In this document: in pieces, positions 1-64,000 of the stretch | Numbering within the stretch: the stretch's first letter is position 1 | How the letters are laid out: each line of letters starts with the position of its first letter | Source of the DNA: Brachypterus glaber | Taxonomy: Eukaryota > Arthropoda > Insecta > Coleoptera > Kateretidae | NCBI GenBank assembly: GCA_958510825.1 | Contig: OY294048.1 | Coordinates: 30,531,026 to 30,595,025 of the forward strand | Length of the DNA: 64,000 bases | Direction: 5' to 3' | The notes under the pieces: model-generated | Told to the model about the DNA's origin: nothing | The model's input: only the letters and a program-made list of their open reading frames with translations | Databases searched by the model: none | Translations under genes and position numbers: made by a program

Positions 1-640
1 TTATATTTAATTAAATTTTAAAATTTATATTTTTTACAGTTTTCCTTGTTTTATAGTAGGTATTTGGGGGGTTCATCCACCAATATCCTTATTTTGATCC
101 ACCACTGCTTATGTTAAATAAAATAAAATGCTAAAAAGCGTATTTTATAATGCCTAAGAAGAGTAATTAAACTAAACTGTAAAAATTTCTCCAATATTCC
201 CCGACAACGTCTTTTTGGGATTAACTCTTACGAATATAACGCTCCATAACATTTGTTTTTAGCAACCGATTTGGATGATTAATAAAACCTTTAAAAGCAT
301 ATAAGCTTAAAATATTGTATTTTTAAGAAATTCAAAATACAATATTTTTTCATTTATTGTTTTTTTTTTTTGAAAAAGGGCAGTTAAGCCAGGATAATAC
401 AAAACCCAATTTTTTCTTTCAAAATAAACACAAAATAAAAAAAAATACTTTCAAATTTAAAGGCTATAACTTTTTTTATTTAAAAATTAATTTAAATTCG
501 AAAAACAGTTAATGGAAAATCGTGGTTGCCAGATGATCCAAAAAAAATTACCTTAAAAATCCAATCTAATCTAATCTAATTAATCTGTATAACTTTTTTT
601 AATTTTTTTTATTCAATTTTCTTTTTGCGAAAAACGAAAA
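1..640. other. AT-rich non-coding sequence
   Basis: Very AT-rich sequence with homopolymer runs and a short (TCTAA)-like run near 560-580. No coding potential or recognisable element is visible here. Confidence 0.5.
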
Positions 641-659
641 ATTAAAAAAAAAATAAAAA

Positions 660-890
660 ACTTCTGGTATAATTGATCCTTATAATAAAATAATTTTTCC
701 TGAAAAAAATACGTTAATCAAAATTTTCTTTCAGCTTTTTTAATTTTTTTTTAAGTTTAAAAATAATAGGGATCTTCCCTGGAGAACTTGATTTTTCCTG
801 AAATTTTCAAGTCCTTCGGATTTATCGTGTTCACAAAAAACGTGACAGACGGATAGACGGACGGACATTTGAAAAAAAAAATGGTTGCTG
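660..890 (+). repeat. Dispersed non-coding repeat, copy a
   Basis: This shares a core with copies near 22.0, 25.4, 44.0, 46.5 and 53.3 kb. The core reads, in order: a TTTTTCCTGAAAA stretch, TCTTTCAGCTTTTTT, a second TTTCCTGAAATTTTCAAG block, a GTGTTCACAAAA block, and a run of GACGGA-type repeats. It is AT-rich with no long ORF, so I treat it as a transposon-derived repeat of unknown class. The next 60 bases are a TAATA-rich simple repeat. Confidence 0.6.
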
Positions 891-1220
891 TGAATAATAT
901 AATAATTATTATAATAATAATATATAATATAATAACAATATATAGTATAATAATAATCAAGCTTTCATTATTATAATGAAGCCTTCATTGTTTTTTTTTA
1001 CTACAAGTATGGGCAATAGCGTGGTTCTTTCCTATATTAGGTTTTTTATTTTATTTTTTATTTTAAAATCCAATGGGGGGGGGGGGGGGAAAGATGCGTC
1101 TTGCAAAGAGAAAAAAAGCGTATATTTTATTTTATTTATTTTTTCAATTTTTGTGCCCTTTACAAAGGTGTACATTTTGTACATGATAAATGCATGATAC
1201 ATGCATTATACATGCATGTT

Positions 1221-2725
1221 TGATGTCGCTGATTCCGGTGCTAGGGGCGGTCAAGCTCTATCTGATTTTTTTCAGATTTTTTCAATCACCTTTTCTCAGT
1301 TTGACCTAAATATGACCTTGAAAATGAGTATAGAGCTTGAATGACCTTAGCATCGGAATCAACGATCCTAAAAACTTAGGTATGATTTTTTTCAGATTTT
1401 TTCAACCACCTTTCCTCAGTTTGACCTTAATATGACCTTGAAACTGACGTGATAGAGCTTGACTGACCTTAGCATCGGAATCAGCCACTCTAAAACCTTA
1501 CGTATGATTTTTTTCAGATTTTTTCTCAGTTGGACCTTTAAATGACTTTGAAACTGACCTGATAGAGCTTGAATGACCTTAGCATCGGAATCAACGATCC
1601 TAAAAACTTAGGTATGATTTTTTTCAAATTTTTTCAACTATCTTTTCTCTGTTTGACCTTCAAATGACCTTGAAATTGACGTGATAGAGCTTGACTGACC
1701 TTAGCATCGGAATCAACGGCCCTAAAAACTTATTTATGATTTTTTTTCAGATTTTTTCAACCACCTTTTCTCAGTTTGACCTTCATATGACCTTAAAACT
1801 GACGTGATAGAGCATGAGTGACCTTAGCATCGGAATCAGCGACCCTGAAAACTTACGTATGAATTTTTTAAGATTTTTTCAACCACCTTTTCTCAGTTTG
1901 ACCTTATTATCTAAGTTTCAAGGTTATGCGCCACATTGCGACAAACTAATTTTCTAGATAACATTAGTAGCTTGTTTTATACCTGTGTATGCTCAAAATC
2001 AATAAATTTTATTTTTAAAATATGTTTTATTCTACCAATAAGAAAGTTTAACTTAAGAACAGGAGAAAAAATTGTAATTGTCGATTTAAAAAAAACTCTC
2101 AAAATCGCCCAGGTTTTTTTTGATATGCGTTTGGACTTTTGTTTGTACTATCAAAATATGAAAAAAAAGTTAGCCTGAAATGGCACGTTTTTTGAAAAAA
2201 CTTGGTTTAAATACTTTGATATCTTAAACTTATATAAATTTTTTTGACATATTCTCCTCACTAATTAACCTCAAAATTTCCTAGTAATGACCTTGCAACG
2301 ACCTTTGGATACATTTTAAGGATAAGCAAACACCGGATTCGAACTCAGCGACCCCAAAAACTTATATATGATATTTTTCAGATGTTTTCTCGGTTTCACC
2401 TTCAAATGACTTTGAAACTGAAGTAATAGAGTTTGACCACCCTTAGCATCGGAATCAGCGACCTCAAAAACTTATTTATGATTTTTTTCAGATTTTTTCA
2501 ACCACCTTTTCTCAGTTTGACCTTTATATGACCTTGAAACTGACGTGATAGAGCTTGACTGGACCTTACCATCGGAATCAGCGACCCTAAAAACTTTGTA
2601 TGATTTTTTTCAGATTTTTTCAACCACCTTTTCTCGGTTTGACCTTCAAATGACCTTGAAACTGATGTGATAGAGCTTGATCGACCTCGGCATCAAAATC
2701 AGTGACCCCAAAAACCCCTGGGTAC
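1221..2725 (+). repeat. Tandem repeat array, period about 123 bp
   Basis: The phrase GCATCGGAATCA recurs near 1350, 1472, 1582, 1704, 1827, 2445, 2568 and (degenerate) 2691, so the period is about 122-123 bp with one 110-bp unit. Each unit holds a TTTTTTCAGATTTTTTCAACC block, two TGACCTT blocks, TAGAGCTTGA and a CAGCGACCC-AAAAACTTA end. About 440 bp near 1900-2340 is diverged, yet the spacing across it is close to five periods. The first 40 bases (1221-1262) are an inverted partial unit, so the array may be the expanded inside of a terminal-inverted-repeat element. Confidence 0.85.
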
Positions 2726-3538
2726 CTGGGTCTGGTTCGGTGTTTTTTTTCCATACTAAATGTTGACCTGTGTAATTATTACACAAAGAATAAATAGGTG
2801 AGTTATTAAGCAAGTTGGTTCTAGGTTTAGCCATGTAGAAAGTATTTATTGAGCGTGAATTAGAAGGAACATGAAAATTTAACAACTGTAATAAAGCAGG
2901 ACAGTCCAAGTTGTTACGCAACAATTTATGCAGAAAAAACAACAGATAAAAGTGCAAGCTTCAAACATTTATACCTATCCAACAGCAGGTTATTATCTAG
3001 TACCTAGGTTGTCAACAGGGCAATCTCAGTCATTTGCTGTTCCACGAGCAGCTACAAATTTATTAAAGAAATCACCAATTTATGTTATGTACAGTACCTT
3101 TAATAGTGTTTAATTGTTTTGTTATATAAATTGTTCGAATTTAAGTTTTAATATTAAGTTAATAAGTTAATTTTTTTAAATGTGTTTAATATGAACGTCC
3201 TGTGTAGGTTTTGTACTGTACATATACAAAGCCAATTTTAAAAAAAAAAAACAAAAAAACCACCTATAGCGGTGAGGTTACGAGGAGGTGAAGTATAACA
3301 TATTTGTAAACAAACCACTATAGCGGTGGGGTGGTGACCAGAAGGGGGAAGGTGAAATCTACCTGGATATAGCAATAAAAACATTTCGGTTTTCTAATTT
3401 CTAATCTAATTTCTGTTCACTTTTAGGGGAAACAATTTGCATTTAGTTATTAATAAGCTCATTTGCTGTATTGTACTGATTGTTAAGAGGGTTGTATTAA
3501 ACGACTTGCATTATATAGAATATTGAAAATGATCATAG
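2726..3538. other. Non-coding sequence before the gap
   Basis: A short ORF can be read on each strand around 2646-3113, but neither has a recognisable domain. Two related GC-richer blocks containing CTATAGCGGTG lie near 3262 and 3311. No gene is supported. Confidence 0.4.
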
Positions 3539-3738
3539 NNNNNNNNNNNNNNNNNNNNNNNNNNNNNNNNNNNNNNNNNNNNNNNNNNNNNNNNNNNNNN
3601 NNNNNNNNNNNNNNNNNNNNNNNNNNNNNNNNNNNNNNNNNNNNNNNNNNNNNNNNNNNNNNNNNNNNNNNNNNNNNNNNNNNNNNNNNNNNNNNNNNNN
3701 NNNNNNNNNNNNNNNNNNNNNNNNNNNNNNNNNNNNNN
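3539..3738. other. Assembly gap of exactly 200 N
   Basis: There are 200 consecutive N, a round number that suggests a placeholder rather than a measured length. The sequence resumes inside the 3' end of a non-LTR retrotransposon. Confidence 0.99.
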
Positions 3739-4719
3739 TCTATTGTGAATCCCCTTTGCAATTTAGTCCACATCAAACTTTAGGCTTTCAAAGAAGCCTA
3801 AGAGTTTTTTGGGGGCTACTTGGGATATATCTGCAGGTCTTGGGAATACCTTTTCTAGATATTGTAGCCTTTTGCGAGCAATGGCTTCGCAGAAGCACGT
3901 AATGTGTTTGGCCGTTTCTGGTGCTTCTGAGCATAGACGGCAAATGTCGATTTCAGACTTTCCCATTTTTTTAAGATGATATCTTAACGGGCAGTGTCCG
4001 GTTAACAGCCCTGTATAGGTCTTTAGGTCCACCTTGCTGAGATCGAGTAATTTTCTTGTTCGTTTAGGTTCATATTTTATGAATATTTTGGCCTGTCTTA
4101 AGTTTTGGTCTTTCCAATATCGAGTTTTGATTTTGGTTTCCCATCTCTTAATTCCCTCTACCTGATGGCTTTTGTTAAAGCCACGGAAAGGTTCAGGGCC
4201 AATAAATTGAGCGCATGCTCCCTCTTTCGCGAGAGAGTCCGCAGCCTCATTGCCCTCAACACCCTCGTGTGCTGGCACCCAGATCAAGGAAACCTTGTTG
4301 TTTTCTGCCAGTTGTTTGAGGGTTTCGTAGCATTCCCAGGCAAGCTTTGACCGAAATGTACATGAGTTAAGTGCCTTGCTTGGCTACCCGAGAATATGCA
4401 TATTTTTTGCTCTCTTTTGCCCTTATTCAGGCATTCTTGATTTTTATGGCGTATGTTTCGGCCTGGAAAATGGATGAAGTTTTCCCCATTGGTATCGATA
4501 GTTGGCATCCCGGCCCATTTAATCCCGCACCAACTCCTGACTCCATTTTGGACCCATCCGTATAGTAACAGATCGTCCCATTTTCCATTTCTGGTTCTCC
4601 TGATGTCCAAGTTCGGCGGTCCGTAATTACCACTTCAAACTTGCGATCGAAATCATACCGTAAGGTCATGATGTCGCTGGTTTTGGTTCTTAAACATAGT
4701 GAAAGTCTATTGGTTGGAT
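3739..4719 (-). pseudogene. Non-LTR retrotransposon RNase H / C-terminal remnant
   Basis: Read on the minus strand, the 5' part encodes the start of an RNase H domain (YYTDGSKMESGVGAG, about 4500-4590). The middle continues in another frame with SGSQA where the family normally has SDSQA. The last part returns to another frame with WVPAHEGVEGNEAADSLAKEG (about 4205-4285) and a C-terminal cysteine/histidine cluster (CRLCSEAPETAKHITCFCEA, about 3880-3950). In the family these belong to the ORF2 polyprotein of LINE-type elements that carry RNase H. At least two frame changes and the lost aspartate show that it is dead. The 3' end runs into the assembly gap, and the 5' end is cut at the neighbouring inverted-repeat element. 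A second copy lies at 50025-50510. Confidence 0.85.
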
Positions 4720-4722
4720 AAA

Positions 4723-4851
4723 GGCATATCCACAAGCTCGCATAACAACATAGTACATAAGAATGCAGTACCGTGATTGGCTTACAAGATACATGGCGGC
4801 ACTTCAAGCCAATCACGGCATCGCATTGTTATGCGAGCTTGTGGATATTCC
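4723..4851. mobile_element. Short foldback MITE, about 129 bp
   Basis: ATATCCACAAGCTCGCATAA at 4726 is the exact reverse complement of the segment ending at 4848. Inner segments GTGATTGGCTT and AAGCCAATCAC pair as well, so almost the whole unit folds back. A diverged relative lies at about 18180-18297. No coding capacity. Confidence 0.8.
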
Positions 4852-5339
4852 CTTAATATTCGCAGCAACATGCAGGGTGATTCAAAAAGAAGTTACAAAA
4901 AAAAACCTGAACATCTTGATGATGTAAAAAATTGACTTTAAGAGTTCAGAAATGTTCCTGTATTCTAGATGCCCACGACCTACGTAAATGTTGAGGATTA
5001 ACCCTAAAAATTGTTTATTGTACGAGAAAGATCTGTATTTTTTTTTAATGTTCGAAAAATATTTAAAGGTCGCAAAAATTAATATAAGGCAATTTTAAAT
5101 TGGTTACGTAATTTGGGATAATAAACGATTGTGTGCGTTTATTAATTTAACTTATCATTTTGTTCGAAATTGTGTATTACTTTATTTTATTTTAAATTTT
5201 AAAGATTTAATTGTAAAAATATTTATTATATGTAGAGAACCCTCTCATAAATATACCGGGAGACACAGATTTAATGTACACCCCAACGTCTAGACGTTGG
5301 CGTGTACAGACAGACAGACGCGTCTGTCGGGAAATAGGA
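4852..5339. other. Non-coding sequence
   Basis: No gene is visible. A palindromic ACGTCTAGACGT-type patch followed by a CAGACAGACGCGTCTGTC run lies near 5284-5330. Confidence 0.4.
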
Positions 5340-5590
5340 TTTAGTCTGATTTTCAGTAAACCCTAATTTTATTCAATAACTTGATTATATAAGACTTATT
5401 GTAAAAAAAATCTATCTATTGGTTCTATTTTTATAGGCCAAAATATCTATAGTCATCATATGTACCTAGTAGAAAACTTTAGTCTGACTTTCAGTAAACC
5501 CAAATTTTATTTTATTTCTTCATTATATAAGATAAAAGGATAATTTCAAAAAAATCCGTCTGTTGGTTTTATTTTTTCAGCAGGTTTGTA
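5340..5590 (+). repeat. Tandem duplication, period about 139 bp
   Basis: TTAGTCTGAYTTTCAGTAAA starts near 5340 and again near 5479. Each is followed by a similar stretch with ATTATATAAGA and a TCTGTTGGTT-like end. Two diverged units; no coding function. Confidence 0.7.
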
Positions 5591-5645
5591 TGAAATATTT
5601 TTTTTTGTCTAAATAAATAAAACTTTAATACACTACTACACATTG

Positions 5646-6232
5646 GCGCACCCAGGATTTTTTCTTGTCACTTTTCAAACATTGATACCACATAAGTGAC
5701 ATTTTCAATGTCAAATGACATCTTTAATGGATTCTAATGGACATAGAAAATGCTAAAAATAAATAAATTTTCCTTGTATAATTCTTAAAATTAGGAGGTT
5801 TTAAACGATTCTCAAATTTGGTGCCCATGTACACCCATTGTACCATTTAAAAGTGCAGAAAATATGGGATTGATCTAGGCACTAACTTTTTATACAAGTC
5901 GAATAATTACCAGTATTAATTTTAAAAAAAGATAATTATTCGACTTGTATAAAAAGTTAGTGCATGGATCGATTCCAAATTTTTTGCACTTTTAAATGGT
6001 CCCATGGTACCATGGGTGTACATGGGTACCAAATTTCAGAATCCCCTAAAACCTTTTAATTTAAAGAATTATACACGAGAAAATTTATTTTTTGTTAGAA
6101 TTTCTGGTGTCCATTGGACTCTATTAAAGATGTCATGGCCCACCTAATTAAAAAAATTAAAACAAAATTAAAATAAAATTTGACATTCAAAATGTCACTT
6201 ATGTGGTATCAATATTTTCAAAAAAGTGTGCA
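5646..6232. mobile_element. Foldback element, about 590 bp
   Basis: The left arm (GATACCACATAAGTGACATT near 5686) matches the reverse complement of the right arm near 6192-6215. The arms continue inward to a centre at 5878-5963, where GACTTGTATAAAAAGTTAGT faces its complement. Outer ends are less certain (GGCGCACCC versus GTGTGCAG). There is no ORF, so it is probably a non-autonomous DNA transposon. Confidence 0.75.
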
Positions 6233-6235
6233 GAT

Positions 6236-6440
6236 TACAAAAATGTAAGGCGTTTAGATTTCGCACTTAAAATGTGAAAGTTGACAGCACTTCCGGTAAA
6301 ACCGGAAGTAGGAAAATGTCGTTATCTATGTCAAAACTTGAGGTTCCTTAAGTCCATTATAGGTACCAAATTTCAAAATTTTATCTTTACAAATACAGAA
6401 GTTATAGAGGGTGTGCACTGGATCTGGGTCACCCGGTATA
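6236..6440 (+). mobile_element. MITE-like repeat with TTCCGG palindrome
   Basis: Contains CTTCCGGTAAAACCGGAAG near 6290 and ends with GGTCACCCGGTATA near 6430. A similar layout occurs at 55928-56113, where an ACAGGGTGTTTC end is present. Left end uncertain. Confidence 0.45.
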
Positions 6441-6445
6441 TTTAT

Positions 6446-7017
6446 ATAATAAAACCATGGTGCACAAACATTAATGTTTCTATTGTTAGAAAAATACCGT
6501 TTATTCAATTGGTGGCTTTGTTGTAAAGATTTTTTGTATTAAACTTTTTGTTATGCTCAAATCGACAAAATAATTATATTGACACAACGGTTTGTAAATT
6601 TGCATGTATAAATTATGCCTACGACTGGAAGATAAAAGAGTTAAATTCAAAAGACTGTTTGCTTGGTTTCTGATTCAGGTAAATTATAAAATATTAAGAT
6701 TCCAATAGTAATCAAATTTTATTCGTGAGTAAAAAACTATACCAGATTTAAAAAGGGAGCTTATTTTGGCAAAATATAAATTAGGGTAATATAGCTAAGG
6801 AGGAAGGGTCTTCTTTTAAAACACATATATATTTAATAAGATTTTGCTGTCTGTTTTTATATTAGCCTAGGACTTACATAGGACTTTCTTAAACATATCA
6901 TCTATTATAGATGGATATATATTTTATACCTAAAAATCTGTAATATAAAGATTTATCTAGGTTTTAAGTAATATTAAAAAATATTTAAATTTTCAAAAGA
7001 AGAAAATATATTATACA
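6446..7017. other. Non-coding sequence
   Basis: AT-rich, with no ORF of note and no repeat recognised. Confidence 0.4.
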
Positions 7018-8363
7018 TATAATACAATATAATATAATATATTATATTATATTATATTATATTATATTATATTATATTATATTATATTATATTATATCAT
7101 ATCATATCATATCATATCATATCATATCATATCATATCATATCATATCATATCATATCATATCATATCATATCATATCATATCATATCATATCATATCAT
7201 ATCATATCATATCATATCATATCATATCATATCATATCATATCATATCATATCATATCATATCATATCATATCATATCATATCATATCATATCATATCAT
7301 ATCATATCATATCATATCATATCATATCATATCATATCATATCATATCATATCATATCATATCATATCATATCATATCATATCATATCATATCATATCAT
7401 ATCATATCATATCATATCATATCATATCATATCATATCATATCATATCATATCATATCATATCATATCATATCATATCATATCATATCATATCATATCAT
7501 ATCATATCATATCATATCATATCATATCATATCATATCATATCATATCATATCATATCATATCATATCATATCATATCATATCATATCATATCATATCAT
7601 ATCATATCATATCATATCATATCATATCATATCATATCATATCATATCATATCATATCATATCATATCATATCATATCATATCATATCATATCATATCAT
7701 ATCATATCATATCACATCATATCATATCATATCATATCATATCATATATCATATCATATCATATCATATATCATATCATATCATATCATATCATATCATA
7801 TCATATCATATCATATCATATCATATCATATCATATCATATCATATCATATCATATCATATCATATCATATCATATCATATCATATCATATCATATCATA
7901 TCATATCATATCATATCATATCATATCATATCATATCATATCATATCATATCATATCATATCATATCATATCATATCATATCATATCATATCATATCATA
8001 TCATATCATATCATATCATATCATATATAATATCATATCATATCATATCATATCATATCATATCATATCATATCATATCATATCATATCATATCATATTA
8101 TATCATATCATAGCATATCATATATCATATATCATATCATATCATATCATATCATATCATATCATATCATATCATATCATATCGTATCGTATCATATCAT
8201 ATCATATCATATCATATCATATCATATCATATCATATCATATCATATCATATCATATCATATCATATCATATCATATCATATCATATCATATCATATCAT
8301 ATCATATCATATCATATCATATCATATCATATCATATTATATTATATTATATTATATTATATG
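7018..8363 (+). repeat. (ATATC)n pentanucleotide array, about 1.3 kb
   Basis: A nearly pure ATATC repeat of roughly 250 units fills about 7096-8333. ATATT variants flank it symmetrically (7040-7095 and 8334-8362). Rare interruptions include CACATC near 7713, ATATATC slips near 7743, 7766 and 8022, and CGTATCGT near 8183. Confidence 0.98.
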
Positions 8364-11300
8364 TATGTATTAACAGAGTCGTAAAATATAGTTTAAAATG
8401 TCTATTTACTTTTTTTTGTACTACTTAAAAATAAGAATTTGCTTCACTTGTTCATATGTCACAACATGTACAAAATATGAAATCTTTAGTTCGATTAGTT
8501 TAAAAGATTTTAAGTAAAATATTCAGCAATCTGCCGTCATTTTACGATGTGGCTTCACAATTTAGTGCAATACGGGGTCCGTTTATTATAAGTGTTATTT
8601 TTCTAACCCTTTTGGCTGCCGAAAGAGTTTTAAAATTAAATTTTTGTTTATATTGCCATACGCACTGAGTGAAAAAATACACGTATGCCAAATGTTCTGT
8701 ACTTTCATTAAATAAAACCCTTTAGGTCAGAAAAAGTAATTAAGTTTAATAATGATTATAATCATTAAACTATGTTATTTGTTCGGTTTTAAAATGTTTT
8801 TTATTTGACAGCAGTTTGAAATTTCATTTGCAATAATACATAATTTATTGTAATGAAAGCCAGCCAAATTTTTTTTTAGTTGTATTGTGGAAAAAATAAC
8901 ATTTTAAAAGAATAAAATTGACAAGTGGAGTCACAAAAGGAGTGAAAAGTAAAGTTAAAAATATATTTAAAAACAATTGTAATTTTTATGAAAAGAAGTG
9001 TGATATATCGGTGACGTCAATTTTTGAGATATAAGGGGTTTGAAGCAAAAGTGTCAAAATTGTCTAAATTGCGTTGGCATAATTTTTGAACAGCCCCTTA
9101 TTAATTAAAATTACATTTTTTTTTTTAATTTTTTGACGCCTTTTATGACACCACTAGTCATTTTATTACTTGAAAATATTAATTTTTATCGATAGACAAA
9201 AATTTGGCTGGCTACTCCATTTCATTTTTGCTTATTAAATAGCAAACAAAAAATTTGGATTTTACCCTAACTTAATTTTTAAAATTCCTTTAAAAAAATA
9301 TATAATTTAATCAAAGTGTAAAATCTTTTTATCTTACGATATTCCCCTAAATAAGCCCTTAAAAACTGTACAACAACCGATGTAAAATTATTCCTTTTCC
9401 CTTAAAATTTTTAGCAAAAAATGGATTTAGAAAATATTTTAATATTTAGTTTTAGCGAGCTCAAAGACAGAAAGACTGAACGACTGACCGATCAACCGAT
9501 TGATAATTTTGTTTTGATTGAAATTGATTTATATCGACAATAAACGTCAACGCAAAAATATGCAAAAAAAATTGAATATTTTTGCACTGATACAACTCTT
9601 TCTCAAAATTTTAAAAAATTAAAAAATGAGAAAGCAATAAAATGGGAAAGCAATAGTTTTATCGGTGTAATATGGCTTAATTTGATTTATGTGTACTATT
9701 TTTTATTCAATAAGCGAAAAATAAATCTTATATTCAACCCTTGCAAAGTAGCAATCGTGATTTTAATTAAACCATAATTTATTTTAATTTATTATATCCG
9801 GTTCTCCATAAGTTATTTCACTGGAATGTCTTATCACAAAAAAAATCCCTTATTATTTTTATACTATTGTCGCATGACAAATGAGCATTTTTCATTTCAG
9901 TTGGAAAATAAAACCATGAACTAAGCACGATTCTCAATGAACTTTTTATTTTTTTAATTTAATATGTCATTTTTATCTTGGTTGTATTACGAGTTTACTT
10001 TAATTTTTAAACAAATAGGTATTACCAAAAATATAATACCTGCTCTAAATATATAATAAAAGCTATTTTGCTTAATTAATTAATTTATTTATTTATTTAT
10101 TGATAATAAACGGGATTACCCCAATACAGTTATAAATACAGTTTTGCATACATTATAAACTAAAGAATACTATATAACTACAAGAAAAGGAATATATAAT
10201 AAGTGAAAAGTACATATACAGGGTTATACTGTAATAGTTTTATACCCTGGTAGAAACTAATTGCCTATATTTACTGAAGGAATAGCGAAAAATGTCGACA
10301 TCACAGTCGTTAAGAAATGTAAGAGCTTTATATAAAGGTGTTTGCGTGCCATAGTTTGTGCGTTGCATATTTTAGCACAACAAAATATAAAAAAAATGTA
10401 GATAAAATAAAAATAAAAAAAATATTTATTAATATTATAATTATCATTATCATATGATATAATATTACATATTATAATATGTATTATATTATGTTCTTCG
10501 CATGAAAGAAAGTCTCCGACGAAAGGGGGAGGAATCATTCGTGCTCTCTTCTTTCCGTCAAGAGCGTTATAAGGGTGCGTGCCTACAACGGGCCTTCCAC
10601 TTGTACACACATTCCAAACATATTTCCCGTAGCCACAGATCCGTGCGTCAAACTATATATTATGGGGACAGCAGAAAAAAATCTTTGATTTTCGATCGGA
10701 CTCGCTCGAATTTTGGTTAATATTAAAAATTTTCAACAGGGTGTGACTCAAAAATTTTTAAAATACTATCTTTAATAATCTATAGCTGTAGATAATATAT
10801 GACCCATGCCAACATAAACTTATTTCTTTTTTTTATGTATTATCATAATATTGTATTATTATTCTATTTTAATTTTTATAATTTAGAAAAAAAATTGATT
10901 GTCAATTGTTTGTTTTTGATAAAAACCGAAAATAAAAAAAAAATTGATTAAAATCTAAGAATAAGAAAAACAACTCATATGGAGTCCAATACTCGGTCCA
11001 ATATCGACTCCTTAGGACGCTGGAGTTTATTTAATATTTCATATTATGTCATTAGTATAGTATAGTAGTAGTATATCTCCAGAACCACTAAACCGATGTT
11101 TAAAAATAAAAAACTGTTTAAACCGGAATCAAAAAAACCTTTCAAATGAGGTATCACTTGATATATTATGGTCTAATTTTAATTTTAAGCATTATTTTAA
11201 TTTTTAGTCATTTTTTGACTCCTCAAGGTCAAATCAAGTTTAGCCCATTAAAGGTGATTTGTTGTGAGAAACTCTGATTTATATTACTGGTGGTGTTTTG

Positions 11301-11547
11301 TTCAGTCAAACAATATGCTGTTTAGAGGTTGGGAGGTCTATAGGCCATAACTAGCCGTAGTTATGGCCTCTAGACCTACAAACTTCTAAACTGTTTCAGG
11401 CATAGCCAGTTCTAATAAAGTACTAAATCTTTAATACAAATATTTATTTTATAGCAAGCCAGATGCGTCCGTCTAGACGAATCAATTCATTTCAGTGCAA
11501 ACGACTAGGACTGGTTGGACAGTCCCAGCAGCTTAAACTATATTAAC
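8364..11547. other. 3.2 kb of non-coding AT-rich sequence
   Basis: No protein domain is recognisable in the short ORFs here (for example 10257-10720). A TTTATTTATTTATT run lies at 10083-10100, a palindromic ATCATATGAT lies near 10450, and a TACAGGGTTATAC motif at 10217 resembles an ACAGGGTGTT transposon end. A GACAGAAAGACTGAACGACT patch near 9468 may be a decayed copy of the dispersed repeat. Confidence 0.4.
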
Positions 11548-11553
11548 TTAATA

Positions 11554-12524
11554 GACGATTCACTCACCGCAGTAATGAGTAGAATCCAGCGCATGCGCAC
11601 TGATTTTCTTATTTTTGTTTTGACGTATGCCAAAAATTATTTTAAGGTTATGTAACATTCTTTTTCAGAATTTTACAAAAATATCTACTTTTTTCTTTGC
11701 GAGCTAACAGTTTGTTAATTAGCAAAAGCTAAATTATTTAGCCTAAATATAATCCTATTTGATTCTTAAAATATATCGTCTTCTAAATTCTGAAATATCG
11801 TATCTGAAAAATGCCTCCCATTAAAAAAAACACCAAACCAGCAAACTACCAAACCAAACCATTATTAACGTAAACCAACGCCTCACATTAAAAAAAAAAC
11901 ACCAAACCAGCAAACTACCAAACCAAACCATTGTTAAAGTAAAATAACGCCTCCCATTAAAAAAAAACACCAAACCAGCAAACTACCAAACCAAACCATT
12001 GTTAACGTAAACCAACGCCCCCATTAACAAAATCAAACAGAAATTTGTGAGTATTTTAACAAGTTCATTTTTGTGGACCTATTAAACTATTTCATAAAAC
12101 TATAACTGCCTAAAAGCAAAAGATTGTTAAAATACTCACGAATTTCTGTTTGATTTTTTTAATGGGGGCGTTGGTTTACGTTAACAATGGTTTGGTTTGG
12201 TAGTTTGCTGGTTTGGTGTTTTTTTTTTAATGGGAGGTGTTGGTTTACGTTAAGAATGGTTTGGTTTCGTAGTTTGCTGGTTTGGTGTTTTTTTTTTTAA
12301 TGGGAGGCGTTGGTTTACGTTAATAATGGTTTGGTTTTGTAGTTTGCTGGTTTGGTGTTTTTTTTTAAGATACGATATTTCAGAATTTAGAAGGCTATAT
12401 ATTTTAAGAATCAAATAGGATTATATTTAGGCTAAATAATTTAGCTTTAGGTAATCAAAACAAAAATAAGAAAATCAGTGCGCATGCGCTGGATTTTACT
12501 CATTACTGCAGTAAGTGAATCGTC
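11554..12524. mobile_element. 971-bp foldback transposon with internal tandem repeats and TTAATA TSD
   Basis: The ends are GACGATTCACTCACCGCAG and its near-complement CTGCAGTAAGTGAATCGTC. TTAATA directly flanks both ends (11548-11553 and 12525-12530). The arms continue with GCGCATGCGCACTGATTTTC and then three tandem units of about 65 bp (ACACCAAACCAGCAAACTAC core). These are mirrored by three inverted units on the right, around a centre near 12045-12135. It has no ORF. The layout recalls Drosophila foldback elements by structure only. Confidence 0.9.
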
Positions 12525-12530
12525 TTAATA

Positions 12531-13788
12531 GAGATAGAAAACCTAAACTTGTTTTTTGCTAAAAAATAAGAAAAGCATTTTACACGAAATTTTATTTACA
12601 ATTTAATATTTTAAATATTGCATTCCAAACAACTTAAAGGAAAGTCATCTAATGTCGGATACCTTTTACAATGTATTCAATATTTAATACTCGGTATTAC
12701 TTTTTGATATTTTTTTTATATAACCAGATACAACTTATTATAGCGAAGCATGATTTATTATAAACAGCAATTTTATTACAGTTTATTTTTTCCAAAAAAC
12801 ACGGTTAAAAAAAATCAGCGCATTTTTGTGCATTTGAAAAAGGGCTCCTAATTTCGGACATATCCGAAAAAAAATTTTCAAGAGTAGATCCTGATCCCAT
12901 TGCTTATGTTTCTTGTTATTCCTTCACATTTAAGACGTAATTTAATCATTAAGCGATTTTCTACGAAATACTATAGGAACTATAATTTTAGATTCCCAAT
13001 TTCGAATATCTTAGTATCTTAGGTAATTTTCGTTTTTTCAAAATTGTGTATCTTAGTTTGTTGTATCATTATAAAAATAATAATTAATGGTTGGTTATCC
13101 TGAATAATAATTACCTTGCAGATATCCGAAATTGGGAATCAAATGCACAAAAATGGTCTATCCAAAATTAGGCAACTCTCTGCTTTTTAGATTAGAAATT
13201 TGTAGAATGTTTACGTTTTCAAATTGCTTAATTATAAATAGTGGATCAACTTAACTAACATCATAACTTACCCAAGACAGAATCACGAACTTTTATAACG
13301 ATTATTCATAAAATAAACAAGCATAATAATGCAACTGAGCACAAAACTGCCATTTGCAATATAAACGATTTGTGCTGCCATTTAAAGGGGAGAAGCTCTA
13401 CCGTTATCATATTACAGGACGGATTTAGTTTGACTTTTGGCTTCGTATAAAAGTAGGTTTCTGTTTACCTTTGCAGACAGTATCTTAAATACACTACTAT
13501 CCGAAATTTGGAAACCATCCGAAATTAGGCGCATTTCCTCTACTTTTAAATAAAACTAAAAGCTTATACTAGAATACTGTTTATTTTGAATCACAATTTA
13601 TTTTAATTCTTGTTTTCAATTTGACAGCATATCGTCGCTTTTGCAAATTTAGCGCTTTTACCCCAAGGCAATTTTATATTTAAACTAGTATTTTATAGAG
13701 AATTTGTTTGTTTTAAAACTTTTTTATATTTTTTGTGGCTTTATTTTCTCATATATTTTGCAACGTAAACACATATTTTTAACGAAAT
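12531..13788. other. Non-coding region with scattered CCGAAATT motifs
   Basis: No gene is visible. CTAATTTCGGACATATCCGA (12849), TTCCCAATTTCGAATAT (12993), TATCCGAAATTGGGAATC (13123), ATCCAAAATTAGGC (13161) and two CCGAAATT motifs near 13501-13527 occur in both orientations. This suggests a decayed inverted-repeat element of about 0.7 kb. Confidence 0.4.
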
Positions 13789-14128
13789 GACTATTTTCAC
13801 GTCCGACCTAACATAACCTAATTCCTTGGTTTATTTTGTTTTTTTCGCTTGTTTGGTGTCTTTGATGCTAATGGGGGCGTACCCCCTCCCCCATTTAAAC
13901 GAGAAAAATACAATTCTGACGAAAAATATACCTTAAGAGCTTTAAAAATCCTAAAAATGGGCAAAAAAACTGGACGTACAATCAGCTTCTTGTACGTCGG
14001 ACGTGGAAATAGCCTGTTCTATGTGAACTCGCTATTTTCACGTCCGACATAACCTAATTCTTTGGTTTGTATTGGGTTTTTTGTTTGTTTGGTGTTTTTG
14101 ATGCCAATGACCCACCCCCCGCATCAGG
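13789..14128 (+). repeat. Direct repeat pair of about 100 bp
   Basis: CTATTTTCACGTCCGAC followed by a CTAATTCYTTGGTTT stretch, a TTGTTTGGTGT stretch and a C-rich tail occurs at 13789-13895 and again at 14027-14128. Between them is about 130 bp that resembles neither copy. Confidence 0.65.
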
Positions 14129-15776
14129 GGCGTATTTAACGTTTTTCCATAACATTTTTATACATGGGTAAATATTATCCATATATTTTTAATTTAATAC
14201 ATTAATTTTATTTTTATGAACAAATTAAAAAAGTAATCAAAAAAGAACCTAAATATTTTGCAGAAAATAAATACCGACAAGCTGTCCACCGTTTTTTCCC
14301 ATTGGATCAAATTTGCAATGGATATATAGTTATTTATGCAACTATAGCGCAAAGTACACAATTTCCGTCGAGTAGTAGAAATTACTATTTTTTCTACGGC
14401 CCAAATTTTAAAAATTTACTTTTAAAATTTAATAAAATATTTAGAAATATTTTAAGTATAGAGAATAATCTTTAAAAAGAGTAGATGGCTTAACAATTTA
14501 ACTTTTTTCAGATAAATATGCTAGTATGATTTTCTTGAATGTTTGTTGCATTTTTACTACGTAAGTATTATGTTTTTTGAATGTTGAATGTTGCATTTTT
14601 ACTACGTTTCTAAGTAATACATGTAAATTTTTTCGTACTTTACCCTGGATTTTTGTGGTAATAATTCCGAAGTTGCTTCATATGCAGTAATTAATAACTA
14701 GAGGGATTCCTTCTAAATTCTCTTCGATCCATCCATAATATGGATACTCCGTATGCATTTCTTAATAATATAACAATTTAATTTAACGCTAAAATCACGA
14801 ACAACTCCAACGAACTAATAACTCTTCTTCCTAGAATACGCATACCGTTAAAATAAAGTATCGCCAACATCTCGGTTTTTTTGTAAACAAATAGTAGGTA
14901 TATTCAGGTCTGAACAATAACAGTTACCGGTACTTGGTATTGTTGTCTCTGTTAGAACAAAGATGTGCGAGTAAGACAGACGAATGTTTATGTTGCCGAC
15001 GTTTTTGTCAGTTTTAACGAATGAAATGCCTATTCTAGAGAGAGAGTCATTAGTTTGTTGAACAACTCCGAAGTTGAAACAGAGATTTTGATTTTTCAGT
15101 GTTGCCAAACACTCAACAAAAGCAATGAATATTATTGACCGAATAAATAAAAAATTAGTAATTAATTTTTTTACATAAAAGTAGACTTATTAGTTCCTAA
15201 GCTAAGTAATTTCAAAATAACAAATATATTTTACATTTATTTTTCTATTAAAAGTAGTAAAGAAAATATTATTTCGGGGAAAAATAAGCAATCCGGCAAT
15301 ATTGTTTGTGTCTTGTTTACCCTCGGGAGTACCCAGTCGTTCCGATCTAACAAGAATTGTCAACTTGCTTCGCGTTTTTAATTTGTTTAATTTAAACAGT
15401 TCGCAAAGTAACTGAATGGAAATGAGGTATTTTGCGTAGAGCAAATTGCAATAAATGAACTCGCAAAATGCAACTTTGGGTTCGGCCGTAGAAAAAAACA
15501 TTTTTAGTTCTGATGTTTATTGTAAAGATATATTTTGAGGTTATAATTTTATCGTTTCAAGATATTAAATATTGTTAAAAGTTTAATAACAAATAAATAC
15601 AGATAATAATTTTAAAATCCATGGAAAATTATCCAAAATTCAAAATCTTCAAAAAATTATTGAAAATTAAAAAAAATATATTTTTTTTTAATAAAATGAT
15701 GCATTTTTTTTAATTTTAAATTTTATATACTTTGGGTCGTTTGGCTTGTGCTAGGAGCGGTTTTAAGAGCTATTTG
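14129..15776. other. Non-coding sequence, no gene recognised
   Basis: Two minus-strand ORFs (14848-15108, 86 codons; 15202-15501, 99 codons) are open, but I recognise no domain in them. The segment 14800-15520 is slightly less AT-rich than its surroundings. It could be a decayed gene or element, but nothing supports a name. Confidence 0.3.
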
Positions 15777-16087
15777 GGGTACCGGCACACAAAAAAAATA
15801 ATCTCGAGTGCGGCAGACCAGACTAGTCAATTCTTACGTATTTTGGGTCGCTGAATCTCATTCCGAGGTCAGAATTTAAAAGTTAGCCTTCATAATGGCG
15901 GACCCAATAGGCGGATTAGATTTTTTAAGGTTTCTCTGGGGTTTTTAGGGTTTGGGGGTTCGTACGAACCTGGTAGTAGTTTTTCAAAATTCAAAATACG
16001 GGATCCAATATAGCGGATTAGATTTTTTAAACTTTCTCTAAAACTCTGGTCTGCCGCACTAGGGATTATTTTTTTTGTGTGCCGGTG
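15777..16087. mobile_element. MITE of about 310 bp with ACCGGCACAC ends
   Basis: The left end CCGGCACACAAAAAAAATAA with an inner CGGCAGACCAG mirrors the right end (CTGGTCTGCCGCAC, then GTGTGCCGG). The subterminal phrase TTTTGGGTCGCTGAATC is shared with the MITEs at 19494-20079, a fragment near 54010, and the 123-bp array. No ORF. Confidence 0.75.
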
Positions 16088-16289
16088 TAATATACCATTT
16101 TTACTGGTATCGTTAGCTCATAATTGACCTTTTCACGAAGAAAAAACAGTCTTCCACACGGTTTCTGTAATTTTGATGGCGCCATCGTGTTCAGATTGTC
16201 CAAATCTATAGGAATTGGTATGTTTCATAGGTTTGCACGAAGGGGCCAAAAACTGCATATTTTTAACATTGTTTTAGTCCCTAGTATAT

Positions 16290-16362
16290 TTAATTAAATA
16301 CTACTACTAAGTATAGTAATTTAATTAAATACCACTACTAAGTATAGTAATATAATAGTAAC
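16290..16362 (+). repeat. 39-bp tandem duplication
   Basis: TTTAATTAAATAC followed by ACTACTAAGTATAGTAAT occurs twice in a row. The rest of 16088-16731 shows no gene. Confidence 0.8.
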
Positions 16363-16731
16363 AGCATACTACTGACTTTATATTTACCTTAATTGAGCTG
16401 CCGATAAACATTTCCGGGTAAATATACCGAATATTGTATGTAAAAATGTGATAAAAGCTTTTTTTTTCTGTGAAATTGTACAATTTTACTCATTTTTTGC
16501 CAATTTAAAAAAGAAATATGCTCTTTAAAATTTAAATAATTTATACAAATGGAATATTTTTCTTAAAAAAAAAAATCAAAAATAGTTGTTGCAACATTAA
16601 TCCAAAAAATGTATGGAATGTATGGTATTCTACTACTTTTTTAAACAGTGTAACATTTTTTTTAACAGTTTATAGTCATTAATTACTACTTACTTTAAAA
16701 TCAGTCAAATTTACTATTTAATAATAATTTT

Positions 16732-17107
16732 TATCCACGGCCGTGATTAATAGGCCTATTAATCACGGGTCTGTAAAAATAAACCGTTTAAACTTTAAAA
16801 CAGCGGTGGATAAAGTATAGTATTCTACTCGTGTATAATAGCTATTAATCATTCGGGTGATAAGGCCACTCGCCTAACTGCTCGTATCCCAAAATTCACC
16901 CTCATTGATAATAGCAAATATTATAGACTCATTAAATAATATACTATTATCCACGGCCGTGATTAATAGGCCTATTAATCACGGGTCTGTAAAAATAAAC
17001 CGTTTAAACTTTAAAACAGCGGTGGATAAAGTATAGTATTCTACTCGTGTATAATAATAATTCACCCTCATTGATTAATAGCAAATATTATACACTCATT
17101 GATTAAT
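16732..17107 (+). repeat. Tandem pair of palindromic CCACGGCCGTG units
   Basis: Two units start with TATCCACGGCCGTGATTAAT at 16732 and 16948. Each has an inner palindrome around TAGGCCTA and AAACCGTTTAAACTTTAAAA, and an end with TTCACCCTCATTGAT. The second unit lacks about 60 bp of the first. An inverted fragment of the same family lies at 22985-23029. Probably a MITE. Confidence 0.7.
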
Positions 17108-17109
17108 AT

Positions 17110-18010
17110 ACTATTTTCCAAATAGCTTTTACTATACGCTTAAATATAATATTTATAATACTTAAACGATAACATTTCATAATAAAAGTACCTTTGACTG
17201 CGTAAAATTAATATAGTTACATAAAATTTTACATTTCTCTGTATAAAATGTTACGATAATGTCTTCGCATAAATAAGACGACTCTTTTATATTAAGTACC
17301 AATAATGGGAGATTTTCATTCAAGAGAAGGCTATTTTATTAAATAGTTACAGTAGCGTAAATATTTTTTTTTTGCAGTTCAAAAATAATTAAAAGGTATT
17401 TTAACCAATTTAATTATTCAATATTGTCCAGAATAATATTTAAAAATAAAAAATAATTGAAAAGGTAAATCAAAAAATTATTCTGGAAATAAATAGCTAA
17501 TACTGATTATTGCCAAATATACCAAATACCAAGTAGCATTAATGGAGGTAAATTTTTCTTTAGATAACATTTTGCTAAAATAGTGAATAGTTTTTGGTAC
17601 TTTAAAATTAACCCAAAAGCTGTTTAACGCTGGTAACAATATTCAATAATAACATTTTATAACGTAAAACTAAAGGGAAAACCAAAACTAATTTAACGTT
17701 TTTTACATCTTTGTATAATTTGTATACTGTTTGGGGTAATAAATTTATTCACAGACCAATATCCATGGTTCCAATTAATAGGCTTTTGTCTAAACCGTGC
17801 TTCAGTATATATGAAATTAATCGACAACGCTATATACAAATAATAGACAACTCAATAGACAAACAATTGAATCGTTGAGTTTTAAAAGGAGGCTATGTCC
17901 AAAAAAAGTTGTTTTCGATAAAGTAGCAAAAAACATATTTATTTAAGAAGCATTGGAATGGCTTAAACTAAAATTTGTTATTGTAACCTCAAATTATAAC
18001 ATACATTGTA
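17110..18010. other. Non-coding sequence
   Basis: AT-rich, no coding potential, no repeat recognised. Confidence 0.4.
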
Positions 18011-18018
18011 TTGATAAT

Positions 18019-19485
18019 CAGTGATAGGACTTTGGATTTTTAACAGGTCCGCATTAAGGAAACATGGTGTTAAAAAAAACTGCACGCTCGAGCGTGGCAA
18101 AAGGCGTAGATTATATCAGTTCGGGTACGATTCGCGTAATTTCGGTCTAATTCGTATCTGCAGCATAGTAAATTAGTCGCCATCCACAGACTATGCAAGC
18201 CTCATAGTTTTAAAAGCTAGGCATACAAGACATATGACGGCACATCAAGCCAATTACGGCACTGTAATATTTTACGCTAGTTATGCGGGTGGCGCTTTAG
18301 ATATTACTCACTACATGTTTTATAGGTTCATTATAACAAAAAATATTGTCCAGTTTGAAAATTCATTCATGGTTCTAATCGTCTGAACTTCTTATAGTGA
18401 AGTGGTTTATTATAAAATAATTAAAAAGCTTATAATCAACTTCACGTTAATTTTATTGTTAAAAACAATTAGTGTGACCGCGGTTTCGCTATAATACGGA
18501 CTTAAATACATATAATGGGACATCTATAACATTCTAGTCATAAATAACACAAAGAACATTACACAATTAATAAATTAGGTTACATATTAAAAATATACAT
18601 TTTCAGTGTAATTGTGTAATATCCTTTGTGTTATTTATGACTAGAATGTTAAAGATGTCCCATTATATGTATTTAAGTCAGTAGATGCTATCTCTATTAT
18701 AGCAAAACCGCGGTCACACTAATTGTTTTTAACAATAAAATTAACGTGAAGTTGATTATAAGCTTTTAAATTATTTTATAATAAATATTGTTTTTTCATA
18801 TTTTTGTTTTAAGCATTTATTTATTCAAAAAACTAAAAAAAAATTTAAAAAAAAATAGTTTTACCCCGTTTTTACCAAAAAAAATCTTAATCTAAAACTT
18901 TGGATAAGGAACCTATTGTCCAAATTTTAAGTCCTTAGCGCTCTTAAGAACTCAATTGAGTTATTGTAGTCACAAATTTCCCATTCAGAGAGATAGACAG
19001 ATTTTTCTTACGGAATTTTTTTGTTTCTGTATAAAACCTTAAAAAGCAATTTATTTTTTATTTACTAACGCATGAAAGTAATATTGAAAAAAAACAAACA
19101 GTTGCTTTAGTTGAAAATTAGTTACACTTAAAAAGGTAAATTTATTACATTGTAATAAGTGGCTTAATTTCTATTTTATATTTAACAACCTAGGAACAAC
19201 ACAGAATAATGGAATTTGTTCGCTTATCCTAAAAAAAGGAAAAAGCATATTTATGTGTAAACTGTTTTATGTTTTACTTTTTATTTTATTTGACTGTATG
19301 TATTTAACTTAGTTTGATTTTACGGGAATATTTAAAATAATGCAAACATACAAAAGAACAAAATTAAAACAAAACAAGAATTACATAACTATAATAATGT
19401 ATTTTTGTTACTTTTATTTTTTTATGAAATTATTCTTTGTTTTCCTTAAGACGACCCTGTTAAAAAATCCAAAGTCCGATCACTG
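18019..19485. mobile_element. Non-autonomous hAT-type element, 1467 bp, TSD TTGATAAT
   Basis: The left end CAGTGATAGGACTTTGGATT and the right end (reverse complement CAGTGATCGGACTTTGGATT) form inverted repeats of about 45 bp with few mismatches, running inward to a TTAAGGAAA block. The same 8 bp, TTGATAAT, flanks both sides (18011-18018 and 19486-19493). An 8-bp duplication with a CAGTG end fits the hAT superfamily. No transposase ORF. It carries a nested foldback element (18349-18782), a relative of the 4.7-kb MITE (18180-18297), and a diverged copy of the dispersed repeat near 18850-19000. Confidence 0.85.
18349..18782. mobile_element. Foldback element with GACCGCGGT arms, copy 1, TSD AAATATTG
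   Basis: The arms carry AACAATTAGTGTGACCGCGG on the left and its complement on the right, about 120 bp each. A second inner palindrome (CATTCTAGTCATAAATAACA) surrounds the centre. AAATATTG flanks both sides (18341-18348 and 18783-18790). It lies inside the 1467-bp hAT-type element and is therefore younger. Copy 2 is at 43355-43726. Confidence 0.85.
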
Positions 19486-19493
19486 TTGATAAT

Positions 19494-19782
19494 ACAGGCA
19501 TGCAAAAAAAAGTCTGATTTTCCAGACGAGACAAACATTTCTATACGTTTTTGGGATCGCTAAATCCGAATCTGATGTTGGTCTGACACGGTCGGGTCGC
19601 ATTTCGTTGCTAACCTCAAAAAAGTGATGAAATGTTTTAACTTTCATCACTTTTTTGAGGTTGGAATGAAATACGATCTGACCTAGTTAAACTAACATCA
19701 GATTCGGATTCAGCAACCCCAAAAACGTATATAAATATTCGTCTTGTCTGGGGAAACACACCTTTTTTTGGTGTGCCTGTGC
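19494..19782. mobile_element. Palindromic MITE, first of an adjacent pair
   Basis: The ends are ACAGGCATGCAAAAAAAAG and the near-complement at TTTTTTTGGTGTGCCTGT. The arms carry TATACGTTTTTGGGATCGCT and CATTTCGTTGCTAACC with mirrored partners around a TCATCACTTTTTTGAGG centre. No ORF. Confidence 0.8.
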
Positions 19783-19790
19783 ATAGGTAT

Positions 19791-20079
19791 CTACACGAAA
19801 AGAAAAGTCTTGTTCACCACACGAGATTAACATTTCTATACGTTTTTGGGGTCGCTGAATTCGAACTTGGGGCTAGTTTGACTCGGTCAGGTCACATTTC
19901 GTTGCTATCCTCAAAAAAGTGGTGAAATGTGTTTCAACTTTCATCACTTTGTTAGGTTAGCAACTAAATGCGACCTGATTAAGTCAAACCAACCCCAGAT
20001 TCTGACTCAGTGACCTCAAAAACGTATAGAAATGTTTGTTATGTCTGGGAAACCCGACTTTTTTTTGTGTGCCTGTGTA
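19791..20079. mobile_element. Palindromic MITE, second of the pair
   Basis: Same family as the preceding unit, with CTATACGTTTTTGGGGTCGC at the left and a mirrored copy at the right, ending GTGTGCCTGTGTA. The left terminus is diverged (TACACGAAAAGAAAAGTC). The two units lie 8 bp apart in tandem. Confidence 0.8.
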
Positions 20080-20215
20080 ATTATCGACAAAAAAAAAATG
20101 ATGAGCCTTAAAAAAGAAGACTTTTACTTAATTAATTAAAAATTTGCATACATTATTTTTTTAAATAATTTTAATTTTAATAAACCTGGCCACAGCATAT
20201 AAAAACTTAATCTTG

Positions 20216-20282
20216 ATATCGATGGTCTAGCGTACAAAGGTGCTAAGTATATTAGCACCTTTGTACGCTAGACCATCGATAT
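20216..20282. repeat. Perfect 31-bp hairpin
   Basis: An arm containing ATCGATGGTCTAGCGTACAA faces its exact complement across a 5-nt loop (GTATA). It is isolated, with no similar copy seen elsewhere in the window. Confidence 0.9.
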
Positions 20283-20320
20283 TATGACTATTTAGTTGGT
20301 TAATTTTGAACTTGTATTCT

Positions 20321-20480
20321 GGTAGATTAATGAAGTTTATTTTTCTAAAATACACCCTCAATTTTTGATAGTGCTTTTCAAGTTAGAAGTTTTTTTTTAT
20401 GGTAGATTGATGCAGTTTAATGTTTCCAAAGAAATACACCCTCAACTTTGGTGGTGATATCCAAATTAGAAGCTTTTTTG
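20321..20480 (+). repeat. 80-bp tandem duplication
   Basis: GGTAGATTRATG-AGTTT followed by AATACACCCTCAA and a TTAGAAG-poly(T) end occurs at 20321 and 20401. Diverged pair. Confidence 0.75.
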
Positions 20481-20592
20481 CTCTACTTTAGTCCCCTTTT
20501 AAAACTGTTTTCTAAACCCTATAAAAGAGCTCAGGATATTTGTTTATTTTACATAATAGTAATTGATGCTTATATCGATATCAATCCATGAA

Positions 20593-20637
20593 CACTGATA
20601 AAACAGTTTATTTGTGTCAACAAAATATTTGGTTTGG
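20593..20637 (+). mobile_element. End fragment of the CACTGATAAAA foldback family
   Basis: CACTGATAAAACAGTTTATT and the following GTCAAC-AAATATTTGGTT match the end of the complete element at 61809-62071. The other half is missing here. The remainder of 20640-21016 shows no gene. Confidence 0.6.
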
Positions 20638-21860
20638 TTTTCGTCATTTATTTATGACATTATCAAGAAATCTGTAAGAACAATGAAATATCTAAGTGCT
20701 TATACATATAGAATAATAAATAAATATAACTCACCAACGTTTAAGTTAGTAAAAGGTTACTCTGTAGTAGGAACATTATGATTATGATACTAATTTGACG
20801 TTTACACATAAAATATTTTCATTCGTTAATAAATAAAAACATAAAAACCTAAAAAATAGGAAAACATCCTCGATAGTACGGTAACATACTTATTATTGTT
20901 TTAAAATAACAATAATTAAGGGTATAATGTCCACATTTTTTTATACGTTTCCAACACCCAAAAACCGCAAAATTAATGTTTATGTTTTACGTCACTCCCA
21001 TTAATTGAAATATTATATGGCACATAGAGGTGTGCGCCGCCGCGCCGCGCCGCAGCCGCCGACTGACTTTGGGACGCCGCCGCCGCCGATTAAACTTGGT
21101 CGGCGTGACTGATCACGCCGCCGCCGCCTAATATAGGGTCAGTCGGCGGCGCGCCGACCTTAAAATGAAGCAACACAATTCAAAGTTAGCTATTAATATT
21201 TATCAAAAGTTTTTATTCAAGACATTTTTTGCCAGCCTATTCTAGATGACGTGAGCTAAGCGAGGCGCAAGTCATTGGCTGTTTAAGTTGAGGCACCGGC
21301 CCTCCGAGTATTGTTCTCTCTCTTTCCTATTAAAGAGTTAGAAAGAGATAGAACTAAGCTCGGAGAATCAAACGGCCCTTGCATAACCTTGAAACGATTA
21401 GTCCAACCTGATGTAAGTAGCGAGTGCGTGTGTTTGTTTTCGTTCTAATTAAACTAGTTTAATTCTAGCTAAAATAGGTAATCAACAAAAGTAAGTAAAT
21501 ATTTAACATATATAAATAAACAACAAAACTGAATTATGCAGGTTTTTAACAATAATCCTTAGATACCGTTTATAAACAGTCAGTGTTTAGTAAATGCAAT
21601 AAAACATAAAATAGGCCAGGGAGTCAGCTTTTATGTGAACTACTTATGCCCCTGGTAATTAAAAACATTTTTAGTGCTTAACAATGCTAACTTAACATGC
21701 AAAAAAAAACAAAAACAACGAACACTGGCATTAGGGTGGAAGAAATTCAACCAAACGTAACTAATATATTTTTAATAGATTAGATACTATATTATAATAT
21801 TACAATAAAAGTTTTTTTATAGAATTATTAGTAACTGTACAAAATAACATCAAAACATTA

Positions 21861-22008
21861 TATACACCAAATATAGATGGAAGTCGCTTGCAGAACAAAG
21901 TGGTAGAAAATATTTGTCTAAAATTTCAAGTCTCTATGTCAAAGCGTTCTTGAAATATCGTGGTGTAAAGTTGTTATGCAAGCGACTTGCATCTATATTT
22001 GGTGTATA
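21861..22008. mobile_element. 148-bp MITE inside the hAT element
   Basis: TATACACCAAATATAGATG at the left mirrors CATCTATATTTGGTGTATA at the right, and an inner AAGTCGCTTGC block is also mirrored. TA lies at both edges. Confidence 0.85.
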
Positions 22009-22480
22009 CTATTCACAGTGCTTGCGCTAGAATAGTATAATACGGTAGTTTCGAATTTCCCAAAATCGCCAAAAAACGTTCTAGACAAATAATTATTTTA
22101 TAAAATTTGTATCATACAAATATGTTTCATGAAAAAATAAGAAATTTTGAAAATGTCCGTCCGTCTATCTGTCTGTCCGTTCGATGTCACGATTTTTGTA
22201 GACACGACTCGTGTCACACGATATCTCAAGAACGAATAATCCGATCGACTTGAAGTTTTCAGGAAAAATCAAGTTCCATGAGGGGAAAGTTATACGGTTA
22301 AACTTTTAAAAAGATCGAAAAAAGCTGAAAGAAAATTCCGATTAATGAAAGTTTCTCAGAAAAAATTACTTTTGTTATAAGTGTCAATTCTCCAATTTTA
22401 AAAGTAATCTTAATCCCCCCAAAAACAAAAAATTTAAGGGGGGTTAAACTTAAAAAATACAAATATCATTTTTATTTTTT
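22009..22480 (-). repeat. Dispersed non-coding repeat, copy b (reversed)
   Basis: It begins with a hairpin-forming end (CTATTCACAGTGCTTGCG and GAATAGT), then TACGGTAGTTTCGAATTTCC, a GTCCGTCCGTCTATCTGTCT run, ATCCGATCGACTTGAAG and AGCTGAAAGAAAATTCCGAT. It is the reverse orientation of copies a, c, d and e. AT-rich junk follows to about 22715. Confidence 0.7.
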
Positions 22481-22718
22481 TCGTTTTTCGTACAAAGATG
22501 AACAAAAAAATTGAATATCTTTCTAGTTTTTTTTTTATTTTCTTTTTTTTTTTTGGAATTTTTTTTTTGTAATTTTTTTTTTGTTCTTCATAAAAGATCT
22601 TCAAAAAAATGTATTTTTAAATACTTTTTTCCTGAAAATTATTTTTTTTAGTTTTTTTTTTAATTTTTGTTTTTCGCAAAAAGAAAATTAAAAAAAAAAT
22701 ATTTTTTTTTACCTATAT

Positions 22719-22985
22719 GGGAACGTTCAAGTATTACGTAACCCAAAATTTGGTTATCTTTGACCAGTGGCGTAACTACAAATTGCCCCTCCCCCTCCAC
22801 AGAATTTCAGACGGGGCCCCTCAGAAAAAAATGTACCACCGGCATGTGGTGATGAACATTAACAGTGCTTTTTTATTCGACGGCGTAGGGCCGCCTAGAG
22901 ACCGCCCCCCCCCCGCACCGCACCCCCTGTAGTTACGCCACTGTTTTTGACTCCCACCCTCCATGTAACGCGGCGTAACATTAAC
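22719..22985. mobile_element. Partial MITE of the CGTTCAAGTATTACGTAAC family
   Basis: The left end GGGAACGTTCAAGTATTACG is the same as the right end of the complete element at 52351-52827 (reversed). The right side keeps only CATGTAACGCGGCGTAACA. It is interrupted by the 179-bp CAGTGGCG element. Confidence 0.7.
22765..22943. mobile_element. 179-bp hAT-like MITE with CAGTGGCGTAAC ends
   Basis: CAGTGGCGTAACTACA at the left is exactly mirrored by TGTAGTTACGCCACTG at the right. The flanks TCTTTGAC and TTTTTGAC are an 8-bp duplication with one mismatch. The interior is C-rich and has no ORF. Nested in the preceding element. Confidence 0.85.
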
Positions 22986-23029
22986 AATGAGGGTGAATTA
23001 TTATTATATTAATCACGGCCGTGGATAAA
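22985..23029 (-). repeat. Inverted fragment of the CCACGGCCGTG family
   Basis: AATGAGGGTGAATTATTA followed by TTAATCACGGCCGTGGATA is the reverse complement of the unit ends at 16732-17107. Confidence 0.7.
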
Positions 23030-23058
23030 ATATTATTTATATATTTTTTTAATAGAAA

Positions 23059-23528
23059 ATGGATAATTCCCAAAACTACCACATTGGGGAATCTGTCACA
23101 CAAAATGGTCAAGCAAAGAGTAATGCGTGGAATTATTTCGGTGCGTTATATACGTATACACAAGAAGGCATTAAAAAAAAAACATAGACCCAGAAAAAGT
23201 GTATTGTAATCAATGCCTTGAAGATTTAAAAATGACTAAAAATCCATTTAATATTTTAATTATCAAAAAATTTTCAAAAAAGGTTAGTACTGGCAACTTA
23301 ATAAAGCATTTGGAAGAAGTCCATAAAATTAAAAATGACATGCATATAGCAAAAAAAAGGAAATTAACCCAGTTTTTTACTCCTCAAGCTAAGAGAAATA
23401 GTAATGAGAATACTACCATGAAAAAATGGGTCATGGCTAGAGACGTAACCCTTTGTTTTTGTAAAGACCTAGTCCCTTTTAAAGAAGTTGAAAATGATGG
23501 CATGAAAGATTTCTTTTTAAAATACTAA
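23059..23528 (+). pseudogene. hAT transposase N-terminus with BED zinc finger (frameshifted)
   Basis: hAT transposases use an N-terminal BED zinc finger to bind transposon ends and a C-terminal RNase H-like core to cut. From the ATG at 23059 about 40 codons lead to the BED signature SNAWNYF (23119-23139). The frame breaks at a run of ten A (23173-23182), apparently by a single-base indel. In the new frame VYCNQC and HLEEVH (CxxC and HxxxxH ligands) complete the finger. KLTQFFTP and RDVTLCFCKDLVPFKEVEND follow, matching the region just after BED fingers in this family. The ORF stops at 23528, about 200 bp before the GC-rich end, and nothing of the catalytic core follows. It is the deleted derivative of an autonomous element. 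Confidence 0.85.
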
Positions 23529-23889
23529 GTTTTATAATTGTTTTGTTTTGTATGTAAATAATAGTGAATTGCATATTTTTGTATTTTGAAAATTACTTTT
23601 TTTTTAATAGGTCGGCGCGCCGGTCACGCCGCCGCCGATGAATGACGCGCCGCCGATGAAAGCGCCACGCCGCGGCGCGCCGCCCGCCGACCAAAATTTG
23701 GCAAAACGCCGCCGCCGATCAAACACTGGTCGGCGCACACCTCTAATGGCACATTAGCTATATAGCTAATGTTGGACATAAACAAACTCTGCATATTAGT
23801 ATTGGCATTATTAGCCTATTTATCCTTCTTTAGTCTGGGGTAATTTTTGTATTTAATTCATTAATCATTTCAACTACCATATTTATTTT

Positions 23890-24120
23890 ATATCTTTTAG
23901 TATAATATTATGGCAAACAAAAAAAGTGAAAAATGTTTATTTTTTTTGCATTTTTTGCACGGCTGATTACAAAAAAAATAGTGAAAAATCTAAAAAAAAA
24001 ATACGTCATTTAATGAAAGGTGGTTCAAAATGTTTCAAAACTGTCCCATTTAGCATAAAATTTGATATAAAGGTTTCTTTTGTTAAACTTAACCAATACA
24101 CAAAAACATAAAATTCAAAA
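23890..24120 (+). repeat. Dispersed repeat family X, partial copy
   Basis: CATTTTTTGCACGGCTGATT followed by a GTGAAAAATCTAAAAAAA stretch and GGTGGTTCAAAATG matches parts of the copies at 24330-24660 and 43260-43925. No coding function. Confidence 0.6.
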
Positions 24121-24329
24121 TGGCGGAATAAATATGGCCGATTTATTTCTTAAATTTTGCAAAATTTAAAAAAATATGGCATAAAACAAAAAAATATAAA
24201 AAAGCCCATTTTTCTATGGGTTATTCTCCTTATACGTACTAGTAATTACTGTAAAAAAATCATGATTTTTTACCGGTCCGTTTTTTTGTTTATTTTTTTT
24301 TATTTAACTTTATTTTGACAAATTTTAAT

Positions 24330-24660
24330 AACTTTTTCTATTCTATTCATAGTTAGAAAATTAGCCTAAAATAATTACAAAATTAGCCTAAAATAATTAC
24401 AAATTTAGCCTAAAATAATTACAAATTTACGGACAAAAACTGTTTAGTTCCAAACATAATTTATTTTTAATATTTATGCAAGAAAATTCGTAATAAGGCG
24501 ATCTAAATTGGTCCCAGAAAAAAAAGTGACAACATTCTGTTTTTTTTTTGCCTAGGGCCATTTTTTGCACCGCTGATTACGAAAAAAATAGTAAAAAATC
24601 TGAAAAAAGAATTCGTCTAGGGTGGTTCAAAATTTTACAAAATTGCCTAATAACCAATTG
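24330..24660 (+). repeat. Dispersed repeat family X, copy with three-unit VNTR
   Basis: It starts TTTTTCTATTCTATTCATAG, then has three tandem TTAGCCTAAAATAATTACAAA-type units (24360-24430), GATCTAAATTGGTCCCAG, GTGACAACATTCTG and GGGTGGTTCAAAATTTT. The copy at 43260 has one VNTR unit and is split by a foldback element. The empty site here (near 24455-24475) confirms that insertion. Confidence 0.75.
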
Positions 24661-24819
24661 AAACATGATAGATGAATGACAAGTTGTAAAATGGCAACTG
24701 CTAATTTTTGCATTATACAGTAAAAGACCGCAAGAAAGCGGGAACTCAAAGCAGTAAAATCCAGAGACGTACTTAATCATTTTTAAAATGGATATATCTG
24801 TTTATATAAATATGTACTT

Positions 24820-25085
24820 GCCGACCCCGGTAGCGCAATGGTTAGTGCATTTGATTACGGATCCTGGGGTTGTGGATTCGAGCCCCACATAGAGCGTGGA
24901 TGTATAGTGGTGTAAATAGTCGGTAGATGGAACTACGATGACTAACTGTAATGTGGGTTGCAAACTGTAAACACATTTCAGGGTGGATGCGAGTTCTGTT
25001 GAGGACCGTGCTTCGGAGGGCACGTAAAGATGGCGGTCCCGTCAATTAGGCCATTGCAGCGAAAAACGACGTTAAACAGTAAAAC
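24820..25085 (+). mobile_element. tRNA-derived SINE, 266 bp, TSD AAATATGTACTT
   Basis: The head carries RNA polymerase III box A (TAGCGCAATGG, 24831-24841) and box B (GGATTCGAGCC, 24874-24884) at tRNA-like spacing. The body contains a stem-loop CGTGCTTCGGAGGGCACG (about 25007-25024). The 3' end is A-rich, ending CAGTAAAAC. AAATATGTACTT flanks both sides (24808-24819 and 25086-25097), a duplication typical of LINE-driven insertion. Inserted in plus orientation. The body stem-loop recurs in a fragment at 56600-56640. Confidence 0.92.
24831..24884 (+). promoter_or_regulatory. Internal Pol III promoter (boxes A and B) of the SINE
   Basis: Box A TAGCGCAATGG and box B GGATTCGAGCC are close to the eukaryotic tRNA consensus. 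Box B deviates from GGTTCGANNCC at one position. Confidence 0.8.
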
Positions 25086-25097
25086 AAATATGTACTT

Positions 25098-25369
25098 ACT
25101 AGGTGAAAGACCTTGTATGTTGGTAATTTGATTTATTTAATTTTATTTATTTATCAATGATAATATATAACTGTAAATGTATTAATGTATGTCGATGTTT
25201 TGTCTTTTATTAAGAATTTTTCATGACTCTAGAATATATAACAAAATTTGTTTTAGCCACTTTATGTATAATATACATTGTATACATTGTATATATAATC
25301 CATTATTTATAATTCAGCACTACAGGCCCAGTTGGACCATGGCTTGTTTGCATATTTTTTTCAACACTT
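25098..25369. other. Non-coding spacer
   Basis: AT-rich sequence with a TATACATTGTATACATTGTAT run near 25269. The small ORF at 25189-25440 has no recognisable domain and runs into the dispersed repeat. Confidence 0.4.
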
Positions 25370-25808
25370 TTCTGTTTTGCGCTGGTACCCACCATAACTG
25401 TTTTTGTGGGGATTACTTTTTCCTAAAAAAGTTACATTAATCGGAATTATCTTTCAGCTTTTTTTTATTTTTTTAAAGGTTTAACCCCCCATAACTTCTT
25501 TGCTTTTGGGGGGATTACTTTCAAAAACAATAGGAATCTTCCCCTTGCAGAACTTTATTTATCCTGAAAATTTCAAGTCGATCGGATTATTCGTTCTTAA
25601 GTTATCGTATTCACAAAATTCGTGACAACAGATGGACAGACGGATATTTGAAAAAAAAAGTTACTTATTTCATGAAACAAATTCATATGCAAGAATTTTT
25701 TTCTAGGACGATTTTTGTTTTTTTTTTTGAAAATTCGAAACTACCATATAATATTCTAGAGGAGGCGCTGTGAATAATAAATAAGAATATTACAGTTAGG
25801 AAGAAGGT
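25370..25808 (+). repeat. Dispersed non-coding repeat, copy c, target of the BEL insertion
   Basis: Begins CTGTTTTGCGCTGGTACCCA, as does copy d (43985), and contains the shared AAGTCGATCGGATTATTCG and GACAGACGGATATTTG blocks. It ends with GAAACTACCATATAAT, a GGCGCTGTGAATA end and GTTAGGAAGAAGGT. The BEL element interrupts it at AAGGT. The continuation (AAGGTTATAATC) lies at 43255, and copy d shows the matching unoccupied site GTTAGGAAGAAGGTTATA near 44427. Confidence 0.8.
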
Positions 25809-26360
25809 TGTTGTATGACGTCGAAAGGTCCCATTCGGTGATATGGGATTGCCTCCGTAACATCGCCTTTATGATATTAATTAAGTGGACTGCGAATAGG
25901 TATTAATGATTGAAAAGAATATTAAAGACAAAACGACAGTTCCAATAATATATATGGTAATCCTACCTTAGTTACAGCATTCAGCACGACAGGTCATGAC
26001 CGCCATTTCTTCACAGGAGACACCACATAATTGGAAACTGATGTACGCGAATTAAAGTTTGTTTTACCAGTGTAGGTATACACTGCTAATTATTTAAATA
26101 CATATGTGTATATGGAACTTATTTCTATAGTTTGCAGCCGTAAATATGGTAAATTCTAACGAATGCCCGCGGCTTGGTATATTCGTCAGCTGATTTGAGT
26201 ATATTTTTATTGACACGCATCGAGCGTTCTCGAGAGTCAAATTGATACTGGTGCGGAAGGCAACCTACTCAAGCGCAGAAAAGCTAGGAGGTTGTCAGCG
26301 CGTTACTTACAAAAATACAATCAATTCAAAATAAAATATTATTTTTGAATTATAACTAAG
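25809..26360 (-). repeat. BEL 3' LTR, distal part
   Basis: These 552 bp match 42626-43177 of the intact LTR. The LTR reads TGTTGTATGACG on the plus strand at this edge. It stops at TAAG, where the gypsy element is inserted. Confidence 0.95.
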
Positions 26361-27566
26361 TGTCGTAATATGACTTTTCTTATAATTTAATTCCTTTGTT
26401 TAATATATTATTCCTCTGCCAAATCTTAATTTACCAGCTGGTGCCGCCTGAATGGTAGCACTTCGACAAGTGTTTTATGGCCTTAACCACTTGACACTAA
26501 TGACTGGTAACTTCAATCTGTTTAGATCTATCTACCATCGGGTAATAAATAAAAATCATATTAACCAATTTTTAGGGAGCTTTTGTTCGGTAACGAGAGT
26601 CAAAGTAAAAGTAAGATTTTGTAAGCTAAATAAGTTTTATTAAAATATAATTAAATTCCATAATTTCCATCTTTAGATCCTTCGATCCTTCGATCCTTCG
26701 ATCCTGCAGCTTTCCTTTCTAATTCCTAATCTAATTAACATAATTTTAGCCTAACTATAACCAATAGATTTCCAGCGTCATGACTCCAATATAGAAATTT
26801 CAACTATTTCAAATGTATAAAAAACCCTTCGCGACACAATAAAAGTTCCATTATTCCCATTTAATTTTAGTCCATGATTATTACAAAGTTTATTTAAGAT
26901 TTATTAAAAGTTTATTAAAAGTTCATTAAATTAAAATCACCCCGATAAAAAGTCTAAATTCGAATATTAAAGTTCCATTAAATTTCTATCCCGATAAAAA
27001 ATGCAAGTTATTAAATGTCCATAATTACACTTACATTTTTTAAACATTGGTTCACTCACTGAATTTATTATTTAAAATATATTAATGTTAGCGGAGCAAA
27101 CTATCGTGACCGTACTCGCGAAATATCTGTTTCTTTTCAACTAAAAATTTGAGCTTTTATACTCTATATTCGCATAAATATAAATTTAATTGCCAAAACC
27201 TTTTAGTTTAACTACACCGACAAACAAATCGAGAGCAATTCGTTATAATTCACGTCAACATTAATAACCAAACTGGACATTTCTTTGGCATTGATTTAAT
27301 GTTGAAAAGCATGAATCACAAAGAGATCACCGCATCTAGGTTAGTCAGCGCAGTAAATTAAAAAGCGCTCTCCTCAGTAGTGTCACAATAATCATTCCGC
27401 CATACGTGATTTATGAAGTACTTAACTATGCCGCTACTACAGGGTGTTATAAAAATTGTAATTCGGCACTTTCAACTAATTCTTACATTTTCGGAAACAA
27501 ATAATGTTTAGCAATCCATATAGAAAATAAACAGTTTTTAACTAAAATGGATTGCGTCACACCACA
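26361..27566 (-). repeat. Gypsy 3' LTR
   Basis: This 1206-bp copy equals 34419-35624 with an offset of 8058. It contains three GATCCTTC units near 26676-26705 and an ACAGGGTGTTATAA motif near 27439. The short ORF 26452-26643 lies wholly in the LTR and occurs in both copies; it is not treated as a gene. Confidence 0.95.
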
Positions 27567-28673
27567 TAGCTCCCCCCGAACAAAGAAGAAATCCTTTTTT
27601 TTTTTTAAACAAAGATTTCTTCAAAAAAAATGTTGATAAACATTTTTTCTGTTAGGTTGCACATGCATGAACCAAGTGAAACTAACTAAAACTAACAAAA
27701 TCAACTTACTCTAATTTTTAACTAACTTAACTTAACACCACACTAAACTTAAGTACATAGTTTCATTTGCAGTTCTATACCGCGTCATTTGAATGAAATT
27801 TGACGGCATCGTATAAAGTCTGTGTGCCTTCATAATATTCTGAAAGCTTTACTCACGCCCTTCCAGTGCGTAGGTGGTACCTTGATGTTGTCCCCTTCTT
27901 AGACTGCATGATCACCCCCTGTCTATGTTCTGGATATTATTTCATCCACCTCAGCATTCGGGAAGTCACGGAGGTCTCTGGATAAGACTCCTATCGCAGT
28001 TGACTGATGACTTTTAGTCTTACAGCTTGAGCTGACATTTCGTCTGCCAACACCTCCATTTACATGAATTACAGTATATCGATATTCGTTCGATATTGTG
28101 TCAAAACCATTTCGTTCGACAAAATTACACGGCGCGAACAACAAAGACCGCTAAAATGTTTATATTCTTTAGTCTTTTCGAACTTTTTTATTGTTCATTA
28201 ACTTAACCGGTAATACGTTTTAGTTTTTCAATACAACACTTTATTTAAAAGACACTTTTATTTATTTAGTTACTTCAAAATATTTTTCGTTAGTTTTATT
28301 TATTTATATTTATGTTTCCACTCAGCTTATTTTTATTTATTTTTGTATATATTTAGTGAAAAATTCTCATGACTCTTTTTATTGGTTTATTTATTTATAT
28401 ATAATAACTAGAAAGTGTTGTTAAACTGTTATCTTAACTCGTTACGTTCTTCTCAATTTTAGGGTTTGTTCACCTACTTAATATATGTTTATTTAATTTT
28501 CTCAAAACGCTCGGACTAATATCCCATTTGTTTTGGTTACTCGGCGCCTATATGTAAATAACCTATAGCGTATATATGGTATAATATAAATCTGTTTATA
28601 ATTTGAATTCTGTATACCTATTTGCTTTTAGTCATTTTTATTTTTCGGCTATGTCCTAAACTAATGTTTGTTA
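27567..28673 (-). other. Gypsy 3' non-coding region between pol and the 3' LTR
   Basis: 1.1 kb follows the pol stop codon. The only ORF of note is 28144-27923 (73 codons, minus). It has no transmembrane segment, furin-like site or env motif that I can see, so no env gene is supported. The region next to the LTR holds the purine tract. It may be a decayed third gene or a regulatory spacer. Confidence 0.6.
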
Positions 28674-31600
28674 TTATTTCGTTTTTTTAAAAATCCATGG
28701 TTCTTCTGGAACTGATCCTCTTGACCTTAGACTACGTCCAATTGGTCTTTCTTGCACACTGATTGGTTGGTCTCTATCAGCTGCTGGTTCCTGGTTTTCT
28801 ACTTCAACATCTCCTTCAACATCTCCTTCAACATCGTAAAAGGACACGTCTGAATCACTAACCTCCCCTAGTTGTTCGATATTACTCATATCCTCGTCAT
28901 CACTCTCCGAGGTTTCAGTTACGTTTGTTGAATTTTCTAAAATACTATTGTTTTCAGAATTTGCATCATTTTGATTTTCTAATGAGATTCTTGGGTTGAC
29001 CCGTGTAACATTATGTTTTTCTTGTAAAACTTGGACTGGTTCATCCAACAAATCGTTTTGATTTTCTTCTATTACAATGTCATCGTCCTCCCAATCTGAT
29101 TCATTTTCAATGCGGATTGTGGCTGGTTTTAACCGGTCCACATGTGTTAATTGGGTTCTTCCATCTTTAATATGTTTGATTTTATAAGTGACAGGGCCCT
29201 TAACCTTTATAACTTCGTAAGGACCTGACCATTTTCTATAAAACTTTCTTGCAATTTTATTTTTGTTTATTTGTGGAGTGTACAAATACACCTTGTCGCC
29301 TAACTTAAATGTTCTAGTCACTGCTTTTTGGTCTGCATACTTCTTTTGATTACTCGCACTTTTACTCAAATTTTCTCTAGCTTGAGCATGCGCTTTTTGT
29401 AATCTTAGGACCATTTCTGATGCATAATTCGAATCTACATCATATTTAATAGATTGCGGTTTTATTGTTAGGTGATATGGTAAAGTCATATCTCTACCAA
29501 AAAGTAAGTAAAACGGTGTCTGTTTTGTAGATTCACTCCGTATATTTCTATACGCACACATCACGTACGGTAACATCAGATCCCATTCACGGTCTTTCTC
29601 GCTAACAAAGTGTTTTAGCATTTGTTTTAGCGTCCCATTCAATTTTTCTACCAACCCGTTAGCCTGGGCATGATAAGGGGTGGTATAAAGTCTTGAAATA
29701 TTTAACAGTTCGCAAACATTTTTAAACAGTGCTGAGACAAACTGTGTACCATTGTCTGTGAGAAGTTGTGCTGGGGTTCCGTGCCTAAGAATAACATTTT
29801 CAACAAAGGCTCTAGCTACAGTAGCTGCAGTTATGTCTTTTAGCGGAATCGCTTCTGCATATCGGGTTGCATAATCAATACATGTCAAAATATATCTCTG
29901 TCCTGTCAATGTAACATTTAAAGGACCTGTAATGTCGATAGCTACCCTCCCAAATACTGCATTAGGCATAGCTACATTTTGCAAATGAGCTTTAGGTAAT
30001 CTTGAAGATTTTGATATTGCACATGAATAGCAGCTTTCGCAAAATGCTTTGATATCACTGTCCATTCCACGCCAATAAAAGTCATTTTTAACTATATCTT
30101 GCGTTTTTGTAATTCCATTATGACAGAATAATTTTGAGGCGTGACACATAACCATGATATCGTGTTGTATACATTTCGGTGCTACTAATACATCGGTTTT
30201 ATTATTATCGTTCCTTGTTTTATAACACAATCCATCGGAGCTCAAATAGTAATCTGTTTCAATATTTATATTATCTTTAATTGCTGCAATAAATCTATCT
30301 TCACTTTGCATTTTAAAAAGGGTCTGCCTAGACCATATTACGTCGATCATAGGACAAATCTCAAACTCTGGCGTGTTTTTGCTTATCTTTGCAACTAGGC
30401 TATCCAGTGGCGTCTCGATTTCTTCCGAACTTACATAATTATTGTCCTCAATATTTTCTGATTTGTTTTCGATATCTTCCGGCCATTTGCACCTGGATAA
30501 GGCATCTGCCACATTTTTTGATCCTTTTCTATAGACCACTTCAATATCGAATGACAGCAGAAACATGGCCCATCGTGCAAGACGAGATGAATATTCACCA
30601 CGGAATGAGATTAAATATTTTAATGGAGCATGATCAGTGACACAGGTGAACTGTCTCCCTGTCAACCATAATCTATATTTTTTTATTCCAAACACCAGTC
30701 CGAGGAGTTCTCTTTCTATAGTAGAATAATTGATTTCGCTTTTATTTAAGTTCCTGCTAGCGTAGCTTACAGGATGCTCTACGCCGTTATGTTCTTGAGC
30801 AAGGATTGCACTTATAGAAAACCCGCTACTGTCCGTTAAAAGGATAAAACGCTTTGACATATCAGCATGTTTTAAAATAGGTGGAGATATTAATGCTTCT
30901 TTTAACGTTTGAAACGCTTTTTCTTGTTTATCTGTCCAAATAAAAGGCTGATCTTTCTTGGTAAGTAGAATTAAGGGTTGTGCTATTAACGCAAACTTGT
31001 CTACAAAACGCCGGTAAAAGGAGCAGAACCCGATGAATGAACGTACCTCTTTCACTGTTTTCGGAGTTGGATAGTTTCTTAGAACTTTTGTTTTCTCATT
31101 ATCAACCATGCACCCAGCTGCAGATATCTTATGCCCTAAATAAGTGATTTCTTTTTGCATGAAATGACATTTGGATGGTTTGAATTTTAAATTTGCATCT
31201 CTGGCCAGTTTAAAAACGTTTTCTAATCTAGTCAAATGCTCATCAATATCAGAATTACTAAAAACAACTATGTCATCTAAATAAATTAGCATTTGTTTTT
31301 TATTAATTGATGAGAACACTGCTGCCAATCCACGGGAAAAGGTAGAACTAGAATTACGCAAACCCATCGGTAGACGCTTGAACTCATAATGATTATCAGG
31401 GGTTGAAAAAGCACTTATTTCTCTATCTCTAGGATCCAGTTCAATTTGGTAGTATCCACTTTGGAGATCCATAGTACTAAACAATTCCATCCCTGCTAGC
31501 TGTTCCAAGGATTCTTGTATATTTGGTAGTGGAAAATAATCAGTTTTGGTAACCTCATTTAACTTCCTATAATCAATGCATAATCTATATTCTGGCTTAC

Positions 31601-32357
31601 TTCCTGCGGCTGTGCGTTTTTCTACCAATATGCAGTTTGATGACCAAGGAGAAGAAGATTCTGTTATTATGTCATTGTCCAACAGATCTTTAATCTGTTC
31701 ATCTAATATTTTCTTCTTACTAAACGGTACCCTGTATGGTCGTTGACAAATTGGGTGTACATTTTCAGTAATAATTCTATGTTTAACTAAATTAGCAGAA
31801 GAAAGTTTCTGAGATGGGGCCTTAAATACATCTATGTATTTTTTTATTAATTTCTGTAATTTTTCTTCGCCGCCACTGGCGACATGGTCCAACTTCAATG
31901 ATTTTAAAATGCAACAAGTGTCTTCATTGAGAATAGATTTAACCGTCACGACGGGTGGTCTTAGGCTAGGCCTGTCTTCATCTACCTCGAAAGCTGTACC
32001 TATGACGTCACGTTTGTTGATTTTAAACGAACTATCTGCTGCATTTAAAATTCTTACTGGGACATATTTCGAGTTTTTACATAAAACTCTACCTACATTT
32101 AAACAATCTTGAAAATCCTGAGACTGTTCAATAATTAAACTTTTTGTATTTAACGTACGAACATTGTCGACAAATGCGTACGTAACCACTTCCGTTCTAG
32201 CAGGTATATTAATTGTATTCGCTATCCTAACAGGGACTCCCTGACAAAAATCGACAATCTGGGTAGAAATTCCGGATTTTCCTACCGTTTGATTATCTTT
32301 AGTCTGAGTTCCTTCGCTAGAACTGATATTTTCTTTACACGTGTTATTTTTCTTCAT
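28674..32357 (-). CDS. pol: Gypsy pol: reverse transcriptase, RNase H, integrase (1227 codons)
   Basis: It copies the element RNA to DNA and inserts it. After about 190 residues of linker come RT (about 195-375; D297 in FSTMDLQSGY and YLDD at 359-362) and RNase H (about 500-625; D509 in LLTDS, E550, D575 and the ADALSR end). The integrase follows with a zinc-binding HHCC part (H739, H746, CESC/CYSC 773-779) and catalytic D808, D868 (LLTDNGTQF) and E904 (GLVEKLNG). A GPY/F-type module (RKWSGPYEVI, about 1040) and an acidic tail, which includes a GDVE repeat, complete it. All expected catalytic residues are present. The first ATG overlaps the protease stop as ATGA. A slippery A AAA AAA ends one base into that ATG, so the product is probably made as a frameshift fusion and not from this ATG. 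Confidence 0.95.
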   Translation of the reverse strand: MKKNNTCKENISSSEGTQTKDNQTVGKSGISTQIVDFCQGVPVRIANTINIPARTEVVTYAFVDNVRTLNTKSLIIEQSQDFQDCLNVGRVLCKNSKYVPVRILNAADSSFKINKRDVIGTAFEVDEDRPSLRPPVVTVKSILNEDTCCILKSLKLDHVASGGEEKLQKLIKKYIDVFKAPSQKLSSANLVKHRIITENVHPICQRPYRVPFSKKKILDEQIKDLLDNDIITESSSPWSSNCILVEKRTAAGSKPEYRLCIDYRKLNEVTKTDYFPLPNIQESLEQLAGMELFSTMDLQSGYYQIELDPRDREISAFSTPDNHYEFKRLPMGLRNSSSTFSRGLAAVFSSINKKQMLIYLDDIVVFSNSDIDEHLTRLENVFKLARDANLKFKPSKCHFMQKEITYLGHKISAAGCMVDNEKTKVLRNYPTPKTVKEVRSFIGFCSFYRRFVDKFALIAQPLILLTKKDQPFIWTDKQEKAFQTLKEALISPPILKHADMSKRFILLTDSSGFSISAILAQEHNGVEHPVSYASRNLNKSEINYSTIERELLGLVFGIKKYRLWLTGRQFTCVTDHAPLKYLISFRGEYSSRLARWAMFLLSFDIEVVYRKGSKNVADALSRCKWPEDIENKSENIEDNNYVSSEEIETPLDSLVAKISKNTPEFEICPMIDVIWSRQTLFKMQSEDRFIAAIKDNINIETDYYLSSDGLCYKTRNDNNKTDVLVAPKCIQHDIMVMCHASKLFCHNGITKTQDIVKNDFYWRGMDSDIKAFCESCYSCAISKSSRLPKAHLQNVAMPNAVFGRVAIDITGPLNVTLTGQRYILTCIDYATRYAEAIPLKDITAATVARAFVENVILRHGTPAQLLTDNGTQFVSALFKNVCELLNISRLYTTPYHAQANGLVEKLNGTLKQMLKHFVSEKDREWDLMLPYVMCAYRNIRSESTKQTPFYLLFGRDMTLPYHLTIKPQSIKYDVDSNYASEMVLRLQKAHAQARENLSKSASNQKKYADQKAVTRTFKLGDKVYLYTPQINKNKIARKFYRKWSGPYEVIKVKGPVTYKIKHIKDGRTQLTHVDRLKPATIRIENESDWEDDDIVIEENQNDLLDEPVQVLQEKHNVTRVNPRISLENQNDANSENNSILENSTNVTETSESDDEDMSNIEQLGEVSDSDVSFYDVEGDVEGDVEVENQEPAADRDQPISVQERPIGRSLRSRGSVPEEPWIFKKTK

Positions 32358-33118
32358 TTTTTTCCTTCCTGCTTAATTTTCCCAATATTTTTAGCCTTTT
32401 TCCCTTGCTTTGTAACAAATTTCGAATTTTCAGAATTTGATCGATATTTATTTTCAGTACTAACGCCGACAACACTATGCGCATTCGTGTTCTCGTTAAC
32501 TTGAATATTTTCAAGAGACTTTCCCGAAATAATTTTAACCATTTGTTCTTTTAATTCTTGAATTGTTACTTGCAATTCTCTTATTTCCTTTTTTAAATCC
32601 ACCATCCCATTAATTTCATATATCATTTCTTTTTCTGGGTGTAATTGAAAAATATTATTTCCTATTGTAAGATTATTTGTTCCCCAGTCTATTGTCACTT
32701 TAAACTTTTGTAAAAAATCGACACCTAGTAATATAGGTGATTTTAAACCACTCACTTCGGATACAAAAAATTCGTGAGAAACTTTTTTGTTCCCTATGGT
32801 AATTTCCGCCGAAATTACGCCTTCGCAAGGAATATTGTTTCCTTGAACATCCTTTAATTCTATAAAACTATTATTAATCGTGAACCTTTTTGCAAACGCT
32901 GGCTTCACAATGGATATCACTGCGCCCGAGTCAATTAAACAGGGTAAAATTTCCCCATTTATATTTAATTTTATTATCGATTGAGGCTCTAATCCCGTAT
33001 ACTCGTGGCAGTGATAAATTTTTCCTTTTAATTTCTGAAAGCCCTTGTTTCGGCAGTACGCCTTGGTTCGGAGGGTACTGCTTGACCGTTTAAATCTTTT
33101 CTCATTCCAACCCTGCAT
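32354..33118 (-). CDS. pro: Gypsy protease ORF with C-terminal coiled coil (255 codons)
   Basis: A retropepsin-type aspartyl protease, which would cut the Gag-Pol precursor during particle assembly. The active-site motif is LIDSGAVISIV (D63), and the flap-distal ILLGVDFL is at 129-136. Residues about 172-197 show a heptad-like run of L, I and V (KKEIRELQVTIQELKEQM) that should form a short coiled coil; the tail is basic. The ORF lies in the -1 frame relative to gag and overlaps it by 91 nt. Within the overlap is T TTA AAC (33094-33088) in the correct phase for a -1 shift. The ATG at 33118 is therefore probably not the real start. A separate protease ORF is unusual for this superfamily. Confidence 0.9.
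   Translation of the reverse strand: MQGWNEKRFKRSSSTLRTKAYCRNKGFQKLKGKIYHCHEYTGLEPQSIIKLNINGEILPCLIDSGAVISIVKPAFAKRFTINNSFIELKDVQGNNIPCEGVISAEITIGNKKVSHEFFVSEVSGLKSPILLGVDFLQKFKVTIDWGTNNLTIGNNIFQLHPEKEMIYEINGMVDLKKEIRELQVTIQELKEQMVKIISGKSLENIQVNENTNAHSVVGVSTENKYRSNSENSKFVTKQGKKAKNIGKIKQEGKK
32357..32363 (-). promoter_or_regulatory. Predicted -1 ribosomal frameshift site A AAA AAA (protease to pol)
   Basis: The protease ORF ends GGA AAA AAA TGA on the minus strand. The seven A sit in the phase A AAA AAA directly before the stop, and the pol ORF continues in the -1 frame with ATG AAG as the first codons after the slip. Confidence 0.8.
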
Positions 33119-34179
33119 TGTCTTTTATTGTGACCTACTCTTCCACATAGGTCACAACTATAGTCCCTACAGTTTCGGGAGAAATGCCCTGGTTTACCAC
33201 AACGGAAACATACTATTTTCTTTGTTGGACAATCCCTTTGAAAATGTCCCACTTTTTGACAAGCAAAACATTTCATATTCTTTTTATAGTTACTATTATT
33301 TGGTGCGCGCCATCCCTGTACATTAGTCTGCCCATTATTCTTATATGGTGCGCGGCGTTCCTGATTATTATAACCATTATTTTGAAAATCATTTCTAAAG
33401 GGTGCGCGTCGTTCCTGATTATTTTGAAAATTATTCTTATATGGTGCGCGGCGCTCCTGATTATTATAACCATTATTTTGAAAATCATTTCTAAAGGGTG
33501 CTCTACGTTCTTGGCTATTGTGATCATTTACTGTTAACCGTTGATTTACCGAACGGCATTCTCTGTTTGAATTAGTCATGTTGTGTATCACCTCTTCGCG
33601 AGTAGCAATAATTACCGCGTCGGATAATTTTTCTGGGGCAGCCGAAAGAACGCGCTGCTTGATGGGCATAGAAAGTCCGGCCATAAATATTGCCAAGGTG
33701 TCCTGGTCTAACTTTCTCTGTAAAGAATCATCTAAAGGAGTAGTAATTGTTTGACTTGCTGCCAATTTTACTCTTACTAAAAAGTCTCTACATTTTTCCC
33801 CAACTCTTTGCTTACATGCTGTAAAGCTACTTAAAACTTCCGAATAGTATCTATGTGTCCGATACTGGTCGTGTAATAATTTTTTAAAATTTTGCCAAAC
33901 ATCCGCTCCTTTAATTTCAACACTAGATTGAACAAATCTTTTTGCCTGACCTATCATTTTTAATTTAGCGGTTGCTATCTGGGTTGACTCTGACCACTTA
34001 CAAAGTGTACCCATTTCTTCAATAAAATTCAAAAAATCATCCACGTTCCCCGTCCCGTCGAACTCTTTAATCGCGGCGATATTAGCTAGATTCGTTTGGG
34101 ATTCAATAAAATTGGGCGGCCACTCCACCTTGATGACTTGTTCGGTCGAGGTTGTAGCTGCAGGATTTTGTTCCGTCAT
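33028..34179 (-). CDS. gag: Gypsy Gag with three CCHC zinc knuckles (383 codons)
   Basis: The structural protein of the element particle, which binds and packages its RNA. The ATG at 34179 is the first in the ORF and lies 239 bp after the 5' LTR. The N-terminal 200 residues have the look of a retrotransposon Gag capsid (GTGNVDDFLNFIEEMG and a QNFKKLLHDQYR region). Residues about 222-300 are a repeat of five QERRAPF/Y-R/K-N units rich in Asn, Gln and Arg. Three CX2CX4HX4C knuckles follow at 304-317, 324-337 and 342-355. A basic tail ends the ORF and overlaps the protease ORF. No breaks are visible. Confidence 0.93.
   Translation of the reverse strand: MTEQNPAATTSTEQVIKVEWPPNFIESQTNLANIAAIKEFDGTGNVDDFLNFIEEMGTLCKWSESTQIATAKLKMIGQAKRFVQSSVEIKGADVWQNFKKLLHDQYRTHRYYSEVLSSFTACKQRVGEKCRDFLVRVKLAASQTITTPLDDSLQRKLDQDTLAIFMAGLSMPIKQRVLSAAPEKLSDAVIIATREEVIHNMTNSNRECRSVNQRLTVNDHNSQERRAPFRNDFQNNGYNNQERRAPYKNNFQNNQERRAPFRNDFQNNGYNNQERRAPYKNNGQTNVQGWRAPNNSNYKKNMKCFACQKVGHFQRDCPTKKIVCFRCGKPGHFSRNCRDYSCDLCGRVGHNKRQCRVGMRKDLNGQAVPSEPRRTAETRAFRN
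33088..33094 (-). promoter_or_regulatory. Predicted -1 ribosomal frameshift site T TTA AAC (gag to protease)
   Basis: Read on the minus strand, gag codons GAT TTA AAC GGT contain the heptamer T TTA AAC in the X XXY YYZ phase required for -1 slippage. It lies 24 nt after the protease ATG, inside the gag/protease overlap, and the protease ORF is in the -1 frame. I did not fold the downstream RNA. Confidence 0.8.
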
Positions 34180-34418
34180 TTTTACTTTTATTTAGCTACT
34201 TTTTCTTTGAATAATCGGAAAATAGCCGATGTATCACTCGTTACTAGAAGACAGAAAATCAATAAAACCAATCCTTGTTTCTCTTTCCAAAAAAAAAATC
34301 TTCCACTTTTTTTTTCAAAAAAAAAAATATATATATAAAATATATCGAGAAAAAAAATCTATAAAAATCTATAAATTACTACTTTCTGCCTCCCAACCCG
34401 TTAGTAACCTGACAGCAT
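34180..34418 (-). other. Gypsy 5' leader
   Basis: 239 bp lie between the 5' LTR and the gag ATG, with long T and A runs near 34290-34350. The bases directly after the LTR (ATGCTGTCAGGTTACT on the minus strand) do not begin with the usual TGG of a primer-binding site. Confidence 0.7.
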
Positions 34419-35624
34419 TGTCGTAATATGATTTTTCTTATAATTTAATTCCTTTGTTTAATATATTATTCCTCTGCCAAATCTTAATTTACCAGCTGGT
34501 GCCGCCTGAATGGTAGCACTTCGACAAGTGTTTTATGGCCTTAACCACTTGACACTAATGACTGGTAACTTCAATCTGTTTAGATCTATCTACCATCGGG
34601 TAATAAATAAAAATCATATTAACCAATTTTTAGGGAGCTTTTGTTCGGTAACGAGAGTCAAAGTAAAAGTAAGATTTTGTAAGCTAAATAAGTTTTATTA
34701 AAATATAATTAAATTCCATAATTTCCATCTTTAGATCCTTCGATCCTTCGATCCTTCGATCCTGCAGCTTTCCTTTCTAATTCCTAATCTAATTAACATA
34801 ATTTTAGCCTAACTATAACCAATAGATTTCCAGCGTCATGACTCCAATATAGAAATTTCAACTATTTCAAATGTATAAAAAACCCTTCGCGACACAATAA
34901 AAGTTCCATTATTCCCAGTTAATTTTAGTCCATGATTATTACAAAGTTTATTTAAGATTTATTAAAAGTTTATTAAAAGTTCATTAAATTAAAATCACCC
35001 CGATAAAAAGTCTAAATTCGAATATTAAAGTTCCATTAAATTTCTATCCCGATAAAAAATGCAAGTTATTAAATGTCCATAATTACACTTACATTTTTTA
35101 AACATTGGTTCACTCACTGAATTTATTATTTAAAATATATTAATGTTAGCGGAGCAAACTATCGTGACCGTACTCGCGAAATATCTGTTTCTTTTCAACT
35201 AAAAATTTGAGCTTTTATACTCTATATTCGCATAAATATAAATTTAATTGCCAAAACCTTTTAGTTTAACTACACCGACAAACAAATCGAGAGCAATTCG
35301 TTATAATTCACGTCAACATTAATAACCAAACTGGACATTTCTTTGGCATTGATTTAATGTTGAAAAGCATGAATCACAAAGAGATCACCGCATCTAGGTT
35401 AGTCAGCGCAGTAAATTAAAAAGCGCTCTCCTCAGTAGTGTCACAATAATCATTCCGCCATACGTGATTTATGAAGTACTTAACTATGCCGCTACTACAG
35501 GGTGTTATAAAAATTGTAATTCGGCACTTTCAACTAATTCTTACATTTTCGGAAACAAATAATGTTTAGCAATCCATATAGAAAATAAACAGTTTTTAAC
35601 TAAAATGGATTGCGTCACACCACA
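34419..35624 (-). repeat. Gypsy 5' LTR
   Basis: 1206 bp, nearly identical to the 3' LTR. In element sense it begins TGTGGTGTGACGC and ends CATATTACGACA. It should contain the promoter and polyadenylation signals. The ORF at 34510-34701 duplicates the one in the other LTR and is not a gene. Confidence 0.95.
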
Positions 35625-35628
35625 TAAG

Positions 35629-35705
35629 TAAAGAAATTAAATGAAATTATGTATAATAAAACCCAAATTAAAAATAAATACAAACACAGAAATGTGGTTG
35701 TAACA
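35629..35705 (-). repeat. BEL 3' LTR, proximal part
   Basis: These 77 bp match 43178-43254 of the intact LTR and complete the LTR split by the gypsy element. Confidence 0.95.
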
Positions 35706-35740
35706 TTACCGCCCACCAAAACACACAAAATTAGAGTGTT

Positions 35741-37054
35741 TTAACAACACATAGGTAATATACATAATTTTACTAAGGGCCTCTTTAGGACACCTTGAGC
35801 TGTACGGACATTTACTACTCGGATCACACCATCAGCACCTGGAAATAATTCTATTACACGACCTATCGACCAACGAAGAGGGGGCTGTAAATCGTTCTTT
35901 ATCAGCACCATAGAACCAAGTTCTATCGGTTTAGAGGGTTCATTCCATTTAACTCTTTGCTGTAAAGTACATAAATATTCGGAATGATACCTGGCCCAGT
36001 AGTCCTGATGCATACGTTGAATAAGCTGCCACCTATTTAGACGATTAAGAGGCAAGTTTTGTAGATCAGGCTCTGGCGGGGCAGAGAGTGAGTTCAGGGT
36101 AAGAAAATGTCCGGGAGTTAAGACCGATAAATCATTTGGGTCAGAGCTAACTGGACAAAGAGGTCTCGAGTTCAATAAGGCTTCTATTTGAACTAAGAAG
36201 GTTGAGAATTCCTCATATGTCAGTCGTTGTAAACCAACTACTCTATAAAAATGAGTTTTTACCGATTTAACACCAGATTCAAACAGACCACCAAAATGTG
36301 GGGCTGAAGGGGGATTAAATGACCACTTTATCGATTCAGTTTCAGTGGCATGCTGCATCAACTCATCTAATTGGCGCGCGGCACCAACAAAATTTGTACC
36401 TTGATCAGAGAAAATGTGATTACAGCGTCCACGTCTAGAAATGAAACGACGAAGAGCAGCCAAAAAGGACTCAGAAGAAAGTGAGGACACCAACTCTAAG
36501 TGTATAGCTTTTGTGGTCGAGCACACGAACACACAAATCCAAGCTTTGTAAGTTTTTGCACCACGTACTCGTCCCATGCTTATATTGAATGGACCACAAT
36601 AGTCCACGCCACAGCTTTGGAAAGCTTTTAACTGACTTATCCTAAAGCTCGGTAGGTCACCCATCCTAGGTTGGATAGTGTTGGGCTTAACCCTAAAGCA
36701 CTTGTGACACTTTGAAACAACAGATTTTATGGCCCGCTTGGCGGACAATATCCAAAACTGTTGATTCAATAAAAACTGTAAGGTTTGAATCCCAGGATGC
36801 ATATGCCTAACATGCATATCCTCGATAATGAGGTAAGTCAATCGATGAGTACGAGGTAATAATGCGGGATGTTTACTTTCAAACGGCAGATGTGCATTTT
36901 TTAGCCTACCGCCTACTCGTAAAACTCCTTGTGGGTCTATGAAAGGATTTAATTTACGTAAAGTTTTATTAACCGGCTTTTGTTGCTCGATACGTACAAT
37001 ATCTTCCTTAAAATATTGGTGTTGAACAATTTTAACCAAAGTTATTAAGGACAC
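35741..37054 (-). pseudogene. BEL pol, integrase part (frame cut off by an upstream stop)
   Basis: The integrase of a BEL/Pao element, which would insert the cDNA. The zinc-binding part is visible (H...H...CHKC, about residues 75-120). The catalytic triad is in VDYCGPF, SDQGTNF and GGLFE. A C-terminal module (VLIKNDLQPPLRWSIGRVIELFPG) is typical of BEL/Pao integrases. The marked first codon is a GTG, so it is not a natural start: the frame continues upstream without a break for 40 codons to the TAA at 37175-37177. This segment is therefore the downstream part of a single polyprotein in the same frame. As it stands it would be translated only by readthrough or reinitiation. Confidence 0.9.
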
Positions 37055-37174
37055 TTGTAAATCATTTGCAACTAAAGCAGTAGTAACCTTTTGATTAGGA
37101 TTACGTAAATTGAAACCAAAACGAAAAATATATGAGACAACACGTATTAGACGTGATAATCTAGAATATTTGTT

Positions 37175-40100
37175 TTATAGGGTATCAATAAATTGATCAG
37201 TCTCTATTAAAACTAGGGATATAATCTTGGCCTCATCTGGAGACGTAACGGGTGTAAAACTATCCGTATCAAGATCCAGGGAGGTAGACAAGAATTCTGG
37301 TCCCGCCCACCATTGGGTACACTGCATAAGCTCGCTGGGAAAAAGCCCACGTGAACCATGGTCAGCCACGTTGTCCGCAGACTTAACATGATACCAACAA
37401 TCTGGTGGTACCAAATCTTGGATGTGGCTAACGCGATTTGCGACGAATGTTTTCCAACGATGGGGCGGAGCCTTAATCCATGATAAGGCTACCATGGAAT
37501 CTGACCATGCATATGTTTTATGAAAAGTAATGCTGTTTTTATAAGTGTTGCGAACAAACTTTATTAAATTACTTAATAAAACAGCAGCGCACAATTCCAA
37601 GCGGGGTATTGATAATTTCTTTAAAGTAGCAACTTTTGACTTTGCACAGATTAAGGAAACTTCAAACTTTCCATCTGGCAGAGGTTTTCGAAAGAAAATT
37701 ATAGCACAATAGCCCTTCTCAGAACTGTCACAAAAGCCATGCAATTCTAAACCACGGGCGTTTTTTATATCAAGAAAACGGGAAATTTTTAAATCTGCTA
37801 ACATGTGCAATTCAGATTTAAATTGTAACCACTTTGTTACCACTTCATTGGGAAGTGGCTGGTCCCAATCACAACCTAGTGACCATAAATGCTGTATTAA
37901 ATGCTTGGCTACAAAGGTTATTGGACTGAGATATCCAAGTGGATCCCAAATACGCGCAATATCCAATAGGATAGAACGCTTAGTTGGTGTAGACTCTAAA
38001 GCCTTCACCCGAAAAGAGAAAAAATCGGTATGTGGAGTCCATTGAAGTCCCAAAATTTTAAGATATGAATCTTCTTCAGAATCAAATGATATATGCTGTC
38101 GATGATCGACAGGGATATCTTTCAATAAATTTGGAGAATTGCTCGCCCACTTTCTCAATTCAAACTTTCCTTTTTGTAAAAGTTCAGTTAGCTGAAGACA
38201 AAGCACCTGTGCTAGCTCTAGGTTGTCAGCCCCTGAGATAATGTCATCAACAAAGGTATCTTCTTCTAGAGCTTTTGATGCCATAGGAAAATCTTTACCC
38301 TCATCTGTTACTAACTGTTTAATAGTGCGTAATGCTAGAAAGGGAGAGAAAGTATTACCAAAAGCTACCGTTGTAAATCGGTATTCTTTTACTGGTTGTT
38401 GGGGATGAAATCTCCAAAGCAATCGTTGATAATTTCGGTGCTTCGGATCCATAAGAATTTGCCTAAACATTTGTTTTATGTCTGCCATTATAACAATAGT
38501 ATGAAGGCGAAATCTTAATAAAAGGGAAATTATATCAGTTTGTAATTTAGGTCCTGGACATAATAAATCATTAAGGGAGTAGCCCTCTGATGTTTTAGCA
38601 CTGCAATCAAAAACTATGCGTACCTGGGTAGTACTACTATCCGGCCTTAGTACCGCAAAGTGCGGAACCGTATAATGCGGTGCAGTGGCCTCACATGGAG
38701 GTGCTTCTTCCATGTGCCCAGAATCTAAATATTCCTGAATAATTTTAGAATATGATATTTTTACGGATTCATCTTGCAAGCATCGTTTTTCTAAAGAGAA
38801 AAAACGCTTAAGTGCGTTTGTGCGAGAATCACCCATAAACGTAGGTTCCATTTTTTTGAATGGTAGGGCAACCATGTAACGTCCATCGTTTGTTCGTGTA
38901 CATGATTCAGTATATTGTTGTTCACACCATTTTTCCTCAGGAGTTAATTTTTCCTGTTGAGGTACCTGCTCTAATTCCCAAAAGGACTTTAGATCAAAGG
39001 TTTCCATGGATGTGACAAGTGCAAAATTTGTCGGGGAGGGATAGGATATTTTCCCCATTAGTATATATCCGAAAACTGTCTCAATGGCTACCGGTTGACT
39101 CAGATCCCCTGCTACTTTATTGCTGAGCAAAATCTGAGCAAACACCTCCGCCCCCAGTAAAAGCTCCACGGCTTTTACTTTATTAAATTCGGGATCTGCT
39201 AAATTTAGCTGGCGTATGTGATGCCATTGGGTAGTATCGAGTGCGCATGCCGGCAACCGTTCAGGAAGATTCGGCAGCACAACTGCATCAATATTAAGAA
39301 TAGGATTCTTAGCTTGAGTGGGCTTTATTACGCATTGAGTAATGCCCTTGGATGTTACCGGAGAATTAGGATTAATGCCCGTTATGGTCTTATGAAAAGA
39401 CGAACGGTGTAATCCTAGCCGATTCAAACATCTTTCTGTTATAAATGAACAAGTAGAGCCATTATAAATTAAAGCACGTATTAATTGATAGTGCCCACGA
39501 CCATCCTTTACGTGTACCATAGCAGTAGCCAATAAAATTGGCGCTGGTACTGTCGTTATGGATGTAAAAACGTTAGGATCATTAGACTCGACGCTAGAGT
39601 CATTATTTCCTACGCAGTTTTGTCCCGATGTACCGGCCGTTTGGACCGATAAGGGAGGGGTTACGTTATTTTCACCAGAATGTGATAAATTTACTTTAAC
39701 TGCCCTGTTATTTGGTTTGTCAAAATGTAAAGTGGAATGATGTCGCTTTTTACATATTTTGCATAAATGAGTAGAATTGCAAAACTTAAAGTTGTGTGAA
39801 TGGCTAAGACAATTGACACATAACCTATGCTGTTTAGCAATTTCATATCTCTTTTTTGGAGCTTCTGATAAAAACGACCTACACTGAGAAACATGATGAT
39901 TTGACTTGCAAACAGGGCAAGATAAAATATCAGTATTTGTCACAAAAGAAGAATTATTATATGAATCTAACTTAACATGTTTTGATACTGGCTTTTGAAC
40001 ATTGTTGATTGGTGCTTTTTTAGAAGATAAAGCCTCAACAGTTTCTAAAGCCTTAGCATGTGCTGTTAAAAACAGTTTTAATTCGTCAAATGTGGGAAAA

Positions 40101-40912
40101 CCATTCTTTTTATTTTGTTCCTCAAACTTAGCACAAAGATTTTTTGGAATACGTTTGTACACCATATCTACAAGAATAAAGCTCCACTCGTTTGTTGGAA
40201 GACCCAAGGCCCCGAGTGCCGCTAAATTTTCGACAAGAGTATTCAGGAAAATAATCAAGGCTGATGATGTGTCAGAGATGTTTGGCAGTTGACATATTGC
40301 CTGCCAGTGCGTATTAGCCAATAATCGTTTATTGTCATACCTCTGACGCAGCTGATTATAAGCTACAGAGTAGTTACTTCCCGATAATTGAACACACTTA
40401 ATAATGCTAAGTGGTTCCGAAGTTAATAATAAATGTAAATGAGAAAATTTTTCAATGTCTGAGAGTTGGGGATTTGTATGTATAGCAGAATCATACAAAT
40501 CTATAAAAGTTTGCCAGTCTGGAAATTTTCCGCTAAAAGGTTTTAAATTCAACTTTTGAAGTTTGACATTTGAAGTCGTAGCATTTGAAGAACTTCCAAA
40601 TAATTGTACATAAATACCTTGGATCTGCCAAAACATTTCATCAATCACCGTAGCAGCTTCCCTTTCTTTAGCTATATCCGTTTTTCGGATAGCATCCGTA
40701 CGTCCAGGATCTGATATGACGAAAGCGAGTATGTCATCAGCCAGCTTATGCCATTGCTTATAAGTCACATCCAGCTGTTGATAACAAATTTTAAAATGTT
40801 GCTGTTTTGTGATATCTTTTTGAGCGGCCACTGCTGCCTTTTGAACTCGCTTTAGCCTATCATATTGCAACTGCCTACGGTTGTCCATAATACAATATTC
40901 GTTTAGATCCAT
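37175..40912 (-). pseudogene. BEL Gag-protease-RT-RNase H polyprotein, with stop and protease mutation (1245 codons)
   Basis: The main polyprotein of the BEL/Pao element. Gag occupies about residues 1-330 (KLNLKPFSGKFPDWQTFIDLY is a hallmark of BEL/Pao Gag). A cysteine/histidine cluster spans 332-394, and the retropepsin region is at about 465-600. RT has D811 (MADIKQMFRQ) and FVDD at 887-890. RNase H follows with GFCDSS, PRLELCAA, AWSDS, FVANRV and NVADHGSRG. Two defects are visible. The protease motif expected to read Asp-Ser-Gly reads Tyr-Asn-Gly (residues 483-485; codon 483 at 39466-39464), which should abolish activity. The ORF then stops at TAA 37177-37175, before the integrase in the same frame. 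The RT and RNase H motifs look intact. Confidence 0.9.
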
Positions 40913-41089
40913 GGCTTATAAAATTTATTTATTGAAAGGTACAAGAAAAAAATAAAAATTATAAAAAAAATATAAACTGAATAATTTTAGGAAAATTACA
41001 CAATTTTTTCTCAAATTTTATTTCTTAAATTGAATTTATTGTAGAAGAAAACCTCCAGATATAATGGCTAAAATATAACTTATACCTCA

Positions 41090-41440
41090 GTAATGAATCA
41101 CCCTGTAAATATTTTCAACAAAATTCAAAATTCCAAATTATAATCCAAACTATGAGTTACCCTGTATATTTGCACAGAGTTTTCCAAAAAACCAAATTCA
41201 AAAAATTACAATTTAATTTTTAAGTCACCCTGTATATATTCTGACAGAATATAAAAAAAAAACAAAAACAAAAACTCAAAAGTACAATTTAAGACCCTGT
41301 ATATATGGACTGGATACTCAAAAAGGCAAAATTCAAAATTACAATTAAGCTTTAGGTTACCCTGTATGCATATATTTGACAGAATATTAAAAAAATTCAG
41401 ATTATAATCTAAGTTCAATTCTCCTGTATGAAAATATTTG
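41090..41440 (-). repeat. Six-unit tandem array of about 65 bp in the BEL leader
   Basis: CCTGTA occurs at 41102, 41161, 41229, 41296, 41360 and 41423, a spacing of 59-68 bp. Most copies read ACCCTGTATATAT or similar, each followed by an A-rich stretch with AAATTCAAAA and ATTACAATT blocks. Confidence 0.85.
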
Positions 41441-42309
41441 AAATGGGCTAAATTTATTTTTAACCTATTCTTTGAAAATTACAATTTTTTATGTACCGAT
41501 AGTATTTCCAAAAAATAAAAAAGAAAATAAAATAAAAATTAAAATTATATTTTTAAGTGTTTTCTACTATTTTTTTAACCTGGTATACACTAAAGGTACA
41601 GCTCAAGATTTCCCACTTGCATAACCCTGTATACATTCGAAAAGTACAAGAAAAAATACCTAGATATCCAATATAAAAAAATAAGTTTTACAAAAGTTCC
41701 TAATTTTAAGAACTCCCTGTATAATAGTAAAACTAGAATTTGGACAAGGTATCTTATTTTTGCGCGCAAAAAATATATCAAATTAGAAGGAAAAAAAATC
41801 AAAATATAAAAGTAATTTTGTTTCCACCCTAATGTAACTTTACTAGCAATAGGTAAATTTTAAATCTATTACTACTAGATAGGTATTTTAATTATAATAT
41901 CTTGCTCGCAAATAAGTTCTATCGAATGTAATTAATTATATGGATAAATTTTAATTTATTTTTTCAAAGCACAGAAATATTTTTAAGAATCTTTCTACGC
42001 CCAAATAAATCACCAGTTTTAAAACAATAATTTTCAAAAGGCAAAGTTAAATAATATTTTTATTTTAACAATAAACTGTATTTCTGCAAAATAAAATAAT
42101 AATTGCGGTTTTGACTGTGTCCAAAGAAAAAGAAAAAAAACGCTTGGATACAGCTGATAATTTTTTGCCCTTTTTTTTATAGAGCACAAAGTTTACGATT
42201 TTATCGGTTTTTAATTTTTCAACCGAAAAATCCAAAATATATTTTTAAAGCGAATTACCCTATTTGAAAATAATTTTTATTCAAAATAAGATTTTATGCG
42301 AGATATTTT

Positions 42310-42446
42310 TGTTAATAAATAATCTATCTCCGAATGCAACACTCAAATATGATATTGTTATTTATAACGAATAATTTTAATGTTAATAAATAAGCTATCT
42401 TCGAATGCTAAATCCAAATATGATATTGTTATTTATAACAAATATG
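42310..42446 (-). repeat. 70-bp tandem duplication in the BEL leader
   Basis: TGTTAATAAATAATCTATCT and TGTTAATAAATAAGCTATCT start two successive units, both ending in ATGATATTGTTATTTATAAC. Confidence 0.85.
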
Positions 42447-42625
42447 TAATTTTACAACTGCAAAAGAAAGTTACCACATACACACTGTAAAATTAGCAAA
42501 ATCTAGTTAAATGAATTTAAAAGCTATGAAGCTATATTAAATAGTTATACTAGTGCCAAAATTCCGGTTCAAAACGGACCATGTTATAATGGTTCTGCTA
42601 GCTTAAATCCGGTTCGAAAGGGCCA

Positions 42626-43254
42626 TGTTGTATGACGTCGAAAGGTCCCATTCGGTGATATGGGATTGCCTCCGTAACATCGCCTTTATGATATTAATTA
42701 AGTGGACTGCGAATAGGTACTAATGATTGAAAAGAATATTAAAGACAAAACGACCGTTCCAATAATATATATGGTAATCCTACCTTAGTTACAGCATTCA
42801 GCACGACAGGTCATGACCGCCATTTCTTCACAGGAGACACCACATAATTGGAAACTGATGTACGCGAATTAAAGTTTGTTTTACCAGTGTAGGTATACAC
42901 TGCTAATTATTTAAATACATATGTGTATATGGAACTTATTTCTATAGTTTGCAGCCGTAAATATGGTAAATTCTAACGAATGCCCGCGGCTTGGTATATT
43001 CGTCAGCTGATTTGAGTATATTTTTATTGACACGCATCGAGCGTTCTCGAGAGTCAAATTGATACTGGTGCGGAAGGCAACCTACTCAAGCGCAGAAAAG
43101 CTAGGAGGTTGTCAGCGCGTTACTTACAAAAATACAATCAATTCAAAATAAAATATTATTTTTGAATTATAACTAAGTAAAGAAATTAAATGAAATTATG
43201 TATAATAAAACCCAAATTAAAAATAAATACAAACACAGAAATGTGGTTGTAACA
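42626..43254 (-). repeat. BEL 5' LTR, intact, 629 bp
   Basis: Reads TGTTGTATGACG...GGTTGTAACA on the plus strand; in element sense TGTTACAACC...CATACAACA. It includes the uninterrupted TAAG that serves as the empty site for the gypsy insertion. Confidence 0.95.
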
Positions 43255-43354
43255 AAGGTTATAATCTTTTTCTATTCTATTCATAGTTACAAAATGAGCC
43301 TAAAATAATTACAAATTTACGAATAAAAACTTTTTGGTTCCAATTATAATTTAT
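43255..43354 (+). repeat. Dispersed repeat family X, left part
   Basis: TATAATCTTTTTCTATTCTA onward matches 24330 onward, with one instead of three VNTR units. It ends at the TAATTTAT target of the foldback element and resumes at 43727-43925. Confidence 0.75.
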
Positions 43355-43726
43355 TATCCAGTTTGAAAATTCATTCATGGTTCTAAACGTCTGGACTCCT
43401 TATAGTGAAGGGTTTATTATAAAATAAATAAAAATCTTATAATCACCTTCACTTTAATTTTATTGTTAAAAACAATTAGTGTGACCGCGGTTTCGCTACG
43501 GACTAAAAATAAAATAAGTATTACAGATTGTTTGTGGTGTAGAAAAAATATTACCTTAAATAACATGTTGTAGGAATGTTTGATAAATGATATATATGTA
43601 TCATTCTACTTATTTTATTTTTAGTCCGTAGATGCTATCTCTATAATAGCGAAACCGCGGTCACACCAATTGTTTTTAACAATAAAATTAACGTGAAGGT
43701 TATTAGCTTTTTATTTATTTTATACC
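43355..43726. mobile_element. Foldback element with GACCGCGGT arms, copy 2, TSD TAATTTAT
   Basis: The arms carry AACAATTAGTGTGACCGCGG and its near-complement; ACGGACTAAAAATAAAATAAG is mirrored inside. TAATTTAT occurs on both sides (43347-43354 and 43727-43734), and once in the uninterrupted repeat near 24460. The centre differs from copy 1. The left end has about 50 bp (TCCAGTTTGAAAATTCATTC) that the right arm lacks, in both copies. Confidence 0.85.
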
Positions 43727-43925
43727 TAATTTATTTTTAATATTTATGGAAGAAAATTCATAATAAAACGATCTAAATTGGTCCCAGTAAAAAAAGTGAC
43801 AACATTCTGTTTTTTTTTGCATTGGGCCATTTTTTGCACCGCTGTTTACATTAAAAATAGGAAAAATCTAAAAAAAATCCTCTAGGGTGGTTCAAAATTT
43901 TCCAAAAATGCCTAATCACCACTAA
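43727..43925 (+). repeat. Dispersed repeat family X, right part
   Basis: Continues the family with GATCTAAATTGGTCCCAG, GTGACAACATTCTG and GGGTGGTTCAAAATTTT after the foldback insertion. Confidence 0.75.
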
Positions 43926-43984
43926 AAAAGATAATAAATAGTAACGCTTCTGAAAGAAAATGAGGTTTGGACTTTTTTTCCACA

Positions 43985-44445
43985 GTTTTCTGTTTTGCGC
44001 TGGTACCCACCATAACTGTTTGTTTTTGGGGTTATTACTTTCAAAATTGGTAGAATTATTCTTATAATAAAAGTAATTTTTCCTAAAAAAGTTACATTAA
44101 TCGGAATTATCTTTCAGCTTTTTTCGATTTTTTTAAAAGTTTAACCCCCATAACTTTTTTGCTTTTGGGGGGATTATTTTTAAAAACAATAAGAATCTGC
44201 CCCTCGCAGAACTTCATTTTTCCTGAAAATTTCAAGTCGATGGGATTATTCGTTCTTGAGTTATCGTGTTCACAAAATTAGTAACAACAGACGGACAGAC
44301 GGATATTTAAAAAAAAAGTTTCTTATTTTTTCATGAAACAAATTCATATCCAAGAATTTTTTGTCTAGGACGATTTTTGTTTTTTTTTTTTTTAATTCGA
44401 AACTACCATATAATAATAATATTATTATAGTTAGGAAGAAGGTTA
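43985..44445 (+). repeat. Dispersed non-coding repeat, copy d
   Basis: The best match to copy c, from CTGTTTTGCGCTGGTACCCA to GAAACTACCATATAATA and GTTAGGAAGAAGGTTATA. It contains AAGTCGATGGGATTATTCG and ACAGACGGACAGACGG. Its end shows the unoccupied site corresponding to the BEL insertion. Confidence 0.75.
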
Positions 44446-44523
44446 TAGCCTTTAAATAATTAAAATTCAATTAATTAAAACTTATCATAAACCACGATTA
44501 CCTTTGAAATTCACCAGAAATTA

Positions 44524-45145
44524 CATATCGTCTTGTAAATTTCAGGACGTCGTATCTCAAAAAAGACAACTTTACAGGAATGAGAAATAACTCTTTTTCG
44601 CATTATTCATAGGTTGAAAATGTACTTTTCTAATATAAACTTAATACATTTTTAATGATTAACTTACCTTAAGTCATTTTATTGTGTATAAAATAAATAA
44701 ATACAAATAAAAACCTAATGTTTATAGATACGACATTTTGATGCTCAAAATTAATATTTTTTTTTTAAGATACGATCTTTGAAGCATTATTAGCGGAACG
44801 CACCTCTTGCATCGCATGCGCAGTGTTATTCAAACTGTCATTTTGCCAAGGTTGATTCAAAGACAGATCAGCTGATCGGTGGATTCATAGAACAAAATAT
44901 ATATGCAAAAGGTGCGTTCCAAGTCAGTTAACTAGATTTAAGAGATACGAGGTTTTAAAATTTATTAATCTGTAATCATCTAAGATACGACGTTACTATT
45001 TTGCTTATATTTTTGTTATTAAAAAAAAAATAACAGGTGAAACTTATTTTTTAGATGTAAATTAATAATATAAAGCGTTTAAATCCAAAATCTCAAAATC
45101 GAAAAAAATTGAGATACGACGTCCTGAAATTTACAAGACGATATG
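44524..45145. mobile_element. 622-bp element with 37-bp terminal inverted repeats and GATACGA motifs
   Basis: The left end CATATCGTCTTGTAAATTTC with GGACGTCGTATCTCAA is mirrored exactly at the right end. Inside, GATACGA or its complement recurs (near 44551, 44726, 44769, 44943, 44985 and 45113). The terminal sequence also resembles an internal segment of the 971-bp foldback element (near 11774 and 12370). No ORF. Target duplication not evident. Confidence 0.8.
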
Positions 45146-45679
45146 CACTATTTCTTCTTCTTTAAAGGAGGAAAAGTTGTTCATGACTAGTCATGAACGA
45201 CTACTAAAGAATAAAAATTATTAGCTTGTATAGAAACTAAACTATTTTGCTGATATTACATTTTTTTACATTTTTATCAAAAACAAAGCTCCTTTCTGAC
45301 ATAACTACACATGTTGTTTAATGCAGAATACGCCGAATCTTGGGGGAAACAGATTTATTTTAATGCTGTTTTATCCTTAGGGAGAAAATATTTGAAAGAT
45401 GGACAAGAATAATGCAATTTTTGATTGAGTTATATTACGGATATAAGGGTATAAAAAAGATGCTTTTAACACTTTTACAGATTTCTTTATCTGATAAGTT
45501 ATAAAATTTCTTTATCTGATAAATTATAAAATGAAATGATAATTATCGTTTCATTTAATTTAATTATAATTATTATTTCATAGGTCTTAAAGTTAAATTT
45601 AATTTTTTGTGATAAATAAAATTTATTTATCGCAATAATCATAATTGTTACCATAACTAATTCATCATCAAGTCATGAG
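45146..45679. other. Non-coding sequence
   Basis: AT-rich; short palindromes such as CATGACTAGTCATG near 45182 and a duplicated TTTCTTTATCTGATAARTTA (45481 and 45507). No gene. Confidence 0.4.
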
Positions 45680-46000
45680 TAGTAGTAGTAGTAGTAAATT
45701 TTTGGGTTGGCCAAAGCCGGACAACTAGGCAATTTCTGGCCCTTTTTGTCACCCCGGCAATCCCAGCCATTTACTAATTTGAGTCCTCCTTGAACCTGCC
45801 CGTCCTTTCAATAAAGATCAGGATATTGGCCCAGGGGAGATCTCTTGGTTGAGTCTTTGGGTTTCAAAGACTTGCAACCTGATCCTGTCGTATCTGACAC
45901 ACTCGGCTAAGTAATGAGAGGATGTTTCATCCTCTCCGCACTCTAGGCATACTGGACTCTCTAGAATCCGCATTGTTGCCATCAAGTCATAAAGAAATAC
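45680..46000 (-). pseudogene. Non-LTR retrotransposon C-terminal fragment with (TAC)n tail
   Basis: On the minus strand the start of the fragment reads ESPVCLECGEDETSSHYLAE followed by CVRYDRIRLQVFE, the CxxC...H...C cluster found at the C-terminus of LINE ORF2 proteins. The frame then meets a stop, and a non-coding 3' region follows. It ends in a (TAC)n simple repeat (plus strand AGTAGTAGT at 45680-45698), which looks like the 3' tail of the insertion. Different family from the 3739 and 50025 copies. 5'-truncated. Confidence 0.75.
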
Positions 46001-46127
46001 AATACTTTGCGTTCCATTATACTCTACATTAGAGAGTACTTAAAGTTAAAGTAAAAATTATTTAAAACACAATTAATAAGTAAAGTTAATAAAAAAAATA
46101 AAAAAACAAAAAAAAAAAACAGTTTTC

Positions 46128-46215
46128 GTGGATGGGATTTGAACAGGGAGCTGCTACGTGAAAACCGAGCAACATACGTCTGCGCTAATGATTCTATACT
46201 GGGCAGCCCAAGGCT
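46128..46215 (-). repeat. tRNA-like segment, possible SINE head
   Basis: The minus strand contains CTGTTCAAATCCC, a good box B, preceded at a tRNA-like distance by TTAGCGCAGACG, a weaker box A. A run of T follows. No complete cloverleaf is evident. It could be a decayed tRNA or the 5' part of a SINE. Confidence 0.4.
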
Positions 46216-46529
46216 AGTGAGATTTCTAACCTGGGAGCCCCCTAAGTATTTAATTTTTTCCCTCCCAAAAATTTATGATGAATAAAAGAAAAGGTCCTCA
46301 CCCCACAAAACAAAAAAAAGATTTGTCCCTGAGAGTTTTTACCAAAGAAAGAAAACCACCCCTCCCAAATTTGTCCCTGGCCAAAAATAGAAAACCCAAA
46401 AAAACATCACCCGGGGTCGGTGTAAGATTTTTCTCACTATATCACCTGTCCAGTCCTACACTGATGTTATATGTTATTATGGTTAAAGTTTAGTACAGTA
46501 TATATAATAATAATAGTATTTTAACGTCA

Positions 46530-46930
46530 AGTGCCCCTATAACTTTTTTGTTTTTGAATGGATTTTTTTTTAAGTTATAAAGGTAATTTTTCCTGAAAAA
46601 ATACATCGCTTAAACTTTCTTCAGCTTTTTTCGATTGTTTTAAAAGTCTAACCCTCCATAACTTTTTTGGTTTTGGGGTATTATTTTCAAAAACAATAGA
46701 AATCTTCCTTTCTTGAAAATTTAGAATCAATCGAATAACTGAATCGCCTATTTCCAAAACCGGGTACGTCCTATGGATTTAGACTACTCAATTCATTATT
46801 AGGTTTTTGTGCTTTTAAAAAACATGGTATTGGACGGACAGATGGACACTTTCAATGTTTCTTGATTTTTCATGAAACACATTTGAATCCAATAATGTTT
46901 TGTCTAGGAAGTTTGTCAAAAAATAAAAAC
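46530..46930 (+). repeat. Dispersed non-coding repeat, copy e
   Basis: TTTTTCCTGAAAAAATAC, CTTCAGCTTTTTTCGAT, ACCCTCCATAACTTTTTTGG, GGACGGACAGATGGACA and TTTTCATGAAACACATTTGA are shared with the other copies in the same order. The C-rich stretch 46230-46500 before it is not coding. Confidence 0.65.
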
Positions 46931-47153
46931 TAGGCTCTCATACGCGTTAACGGGAAGTATAATAATCATAATGCATAATTCTTCTGGGCCCCAAGACCAT
47001 AAAATAAAATATTAGCAAGTAAATAAATAAGAGTTCTTTAAGCTATTTATTACAAAGGACAATCTTAAACTTGCTACCATTCAAAGTCTCCAGACTAGGA
47101 GAGGTATGAGTAGTTGTCTACATCTAGCAATAGATGGCGCACAAGTCCACATC

Positions 47154-47325
47154 AATCTAATGACTATATTGCTTTTGCGAATAAAGTCTAAAATAGTTTT
47201 CTTAATCAGCATGCAGAGTTGACTTGGTACTGAACAGGGCCAGCAGCCCGAAACTGTCTACCAATATCACTCTGTACGATGATTAAAAAATAGATTAATG
47301 GAATAATAAATTTATATTTATTACA
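47154..47325 (+). mobile_element. Hammerhead-bearing repeat, copy 1
   Basis: TCTAATGACTATATTGCTTT to GGAATAATAAATTTATAT matches 59764-59930 throughout. It lacks the left inverted arm found in copy 2. A (GTAAC) microsatellite follows near 47384-47404. Confidence 0.75.
47211..47277 (+). ncRNA. Degenerate hammerhead ribozyme copy
   Basis: Same fold as 59820-59892: outer stem TGCAGAGT/ACTCTGTA, inner stem TTGGTA/TACCAA, stem II GGGC/GCCC and GAAA are all kept. However, the core reads CTGAACA, with C at the position that is G in CUGANGA, and stem III is reduced to GAAACTGTC. It is probably inactive. Confidence 0.6.
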
Positions 47326-47549
47326 AAGTACCTCATTTTTGAATATTTTTAATATAAATAATTTCCAGAATTTAATGTATTTTGTAACGTAACGTAACGT
47401 AACGTTGAGCAGCCCAACTGCTAAAATTACGCATTTGTAGTGGGGATAATTAAAGTGTATTGTTTCCTGAAATATGCTTGCGAGTCAGTCAAAAGTATAG
47501 CGTTAAAATGAAAAAAAAAATTCTTAAATTATATTAAAAATTATTTATA

Positions 47550-48268
47550 CAGTGCGTCCAAAAGTCACCCTCCCCCCTTTTAACTTTTGAACGAGTTGAG
47601 ATATCGACTTCAAATTTAGAACTCTTAACTAAGACAACTTAAACTATCTTTTAGCATACCTATATTCCATATTTTCAGCTCTTAAAATGTGGGCAGGGGG
47701 GCATGGGGGGACATTTTTTTAAATGGAATGGGTCGTGTGATACATCATTTTAAAGCATATGAAATTCTCTATTTAAACTAATATTTTTAAATTTTTTAAA
47801 AATGTTTTTTAAGGTTTTGATTTTTCAATTTTTTGTGCTAAAATATTCGATTTTTTAAGTTCTTTTTTATAAATTTTTATTTATGTCAACTAAAATTAGT
47901 TTAAAAGTATAATTAACATTTTTTTATGATGAAATTAGTCATTTTTAAAAAATTATTTGTTTTTTTTTAGAGGAATTTTGACATTAATACCCATTTTCAA
48001 CCCCATTTTAAACCCAAATATATTTTTTTTATTTAAAAATATGGAGTTAAATGGAGAATTTTATAAGCTTTAAAATTATGTATTACACGACCCACCTTTC
48101 CATTTAAAAAAAGGGCCTCCATGTCCCCCTGCCCACATTTTAAGAGTTGAAAGTATTAAATATATGCTAAAAGATAGTTTAAGTTGTCTTATTTAAAAGT
48201 TCCAAATTTGAAGTCGATATCTCAACTGGTTCAAAAGTTAAGGGGGGGGTGACTTTTGGACCGCTCTG
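47550..48268. mobile_element. 719-bp foldback element with CAGTGCGTCC ends
   Basis: The left arm (CAGTGCGTCCAAAAGTCACC, then GAGATATCGACTTCAAATTT) is mirrored by the right arm (AAGTCGATATCTCAACTGG, then GGTGACTTTTGGACCGCTCTG). The arms are about 260 bp. Flanks are TATA on both sides, so a TA or TATA duplication is likely. A partial relative is at 61350-61520. No ORF. Confidence 0.85.
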
Positions 48269-49186
48269 TATAAAGTAACTTTCGTTACCAGTTAAAGTTA
48301 AAGTTTAAAAGGGGTAAACCTATCAGTTGAGGTGAGCACTTTAAGAATTGTTGGACAATACTTGTATCTGTGCCTTAAAAATATATAAGCCGTTTTCTCT
48401 GGAAGAACTTAATAGGACTAACCCCCTTGGCATGGTGGCACTCAAAGGGTTAAAACGCAACAATTTAGTTAATTATTACAGCAATAAAAATTTCGAATTT
48501 TGAATTGATTGAAGGGTTGTTATGTCTAACATGTTCTCTTATCTACTGTATAATAAAACAATATTTAGACTCTAAATTTTAGAGTTTATAACTCCTTTTT
48601 TAGGGTTTATAATTTCTTCTATTTATAATTATAATTAAATCTAAGGACAACATATTTTAATTTAAATCAATGGTATGCAAATAAATAGCTTTTTTGCTGT
48701 TTTCTCGAAAATACTTATTTAGACAAACTTTTAAAAACCTTTTAAAACATTACGATTCAATTATTACAGTAACAACGCAGTGATATGACATCAAAATCAT
48801 TCAAATCCTGATTCATATTTTCTATTATGGTTGTAGATAAAATTTCTTTATTGCTAACTGAAATTTATTTCAAATCAGAAATAACTTTCATACAAGGATA
48901 CTTAGAAGTTCTTCAACAGTAAATAACAATAAAAGTATTTTAATAATTCCTCCTTTAGAATATTGACTTCAAAATTGTTTTCAATATAAACGGTAAACTT
49001 CTATTAAAGGAAAACAAATAATGCATAAATGATTAAAGAATGATAAAACCTCGGATACAACTTTTTTATTAAGCTCCCAAATCTAAGTTTATATTCGAAA
49101 ATCCTGGAACAAAATTATTTGATGCAAATAAAATATTTACTATCAGAATTTAAGTATATTACAAGTTGTAAAAATAATATAATACA
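48269..49186. other. Non-coding sequence
   Basis: AT-rich with no ORF or repeat that I recognise. Confidence 0.4.
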
Positions 49187-49445
49187 CTACAGGTTTTTAG
49201 CGTTTTCGTTTTTTTTTAGTCATGCACTAAGAACATTTTGGATAAAAATTAAAAAAATCTATCATGCGCTTTTTTAATTTATTTTTTTACTTTTTCTACA
49301 TACAAATTCGGAAAACCTATGCCGGCATTGTTCCGGATCCAAGAAAATAGGACTTTTAGTAGTAATAGTTCGTTTAAAAGCTCTTTTTATGCTGATTATG
49401 ATGGTGTTAAATTTAAAAAATCAAATTTTAGTTAGATGATTTTTT
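49187..49445 (+). mobile_element. Half copy of the TTTTTAGCGTTTT foldback family
   Basis: CACTACAGGTTTTTAGCGTTT, a GCGCTTTTTTAATTT stretch and CCAAGAAAATAGGA correspond to the left arm of the complete element at 57217-58014. The right arm is missing; another hairpin follows. Confidence 0.65.
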
Positions 49446-49461
49446 CCCGTAGTATAATATT

Positions 49462-49622
49462 GTAGGTTAGGTTTTTGGGTATCGGGGGGTATTCAATCAA
49501 AAAACTTCTTTTCTCTAAATTTCGAAAACGATAGAAAGGTCTATCAAAACGTCACAATTTAGAGAAAAGAAATTTTTTAATTGAATACCCCCCGATACCC
49601 CAAAAAACTTACCTACAAAAAT
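49462..49622. repeat. Inverted repeat with arms of about 60 bp
   Basis: GGTATCGGGGGGTATTCAAT and a CTTTTCTCTAAATT block are mirrored by AATTTAGAGAAAAG and ATTGAATACCCCCCGATACC. The outer TGTAGGTTAGGTTTTTGG is mirrored with small differences. The loop is about 35 nt. Possibly a MITE. Confidence 0.8.
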
Positions 49623-50024
49623 CTAATTTTCTCAAAAATTTTGAATTTGTACAGTGCGTAAATTAGGTCTGGGATCACCCGATTAACTTTTCAGTTACAG
49701 TGAAAAAAAAAACAGGGACAGGTTGTCTTTTATTTTAAATTATGCAAATTTTGGTTTAAAAATTTTCACCCCTCCCATCCAAACTTTTTTTTTCAGAGCA
49801 AACTACCCTTTGTTTCATATTGTTGAAATTTTTAGAAGCTTTCTAACGGTGTATGGTAAAGCCTAATTTGGTAAAGGGCATGTTTTAGTTTTTTATAAGC
49901 AAATGTGAAGGATAATTTTAGGTTACAATAATTGATTGTTAATAAATCTTCAGACTGATGTCCTTTCGCTGTTTGACAGTGAGCTAGGGGCAGTATAGTC
50001 CAGTCAAATCATAAATGTAAATTG

Positions 50025-50510
50025 CAATACAATACAATATAAGTGGGGTTGTGAGGCATGGTACTGCCTTTCAAATCACTGCGACCAATGAAATCTATTG
50101 TGAATCCCCTTTGCAATTTAGTCCACATCAAACTTTAGGCTTTCAAAGAAGCCTGAGAGTTTTTTGGGGGCTACTTGGGATATATCTGCAGGTCTTGGGT
50201 ACCTGTTCTAGATATTGTAGCCTTTTGCGAGCAATGGCTTCGCAGAAGCACATAATGTGTTCGGCCGTTTCTGGTGCTTCTGAGCATAGACGGCAAATGT
50301 CGATTTCCGACTTTCCCATGATATCTTAACGGGCAGTGTCCGGTTAACAGCCCTGTATAGGTCTTTAGGTCCACCTTGCTGAGATCAAGTAATTTTCTTG
50401 TTCGTTTAGGTTCATATTTTATGAATATTTTGGCCTGTCTTAAGTTTTGGTCTTTCCAATATCGAGTTTTGATTTTGGTTTCCCATCTCTTAATTGCCTC
50501 TACCTTAAAT
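50025..50510 (-). pseudogene. Non-LTR retrotransposon 3' end, second copy, 5'-truncated
   Basis: Strongly similar to 3748-4160 and extends further into the 3' region, with a CAATACAATACAATA tail near 50020-50040. On the minus strand it encodes TRYWKDQNLRQAKIFIKYEP and LLTGHCPLRYH. It has an 11-bp deletion after TTTCCCAT (near 50319) and another near 50205 relative to the first copy. It stops near 50510, where the first copy continues into RNase H. Typical 5'-truncated LINE insertion. Confidence 0.85.
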
Positions 50511-52350
50511 TGCAATAAATGTACTAATAATATTTTAAAGGGTAGTAGTGGATGGTAACAGAACACTCCTGTTAGTTTTTAACCGGGTGATTTGCCTAAG
50601 GGGTGTCTGCTATCTTAAATTTTAGGTGTGTTGCTTGTGTTGCTATTTATTCTGTAAAGCCCCGTAAACTACTAAAAATAAATATATAAATCGGTTAATT
50701 AAATTCGGAGATAATTGACTTTGAATTTGTTTAAAAAATTTGGCTCTTCCACTTTAAATTTTGAGTTTACAAATCGTTTCCAGCAAAATTTACTTTTAAT
50801 TTGCATGCAGTTAACTGACAACCAAAATCAACAATAGCAATTGCAAATAAAATGAAAGCATTTAAAATAAATTTGCGAACCTGAGGTAATATTTCACTAA
50901 AATGTTAAATAAACAACACCGATAAATATCCAGATTCCAGTTGGTAATAACTGCCACTGTTATATTGTGGTAAAGGGGGCAGTAACTTACACATTTCATT
51001 CACTTTAATTGTTACACACCTATATCTTTTTTGTTTGTGTTTATTTTTTATTGTTATGAATATTTTTTTAAATAATGTTTTCTAAATTAATCGCAGTTTT
51101 CATTCTTTTTTTTATAATTTTATGAAAATTTGCGCCCCCTATAACAATTTTTTTTATTTTTCAAGAGATTTTTCTCTAAAATAATAGCATTCTTACTCTC
51201 ATAAAAACTTGATTTCATATTGATCGGCATTCCGTTCTTGAGTTATAAGGATAGACGGGTAAATTTTTAAAAGTTTGTTTTAAAAAAAAATATTTTTCCT
51301 TAAAAGTTTTAAATCTTGGGTAATTTCTGAAAATTAAAAAACCGCTGTTTAAGCTCAAGCAGGGAAAAGAATAATAATATAAAATATTATTATGTTGTTG
51401 GCGAAAAAATTGTCCTTTGAAATAGGAGAAAATTAAATATAAAAGTTATGAAATACATTCTTTACCATTAAAAGCCCTCTCTAATAATGTTGATAAAAGA
51501 ATTATAAATATTTCCTGGATCTTTTCAACAACTGCCAATCTTTATTTTGGGTCTTAAAATTTACTTGGTTTAATTTATATGTATTCTAATTCCAGATAAT
51601 CGTATAGTTAACATTTTATGAACTGGCCTCGCGCTGGAATATTTGGAATGCAAGGTCGCCTATAGAATACACTCAAAATTTTACCTCTTCTCTTCCCCGC
51701 GCCTCACATTCCAGGTGCCAGTAAAATGCAGACATTAATAGGTATACTATAGTATACACTCCTATAGGAGAAAATTAAAGCTTTTCTTTTATAATTCGGA
51801 AATTTTCCAATAACAAATGAGACAGGGAGTATAACATAAACTGTTTTCTTCAAGCATTATAAAATATAGGACCACGTACATTTCTTATGGGAATTGGCCC
51901 CCGTTGGTAAAATTTAAATAATATTTATAAATATGTTTGAATTTTCAACTGACACAAAAAGTGTTTTTAGGGGCACAACAAGTCTTATAGTTTTTGTGCT
52001 AGAACCTAACAAATATAGCATTAAACAGACCTATCTTTTGATATAACTTGAGAACGATTCAAGCCATTTGAATGAAACTTGAGCTGAATTAGAATAATTA
52101 GAATATCTTTATGTTAAAATTACAAAAACTTTTTAAATTAAATATAAAGTTAGGACGCCACTGATTAAATCATCTAAAGTACCCAATATTATACAAAATT
52201 TTGAACCCTCATAAAAGTCAGTGGCATTCCTGCAATTCTGTGAAAATGATTAAACAAAAAGTATATTTCTTTTTTTTCCGAAGCCACTGGCTTCTAAAAT
52301 TAAGATATATATACTCCTGCTGGAAAAAGGCCTATATTCGGTTATAGTTT
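50511..52350. other. Non-coding sequence
   Basis: No gene recognised. A diverged copy of the dispersed repeat (CCCCCTATAACA to GTTCTTGAGTTATAAGGATAG) lies near 51130-51270. A slightly GC-richer patch of unknown nature lies near 51620-51740. Confidence 0.4.
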
Positions 52351-52827
52351 AGGGAGCGTTAAAGTATTACGTAACGCGCTAGGGGGGGGTCTCGAAAACG
52401 TTACGCCGCGTTACAGAGGGGGGGGGGTGTCAGTAAAAATGTTTATTTGTTAACGTTTTTAACAATGATCTAGGCTTAAAGTGACGGATTCCTTGAAAAT
52501 TTTATTTCACACGGCGTGGTTAACAGTTAACTAAATCCTCTAAACAAAAACAATTAGAGATGGAAAACTATAGCCAATAACCGGTTTTCGGTTAACCGGT
52601 TTCGGAAATTACATCAGACCGGTTTTGGGTTAAAACACGGAAGCAATAACCTGTTAAAAACCGGTTAAAACCATAAAGCAAAATTTCCTTTCATTTATTT
52701 TTACTTTTTGTAAAATGTTACCTAACAAATAGGGGGGAGGGGGTATCGAAAATGTTACGCCGCATTACATGGGGGGTGAGGTCAAAAATGGCCAAATTTT
52801 GCGTTACGTAATACTTGAACGATCCCT
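52351..52827. mobile_element. MITE with GTATTACGTAAC ends and an inserted hAT-like fragment
   Basis: Left GGGAGCGTTAAAGTATTACG and right CGTAATACTTGAACGATCCC are near-complements. Inside, a GTTACGCCGC-G-TTACA block occurs twice in direct orientation next to G-runs. A segment near 52555-52670 starts TAGAGATGG and holds repeated AACCGGTT, resembling the end of a hAT element. Confidence 0.75.
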
Positions 52828-53278
52828 TACGAGATATAAACGATTTTAGTCAAAATTAGCCTTTTTTTTTAGATACACGATAATTCCACAAAAAAAAATC
52901 ATGAATTTATTACCGATCCCCCCAATTAAATTAAAGTAAAATAGAAAACTTTTATTCTGTATACGTTTTAGTGGACTTATAGCCTATATAAAATGCCTTT
53001 TATAATATTACTTCCTGCCTAAAAAAAGGCGGACTTGTCAAAGAATTATTTCTACAATAACTTTTAATTTTTAAAGGGAATCACCGTTTTTTTCTGGAAT
53101 ATTTTGATTTAACATTACTGTGAAACTTGAATTTGACAGATAATATATTTTTTTTTAATTATTTTTATGTTTTAAAGTCCAAAAAGCTCATATAATTATA
53201 TATTAATTTCTTGCGAATAATTATTAGAAAAAAATACAAATTTAAATTTTCAGTCGAAACTGAAGTTTTATTATTATA

Positions 53279-53500
53279 CTATTCAGAGCGCAAGCGCTAA
53301 AATAGTATTATACGGTAGTTTCGAATTTCCCAAAATCGCGAAAAAACGTCCTAGAAAAAAAATATTATTGGATACAAATGTGTTTCATTCAAATGTATGT
53401 CTGTCCGTCTGATGTCACATTTTCTGTAGACAATATAACTCAAGAACAAATAACCTGATCGATTTTTTTATGAAAAATCAAGTTCTATAAGGGGACATTT
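53279..53500 (-). repeat. Dispersed non-coding repeat, copy f (reversed)
   Basis: ACTATTCAGAGCGCAAGCGCT begins a terminal hairpin, followed by TACGGTAGTTTCGAATTTCC and a TGTCTGTCCGTCTGATG run. It is cut off near 53500 in poly-A/T sequence. Confidence 0.7.
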
Positions 53501-53792
53501 TTTTATTTTTTTTTTCAAAAATGTTTCCTTTTTTGCAAAAACAAAATAAAAAAAATGTAAGTTTTTGGTTAATTTTTTTTTTTTGAAAAAAAAATTTCAG
53601 GTATTTAGGAAAATACAATATACCATCATTTACCGTGAATAGTATATAATAGCATGACATATCTTTACAGCTTGTTCTAAATATTTTACTGGTTGTCAGG
53701 GTAAACTAATTTTTTTATACCCACTCTAGGTTTATTATTTTATACATTTTATTGGTTGTGAGGATAAATTAGCACTGACAACGGTTTATAAC

Positions 53793-54298
53793 ACCGGGTG
53801 TTTTTTTAACCTGAATTTTCAAGCTTTGTTTTTCTAAATGGAAACATATATTTTTTACTGTTATTATATTTAATTCTCCACAAAAAAATAAAAAAAGAAT
53901 TGTAAAAAAACTTATTTTTGTCGGACTTGTAGTTGCAGAGATAACACAGACACACAAAATTAACAAAGTTGGATATTCGACGGACTCGACTAGTCAATTT
54001 CTATGTATTTTGAGCCGCTGAATCCAAATCTGAGGTCGTATTTTTAAGTTGACTAACATTCTTAACAAAACCTCAAAAAATATACTTTTCGCAATGATAA
54101 CATAACTGTAAATATGTAAATATATATTTATATTAAAAAAAAAAACAAAGTTGACCTTGAAATCCTAATTATCCGTAAAAAATAAATACGCCATTTTGTT
54201 TCCCCCATTAAAATAAACAACTATTGTGGGACATTTTTTTTCTAAAATGGATAGTATTATAGATATTTGAAAGTTTCAGTTAAAAAAAAACACCCGGT
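53793..54298. mobile_element. Element with ACCGGGTGTTTTTTTAAC terminal repeats, about 505 bp
   Basis: Left ACCGGGTGTTTTTTTAACC and right GTTAAAAAAAAACACCCGGT are inverted, with TA-type flanks. It contains a segment near 53976-54030 (GACTAGTCAATTTCTATG and GCCGCTGAATCCAAATC) related to the 15.8-kb MITE. No ORF. Confidence 0.65.
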
Positions 54299-54738
54299 AT
54301 ACCAGCTAGCGCCTAATAAGGCAGTAGAAAAAAGTTATTTATTTTAAAATAGTAATATTCCATTTTACCATAACGATTTACTTACAATTACGTAAATGCC
54401 TCATAAAATATTTGTTTAATTAGAGGAAAACAATGCAGAAATTGAGGAAAAACGAAACAAAAATAATGCTCACTTGATGGATAGGAACAACATCCTATTA
54501 ATTTTCGCGTCACTAATGGACAATTGGTTGACGTGATCTAATGCGGCATGACAAATGGATTGAATGTTACAAAAAGAAACCAAATATATTGTAAAATTGT
54601 GTTTCAGGACGAATTACAAAGTTTTTTTAAAGCAAAACGACAAAAAATAGTTATTTCGTTACGTTTTACTTTACCTTAGAGCCATAAGAAAGTTCTACAT
54701 TTAGAAAATATATATCTCTTTTTTTTAATTTTATATCA

Positions 54739-54966
54739 TCGCCTAAAGTGCGAAAGGTCGTTTTTCACTTTGACACTTTGTTTTGTTTTTGTGCTAAATT
54801 ATGAAATTTTAATAAAATGCCACAATTCAGTAGGGTCCCTGAATAGATTGGACATGAGACTTTACACTGTGTAAATTGTGAAGTTTAATCCCATTTTATT
54901 TAGGTTTCCCACAATTTAGAACACAAAAGTAAAATGATGACATACGACCTTTTGCACCTTGAGCGA
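54739..54966. mobile_element. Foldback MITE of 228 bp
   Basis: TCGCCTAAAGTGCGAAAGGTCG is mirrored by CGACCTTTTGCACCTTGAGCGA with mismatches, and inner TTTGTGCTAAATTATG has a mirrored partner. No ORF. Confidence 0.65.
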
Positions 54967-55261
54967 CTATATGTAAAAAAGCTGATTTCTACTAAAAGAT
55001 TTTATTCAGGTTGTCCCATTAGCTTTCCTGCAGGCATTATCTTGAAAACTGTAAGATATATCAAAAATATAAAAAGTAAATCTATTAGATATTAGATATT
55101 AGATTAACTTTAAAATCTCAAATAGCAATATGGGTCAATGGACGCATTTTATAAAGGGTATTTTTATTTTAATTAAAATTAATTTTTAATTTTTAAAATA
55201 GGATAAGCTGTTCGGGAAAAATCCATTAAAATAGTTTTAAAAAAATAAAAAAGTAATATTA

Positions 55262-55292
55262 AAAAAAATATATATATATATATATATATTTG
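55262..55292 (+). repeat. (AT)n microsatellite
   Basis: About 14 AT dinucleotides in a row within A-rich sequence. Confidence 0.9.
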
Positions 55293-55329
55293 AAAGATAA
55301 AGTTAACTTAATTGTATTTTTGGCCAAAT

Positions 55330-55490
55330 TCTAATATACACTACATAAAAAATCTAGTGGCGTTAGGTCAGGAGAGCTTGGTGGCCAAGAAATTATTCCC
55401 CTGTTTTCAATCTATTTTTTTTGGAAAATTACTATTTAAGTGTTGAATGATGAAATTAATACCATGAGGGGAAGCGCCGTCTTACTGCCA
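55330..55490 (-). pseudogene. Tc1/mariner-like DDE transposase remnant
   Basis: The minus strand encodes NRGIISWPPSSPDLTPLDF (about 55345-55405), the motif around a catalytic Asp in the DDE_3-type transposases of insects. Upstream, in another frame, Q-stop-DGASPHG (about 55465-55488) resembles the QQDGAPPH motif that carries the preceding Asp, then FIIQHLNSNFP. At least one frame change and two stops are visible, so it is a fragment. No ends are recognised. Flanks 54967-55329 and 55491-55927 show no gene. Confidence 0.8.
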
Positions 55491-55927
55491 TTACGTTTCT
55501 ACATTATGGTATTAATTCCGTTCATTAGAGGTAAAAGTATTATTTTGTTGACAGCAGTTTATTAAACATGAATTTTATAATTAAAATTTTTTTTTTTAGA
55601 AAAATTGTAAAATTAACGTTGGTTGTTTTGCTTGGCAGTCGGGTAAATAGTATCGATACCGTAGGTTAAAGCTTTTTTTAAGGCAAAATTTAATGCTAAA
55701 TCGGATCATAATCCGATTTATAAATCCAAAATTATAATTCCGCTTGTCACTTCCAATATATGTATAAAGCAGTAAAAAGGTCAAAACAGCTATCGAGTCT
55801 CACCATTTAATAGTTAAGTATAAGGTAAATAAAAATTTAAATAAAAAATTATATGACCTATCAAAAATTGACAAATGACAAATGCTTGTTCTCAGAATTG
55901 ATTTCTGAATCGAAATATGTAAAAATA

Positions 55928-56113
55928 TACAGGGTGTTTCATTTAAAAATCGAAAGTTCGATTCATTTCCGGCGAAACCGGAATTTTCAAAAAATACCAA
56001 CTATGTAAAAAAATCCTAAATTATACATTATATAGCTCCTGTAAATTTCATGAACCTACCTAAAAAAACTAAAAAGTTAAGGTAGGTGAACCACCTTCCT
56101 GAAACACCCAGTA
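55928..56113. mobile_element. MITE with TACAGGGTGTTTC ends
   Basis: TACAGGGTGTTTC at the left and GAAACACCCAGTA at the right form short inverted ends. The interior has CATTTCCGGCGAAACCGGAA. It resembles the unit at 6236-6440 and the end at 63371. Confidence 0.7.
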
Positions 56114-56457
56114 TATTTTTGTATTTGTTTTTCTAAAAAAAAAAATAAATAAATGATTAACTTCAATTTTATATTGGTTCTTTTTTGTATAGTACCTAAA
56201 TTAATTTTGCGCCCCAATTCAATGTACGAAGCAAGTGCTTGTAACAGTATAGCACTGAATATTTATCTGACGTCTGATTTTTGTGATTGTTTTGACAACT
56301 GATGTTTTCACTCGATTTACAATGGCAAGGTAAAAAACAATCCAGAAAAATGGCTCTAAAATATCACAGTATCATTTATCATAAAAAACTGTAGACTGAG
56401 TATTTATTAAACACAAGCTCCGAATTCGATTTTAAATGTTTTTGTTTGTTTATTTAT

Positions 56458-56518
56458 TTACTTATTTTAATAAATAATTGGTTTTTGATATTTATTTATT
56501 TATTTATTTATTTATTTT
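56458..56518 (+). repeat. (TTTA)n simple repeat
   Basis: Several TTTATTTA runs, including a nearly pure stretch at 56490-56517. Confidence 0.8.
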
Positions 56519-56589
56519 GCGAATGGAATATTATTTCCTACAGACCTATAGAAGTCCCTTTTGCACTTTAATTCTGTTCTGAAAAGTTA

Positions 56590-56645
56590 ATAATCCGAGG
56601 GAATCGATGGGTTAACGTGCCCTCCGAAGCATATGATTATGGTGA
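56590..56645 (-). mobile_element. SINE body fragment sharing the CGGAGGGCACG stem-loop
   Basis: The minus strand reads ATGCTTCGGAGGGCACGTTAA, which shares 17 bases with the body of the 24.8-kb SINE and then a spaced TCCC. The rest differs, so it is a different SINE family or a diverged copy. No tRNA head remains. Confidence 0.6.
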
Positions 56646-56649
56646 AGTT

Positions 56650-57216
56650 TTTATTTGAAAAGTTATTCCCAGGGCCACGCGCAGTCACGGGGATGAAGGT
56701 CCAGAAAAGAAAAACAAAAATCTTCATAAACATAAAAAATTTGTTTGATATTTTAAGATTTGTTTTGATATTCAGAATTTAAAAAAATGCTCTGTAAATT
56801 TTAAAAACCGAATCTATGAAAAAAATTCTATCGAACGTGCCTGTTCAAAGAATTAATTAAAAATAGCAAAAATCTCAGTAATTTTTAGGTTACCCGGTAT
56901 CTCTTAGTTACAAAACCAAAATTTTTATGATCTAAAAGACAGTCAATAGTGTACCCAGGCAAAATAAAAAAAATCACTTTTTTAGGGTCCCGCCCTCTAG
57001 GGCCCTGTAAATGTTTATTTAGGTCAAAAGCCAACCCTCAGATTTTTAAAAAAATATTTGGAAGTCCCAGTGGTTGTTTGAAAGAGAAAACATGTCAGGT
57101 CTTTTAATTATAATAATTATTATTTAAATATAAAAACGTTGAAAAAAAAAATAAAAAAATTACCCTTATACATGAAAAAAAATGGATTTACTAGGGTATA
57201 TGTATTGTAAATTGAC
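56650..57216. other. Non-coding sequence
   Basis: No gene; AT-rich with one GTCCCGCCCTCTAGGGC patch near 56987. Confidence 0.4.
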
Positions 57217-58014
57217 CACTAGGTTTTTAGCGTTTTGAATTTTTTTTCAACCAACCAACATTTTTTTTATGAATCGATAAGGCTTACTCCTATGAACACT
57301 TAGGGTGAAAATTAAAAAAAATCTATCTGGCGCTTTTTTTTTAATTTGATATTTGTATGTTTTTAACGTATAAATTTGGAATATCTATGCTGGAGTTGTT
57401 AAGTATCCAAGAAAATAGGACATATCACGTGTCATTTTAAAGTTCATGATTAATACAACGATGGTTTGCAATCGAAAATTGGTTTTCTGAATCTCGAGAT
57501 AATGGGAAACAAATAGTTAAATTATTTTAAATTTTTAATTTTACAAAAATAGGCATTCAGAAAAAAGTTATATAGCTTATATAGCACATATATTATATAA
57601 TTTAAAAGCTCTTTTCATGTTGCTTAGCCCACACAAGTCCTGGACTTTAGGGATGCTTAATTAAGTAGAATAGTACGAGGTTAAACAAAATGTAATGTAA
57701 TGTTGATTAGAATGATGCTAATTTTTTAAAAATAGCCGCAAACGTTCTCAAATTCCGATTCTAAATCAATATTGTATTAAGCATAAAAAACCTTTAAAAT
57801 GACATGTAACATGTTCTATTTTCTTGGATCCTTAACAACGCCAGTATAGATATCCTAATTTATAGGTTAAAAACGTACAAAAAATCAAATTAAAAAAAAG
57901 CGCCAGATAGATTTTTTTAATTTTCACCAAAAATGTTCCTTGTGGCATGCCTAATCGATTCATAAAAAAATTGGTTTGTCGAAAAAAAATTCAAAACGCT
58001 AAAAACATACAGTG
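57217..58014. mobile_element. 798-bp foldback element with CACT...TTTTTAGCGTTTT ends
   Basis: The left arm (TTTTTAGCGTTTTGAATTT, then GATAGATTTTTTTTAATTT read in complement, then CCAAGAAAATAGGACAT) is mirrored over about 240 bp by the right arm (ATGTTCTATTTTCTTGGATCC, GCGCCAGATAGATTTTTTTA and AAATTCAAAACGCTAAAAAC). The central 300 bp are not palindromic. No ORF. A half copy lies at 49187-49445. Confidence 0.85.
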
Positions 58015-59727
58015 TGACGTATGAAACTAATATATTCTAAAAAAAAGGGTAATGAGAAAATTTTCTCATAGGTTATTTTTTGTATAATTCACACCTAATT
58101 AAATACCAATTAAAGCCCCATAGTTATTTTGAAAATATTCCTTTATTATCCAAAAACTCTTTTTTGTTCCATAAATGTCCAATATTATATCCTCAAAAAC
58201 AAATAATATCCTTTAAATGATTTTCTATTCAAAAAAGGGGCGGGTGCGACCTTTAATTATCTTTTAAAAATTTTTTTTTTAGAAAAATTTAAATTATTTT
58301 AAATTTTTCACAAGAATGCAAATAAAAAAACTTGACCAATTGAAGATTTTAATAATAATTTTATTTTAAAGGTCCATAGGTCACTTATTAAAAACTACCA
58401 AGACTGGAAGAGGGTGTTGTCAACAAAAAAAAAATCATTTGTAGCCAACCGTGATTATCCAATGATTTATCCAATGATCTTAAGTATCTCTTTAGCTTTT
58501 TACAAATCTGGGTGGGGATTTTTAAGAGAAACACCCTGTAATACTGGGTCTGTATAAATATCTAAATATCTCATTTTTGTCTATAAAAATACATGTACTG
58601 AGTTGGATATATTTCCTGTACAAAATACATTAAATATTTATCAGAATTCAATTCGAAGAAGTTACAATCATTCATGCTTCTACGACATCACAATACAAAT
58701 CGATGTTTTATGTATGAATGAATTTTGTATTTAAATATCGTCGAGTTATTTTCTCAATCTAGCATCTCCAAAAAAATTAATTTTCGGTTCTTAGCACTAA
58801 TAAATTTTGTAAATGTAACTTTTTTCTAAGCTATTTATTGGATAAAACCTTGTATGGCACTCATGGGTAAACCGATATTGCCCTCTCGAAAATTAACCTG
58901 CTAGGTTGACGCCTCAGTTAATTTTTTCATGGGCAATATCTTACTTTACTCACTAGTACCATAAATAAGTATTAATCGATTGGCCATATTCAAAAACCCT
59001 AAGGTACAAAATATCAGATTTTTAAAATTATTCGTTCTCCATAAACTTTTAATAGACCACTTCCGTGAATAACCCTGTATAGATATGTTTCCATATTAGA
59101 TTGTGCGGTTTTTGGCACAAACCTTACATTTAACTATATTTAAATTACATGCCGCGAAACATGTTTATAAATTGCGATATACAAATCGAATAACCTCAAC
59201 TACCAGAAAGAGTTATCGACGAATTCGTCTCAACTTCCTGCAACTGGAACTTTGCTGCTGCAAATCTGCAAACGCATCCTAAAGGGAAATGAATATTTTA
59301 TAGATATGTTAATAGGAAAATTTAATTTACACAGTCATATTATTATGTACAGATTTTAAGTAGACAGTCAATCGAGAAAAAACGTGTTTTTCAAGAAATG
59401 ATTTGTATTAAAAAATTTAATAATAGTGTAAATAAAAGGACAGATATAGAAGACTTAAATATAGCATATTTTCCGCTTATTTCAAAAATAAAAAGTAAAC
59501 TCTAGTTTTCATAAAAAAAAAAATAATAATAATAATAGGATATTTTGGTTTCTTTACAAGTCTAATTTTTAGTTTAAACCACAAAAAAAATCCCCCCCCC
59601 CGTACCTGTATCTGTCAACAATCCGAAATTTCCAGTATACGTTTGTATAGCACTGGTACACGACTTGAAATTTCTTATCTACATGTTTGTTTATTTTCTT
59701 GTATTTCGAATACCAATTATGTATTAT
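58015..59727. other. Non-coding sequence
   Basis: No gene recognised. An imperfect hairpin (GATATTGCCC...GGGCAATATC with GTTAATTTT inside) lies at 58873-58949. ACACCCTGTA-type motifs near 58534 and 59068 may be isolated transposon ends. A C-run near 59592 precedes the hammerhead repeat. Confidence 0.4.
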
Positions 59728-59930
59728 ATTTATTATTCCATCAATCTATTTTCTAATCATCGTATCTAATGGCTATATTCCTTTTGCGAGTAAAGTCTAA
59801 AAACGTTTTCTTAATCAGCGTGCAGAGTTGACTCTTGGTACTGAAGAGGGCCAGCAGCCCGAAACTGTCAGTCTACCAATATCACTCTGTACGATGATTA
59901 GAAAATAGATTGATGGAATAATAAATTAAT
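59728..59930 (+). mobile_element. Hammerhead-bearing repeat, copy 2, with perfect 37-bp inverted arms
   Basis: ATTTATTATTCCATCAATCT and the following 17 bases (59728-59764) are the exact complement of 59890-59926. Between them lie 125 bp that match copy 1 at 47154-47325 and contain the ribozyme. Penelope-like elements are known to carry hammerhead ribozymes in their terminal repeats and to have inverted flanks, so a Penelope remnant is a reasonable guess. No protein part is present. Confidence 0.8.
59820..59892 (+). ncRNA. Type I hammerhead ribozyme motif, complete core
   Basis: Hammerhead ribozymes cleave their own RNA after the H of a UH site. In order: outer stem I strand GTGCAGAGT (59820-59828), internal loop TGACTC, inner stem I TTGGTA (59835-59840), core CTGAAGA (59841-59847, matches CUGANGA). 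Then stem II GGGC-CAGCA-GCCC (59848-59860), GAAA (59861-59864), stem III CT-GTC-AG (59865-59871), and TC with predicted cleavage after C59873. Finally TACCAA (59874-59879), internal loop TATC, and outer stem I ACTCTGTAC (59884-59892) with one G-U pair. Every conserved core base is present. The internal loops in stem I could make the tertiary contact with loop II. Not folded by program. Confidence 0.85.
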
Positions 59931-60057
59931 ATTTTTTTAATTTTGTTTAAAATTAAAAATTTCTGTCCTTATGTATTATATATTTATTATTTCAATCCTT
60001 AATTCTTATATTTTAACGAAGAAAACGTAACTTTTAAGCTTTCACGGCCATTAAGAT

Positions 60058-60153
60058 ATAAAGAACTTTCACTTTCGGGTTTAGACCGTGTTAATGGATG
60101 TGAAAGTGAAAATCCATTAACACGGTCTAAACCCGAAAGTGAAAGTTCTTTAT
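60058..60153. repeat. Perfect 42-bp hairpin
   Basis: The arms 60058-60099 and 60112-60153 are exact complements (AAGAACTTTCACTTTCGGGT and TTAGACCGTGTTAATGGAT within the left arm) with a 12-nt loop. GAAAACGTAACTT / AAAACGTAACTT lie on both sides as a direct repeat. Confidence 0.93.
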
Positions 60154-60484
60154 AAAACGTAACTTACTGTAAGTACCATATTTTTACCTTTTTATTGCTT
60201 ATACTGATGATAATGCCACTTTAATATAAATATTTGTTCTTATACGAGGTTTTATTAAATTAAACCGTATTTTAAATGTTTTTATTTCTATGTTTATATT
60301 ATAATGCATAGTTTAATATAATTAATCAATCCCTTTTTTGTCTGCAAAACAATTTTAAACATTTTTTTTATTACATATAAAAAAAGAATCATATTTTATT
60401 ATTTTATTAACCAATTTTTAAACATATTGTTTTCTTTCTGGTTCTTTGAATTGTTAAAAAGTTATAACATAATTGTTACATTTC

Positions 60485-60530
60485 TTGTAGTGTGACTTTT
60501 GAAGAAGTTGGAATAAAGCCAACGAAACGT
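60485..60530 (+). ncRNA. Hammerhead-like stem II relic
   Basis: TTGAAGA, stem GTTGG/CCAAC, then GAAA and CGTC occur in the order of a hammerhead. However, the first core base is T instead of C, there is no room for stem III, and no stem I is evident. Probably a relic or a chance likeness. Confidence 0.35.
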
Positions 60531-60544
60531 CGGCAGTTTTAGTA

Positions 60545-61349
60545 AAAAAACGTTTTTTAATATAAATAACCCTAATCCAACCATCTACTATCTTATATTA
60601 TTATGATTACATCATCTGCTAACATATTGCTGAATTTTGCTACCAGTATGCTGCACCAACAGCAAAACGTTGAATAATAATGATAGATAAAATCGGACAC
60701 AAAAAAAAAAGTTTTTAATTAAAATTACTATTAACCAATTATTTTTTAAAGTATTTTTGGGAGCTGAAAACAAATTTGAAAATAAACAATCTCGCTGACC
60801 CCTAAAGAACCTCGCTCCCTTCTTATGTAAAAGTAGTTTCAGTCAGATTTGGCTCAATTTTGGATATGTTATAGTTTTTAACATTCTGGTCAAAAGATTA
60901 TAAGGGTACAACTCCCATAAAAATATATTTTACTACATAGCTTAACAATTGCACTCAGAACCGAGATTATGTTCAATACCATAACGGAACTAGACAATAC
61001 AATATATTATTAATAATTTATTAGATATCACAGGTAATGTAGTAGTAATACAACATTAGTACTAAATATTTACTTAAATAATACTGTTATATTAGAATAA
61101 TTTACTAATGTTACAGTATTATTTACTAATGTTACAGTATTATTACTAATGTTGTGTTATTAAATAACACATGGCATGTAATATCCCGATAACATATTGC
61201 ATCGTCTAGCTCCGTTATCGTATTAAACACAATAACGGTCTTTAAGTGTACAGCAACAAATGTGAATAATATGAATAGGTATTAACAAGAAAGCCAAAAT
61301 TTTAAAGATAATAATCTTTAATGCATAATTACAATTATACATTATACAA
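60545..61349. other. Non-coding sequence with a short tandem repeat
   Basis: No gene. ACTAATGTTACAGTATTATT-type units repeat about three times at 61088-61152. Confidence 0.5.
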
Positions 61350-61520
61350 AACGTGTCAAAAGCCCTCCCGCCCCCTTTAACTTTTGAACGGCTTAAGATA
61401 TCAACTTTATATTTAAAACACCTTGATAACATAACAAAGGGGAACATTTTTTAAATAGAAAGGGGGACACGTGGGACACGTGTGTACATCATGTAAATCA
61501 CATAAAATTCTCTATTCAAC
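61350..61520 (+). mobile_element. Partial copy of the 47.5-kb foldback family
   Basis: GTGTCAAAAGCCCTCCCGCCC, CTTTTGAACGGCTTAAGATAT and ACATAAAATTCTCTATT follow the arm of 47550-48268 in order. The second arm is missing. The ORF that overlaps it on the minus strand is not a gene. Confidence 0.65.
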
Positions 61521-61808
61521 CATATATTTTTAATTTTTTAATTTTTTTAGGGGTTAAAAAAATTCTTTAAAAAATCACTATTTTTTAGTGATTAAATTTA
61601 TGATACAAAAATCTAAATAATACTTTTAAACAAATTCTAAATGATATGAATGAAAATTTCAAAAAGAAATATAAAAAAAAACATCTTTTGATTACAATCA
61701 AATTACCCAAATTTGAAAACTCAGCACCTTCAAAAACAATGTTGAATACTTAAAAATTATATGGTATAGTAACTTAAAGAAACTCCAATTAATTATTCCA
61801 ATTAGTTA

Positions 61809-62071
61809 CACTGATAAAACTGTTTATTTGCGTCAACTAAATATTTGGTTGGATATGGTCAATTAAATATTTGGTTGGGACAAATAAACTTTATGTGAGT
61901 CAAATAAATTATTTTGTGCCCATTAATAAATCATTTTGCAATTAAAATATTTGTTTACATGAACTAAATATTTATTTGACTCAAATAAAATTTATTTGTC
62001 CCAACCAAATAATTTAATTGACCATATCCAACCAAATATTTAGTTGACGCAAATAAACTCTTTTATCAGTG
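61809..62071. mobile_element. 263-bp foldback element with CACTGATAAAA ends, TA flanks
   Basis: CACTGATAAAACTGTTTATT and the next 80 bases (CAACTAAATATTTGGTTGG, GGGACAAATAAA) are mirrored by the right arm ending TTTATCAGTG. TA is present on both sides. No ORF. An end fragment of this family occurs at 20593. Confidence 0.9.
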
Positions 62072-62099
62072 TAATAAGTTAATTTTTACTGTAATAATA

Positions 62100-62606
62100 G
62101 TGACCTCAAGGTTAGCCTCTTTTCCAAACATCTGTAATTTCGATTGGAATTGATAAAATGTAACGTATTAGTTCTCAAAATTTTTGTCTGGTTATGAACT
62201 TGTGCATTGCAAGATTTATTGTTCTAGAAGCTAAACATCTCCTTAAGCAAAGGGTTAACTATGGGTACTTGAATGGAATTTTATACTCTAAACTTTCTCA
62301 CATTTTATTAAGCATAAATGGCTGGATCCCTTTAACTCGATTTTTTTTCAGATTATAATTTACTACTTTTTTTGGTACTTGGGGGTAGTTAAATCCTCTT
62401 TGTGGGGGTGGATTTTCATCAAATCCAAGGGTTAACCCTTTATTTAACCCTTTGTTTAAGGGGATATTTAGCTTCTAGAAACAATATATCTTGCTTTTTG
62501 CACAAGTTCATGACCAGACAAAAATTTTGAGCACTTATACGTTACATTTTATCAATTCCAATCGAAGTTGCAGGTGTCACTAAAAAACCTCTTTTTATGC
62601 GGTCAC
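62100..62606. mobile_element. 507-bp foldback element with GTGACC ends
   Basis: Left GATTGGAATTGATAAAATGT and CTAGAAGCTAAACATCTCC are mirrored by ACATTTTATCAATTCCAATC and the TTAGCTTCTAGAA block on the right. Outer GTGACCTC and GCGGTCAC are diverged. Arms about 180 bp. No ORF. Confidence 0.8.
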
Positions 62607-63370
62607 TCTATGAGTTTGAGTAAGTTATCAGTCATCATGTACAGAGTTGATTAATGCAAGGAACAGAAAATTTATTATTTGGACTTTTGCCGAATTTTTT
62701 TAAAAAGCATAGGTTTTATCAAGGTGGGCATTCTAATCATACATTTTACAACATAGTTTGACTTTGACAGGTAATAATTAATTTTTAAAGTAAGGTTATT
62801 TATTTGTCAAATTCAGAATATATCAAAGCAAAAACATAGTATCCGCTTTGATTTTTTTTCTAAAAATTAAAATTAGCAGAATAAAATTTATTGAAAAAAT
62901 AAAACAACCTAATTTACGTAACTTTTCTGATTATAAAGCATTATAAGAATAATTTAAATAGTACAGTACAAAAAACTAACAAAAAATCCAGTACGTACTG
63001 TACTTTACCCTGTTTTTGTCAAAAGCTTAACCCAACTTTTAAAATCTCTTGTCAAAATGATATGATGTAAAATTTACGATGTCAATGCCTTCCTTGATGA
63101 AACCTATTAATGCTTTTTAAAAAAATTCAGCAACGATTTGAGCAGTTGTCGGCGAATTTCCAGTACTCGCATAGGCGCCGCGTAGACTCTAGTGTTGAGG
63201 CGAGGTTTTAAATATTTACATTTTTATTTCTTTTTATCTTGATTTTTTTTAATGATTCCATTTAAACGAGTAAGGTGGAAAAAAAGTTATCAATAAATAA
63301 AAATTAAAAACTTTAGTATTCTTAAAAGATAAATACCGAATTTCGGTTTTATCTTTGAAAAACACCGATA
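62607..63370. other. Non-coding sequence
   Basis: No gene recognised. A palindromic CAGTACGTACTGTAC lies at 62990-63005. Confidence 0.4.
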
Positions 63371-64000
63371 TACAGGGTGTTCCGTGAGGAAAGGGAAATA
63401 TTTTAAGGATGTATTCTAGAGGTCAAAATAAGAAAAAAGTTCTTATAAATAAATGTCCAAAAACGACTCGTAAGGGAGATACGCCCCTTCAAAGGGGTCC
63501 CAAAATTTCGATTTTTTATTAATAACTTCGGAACCCTTTGTGTTAAAGCATCGAGGTTTAGCACGTGATATATGCTTTATAAAGCCTATCAGCCAATGGT
63601 ATTTGCATGTAGTTACTTTAACCAGGGGCGTCCGTAATGGGTGGTCTTATCACTTTTTTGCCCAAAACTTCTTCTGCTCAACTTTTTTGTGGGTTTATTT
63701 TTAGAATATTATAACCAAGGTAAAAACACATAAAAAAGGTACTCTTGTTGTAATACCATAGGATTAACTGTTTTCGAAAAAAATACAATTAAAGGCAAAC
63801 TTACACCTTTCTAGAACCAAAAATTAAAACTAAAATGTTAAAAACCAGAATTTTAATTTTTGCAGTGTGCTTCTACATCAAAAGCTAAGAAAAAAAGTTT
63901 TATACATGTAGGTTCAAAAATCGATTTTAAAGGTACCATCACCCTTCAAAAATTTTGGAGACCATAACTCCCTTATCATTGATTTTTGGAATTACCTGTA
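63371..64000 (+). mobile_element. Left end of an ACAGGGTGTTCCGTGAGG element, cut by the window edge
   Basis: TACAGGGTGTTCCGTGAGGA opens a 630-bp stretch with AAATATTTTAAGGATGTATT and GGGAGATACGCCCCTTC blocks. The end type resembles 55928. Ends of this form are common in insect repeats. The other end and any coding part are outside the window. Confidence 0.6.

Follow-up and report, generated by a model that had tools for sequence, protein, structure and literature searches.

We have analyzed a window of 64 kb (64,000 nucleotides, 30.6% G+C) of the genome of the beetle Brachypterus glaber. Its long open reading frames (ORFs) belong to BEL/Pao and Gypsy retrotransposons, as indicated by a domain scan, and protein searches with them gave distant matches, the best at 42 and 46% identity. 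The relatives that could be named were mainly from arthropods (moths, butterflies, a mosquito, Lygus, Tribolium, Photinus, a pseudoscorpion and a spider), and others were from Hydra, a nematode, a pearl oyster and a Flavobacterium bin; for one of the retrotransposon ORFs they come from the best 120 of 1691 matches. Two LTR retrotransposons are nested at 25809-43254, where a Gypsy element (repeats of 1208 bp at 26361-27568 and 34419-35626, 99.8% identical) is apparently inserted inside one LTR of a BEL/Pao element (25809-26361 plus 35625-35705 match 42626-43254 at 99.6-100%). Both insertions look recent, since the LTRs are nearly identical.

Close to the end of the same window we found a short repeat that carries a type I hammerhead ribozyme motif. 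When positions 59700-59960 were compared by BLAST with the whole window, a second copy appeared 12.6 kb away, in the same orientation and with 90% identity over 174 columns. We refer to the two as copy 59 and copy 47 (Table 1). Five other matches, A+T-rich, of 22-38 columns and 82-91% identity, were excluded as copies, and there were no tandem copies of the repeat in the 64 kb.

Table 1. Coordinates of the hammerhead repeat, its parts and its flanks in the 64-kb window
Feature	Position	Strand	Remark
Dispersed repeat with hammerhead (copy 59), 174 bp, 35.6% GC	59764..59937	+	90.2% identity to 47155-47322
Second copy of the repeat (copy 47)	47155..47322	+	BLAST match to copy 59
Inverted copy of the repeat's 3' end, head-to-head, 5' edge of copy 59	59722..59764	-	97.7% over 43 columns
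3' arm of the inverted repeat	59890..59931	+	
Possible target-site duplication of copy 59, left, TTATGTATTATAT	59717..59729	+	weak
Possible target-site duplication of copy 59, right, TTATGTATTATAT	59969..59981	+	weak
Possible target-site duplication of copy 47, left, TATTTATTACAAAG	47044..47057	+	weak
Possible target-site duplication of copy 47, right, TATTTATTACAAAG	47315..47328	+	weak; overlaps last 8 aligned bases
Type I hammerhead motif, extent as originally noted	59820..59892	+	73-mer; in copy 59
Stem I outer helix, 5' strand	59819..59828	+	10 bp with 59884-59893
Stem I internal loop, 5' side, TGACTC	59829..59834	+	
Stem I inner helix, 5' strand, TTGGTA	59835..59840	+	
Core CTGAAGA (C3 to A9)	59841..59847	+	
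Stem II GGGC/GCCC, loop CAGCA	59848..59860	+	
Core GAA (G12 to A14)	59861..59863	+	
Stem III, 3 bp including A15.1-U16.1, loop GTC	59864..59872	+	
C17, predicted cleavage 3' of this base	59873..59873	+	by position in the motif
Stem I inner helix, 3' strand, TACCAA	59874..59879	+	
Stem I internal loop, 3' side, TATC	59880..59883	+	
Stem I outer helix, 3' strand	59884..59893	+	

The first-pass annotation had described a complete type I hammerhead in copy 59, and its letters and positions were all verified. Copy 59 has the invariant core (CUGANGA ... GAA, the A15.1-U16.1 pair and H17), and its three helices come in hammerhead order with both ends leaving through stem I. The core and the inner helix and internal loop of stem I were as described there; stem II is GGGC/GCCC with the loop CAGCA, and stem III consists of the pairs A59864-T59872, C59865-G59871 and T59866-A59870. 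The outer helix of stem I (GTGCAGAGT/ACTCTGTAC), on the other hand, had been given as 9 bp and is actually one of 10 bp, the tenth pair being C59819-G59893. Beyond it there is one mismatch and then 12 further pairs (fold of 59805-59906), so the motif had been correctly located but its ends at 59820 and 59892 were drawn too narrow. The annotation had also overlooked copy 47, the inverted repeat and the competing fold that are described below. Both the internal loop of stem I and loop II are present in copy 59 and, judging from the letters, a contact between the two is possible.

Over the aligned part (59764-59931), copy 47 differs from copy 59 at 10 of the 162 sites compared. Inside the hammerhead 2 of 67 sites were substituted, versus 8 of 95 outside, not significantly fewer (Fisher p = 0.20). 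The first of these two changes, G59820 to A, costs an outer pair of stem I, and the second, G59846 to C, affects core position G8, where copy 47 departs from the invariant core. Besides, copy 47 lacks 2 nt in the internal loop of stem I and a further 4 nt in stem III, its helix III being thereby reduced to the A15.1-U16.1 pair. The rest of the pairing is retained, both in stem II and, minus the outer pair mentioned above, in the two helices of stem I. In the hammerhead of a Penelope-like element of Anolis the replacement of G8 by C alone abolished cleavage, as reported in PMC11167929, and we therefore predict that the ribozyme of copy 47 is inactive. Copy 59 seems to be the less damaged of the two. 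Side by side, the pair allows helix III to be compared in the presence and absence of the extra 4 nt.

Folding of the RNA had been proposed as a check on the motif, and in it the hammerhead is not the minimum-energy fold of copy 59. Given this result and a stem III of only 3 bp with a 3-nt loop, the annotation had put self-cleavage after C59873 too firmly. For the 73-mer the hammerhead has an energy of -20.2 kcal/mol and the best fold -28.3 (a gap of 8.1), and over 59805-59906 the competing fold is ahead by 6.2 kcal/mol when ensembles are compared. The 73-mer was more stable than 200 out of 200 shuffles (z -3.8), the stable fold being a non-hammerhead one. In this best fold the core is closed, because ACUGA (59840-59844) is paired with UCAGU (59868-59872) of the stem III region. 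Of the prefixes sampled, all those that reach 59872 or beyond had the same pairing in their best structure, so it precedes the synthesis of the 3' strand of stem I. As a control, a phage type III hammerhead analyzed with the same program did fold best as a hammerhead. Copy 47 folds best into the stem I and stem II layout of a hammerhead, without stem III and with a broken core.

The size of the energy gap, the early competing pairing, the behavior of the phage control and the C at G8 in the sister copy all argue for copy 59 being a decayed relic, once active, that would have lost cleavage as the letters of stem III pair with the core. We consider this a serious candidate, although at somewhat less than even odds. 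The core of copy 59 is intact, and amphibian hammerheads with a weak helix III are described as cleaving better as dimers (PMC7229834). Moreover, the energy models omit loop-loop and other tertiary contacts and magnesium, so the folding result lowers, and does not exclude, the activity of copy 59. A relic would also fit the retroelement origin discussed below, from which it differs only regarding present activity.

Covariance models, suggested as a further check, did not detect the hammerhead above threshold, as no Rfam family reached its gathering score anywhere in the window. This is one of the two results that, taken together, the annotation had named as refuting it, the other being a lack of cleavage in magnesium. 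The sole Rfam hammerhead model that matched copy 59 at E <= 10 was RAGATH-1-hammerhead (RF03152), which aligned core and stems at 59812-59878 with 21.3 bits versus a cut-off of 56.3. With the 73-mer alone its score was 13.4 bits, and it was not listed in the relaxed search of 59500-60800 (1301 bases). The relaxed Rfam search gave no hammerhead match for copy 47. As a yardstick, the phage type III hammerhead obtained 38.3 bits versus the cut-off of 48.5 of Hammerhead_3. Since this one is also under its cut-off, failing the Rfam threshold is weak evidence; a hammerhead motif can escape such cut-offs even when its core is complete.

At the 5' edge of copy 59 lies part of the 3' end of the repeat itself, in inverted orientation. 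Positions 59728-59764 and 59890-59926 are complementary at 37 out of 37 nucleotides, a match that extends to 43 columns with one gap, and the two arms enclose a centre of 125 nt. No remnant of the left arm was found in copy 47: when the 97 bp preceding it were compared with the arm, 1669 of 2000 shuffles scored equally well, and a decayed left arm was therefore rejected. A young age of the insertion, which the perfect arms might suggest, was not supported (p = 0.09). Exact direct repeats flank both copies, of 13 bp in copy 59 and 14 bp in copy 47. They are weak candidates for target-site duplications, since random placements in the window match or better them (42/1500 for TTATGTATTATAT and 58/1500 for TATTTATTACAAAG); in a local control for copy 59, 11 of 1500 placements did as well. 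The repeats of copy 59 would include 31-39 bp past the shared 3' end that are absent from copy 47, and those of copy 47 would include 97 bp before the shared 5' end that are absent from copy 59.

Perfect arms of 37 nt around a 125-nt centre, with possible direct repeats at the flanks, would also suit a miniature DNA transposon (MITE). The 42-43-bp inverted arms would then be its terminal inverted repeats, and the hammerhead would have arisen by chance or be carried along as a passenger. We find this improbable, since copy 47 shows no sign of the left arm and the possible direct repeats are unequal, 13 versus 14 bp. DNA transposons usually generate target duplications of fixed length.

The reading that we prefer, with a probability of about 0.68, is that the 174-bp repeat is a short non-autonomous retroelement, either retrozyme-like or derived from a Penelope-like element, the RNA of which would be trimmed by the hammerhead and likely recopied by the reverse transcriptase of a partner. 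It is supported by the complete core with its three stems, by the second copy that at 90% identity keeps stems I and II except for one pair, and by the inverted arm of copy 59, perfect over 37 nt. The hammerhead would trim the element RNA at C59873/U59874, and the trimmed molecule would likely be copied back to DNA by the partner's enzyme; we infer a role of the ribozyme in the processing of the element's RNA. Neither copy is large enough to hold a reverse transcriptase or GIY-YIG gene. No partner enzyme gene was found beside the repeat with a domain scan that covered 8 ORFs of the window, all of them away from 59-60 kb (where the longest ORF has 85 amino acids from stop to stop), and none of these 8 had a GIY-YIG domain. 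A caveat to the retroelement reading is the lack of tandem copies in the window, retrozymes being usually tandem. The weak direct repeats, the lack of relatives in the viral and prokaryotic collections searched, the non-significant deficit of substitutions inside the hammerhead and the competing fold also speak against it.

Among the known hammerhead elements, the non-LTR retrozymes are described as animal repeats of 150-450 bp, with less than 50% GC and a type I hammerhead, insects being included and corals, mussels and the axolotl appearing among the metazoan hosts (PMC7229834). With its 174 bp, 35.6% GC and type I hammerhead our repeat is similar to them in these features of the published description. 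Unlike the metazoan retrozymes described there, its copies are not tandem in the window, its helix III is weak and it is known from DNA alone. The same source presents a proposal, on circumstantial grounds, that small hammerhead retroelements use the Penelope machinery.

The Penelope elements of Adineta vaga (PMC3846280) are described as often having an inverted pLTR, mostly head-to-head, which the authors interpreted as self-priming; in one case it was shortened and located at the 5' end. Some insertions are reported with target-site duplications of 8-10 bp and some without. Copy 59 (one of our two copies) has a similar head-to-head inverted partial copy at its 5' edge, and the arm may have arisen during an insertion of the Penelope type. 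Penelope-like elements are also reported to have minimal hammerheads with helix III nearly absent (PMC7761336, PMC6155905), and copy 47, where helix III is almost absent, is like the minimal type I hammerheads described for them (PMC11167929, PMC7761336, PMC3846280). The differences from these descriptions are that there is no space for a reverse transcriptase or GIY-YIG gene, that copy 59 has a short helix III and that stem I is long and bipartite. According to the account of the Anolis element (PMC11167929), its hammerhead required the element's protein in order to cleave, and mutants with a dead hammerhead were unaffected in insertion in vitro. Even in close models the hammerhead may or may not be needed for mobility.

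There is a further insect example, the pDo500 satellite of Dolichopoda cave crickets, with a unit of ~500 bp that makes up about 5% of one genome (PMC2837043). By its description it is similar to our repeat in being an insect repeat hammerhead with potentially active and inactive copies together, and it differs in being a satellite, versus two dispersed copies in 64 kb. Overall, the type I hammerhead motif is real, and the small dispersed repeat around it likely belongs to the published kind of animal hammerhead retroelements. We do not file it as a retrozyme proper, because tandem copies were not seen, or as a Penelope element, because there is no enzyme gene, and its ribozyme likely works like the hammerheads of both. 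The proposed movement of such elements by the Penelope machinery would gain support from a short hammerhead repeat that bears the scar of a Penelope-type insertion. A bolder version, that the repeat is a new family uniting Penelope-style insertion (the head-to-head arm and a relative lacking helix III) with a retrozyme-style hammerhead (the long bipartite stem I and its possible loop contact), and that the 4 nt of copy 59 serve both as helix III and as an off switch (the same letters pair with the core), appears doubtful to us.

The number of simultaneous matches had been taken in the first-pass annotation as unlikely by chance, and here the data agree with it. A descriptor scan of both strands of the window matched a single locus, the motif at 59820-59892. 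With thresholds chosen once the motif was already known (at least 6 for stem I, 4 for stem II and 3 for stem III), only one of 7117 shuffles of the window that preserved its dinucleotides gave an equal motif, and a looser descriptor (at least 5, 3 and 1) gave 130 loci over the 7117 shuffles. Independently, an outer helix of at least 9 bp appeared in 238 of 20000 letter-shuffled flanks, and the preservation of the stems in copy 47 points in the same direction. A random fit to the hammerhead pattern within A+T-rich repeat DNA is thus very improbable, even considering the post hoc thresholds, the many windows presumably screened at the first stage and the Rfam cut-off that no family reached.

We have also searched for relatives of the repeat, and none were found in viral contigs or in prokaryote genomes and phage records. 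The pattern scans detect exact matches only and the collections are viral or prokaryotic, so this absence says little. Their one match in viral contigs was unrelated, the phage type III hammerhead used above (38.3 bits), located at 12234-12291 of an IMG/VR contig.

Some minor features of the window are worth describing. At 60499-60531 the sequence TTGAAGAAGTTGGAATAAAGCCAACGAAACGTC looks like a minimal hammerhead without helix III in which T replaces C3 and stem II is preceded by an additional A; the pattern had no match in viral contigs. We take it to be possibly a decayed Penelope remnant. At 60057-60154 there is a perfect inverted repeat of 43 bp with a 12-nt loop, by its appearance a palindromic mobile element or a young hairpin, which many miRNA-precursor models of Rfam matched, none at its cut-off. 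Finally, overlapping direct repeats with pairwise identities of 77-90% extend over 1263-2715 and probably form a minisatellite-like array.
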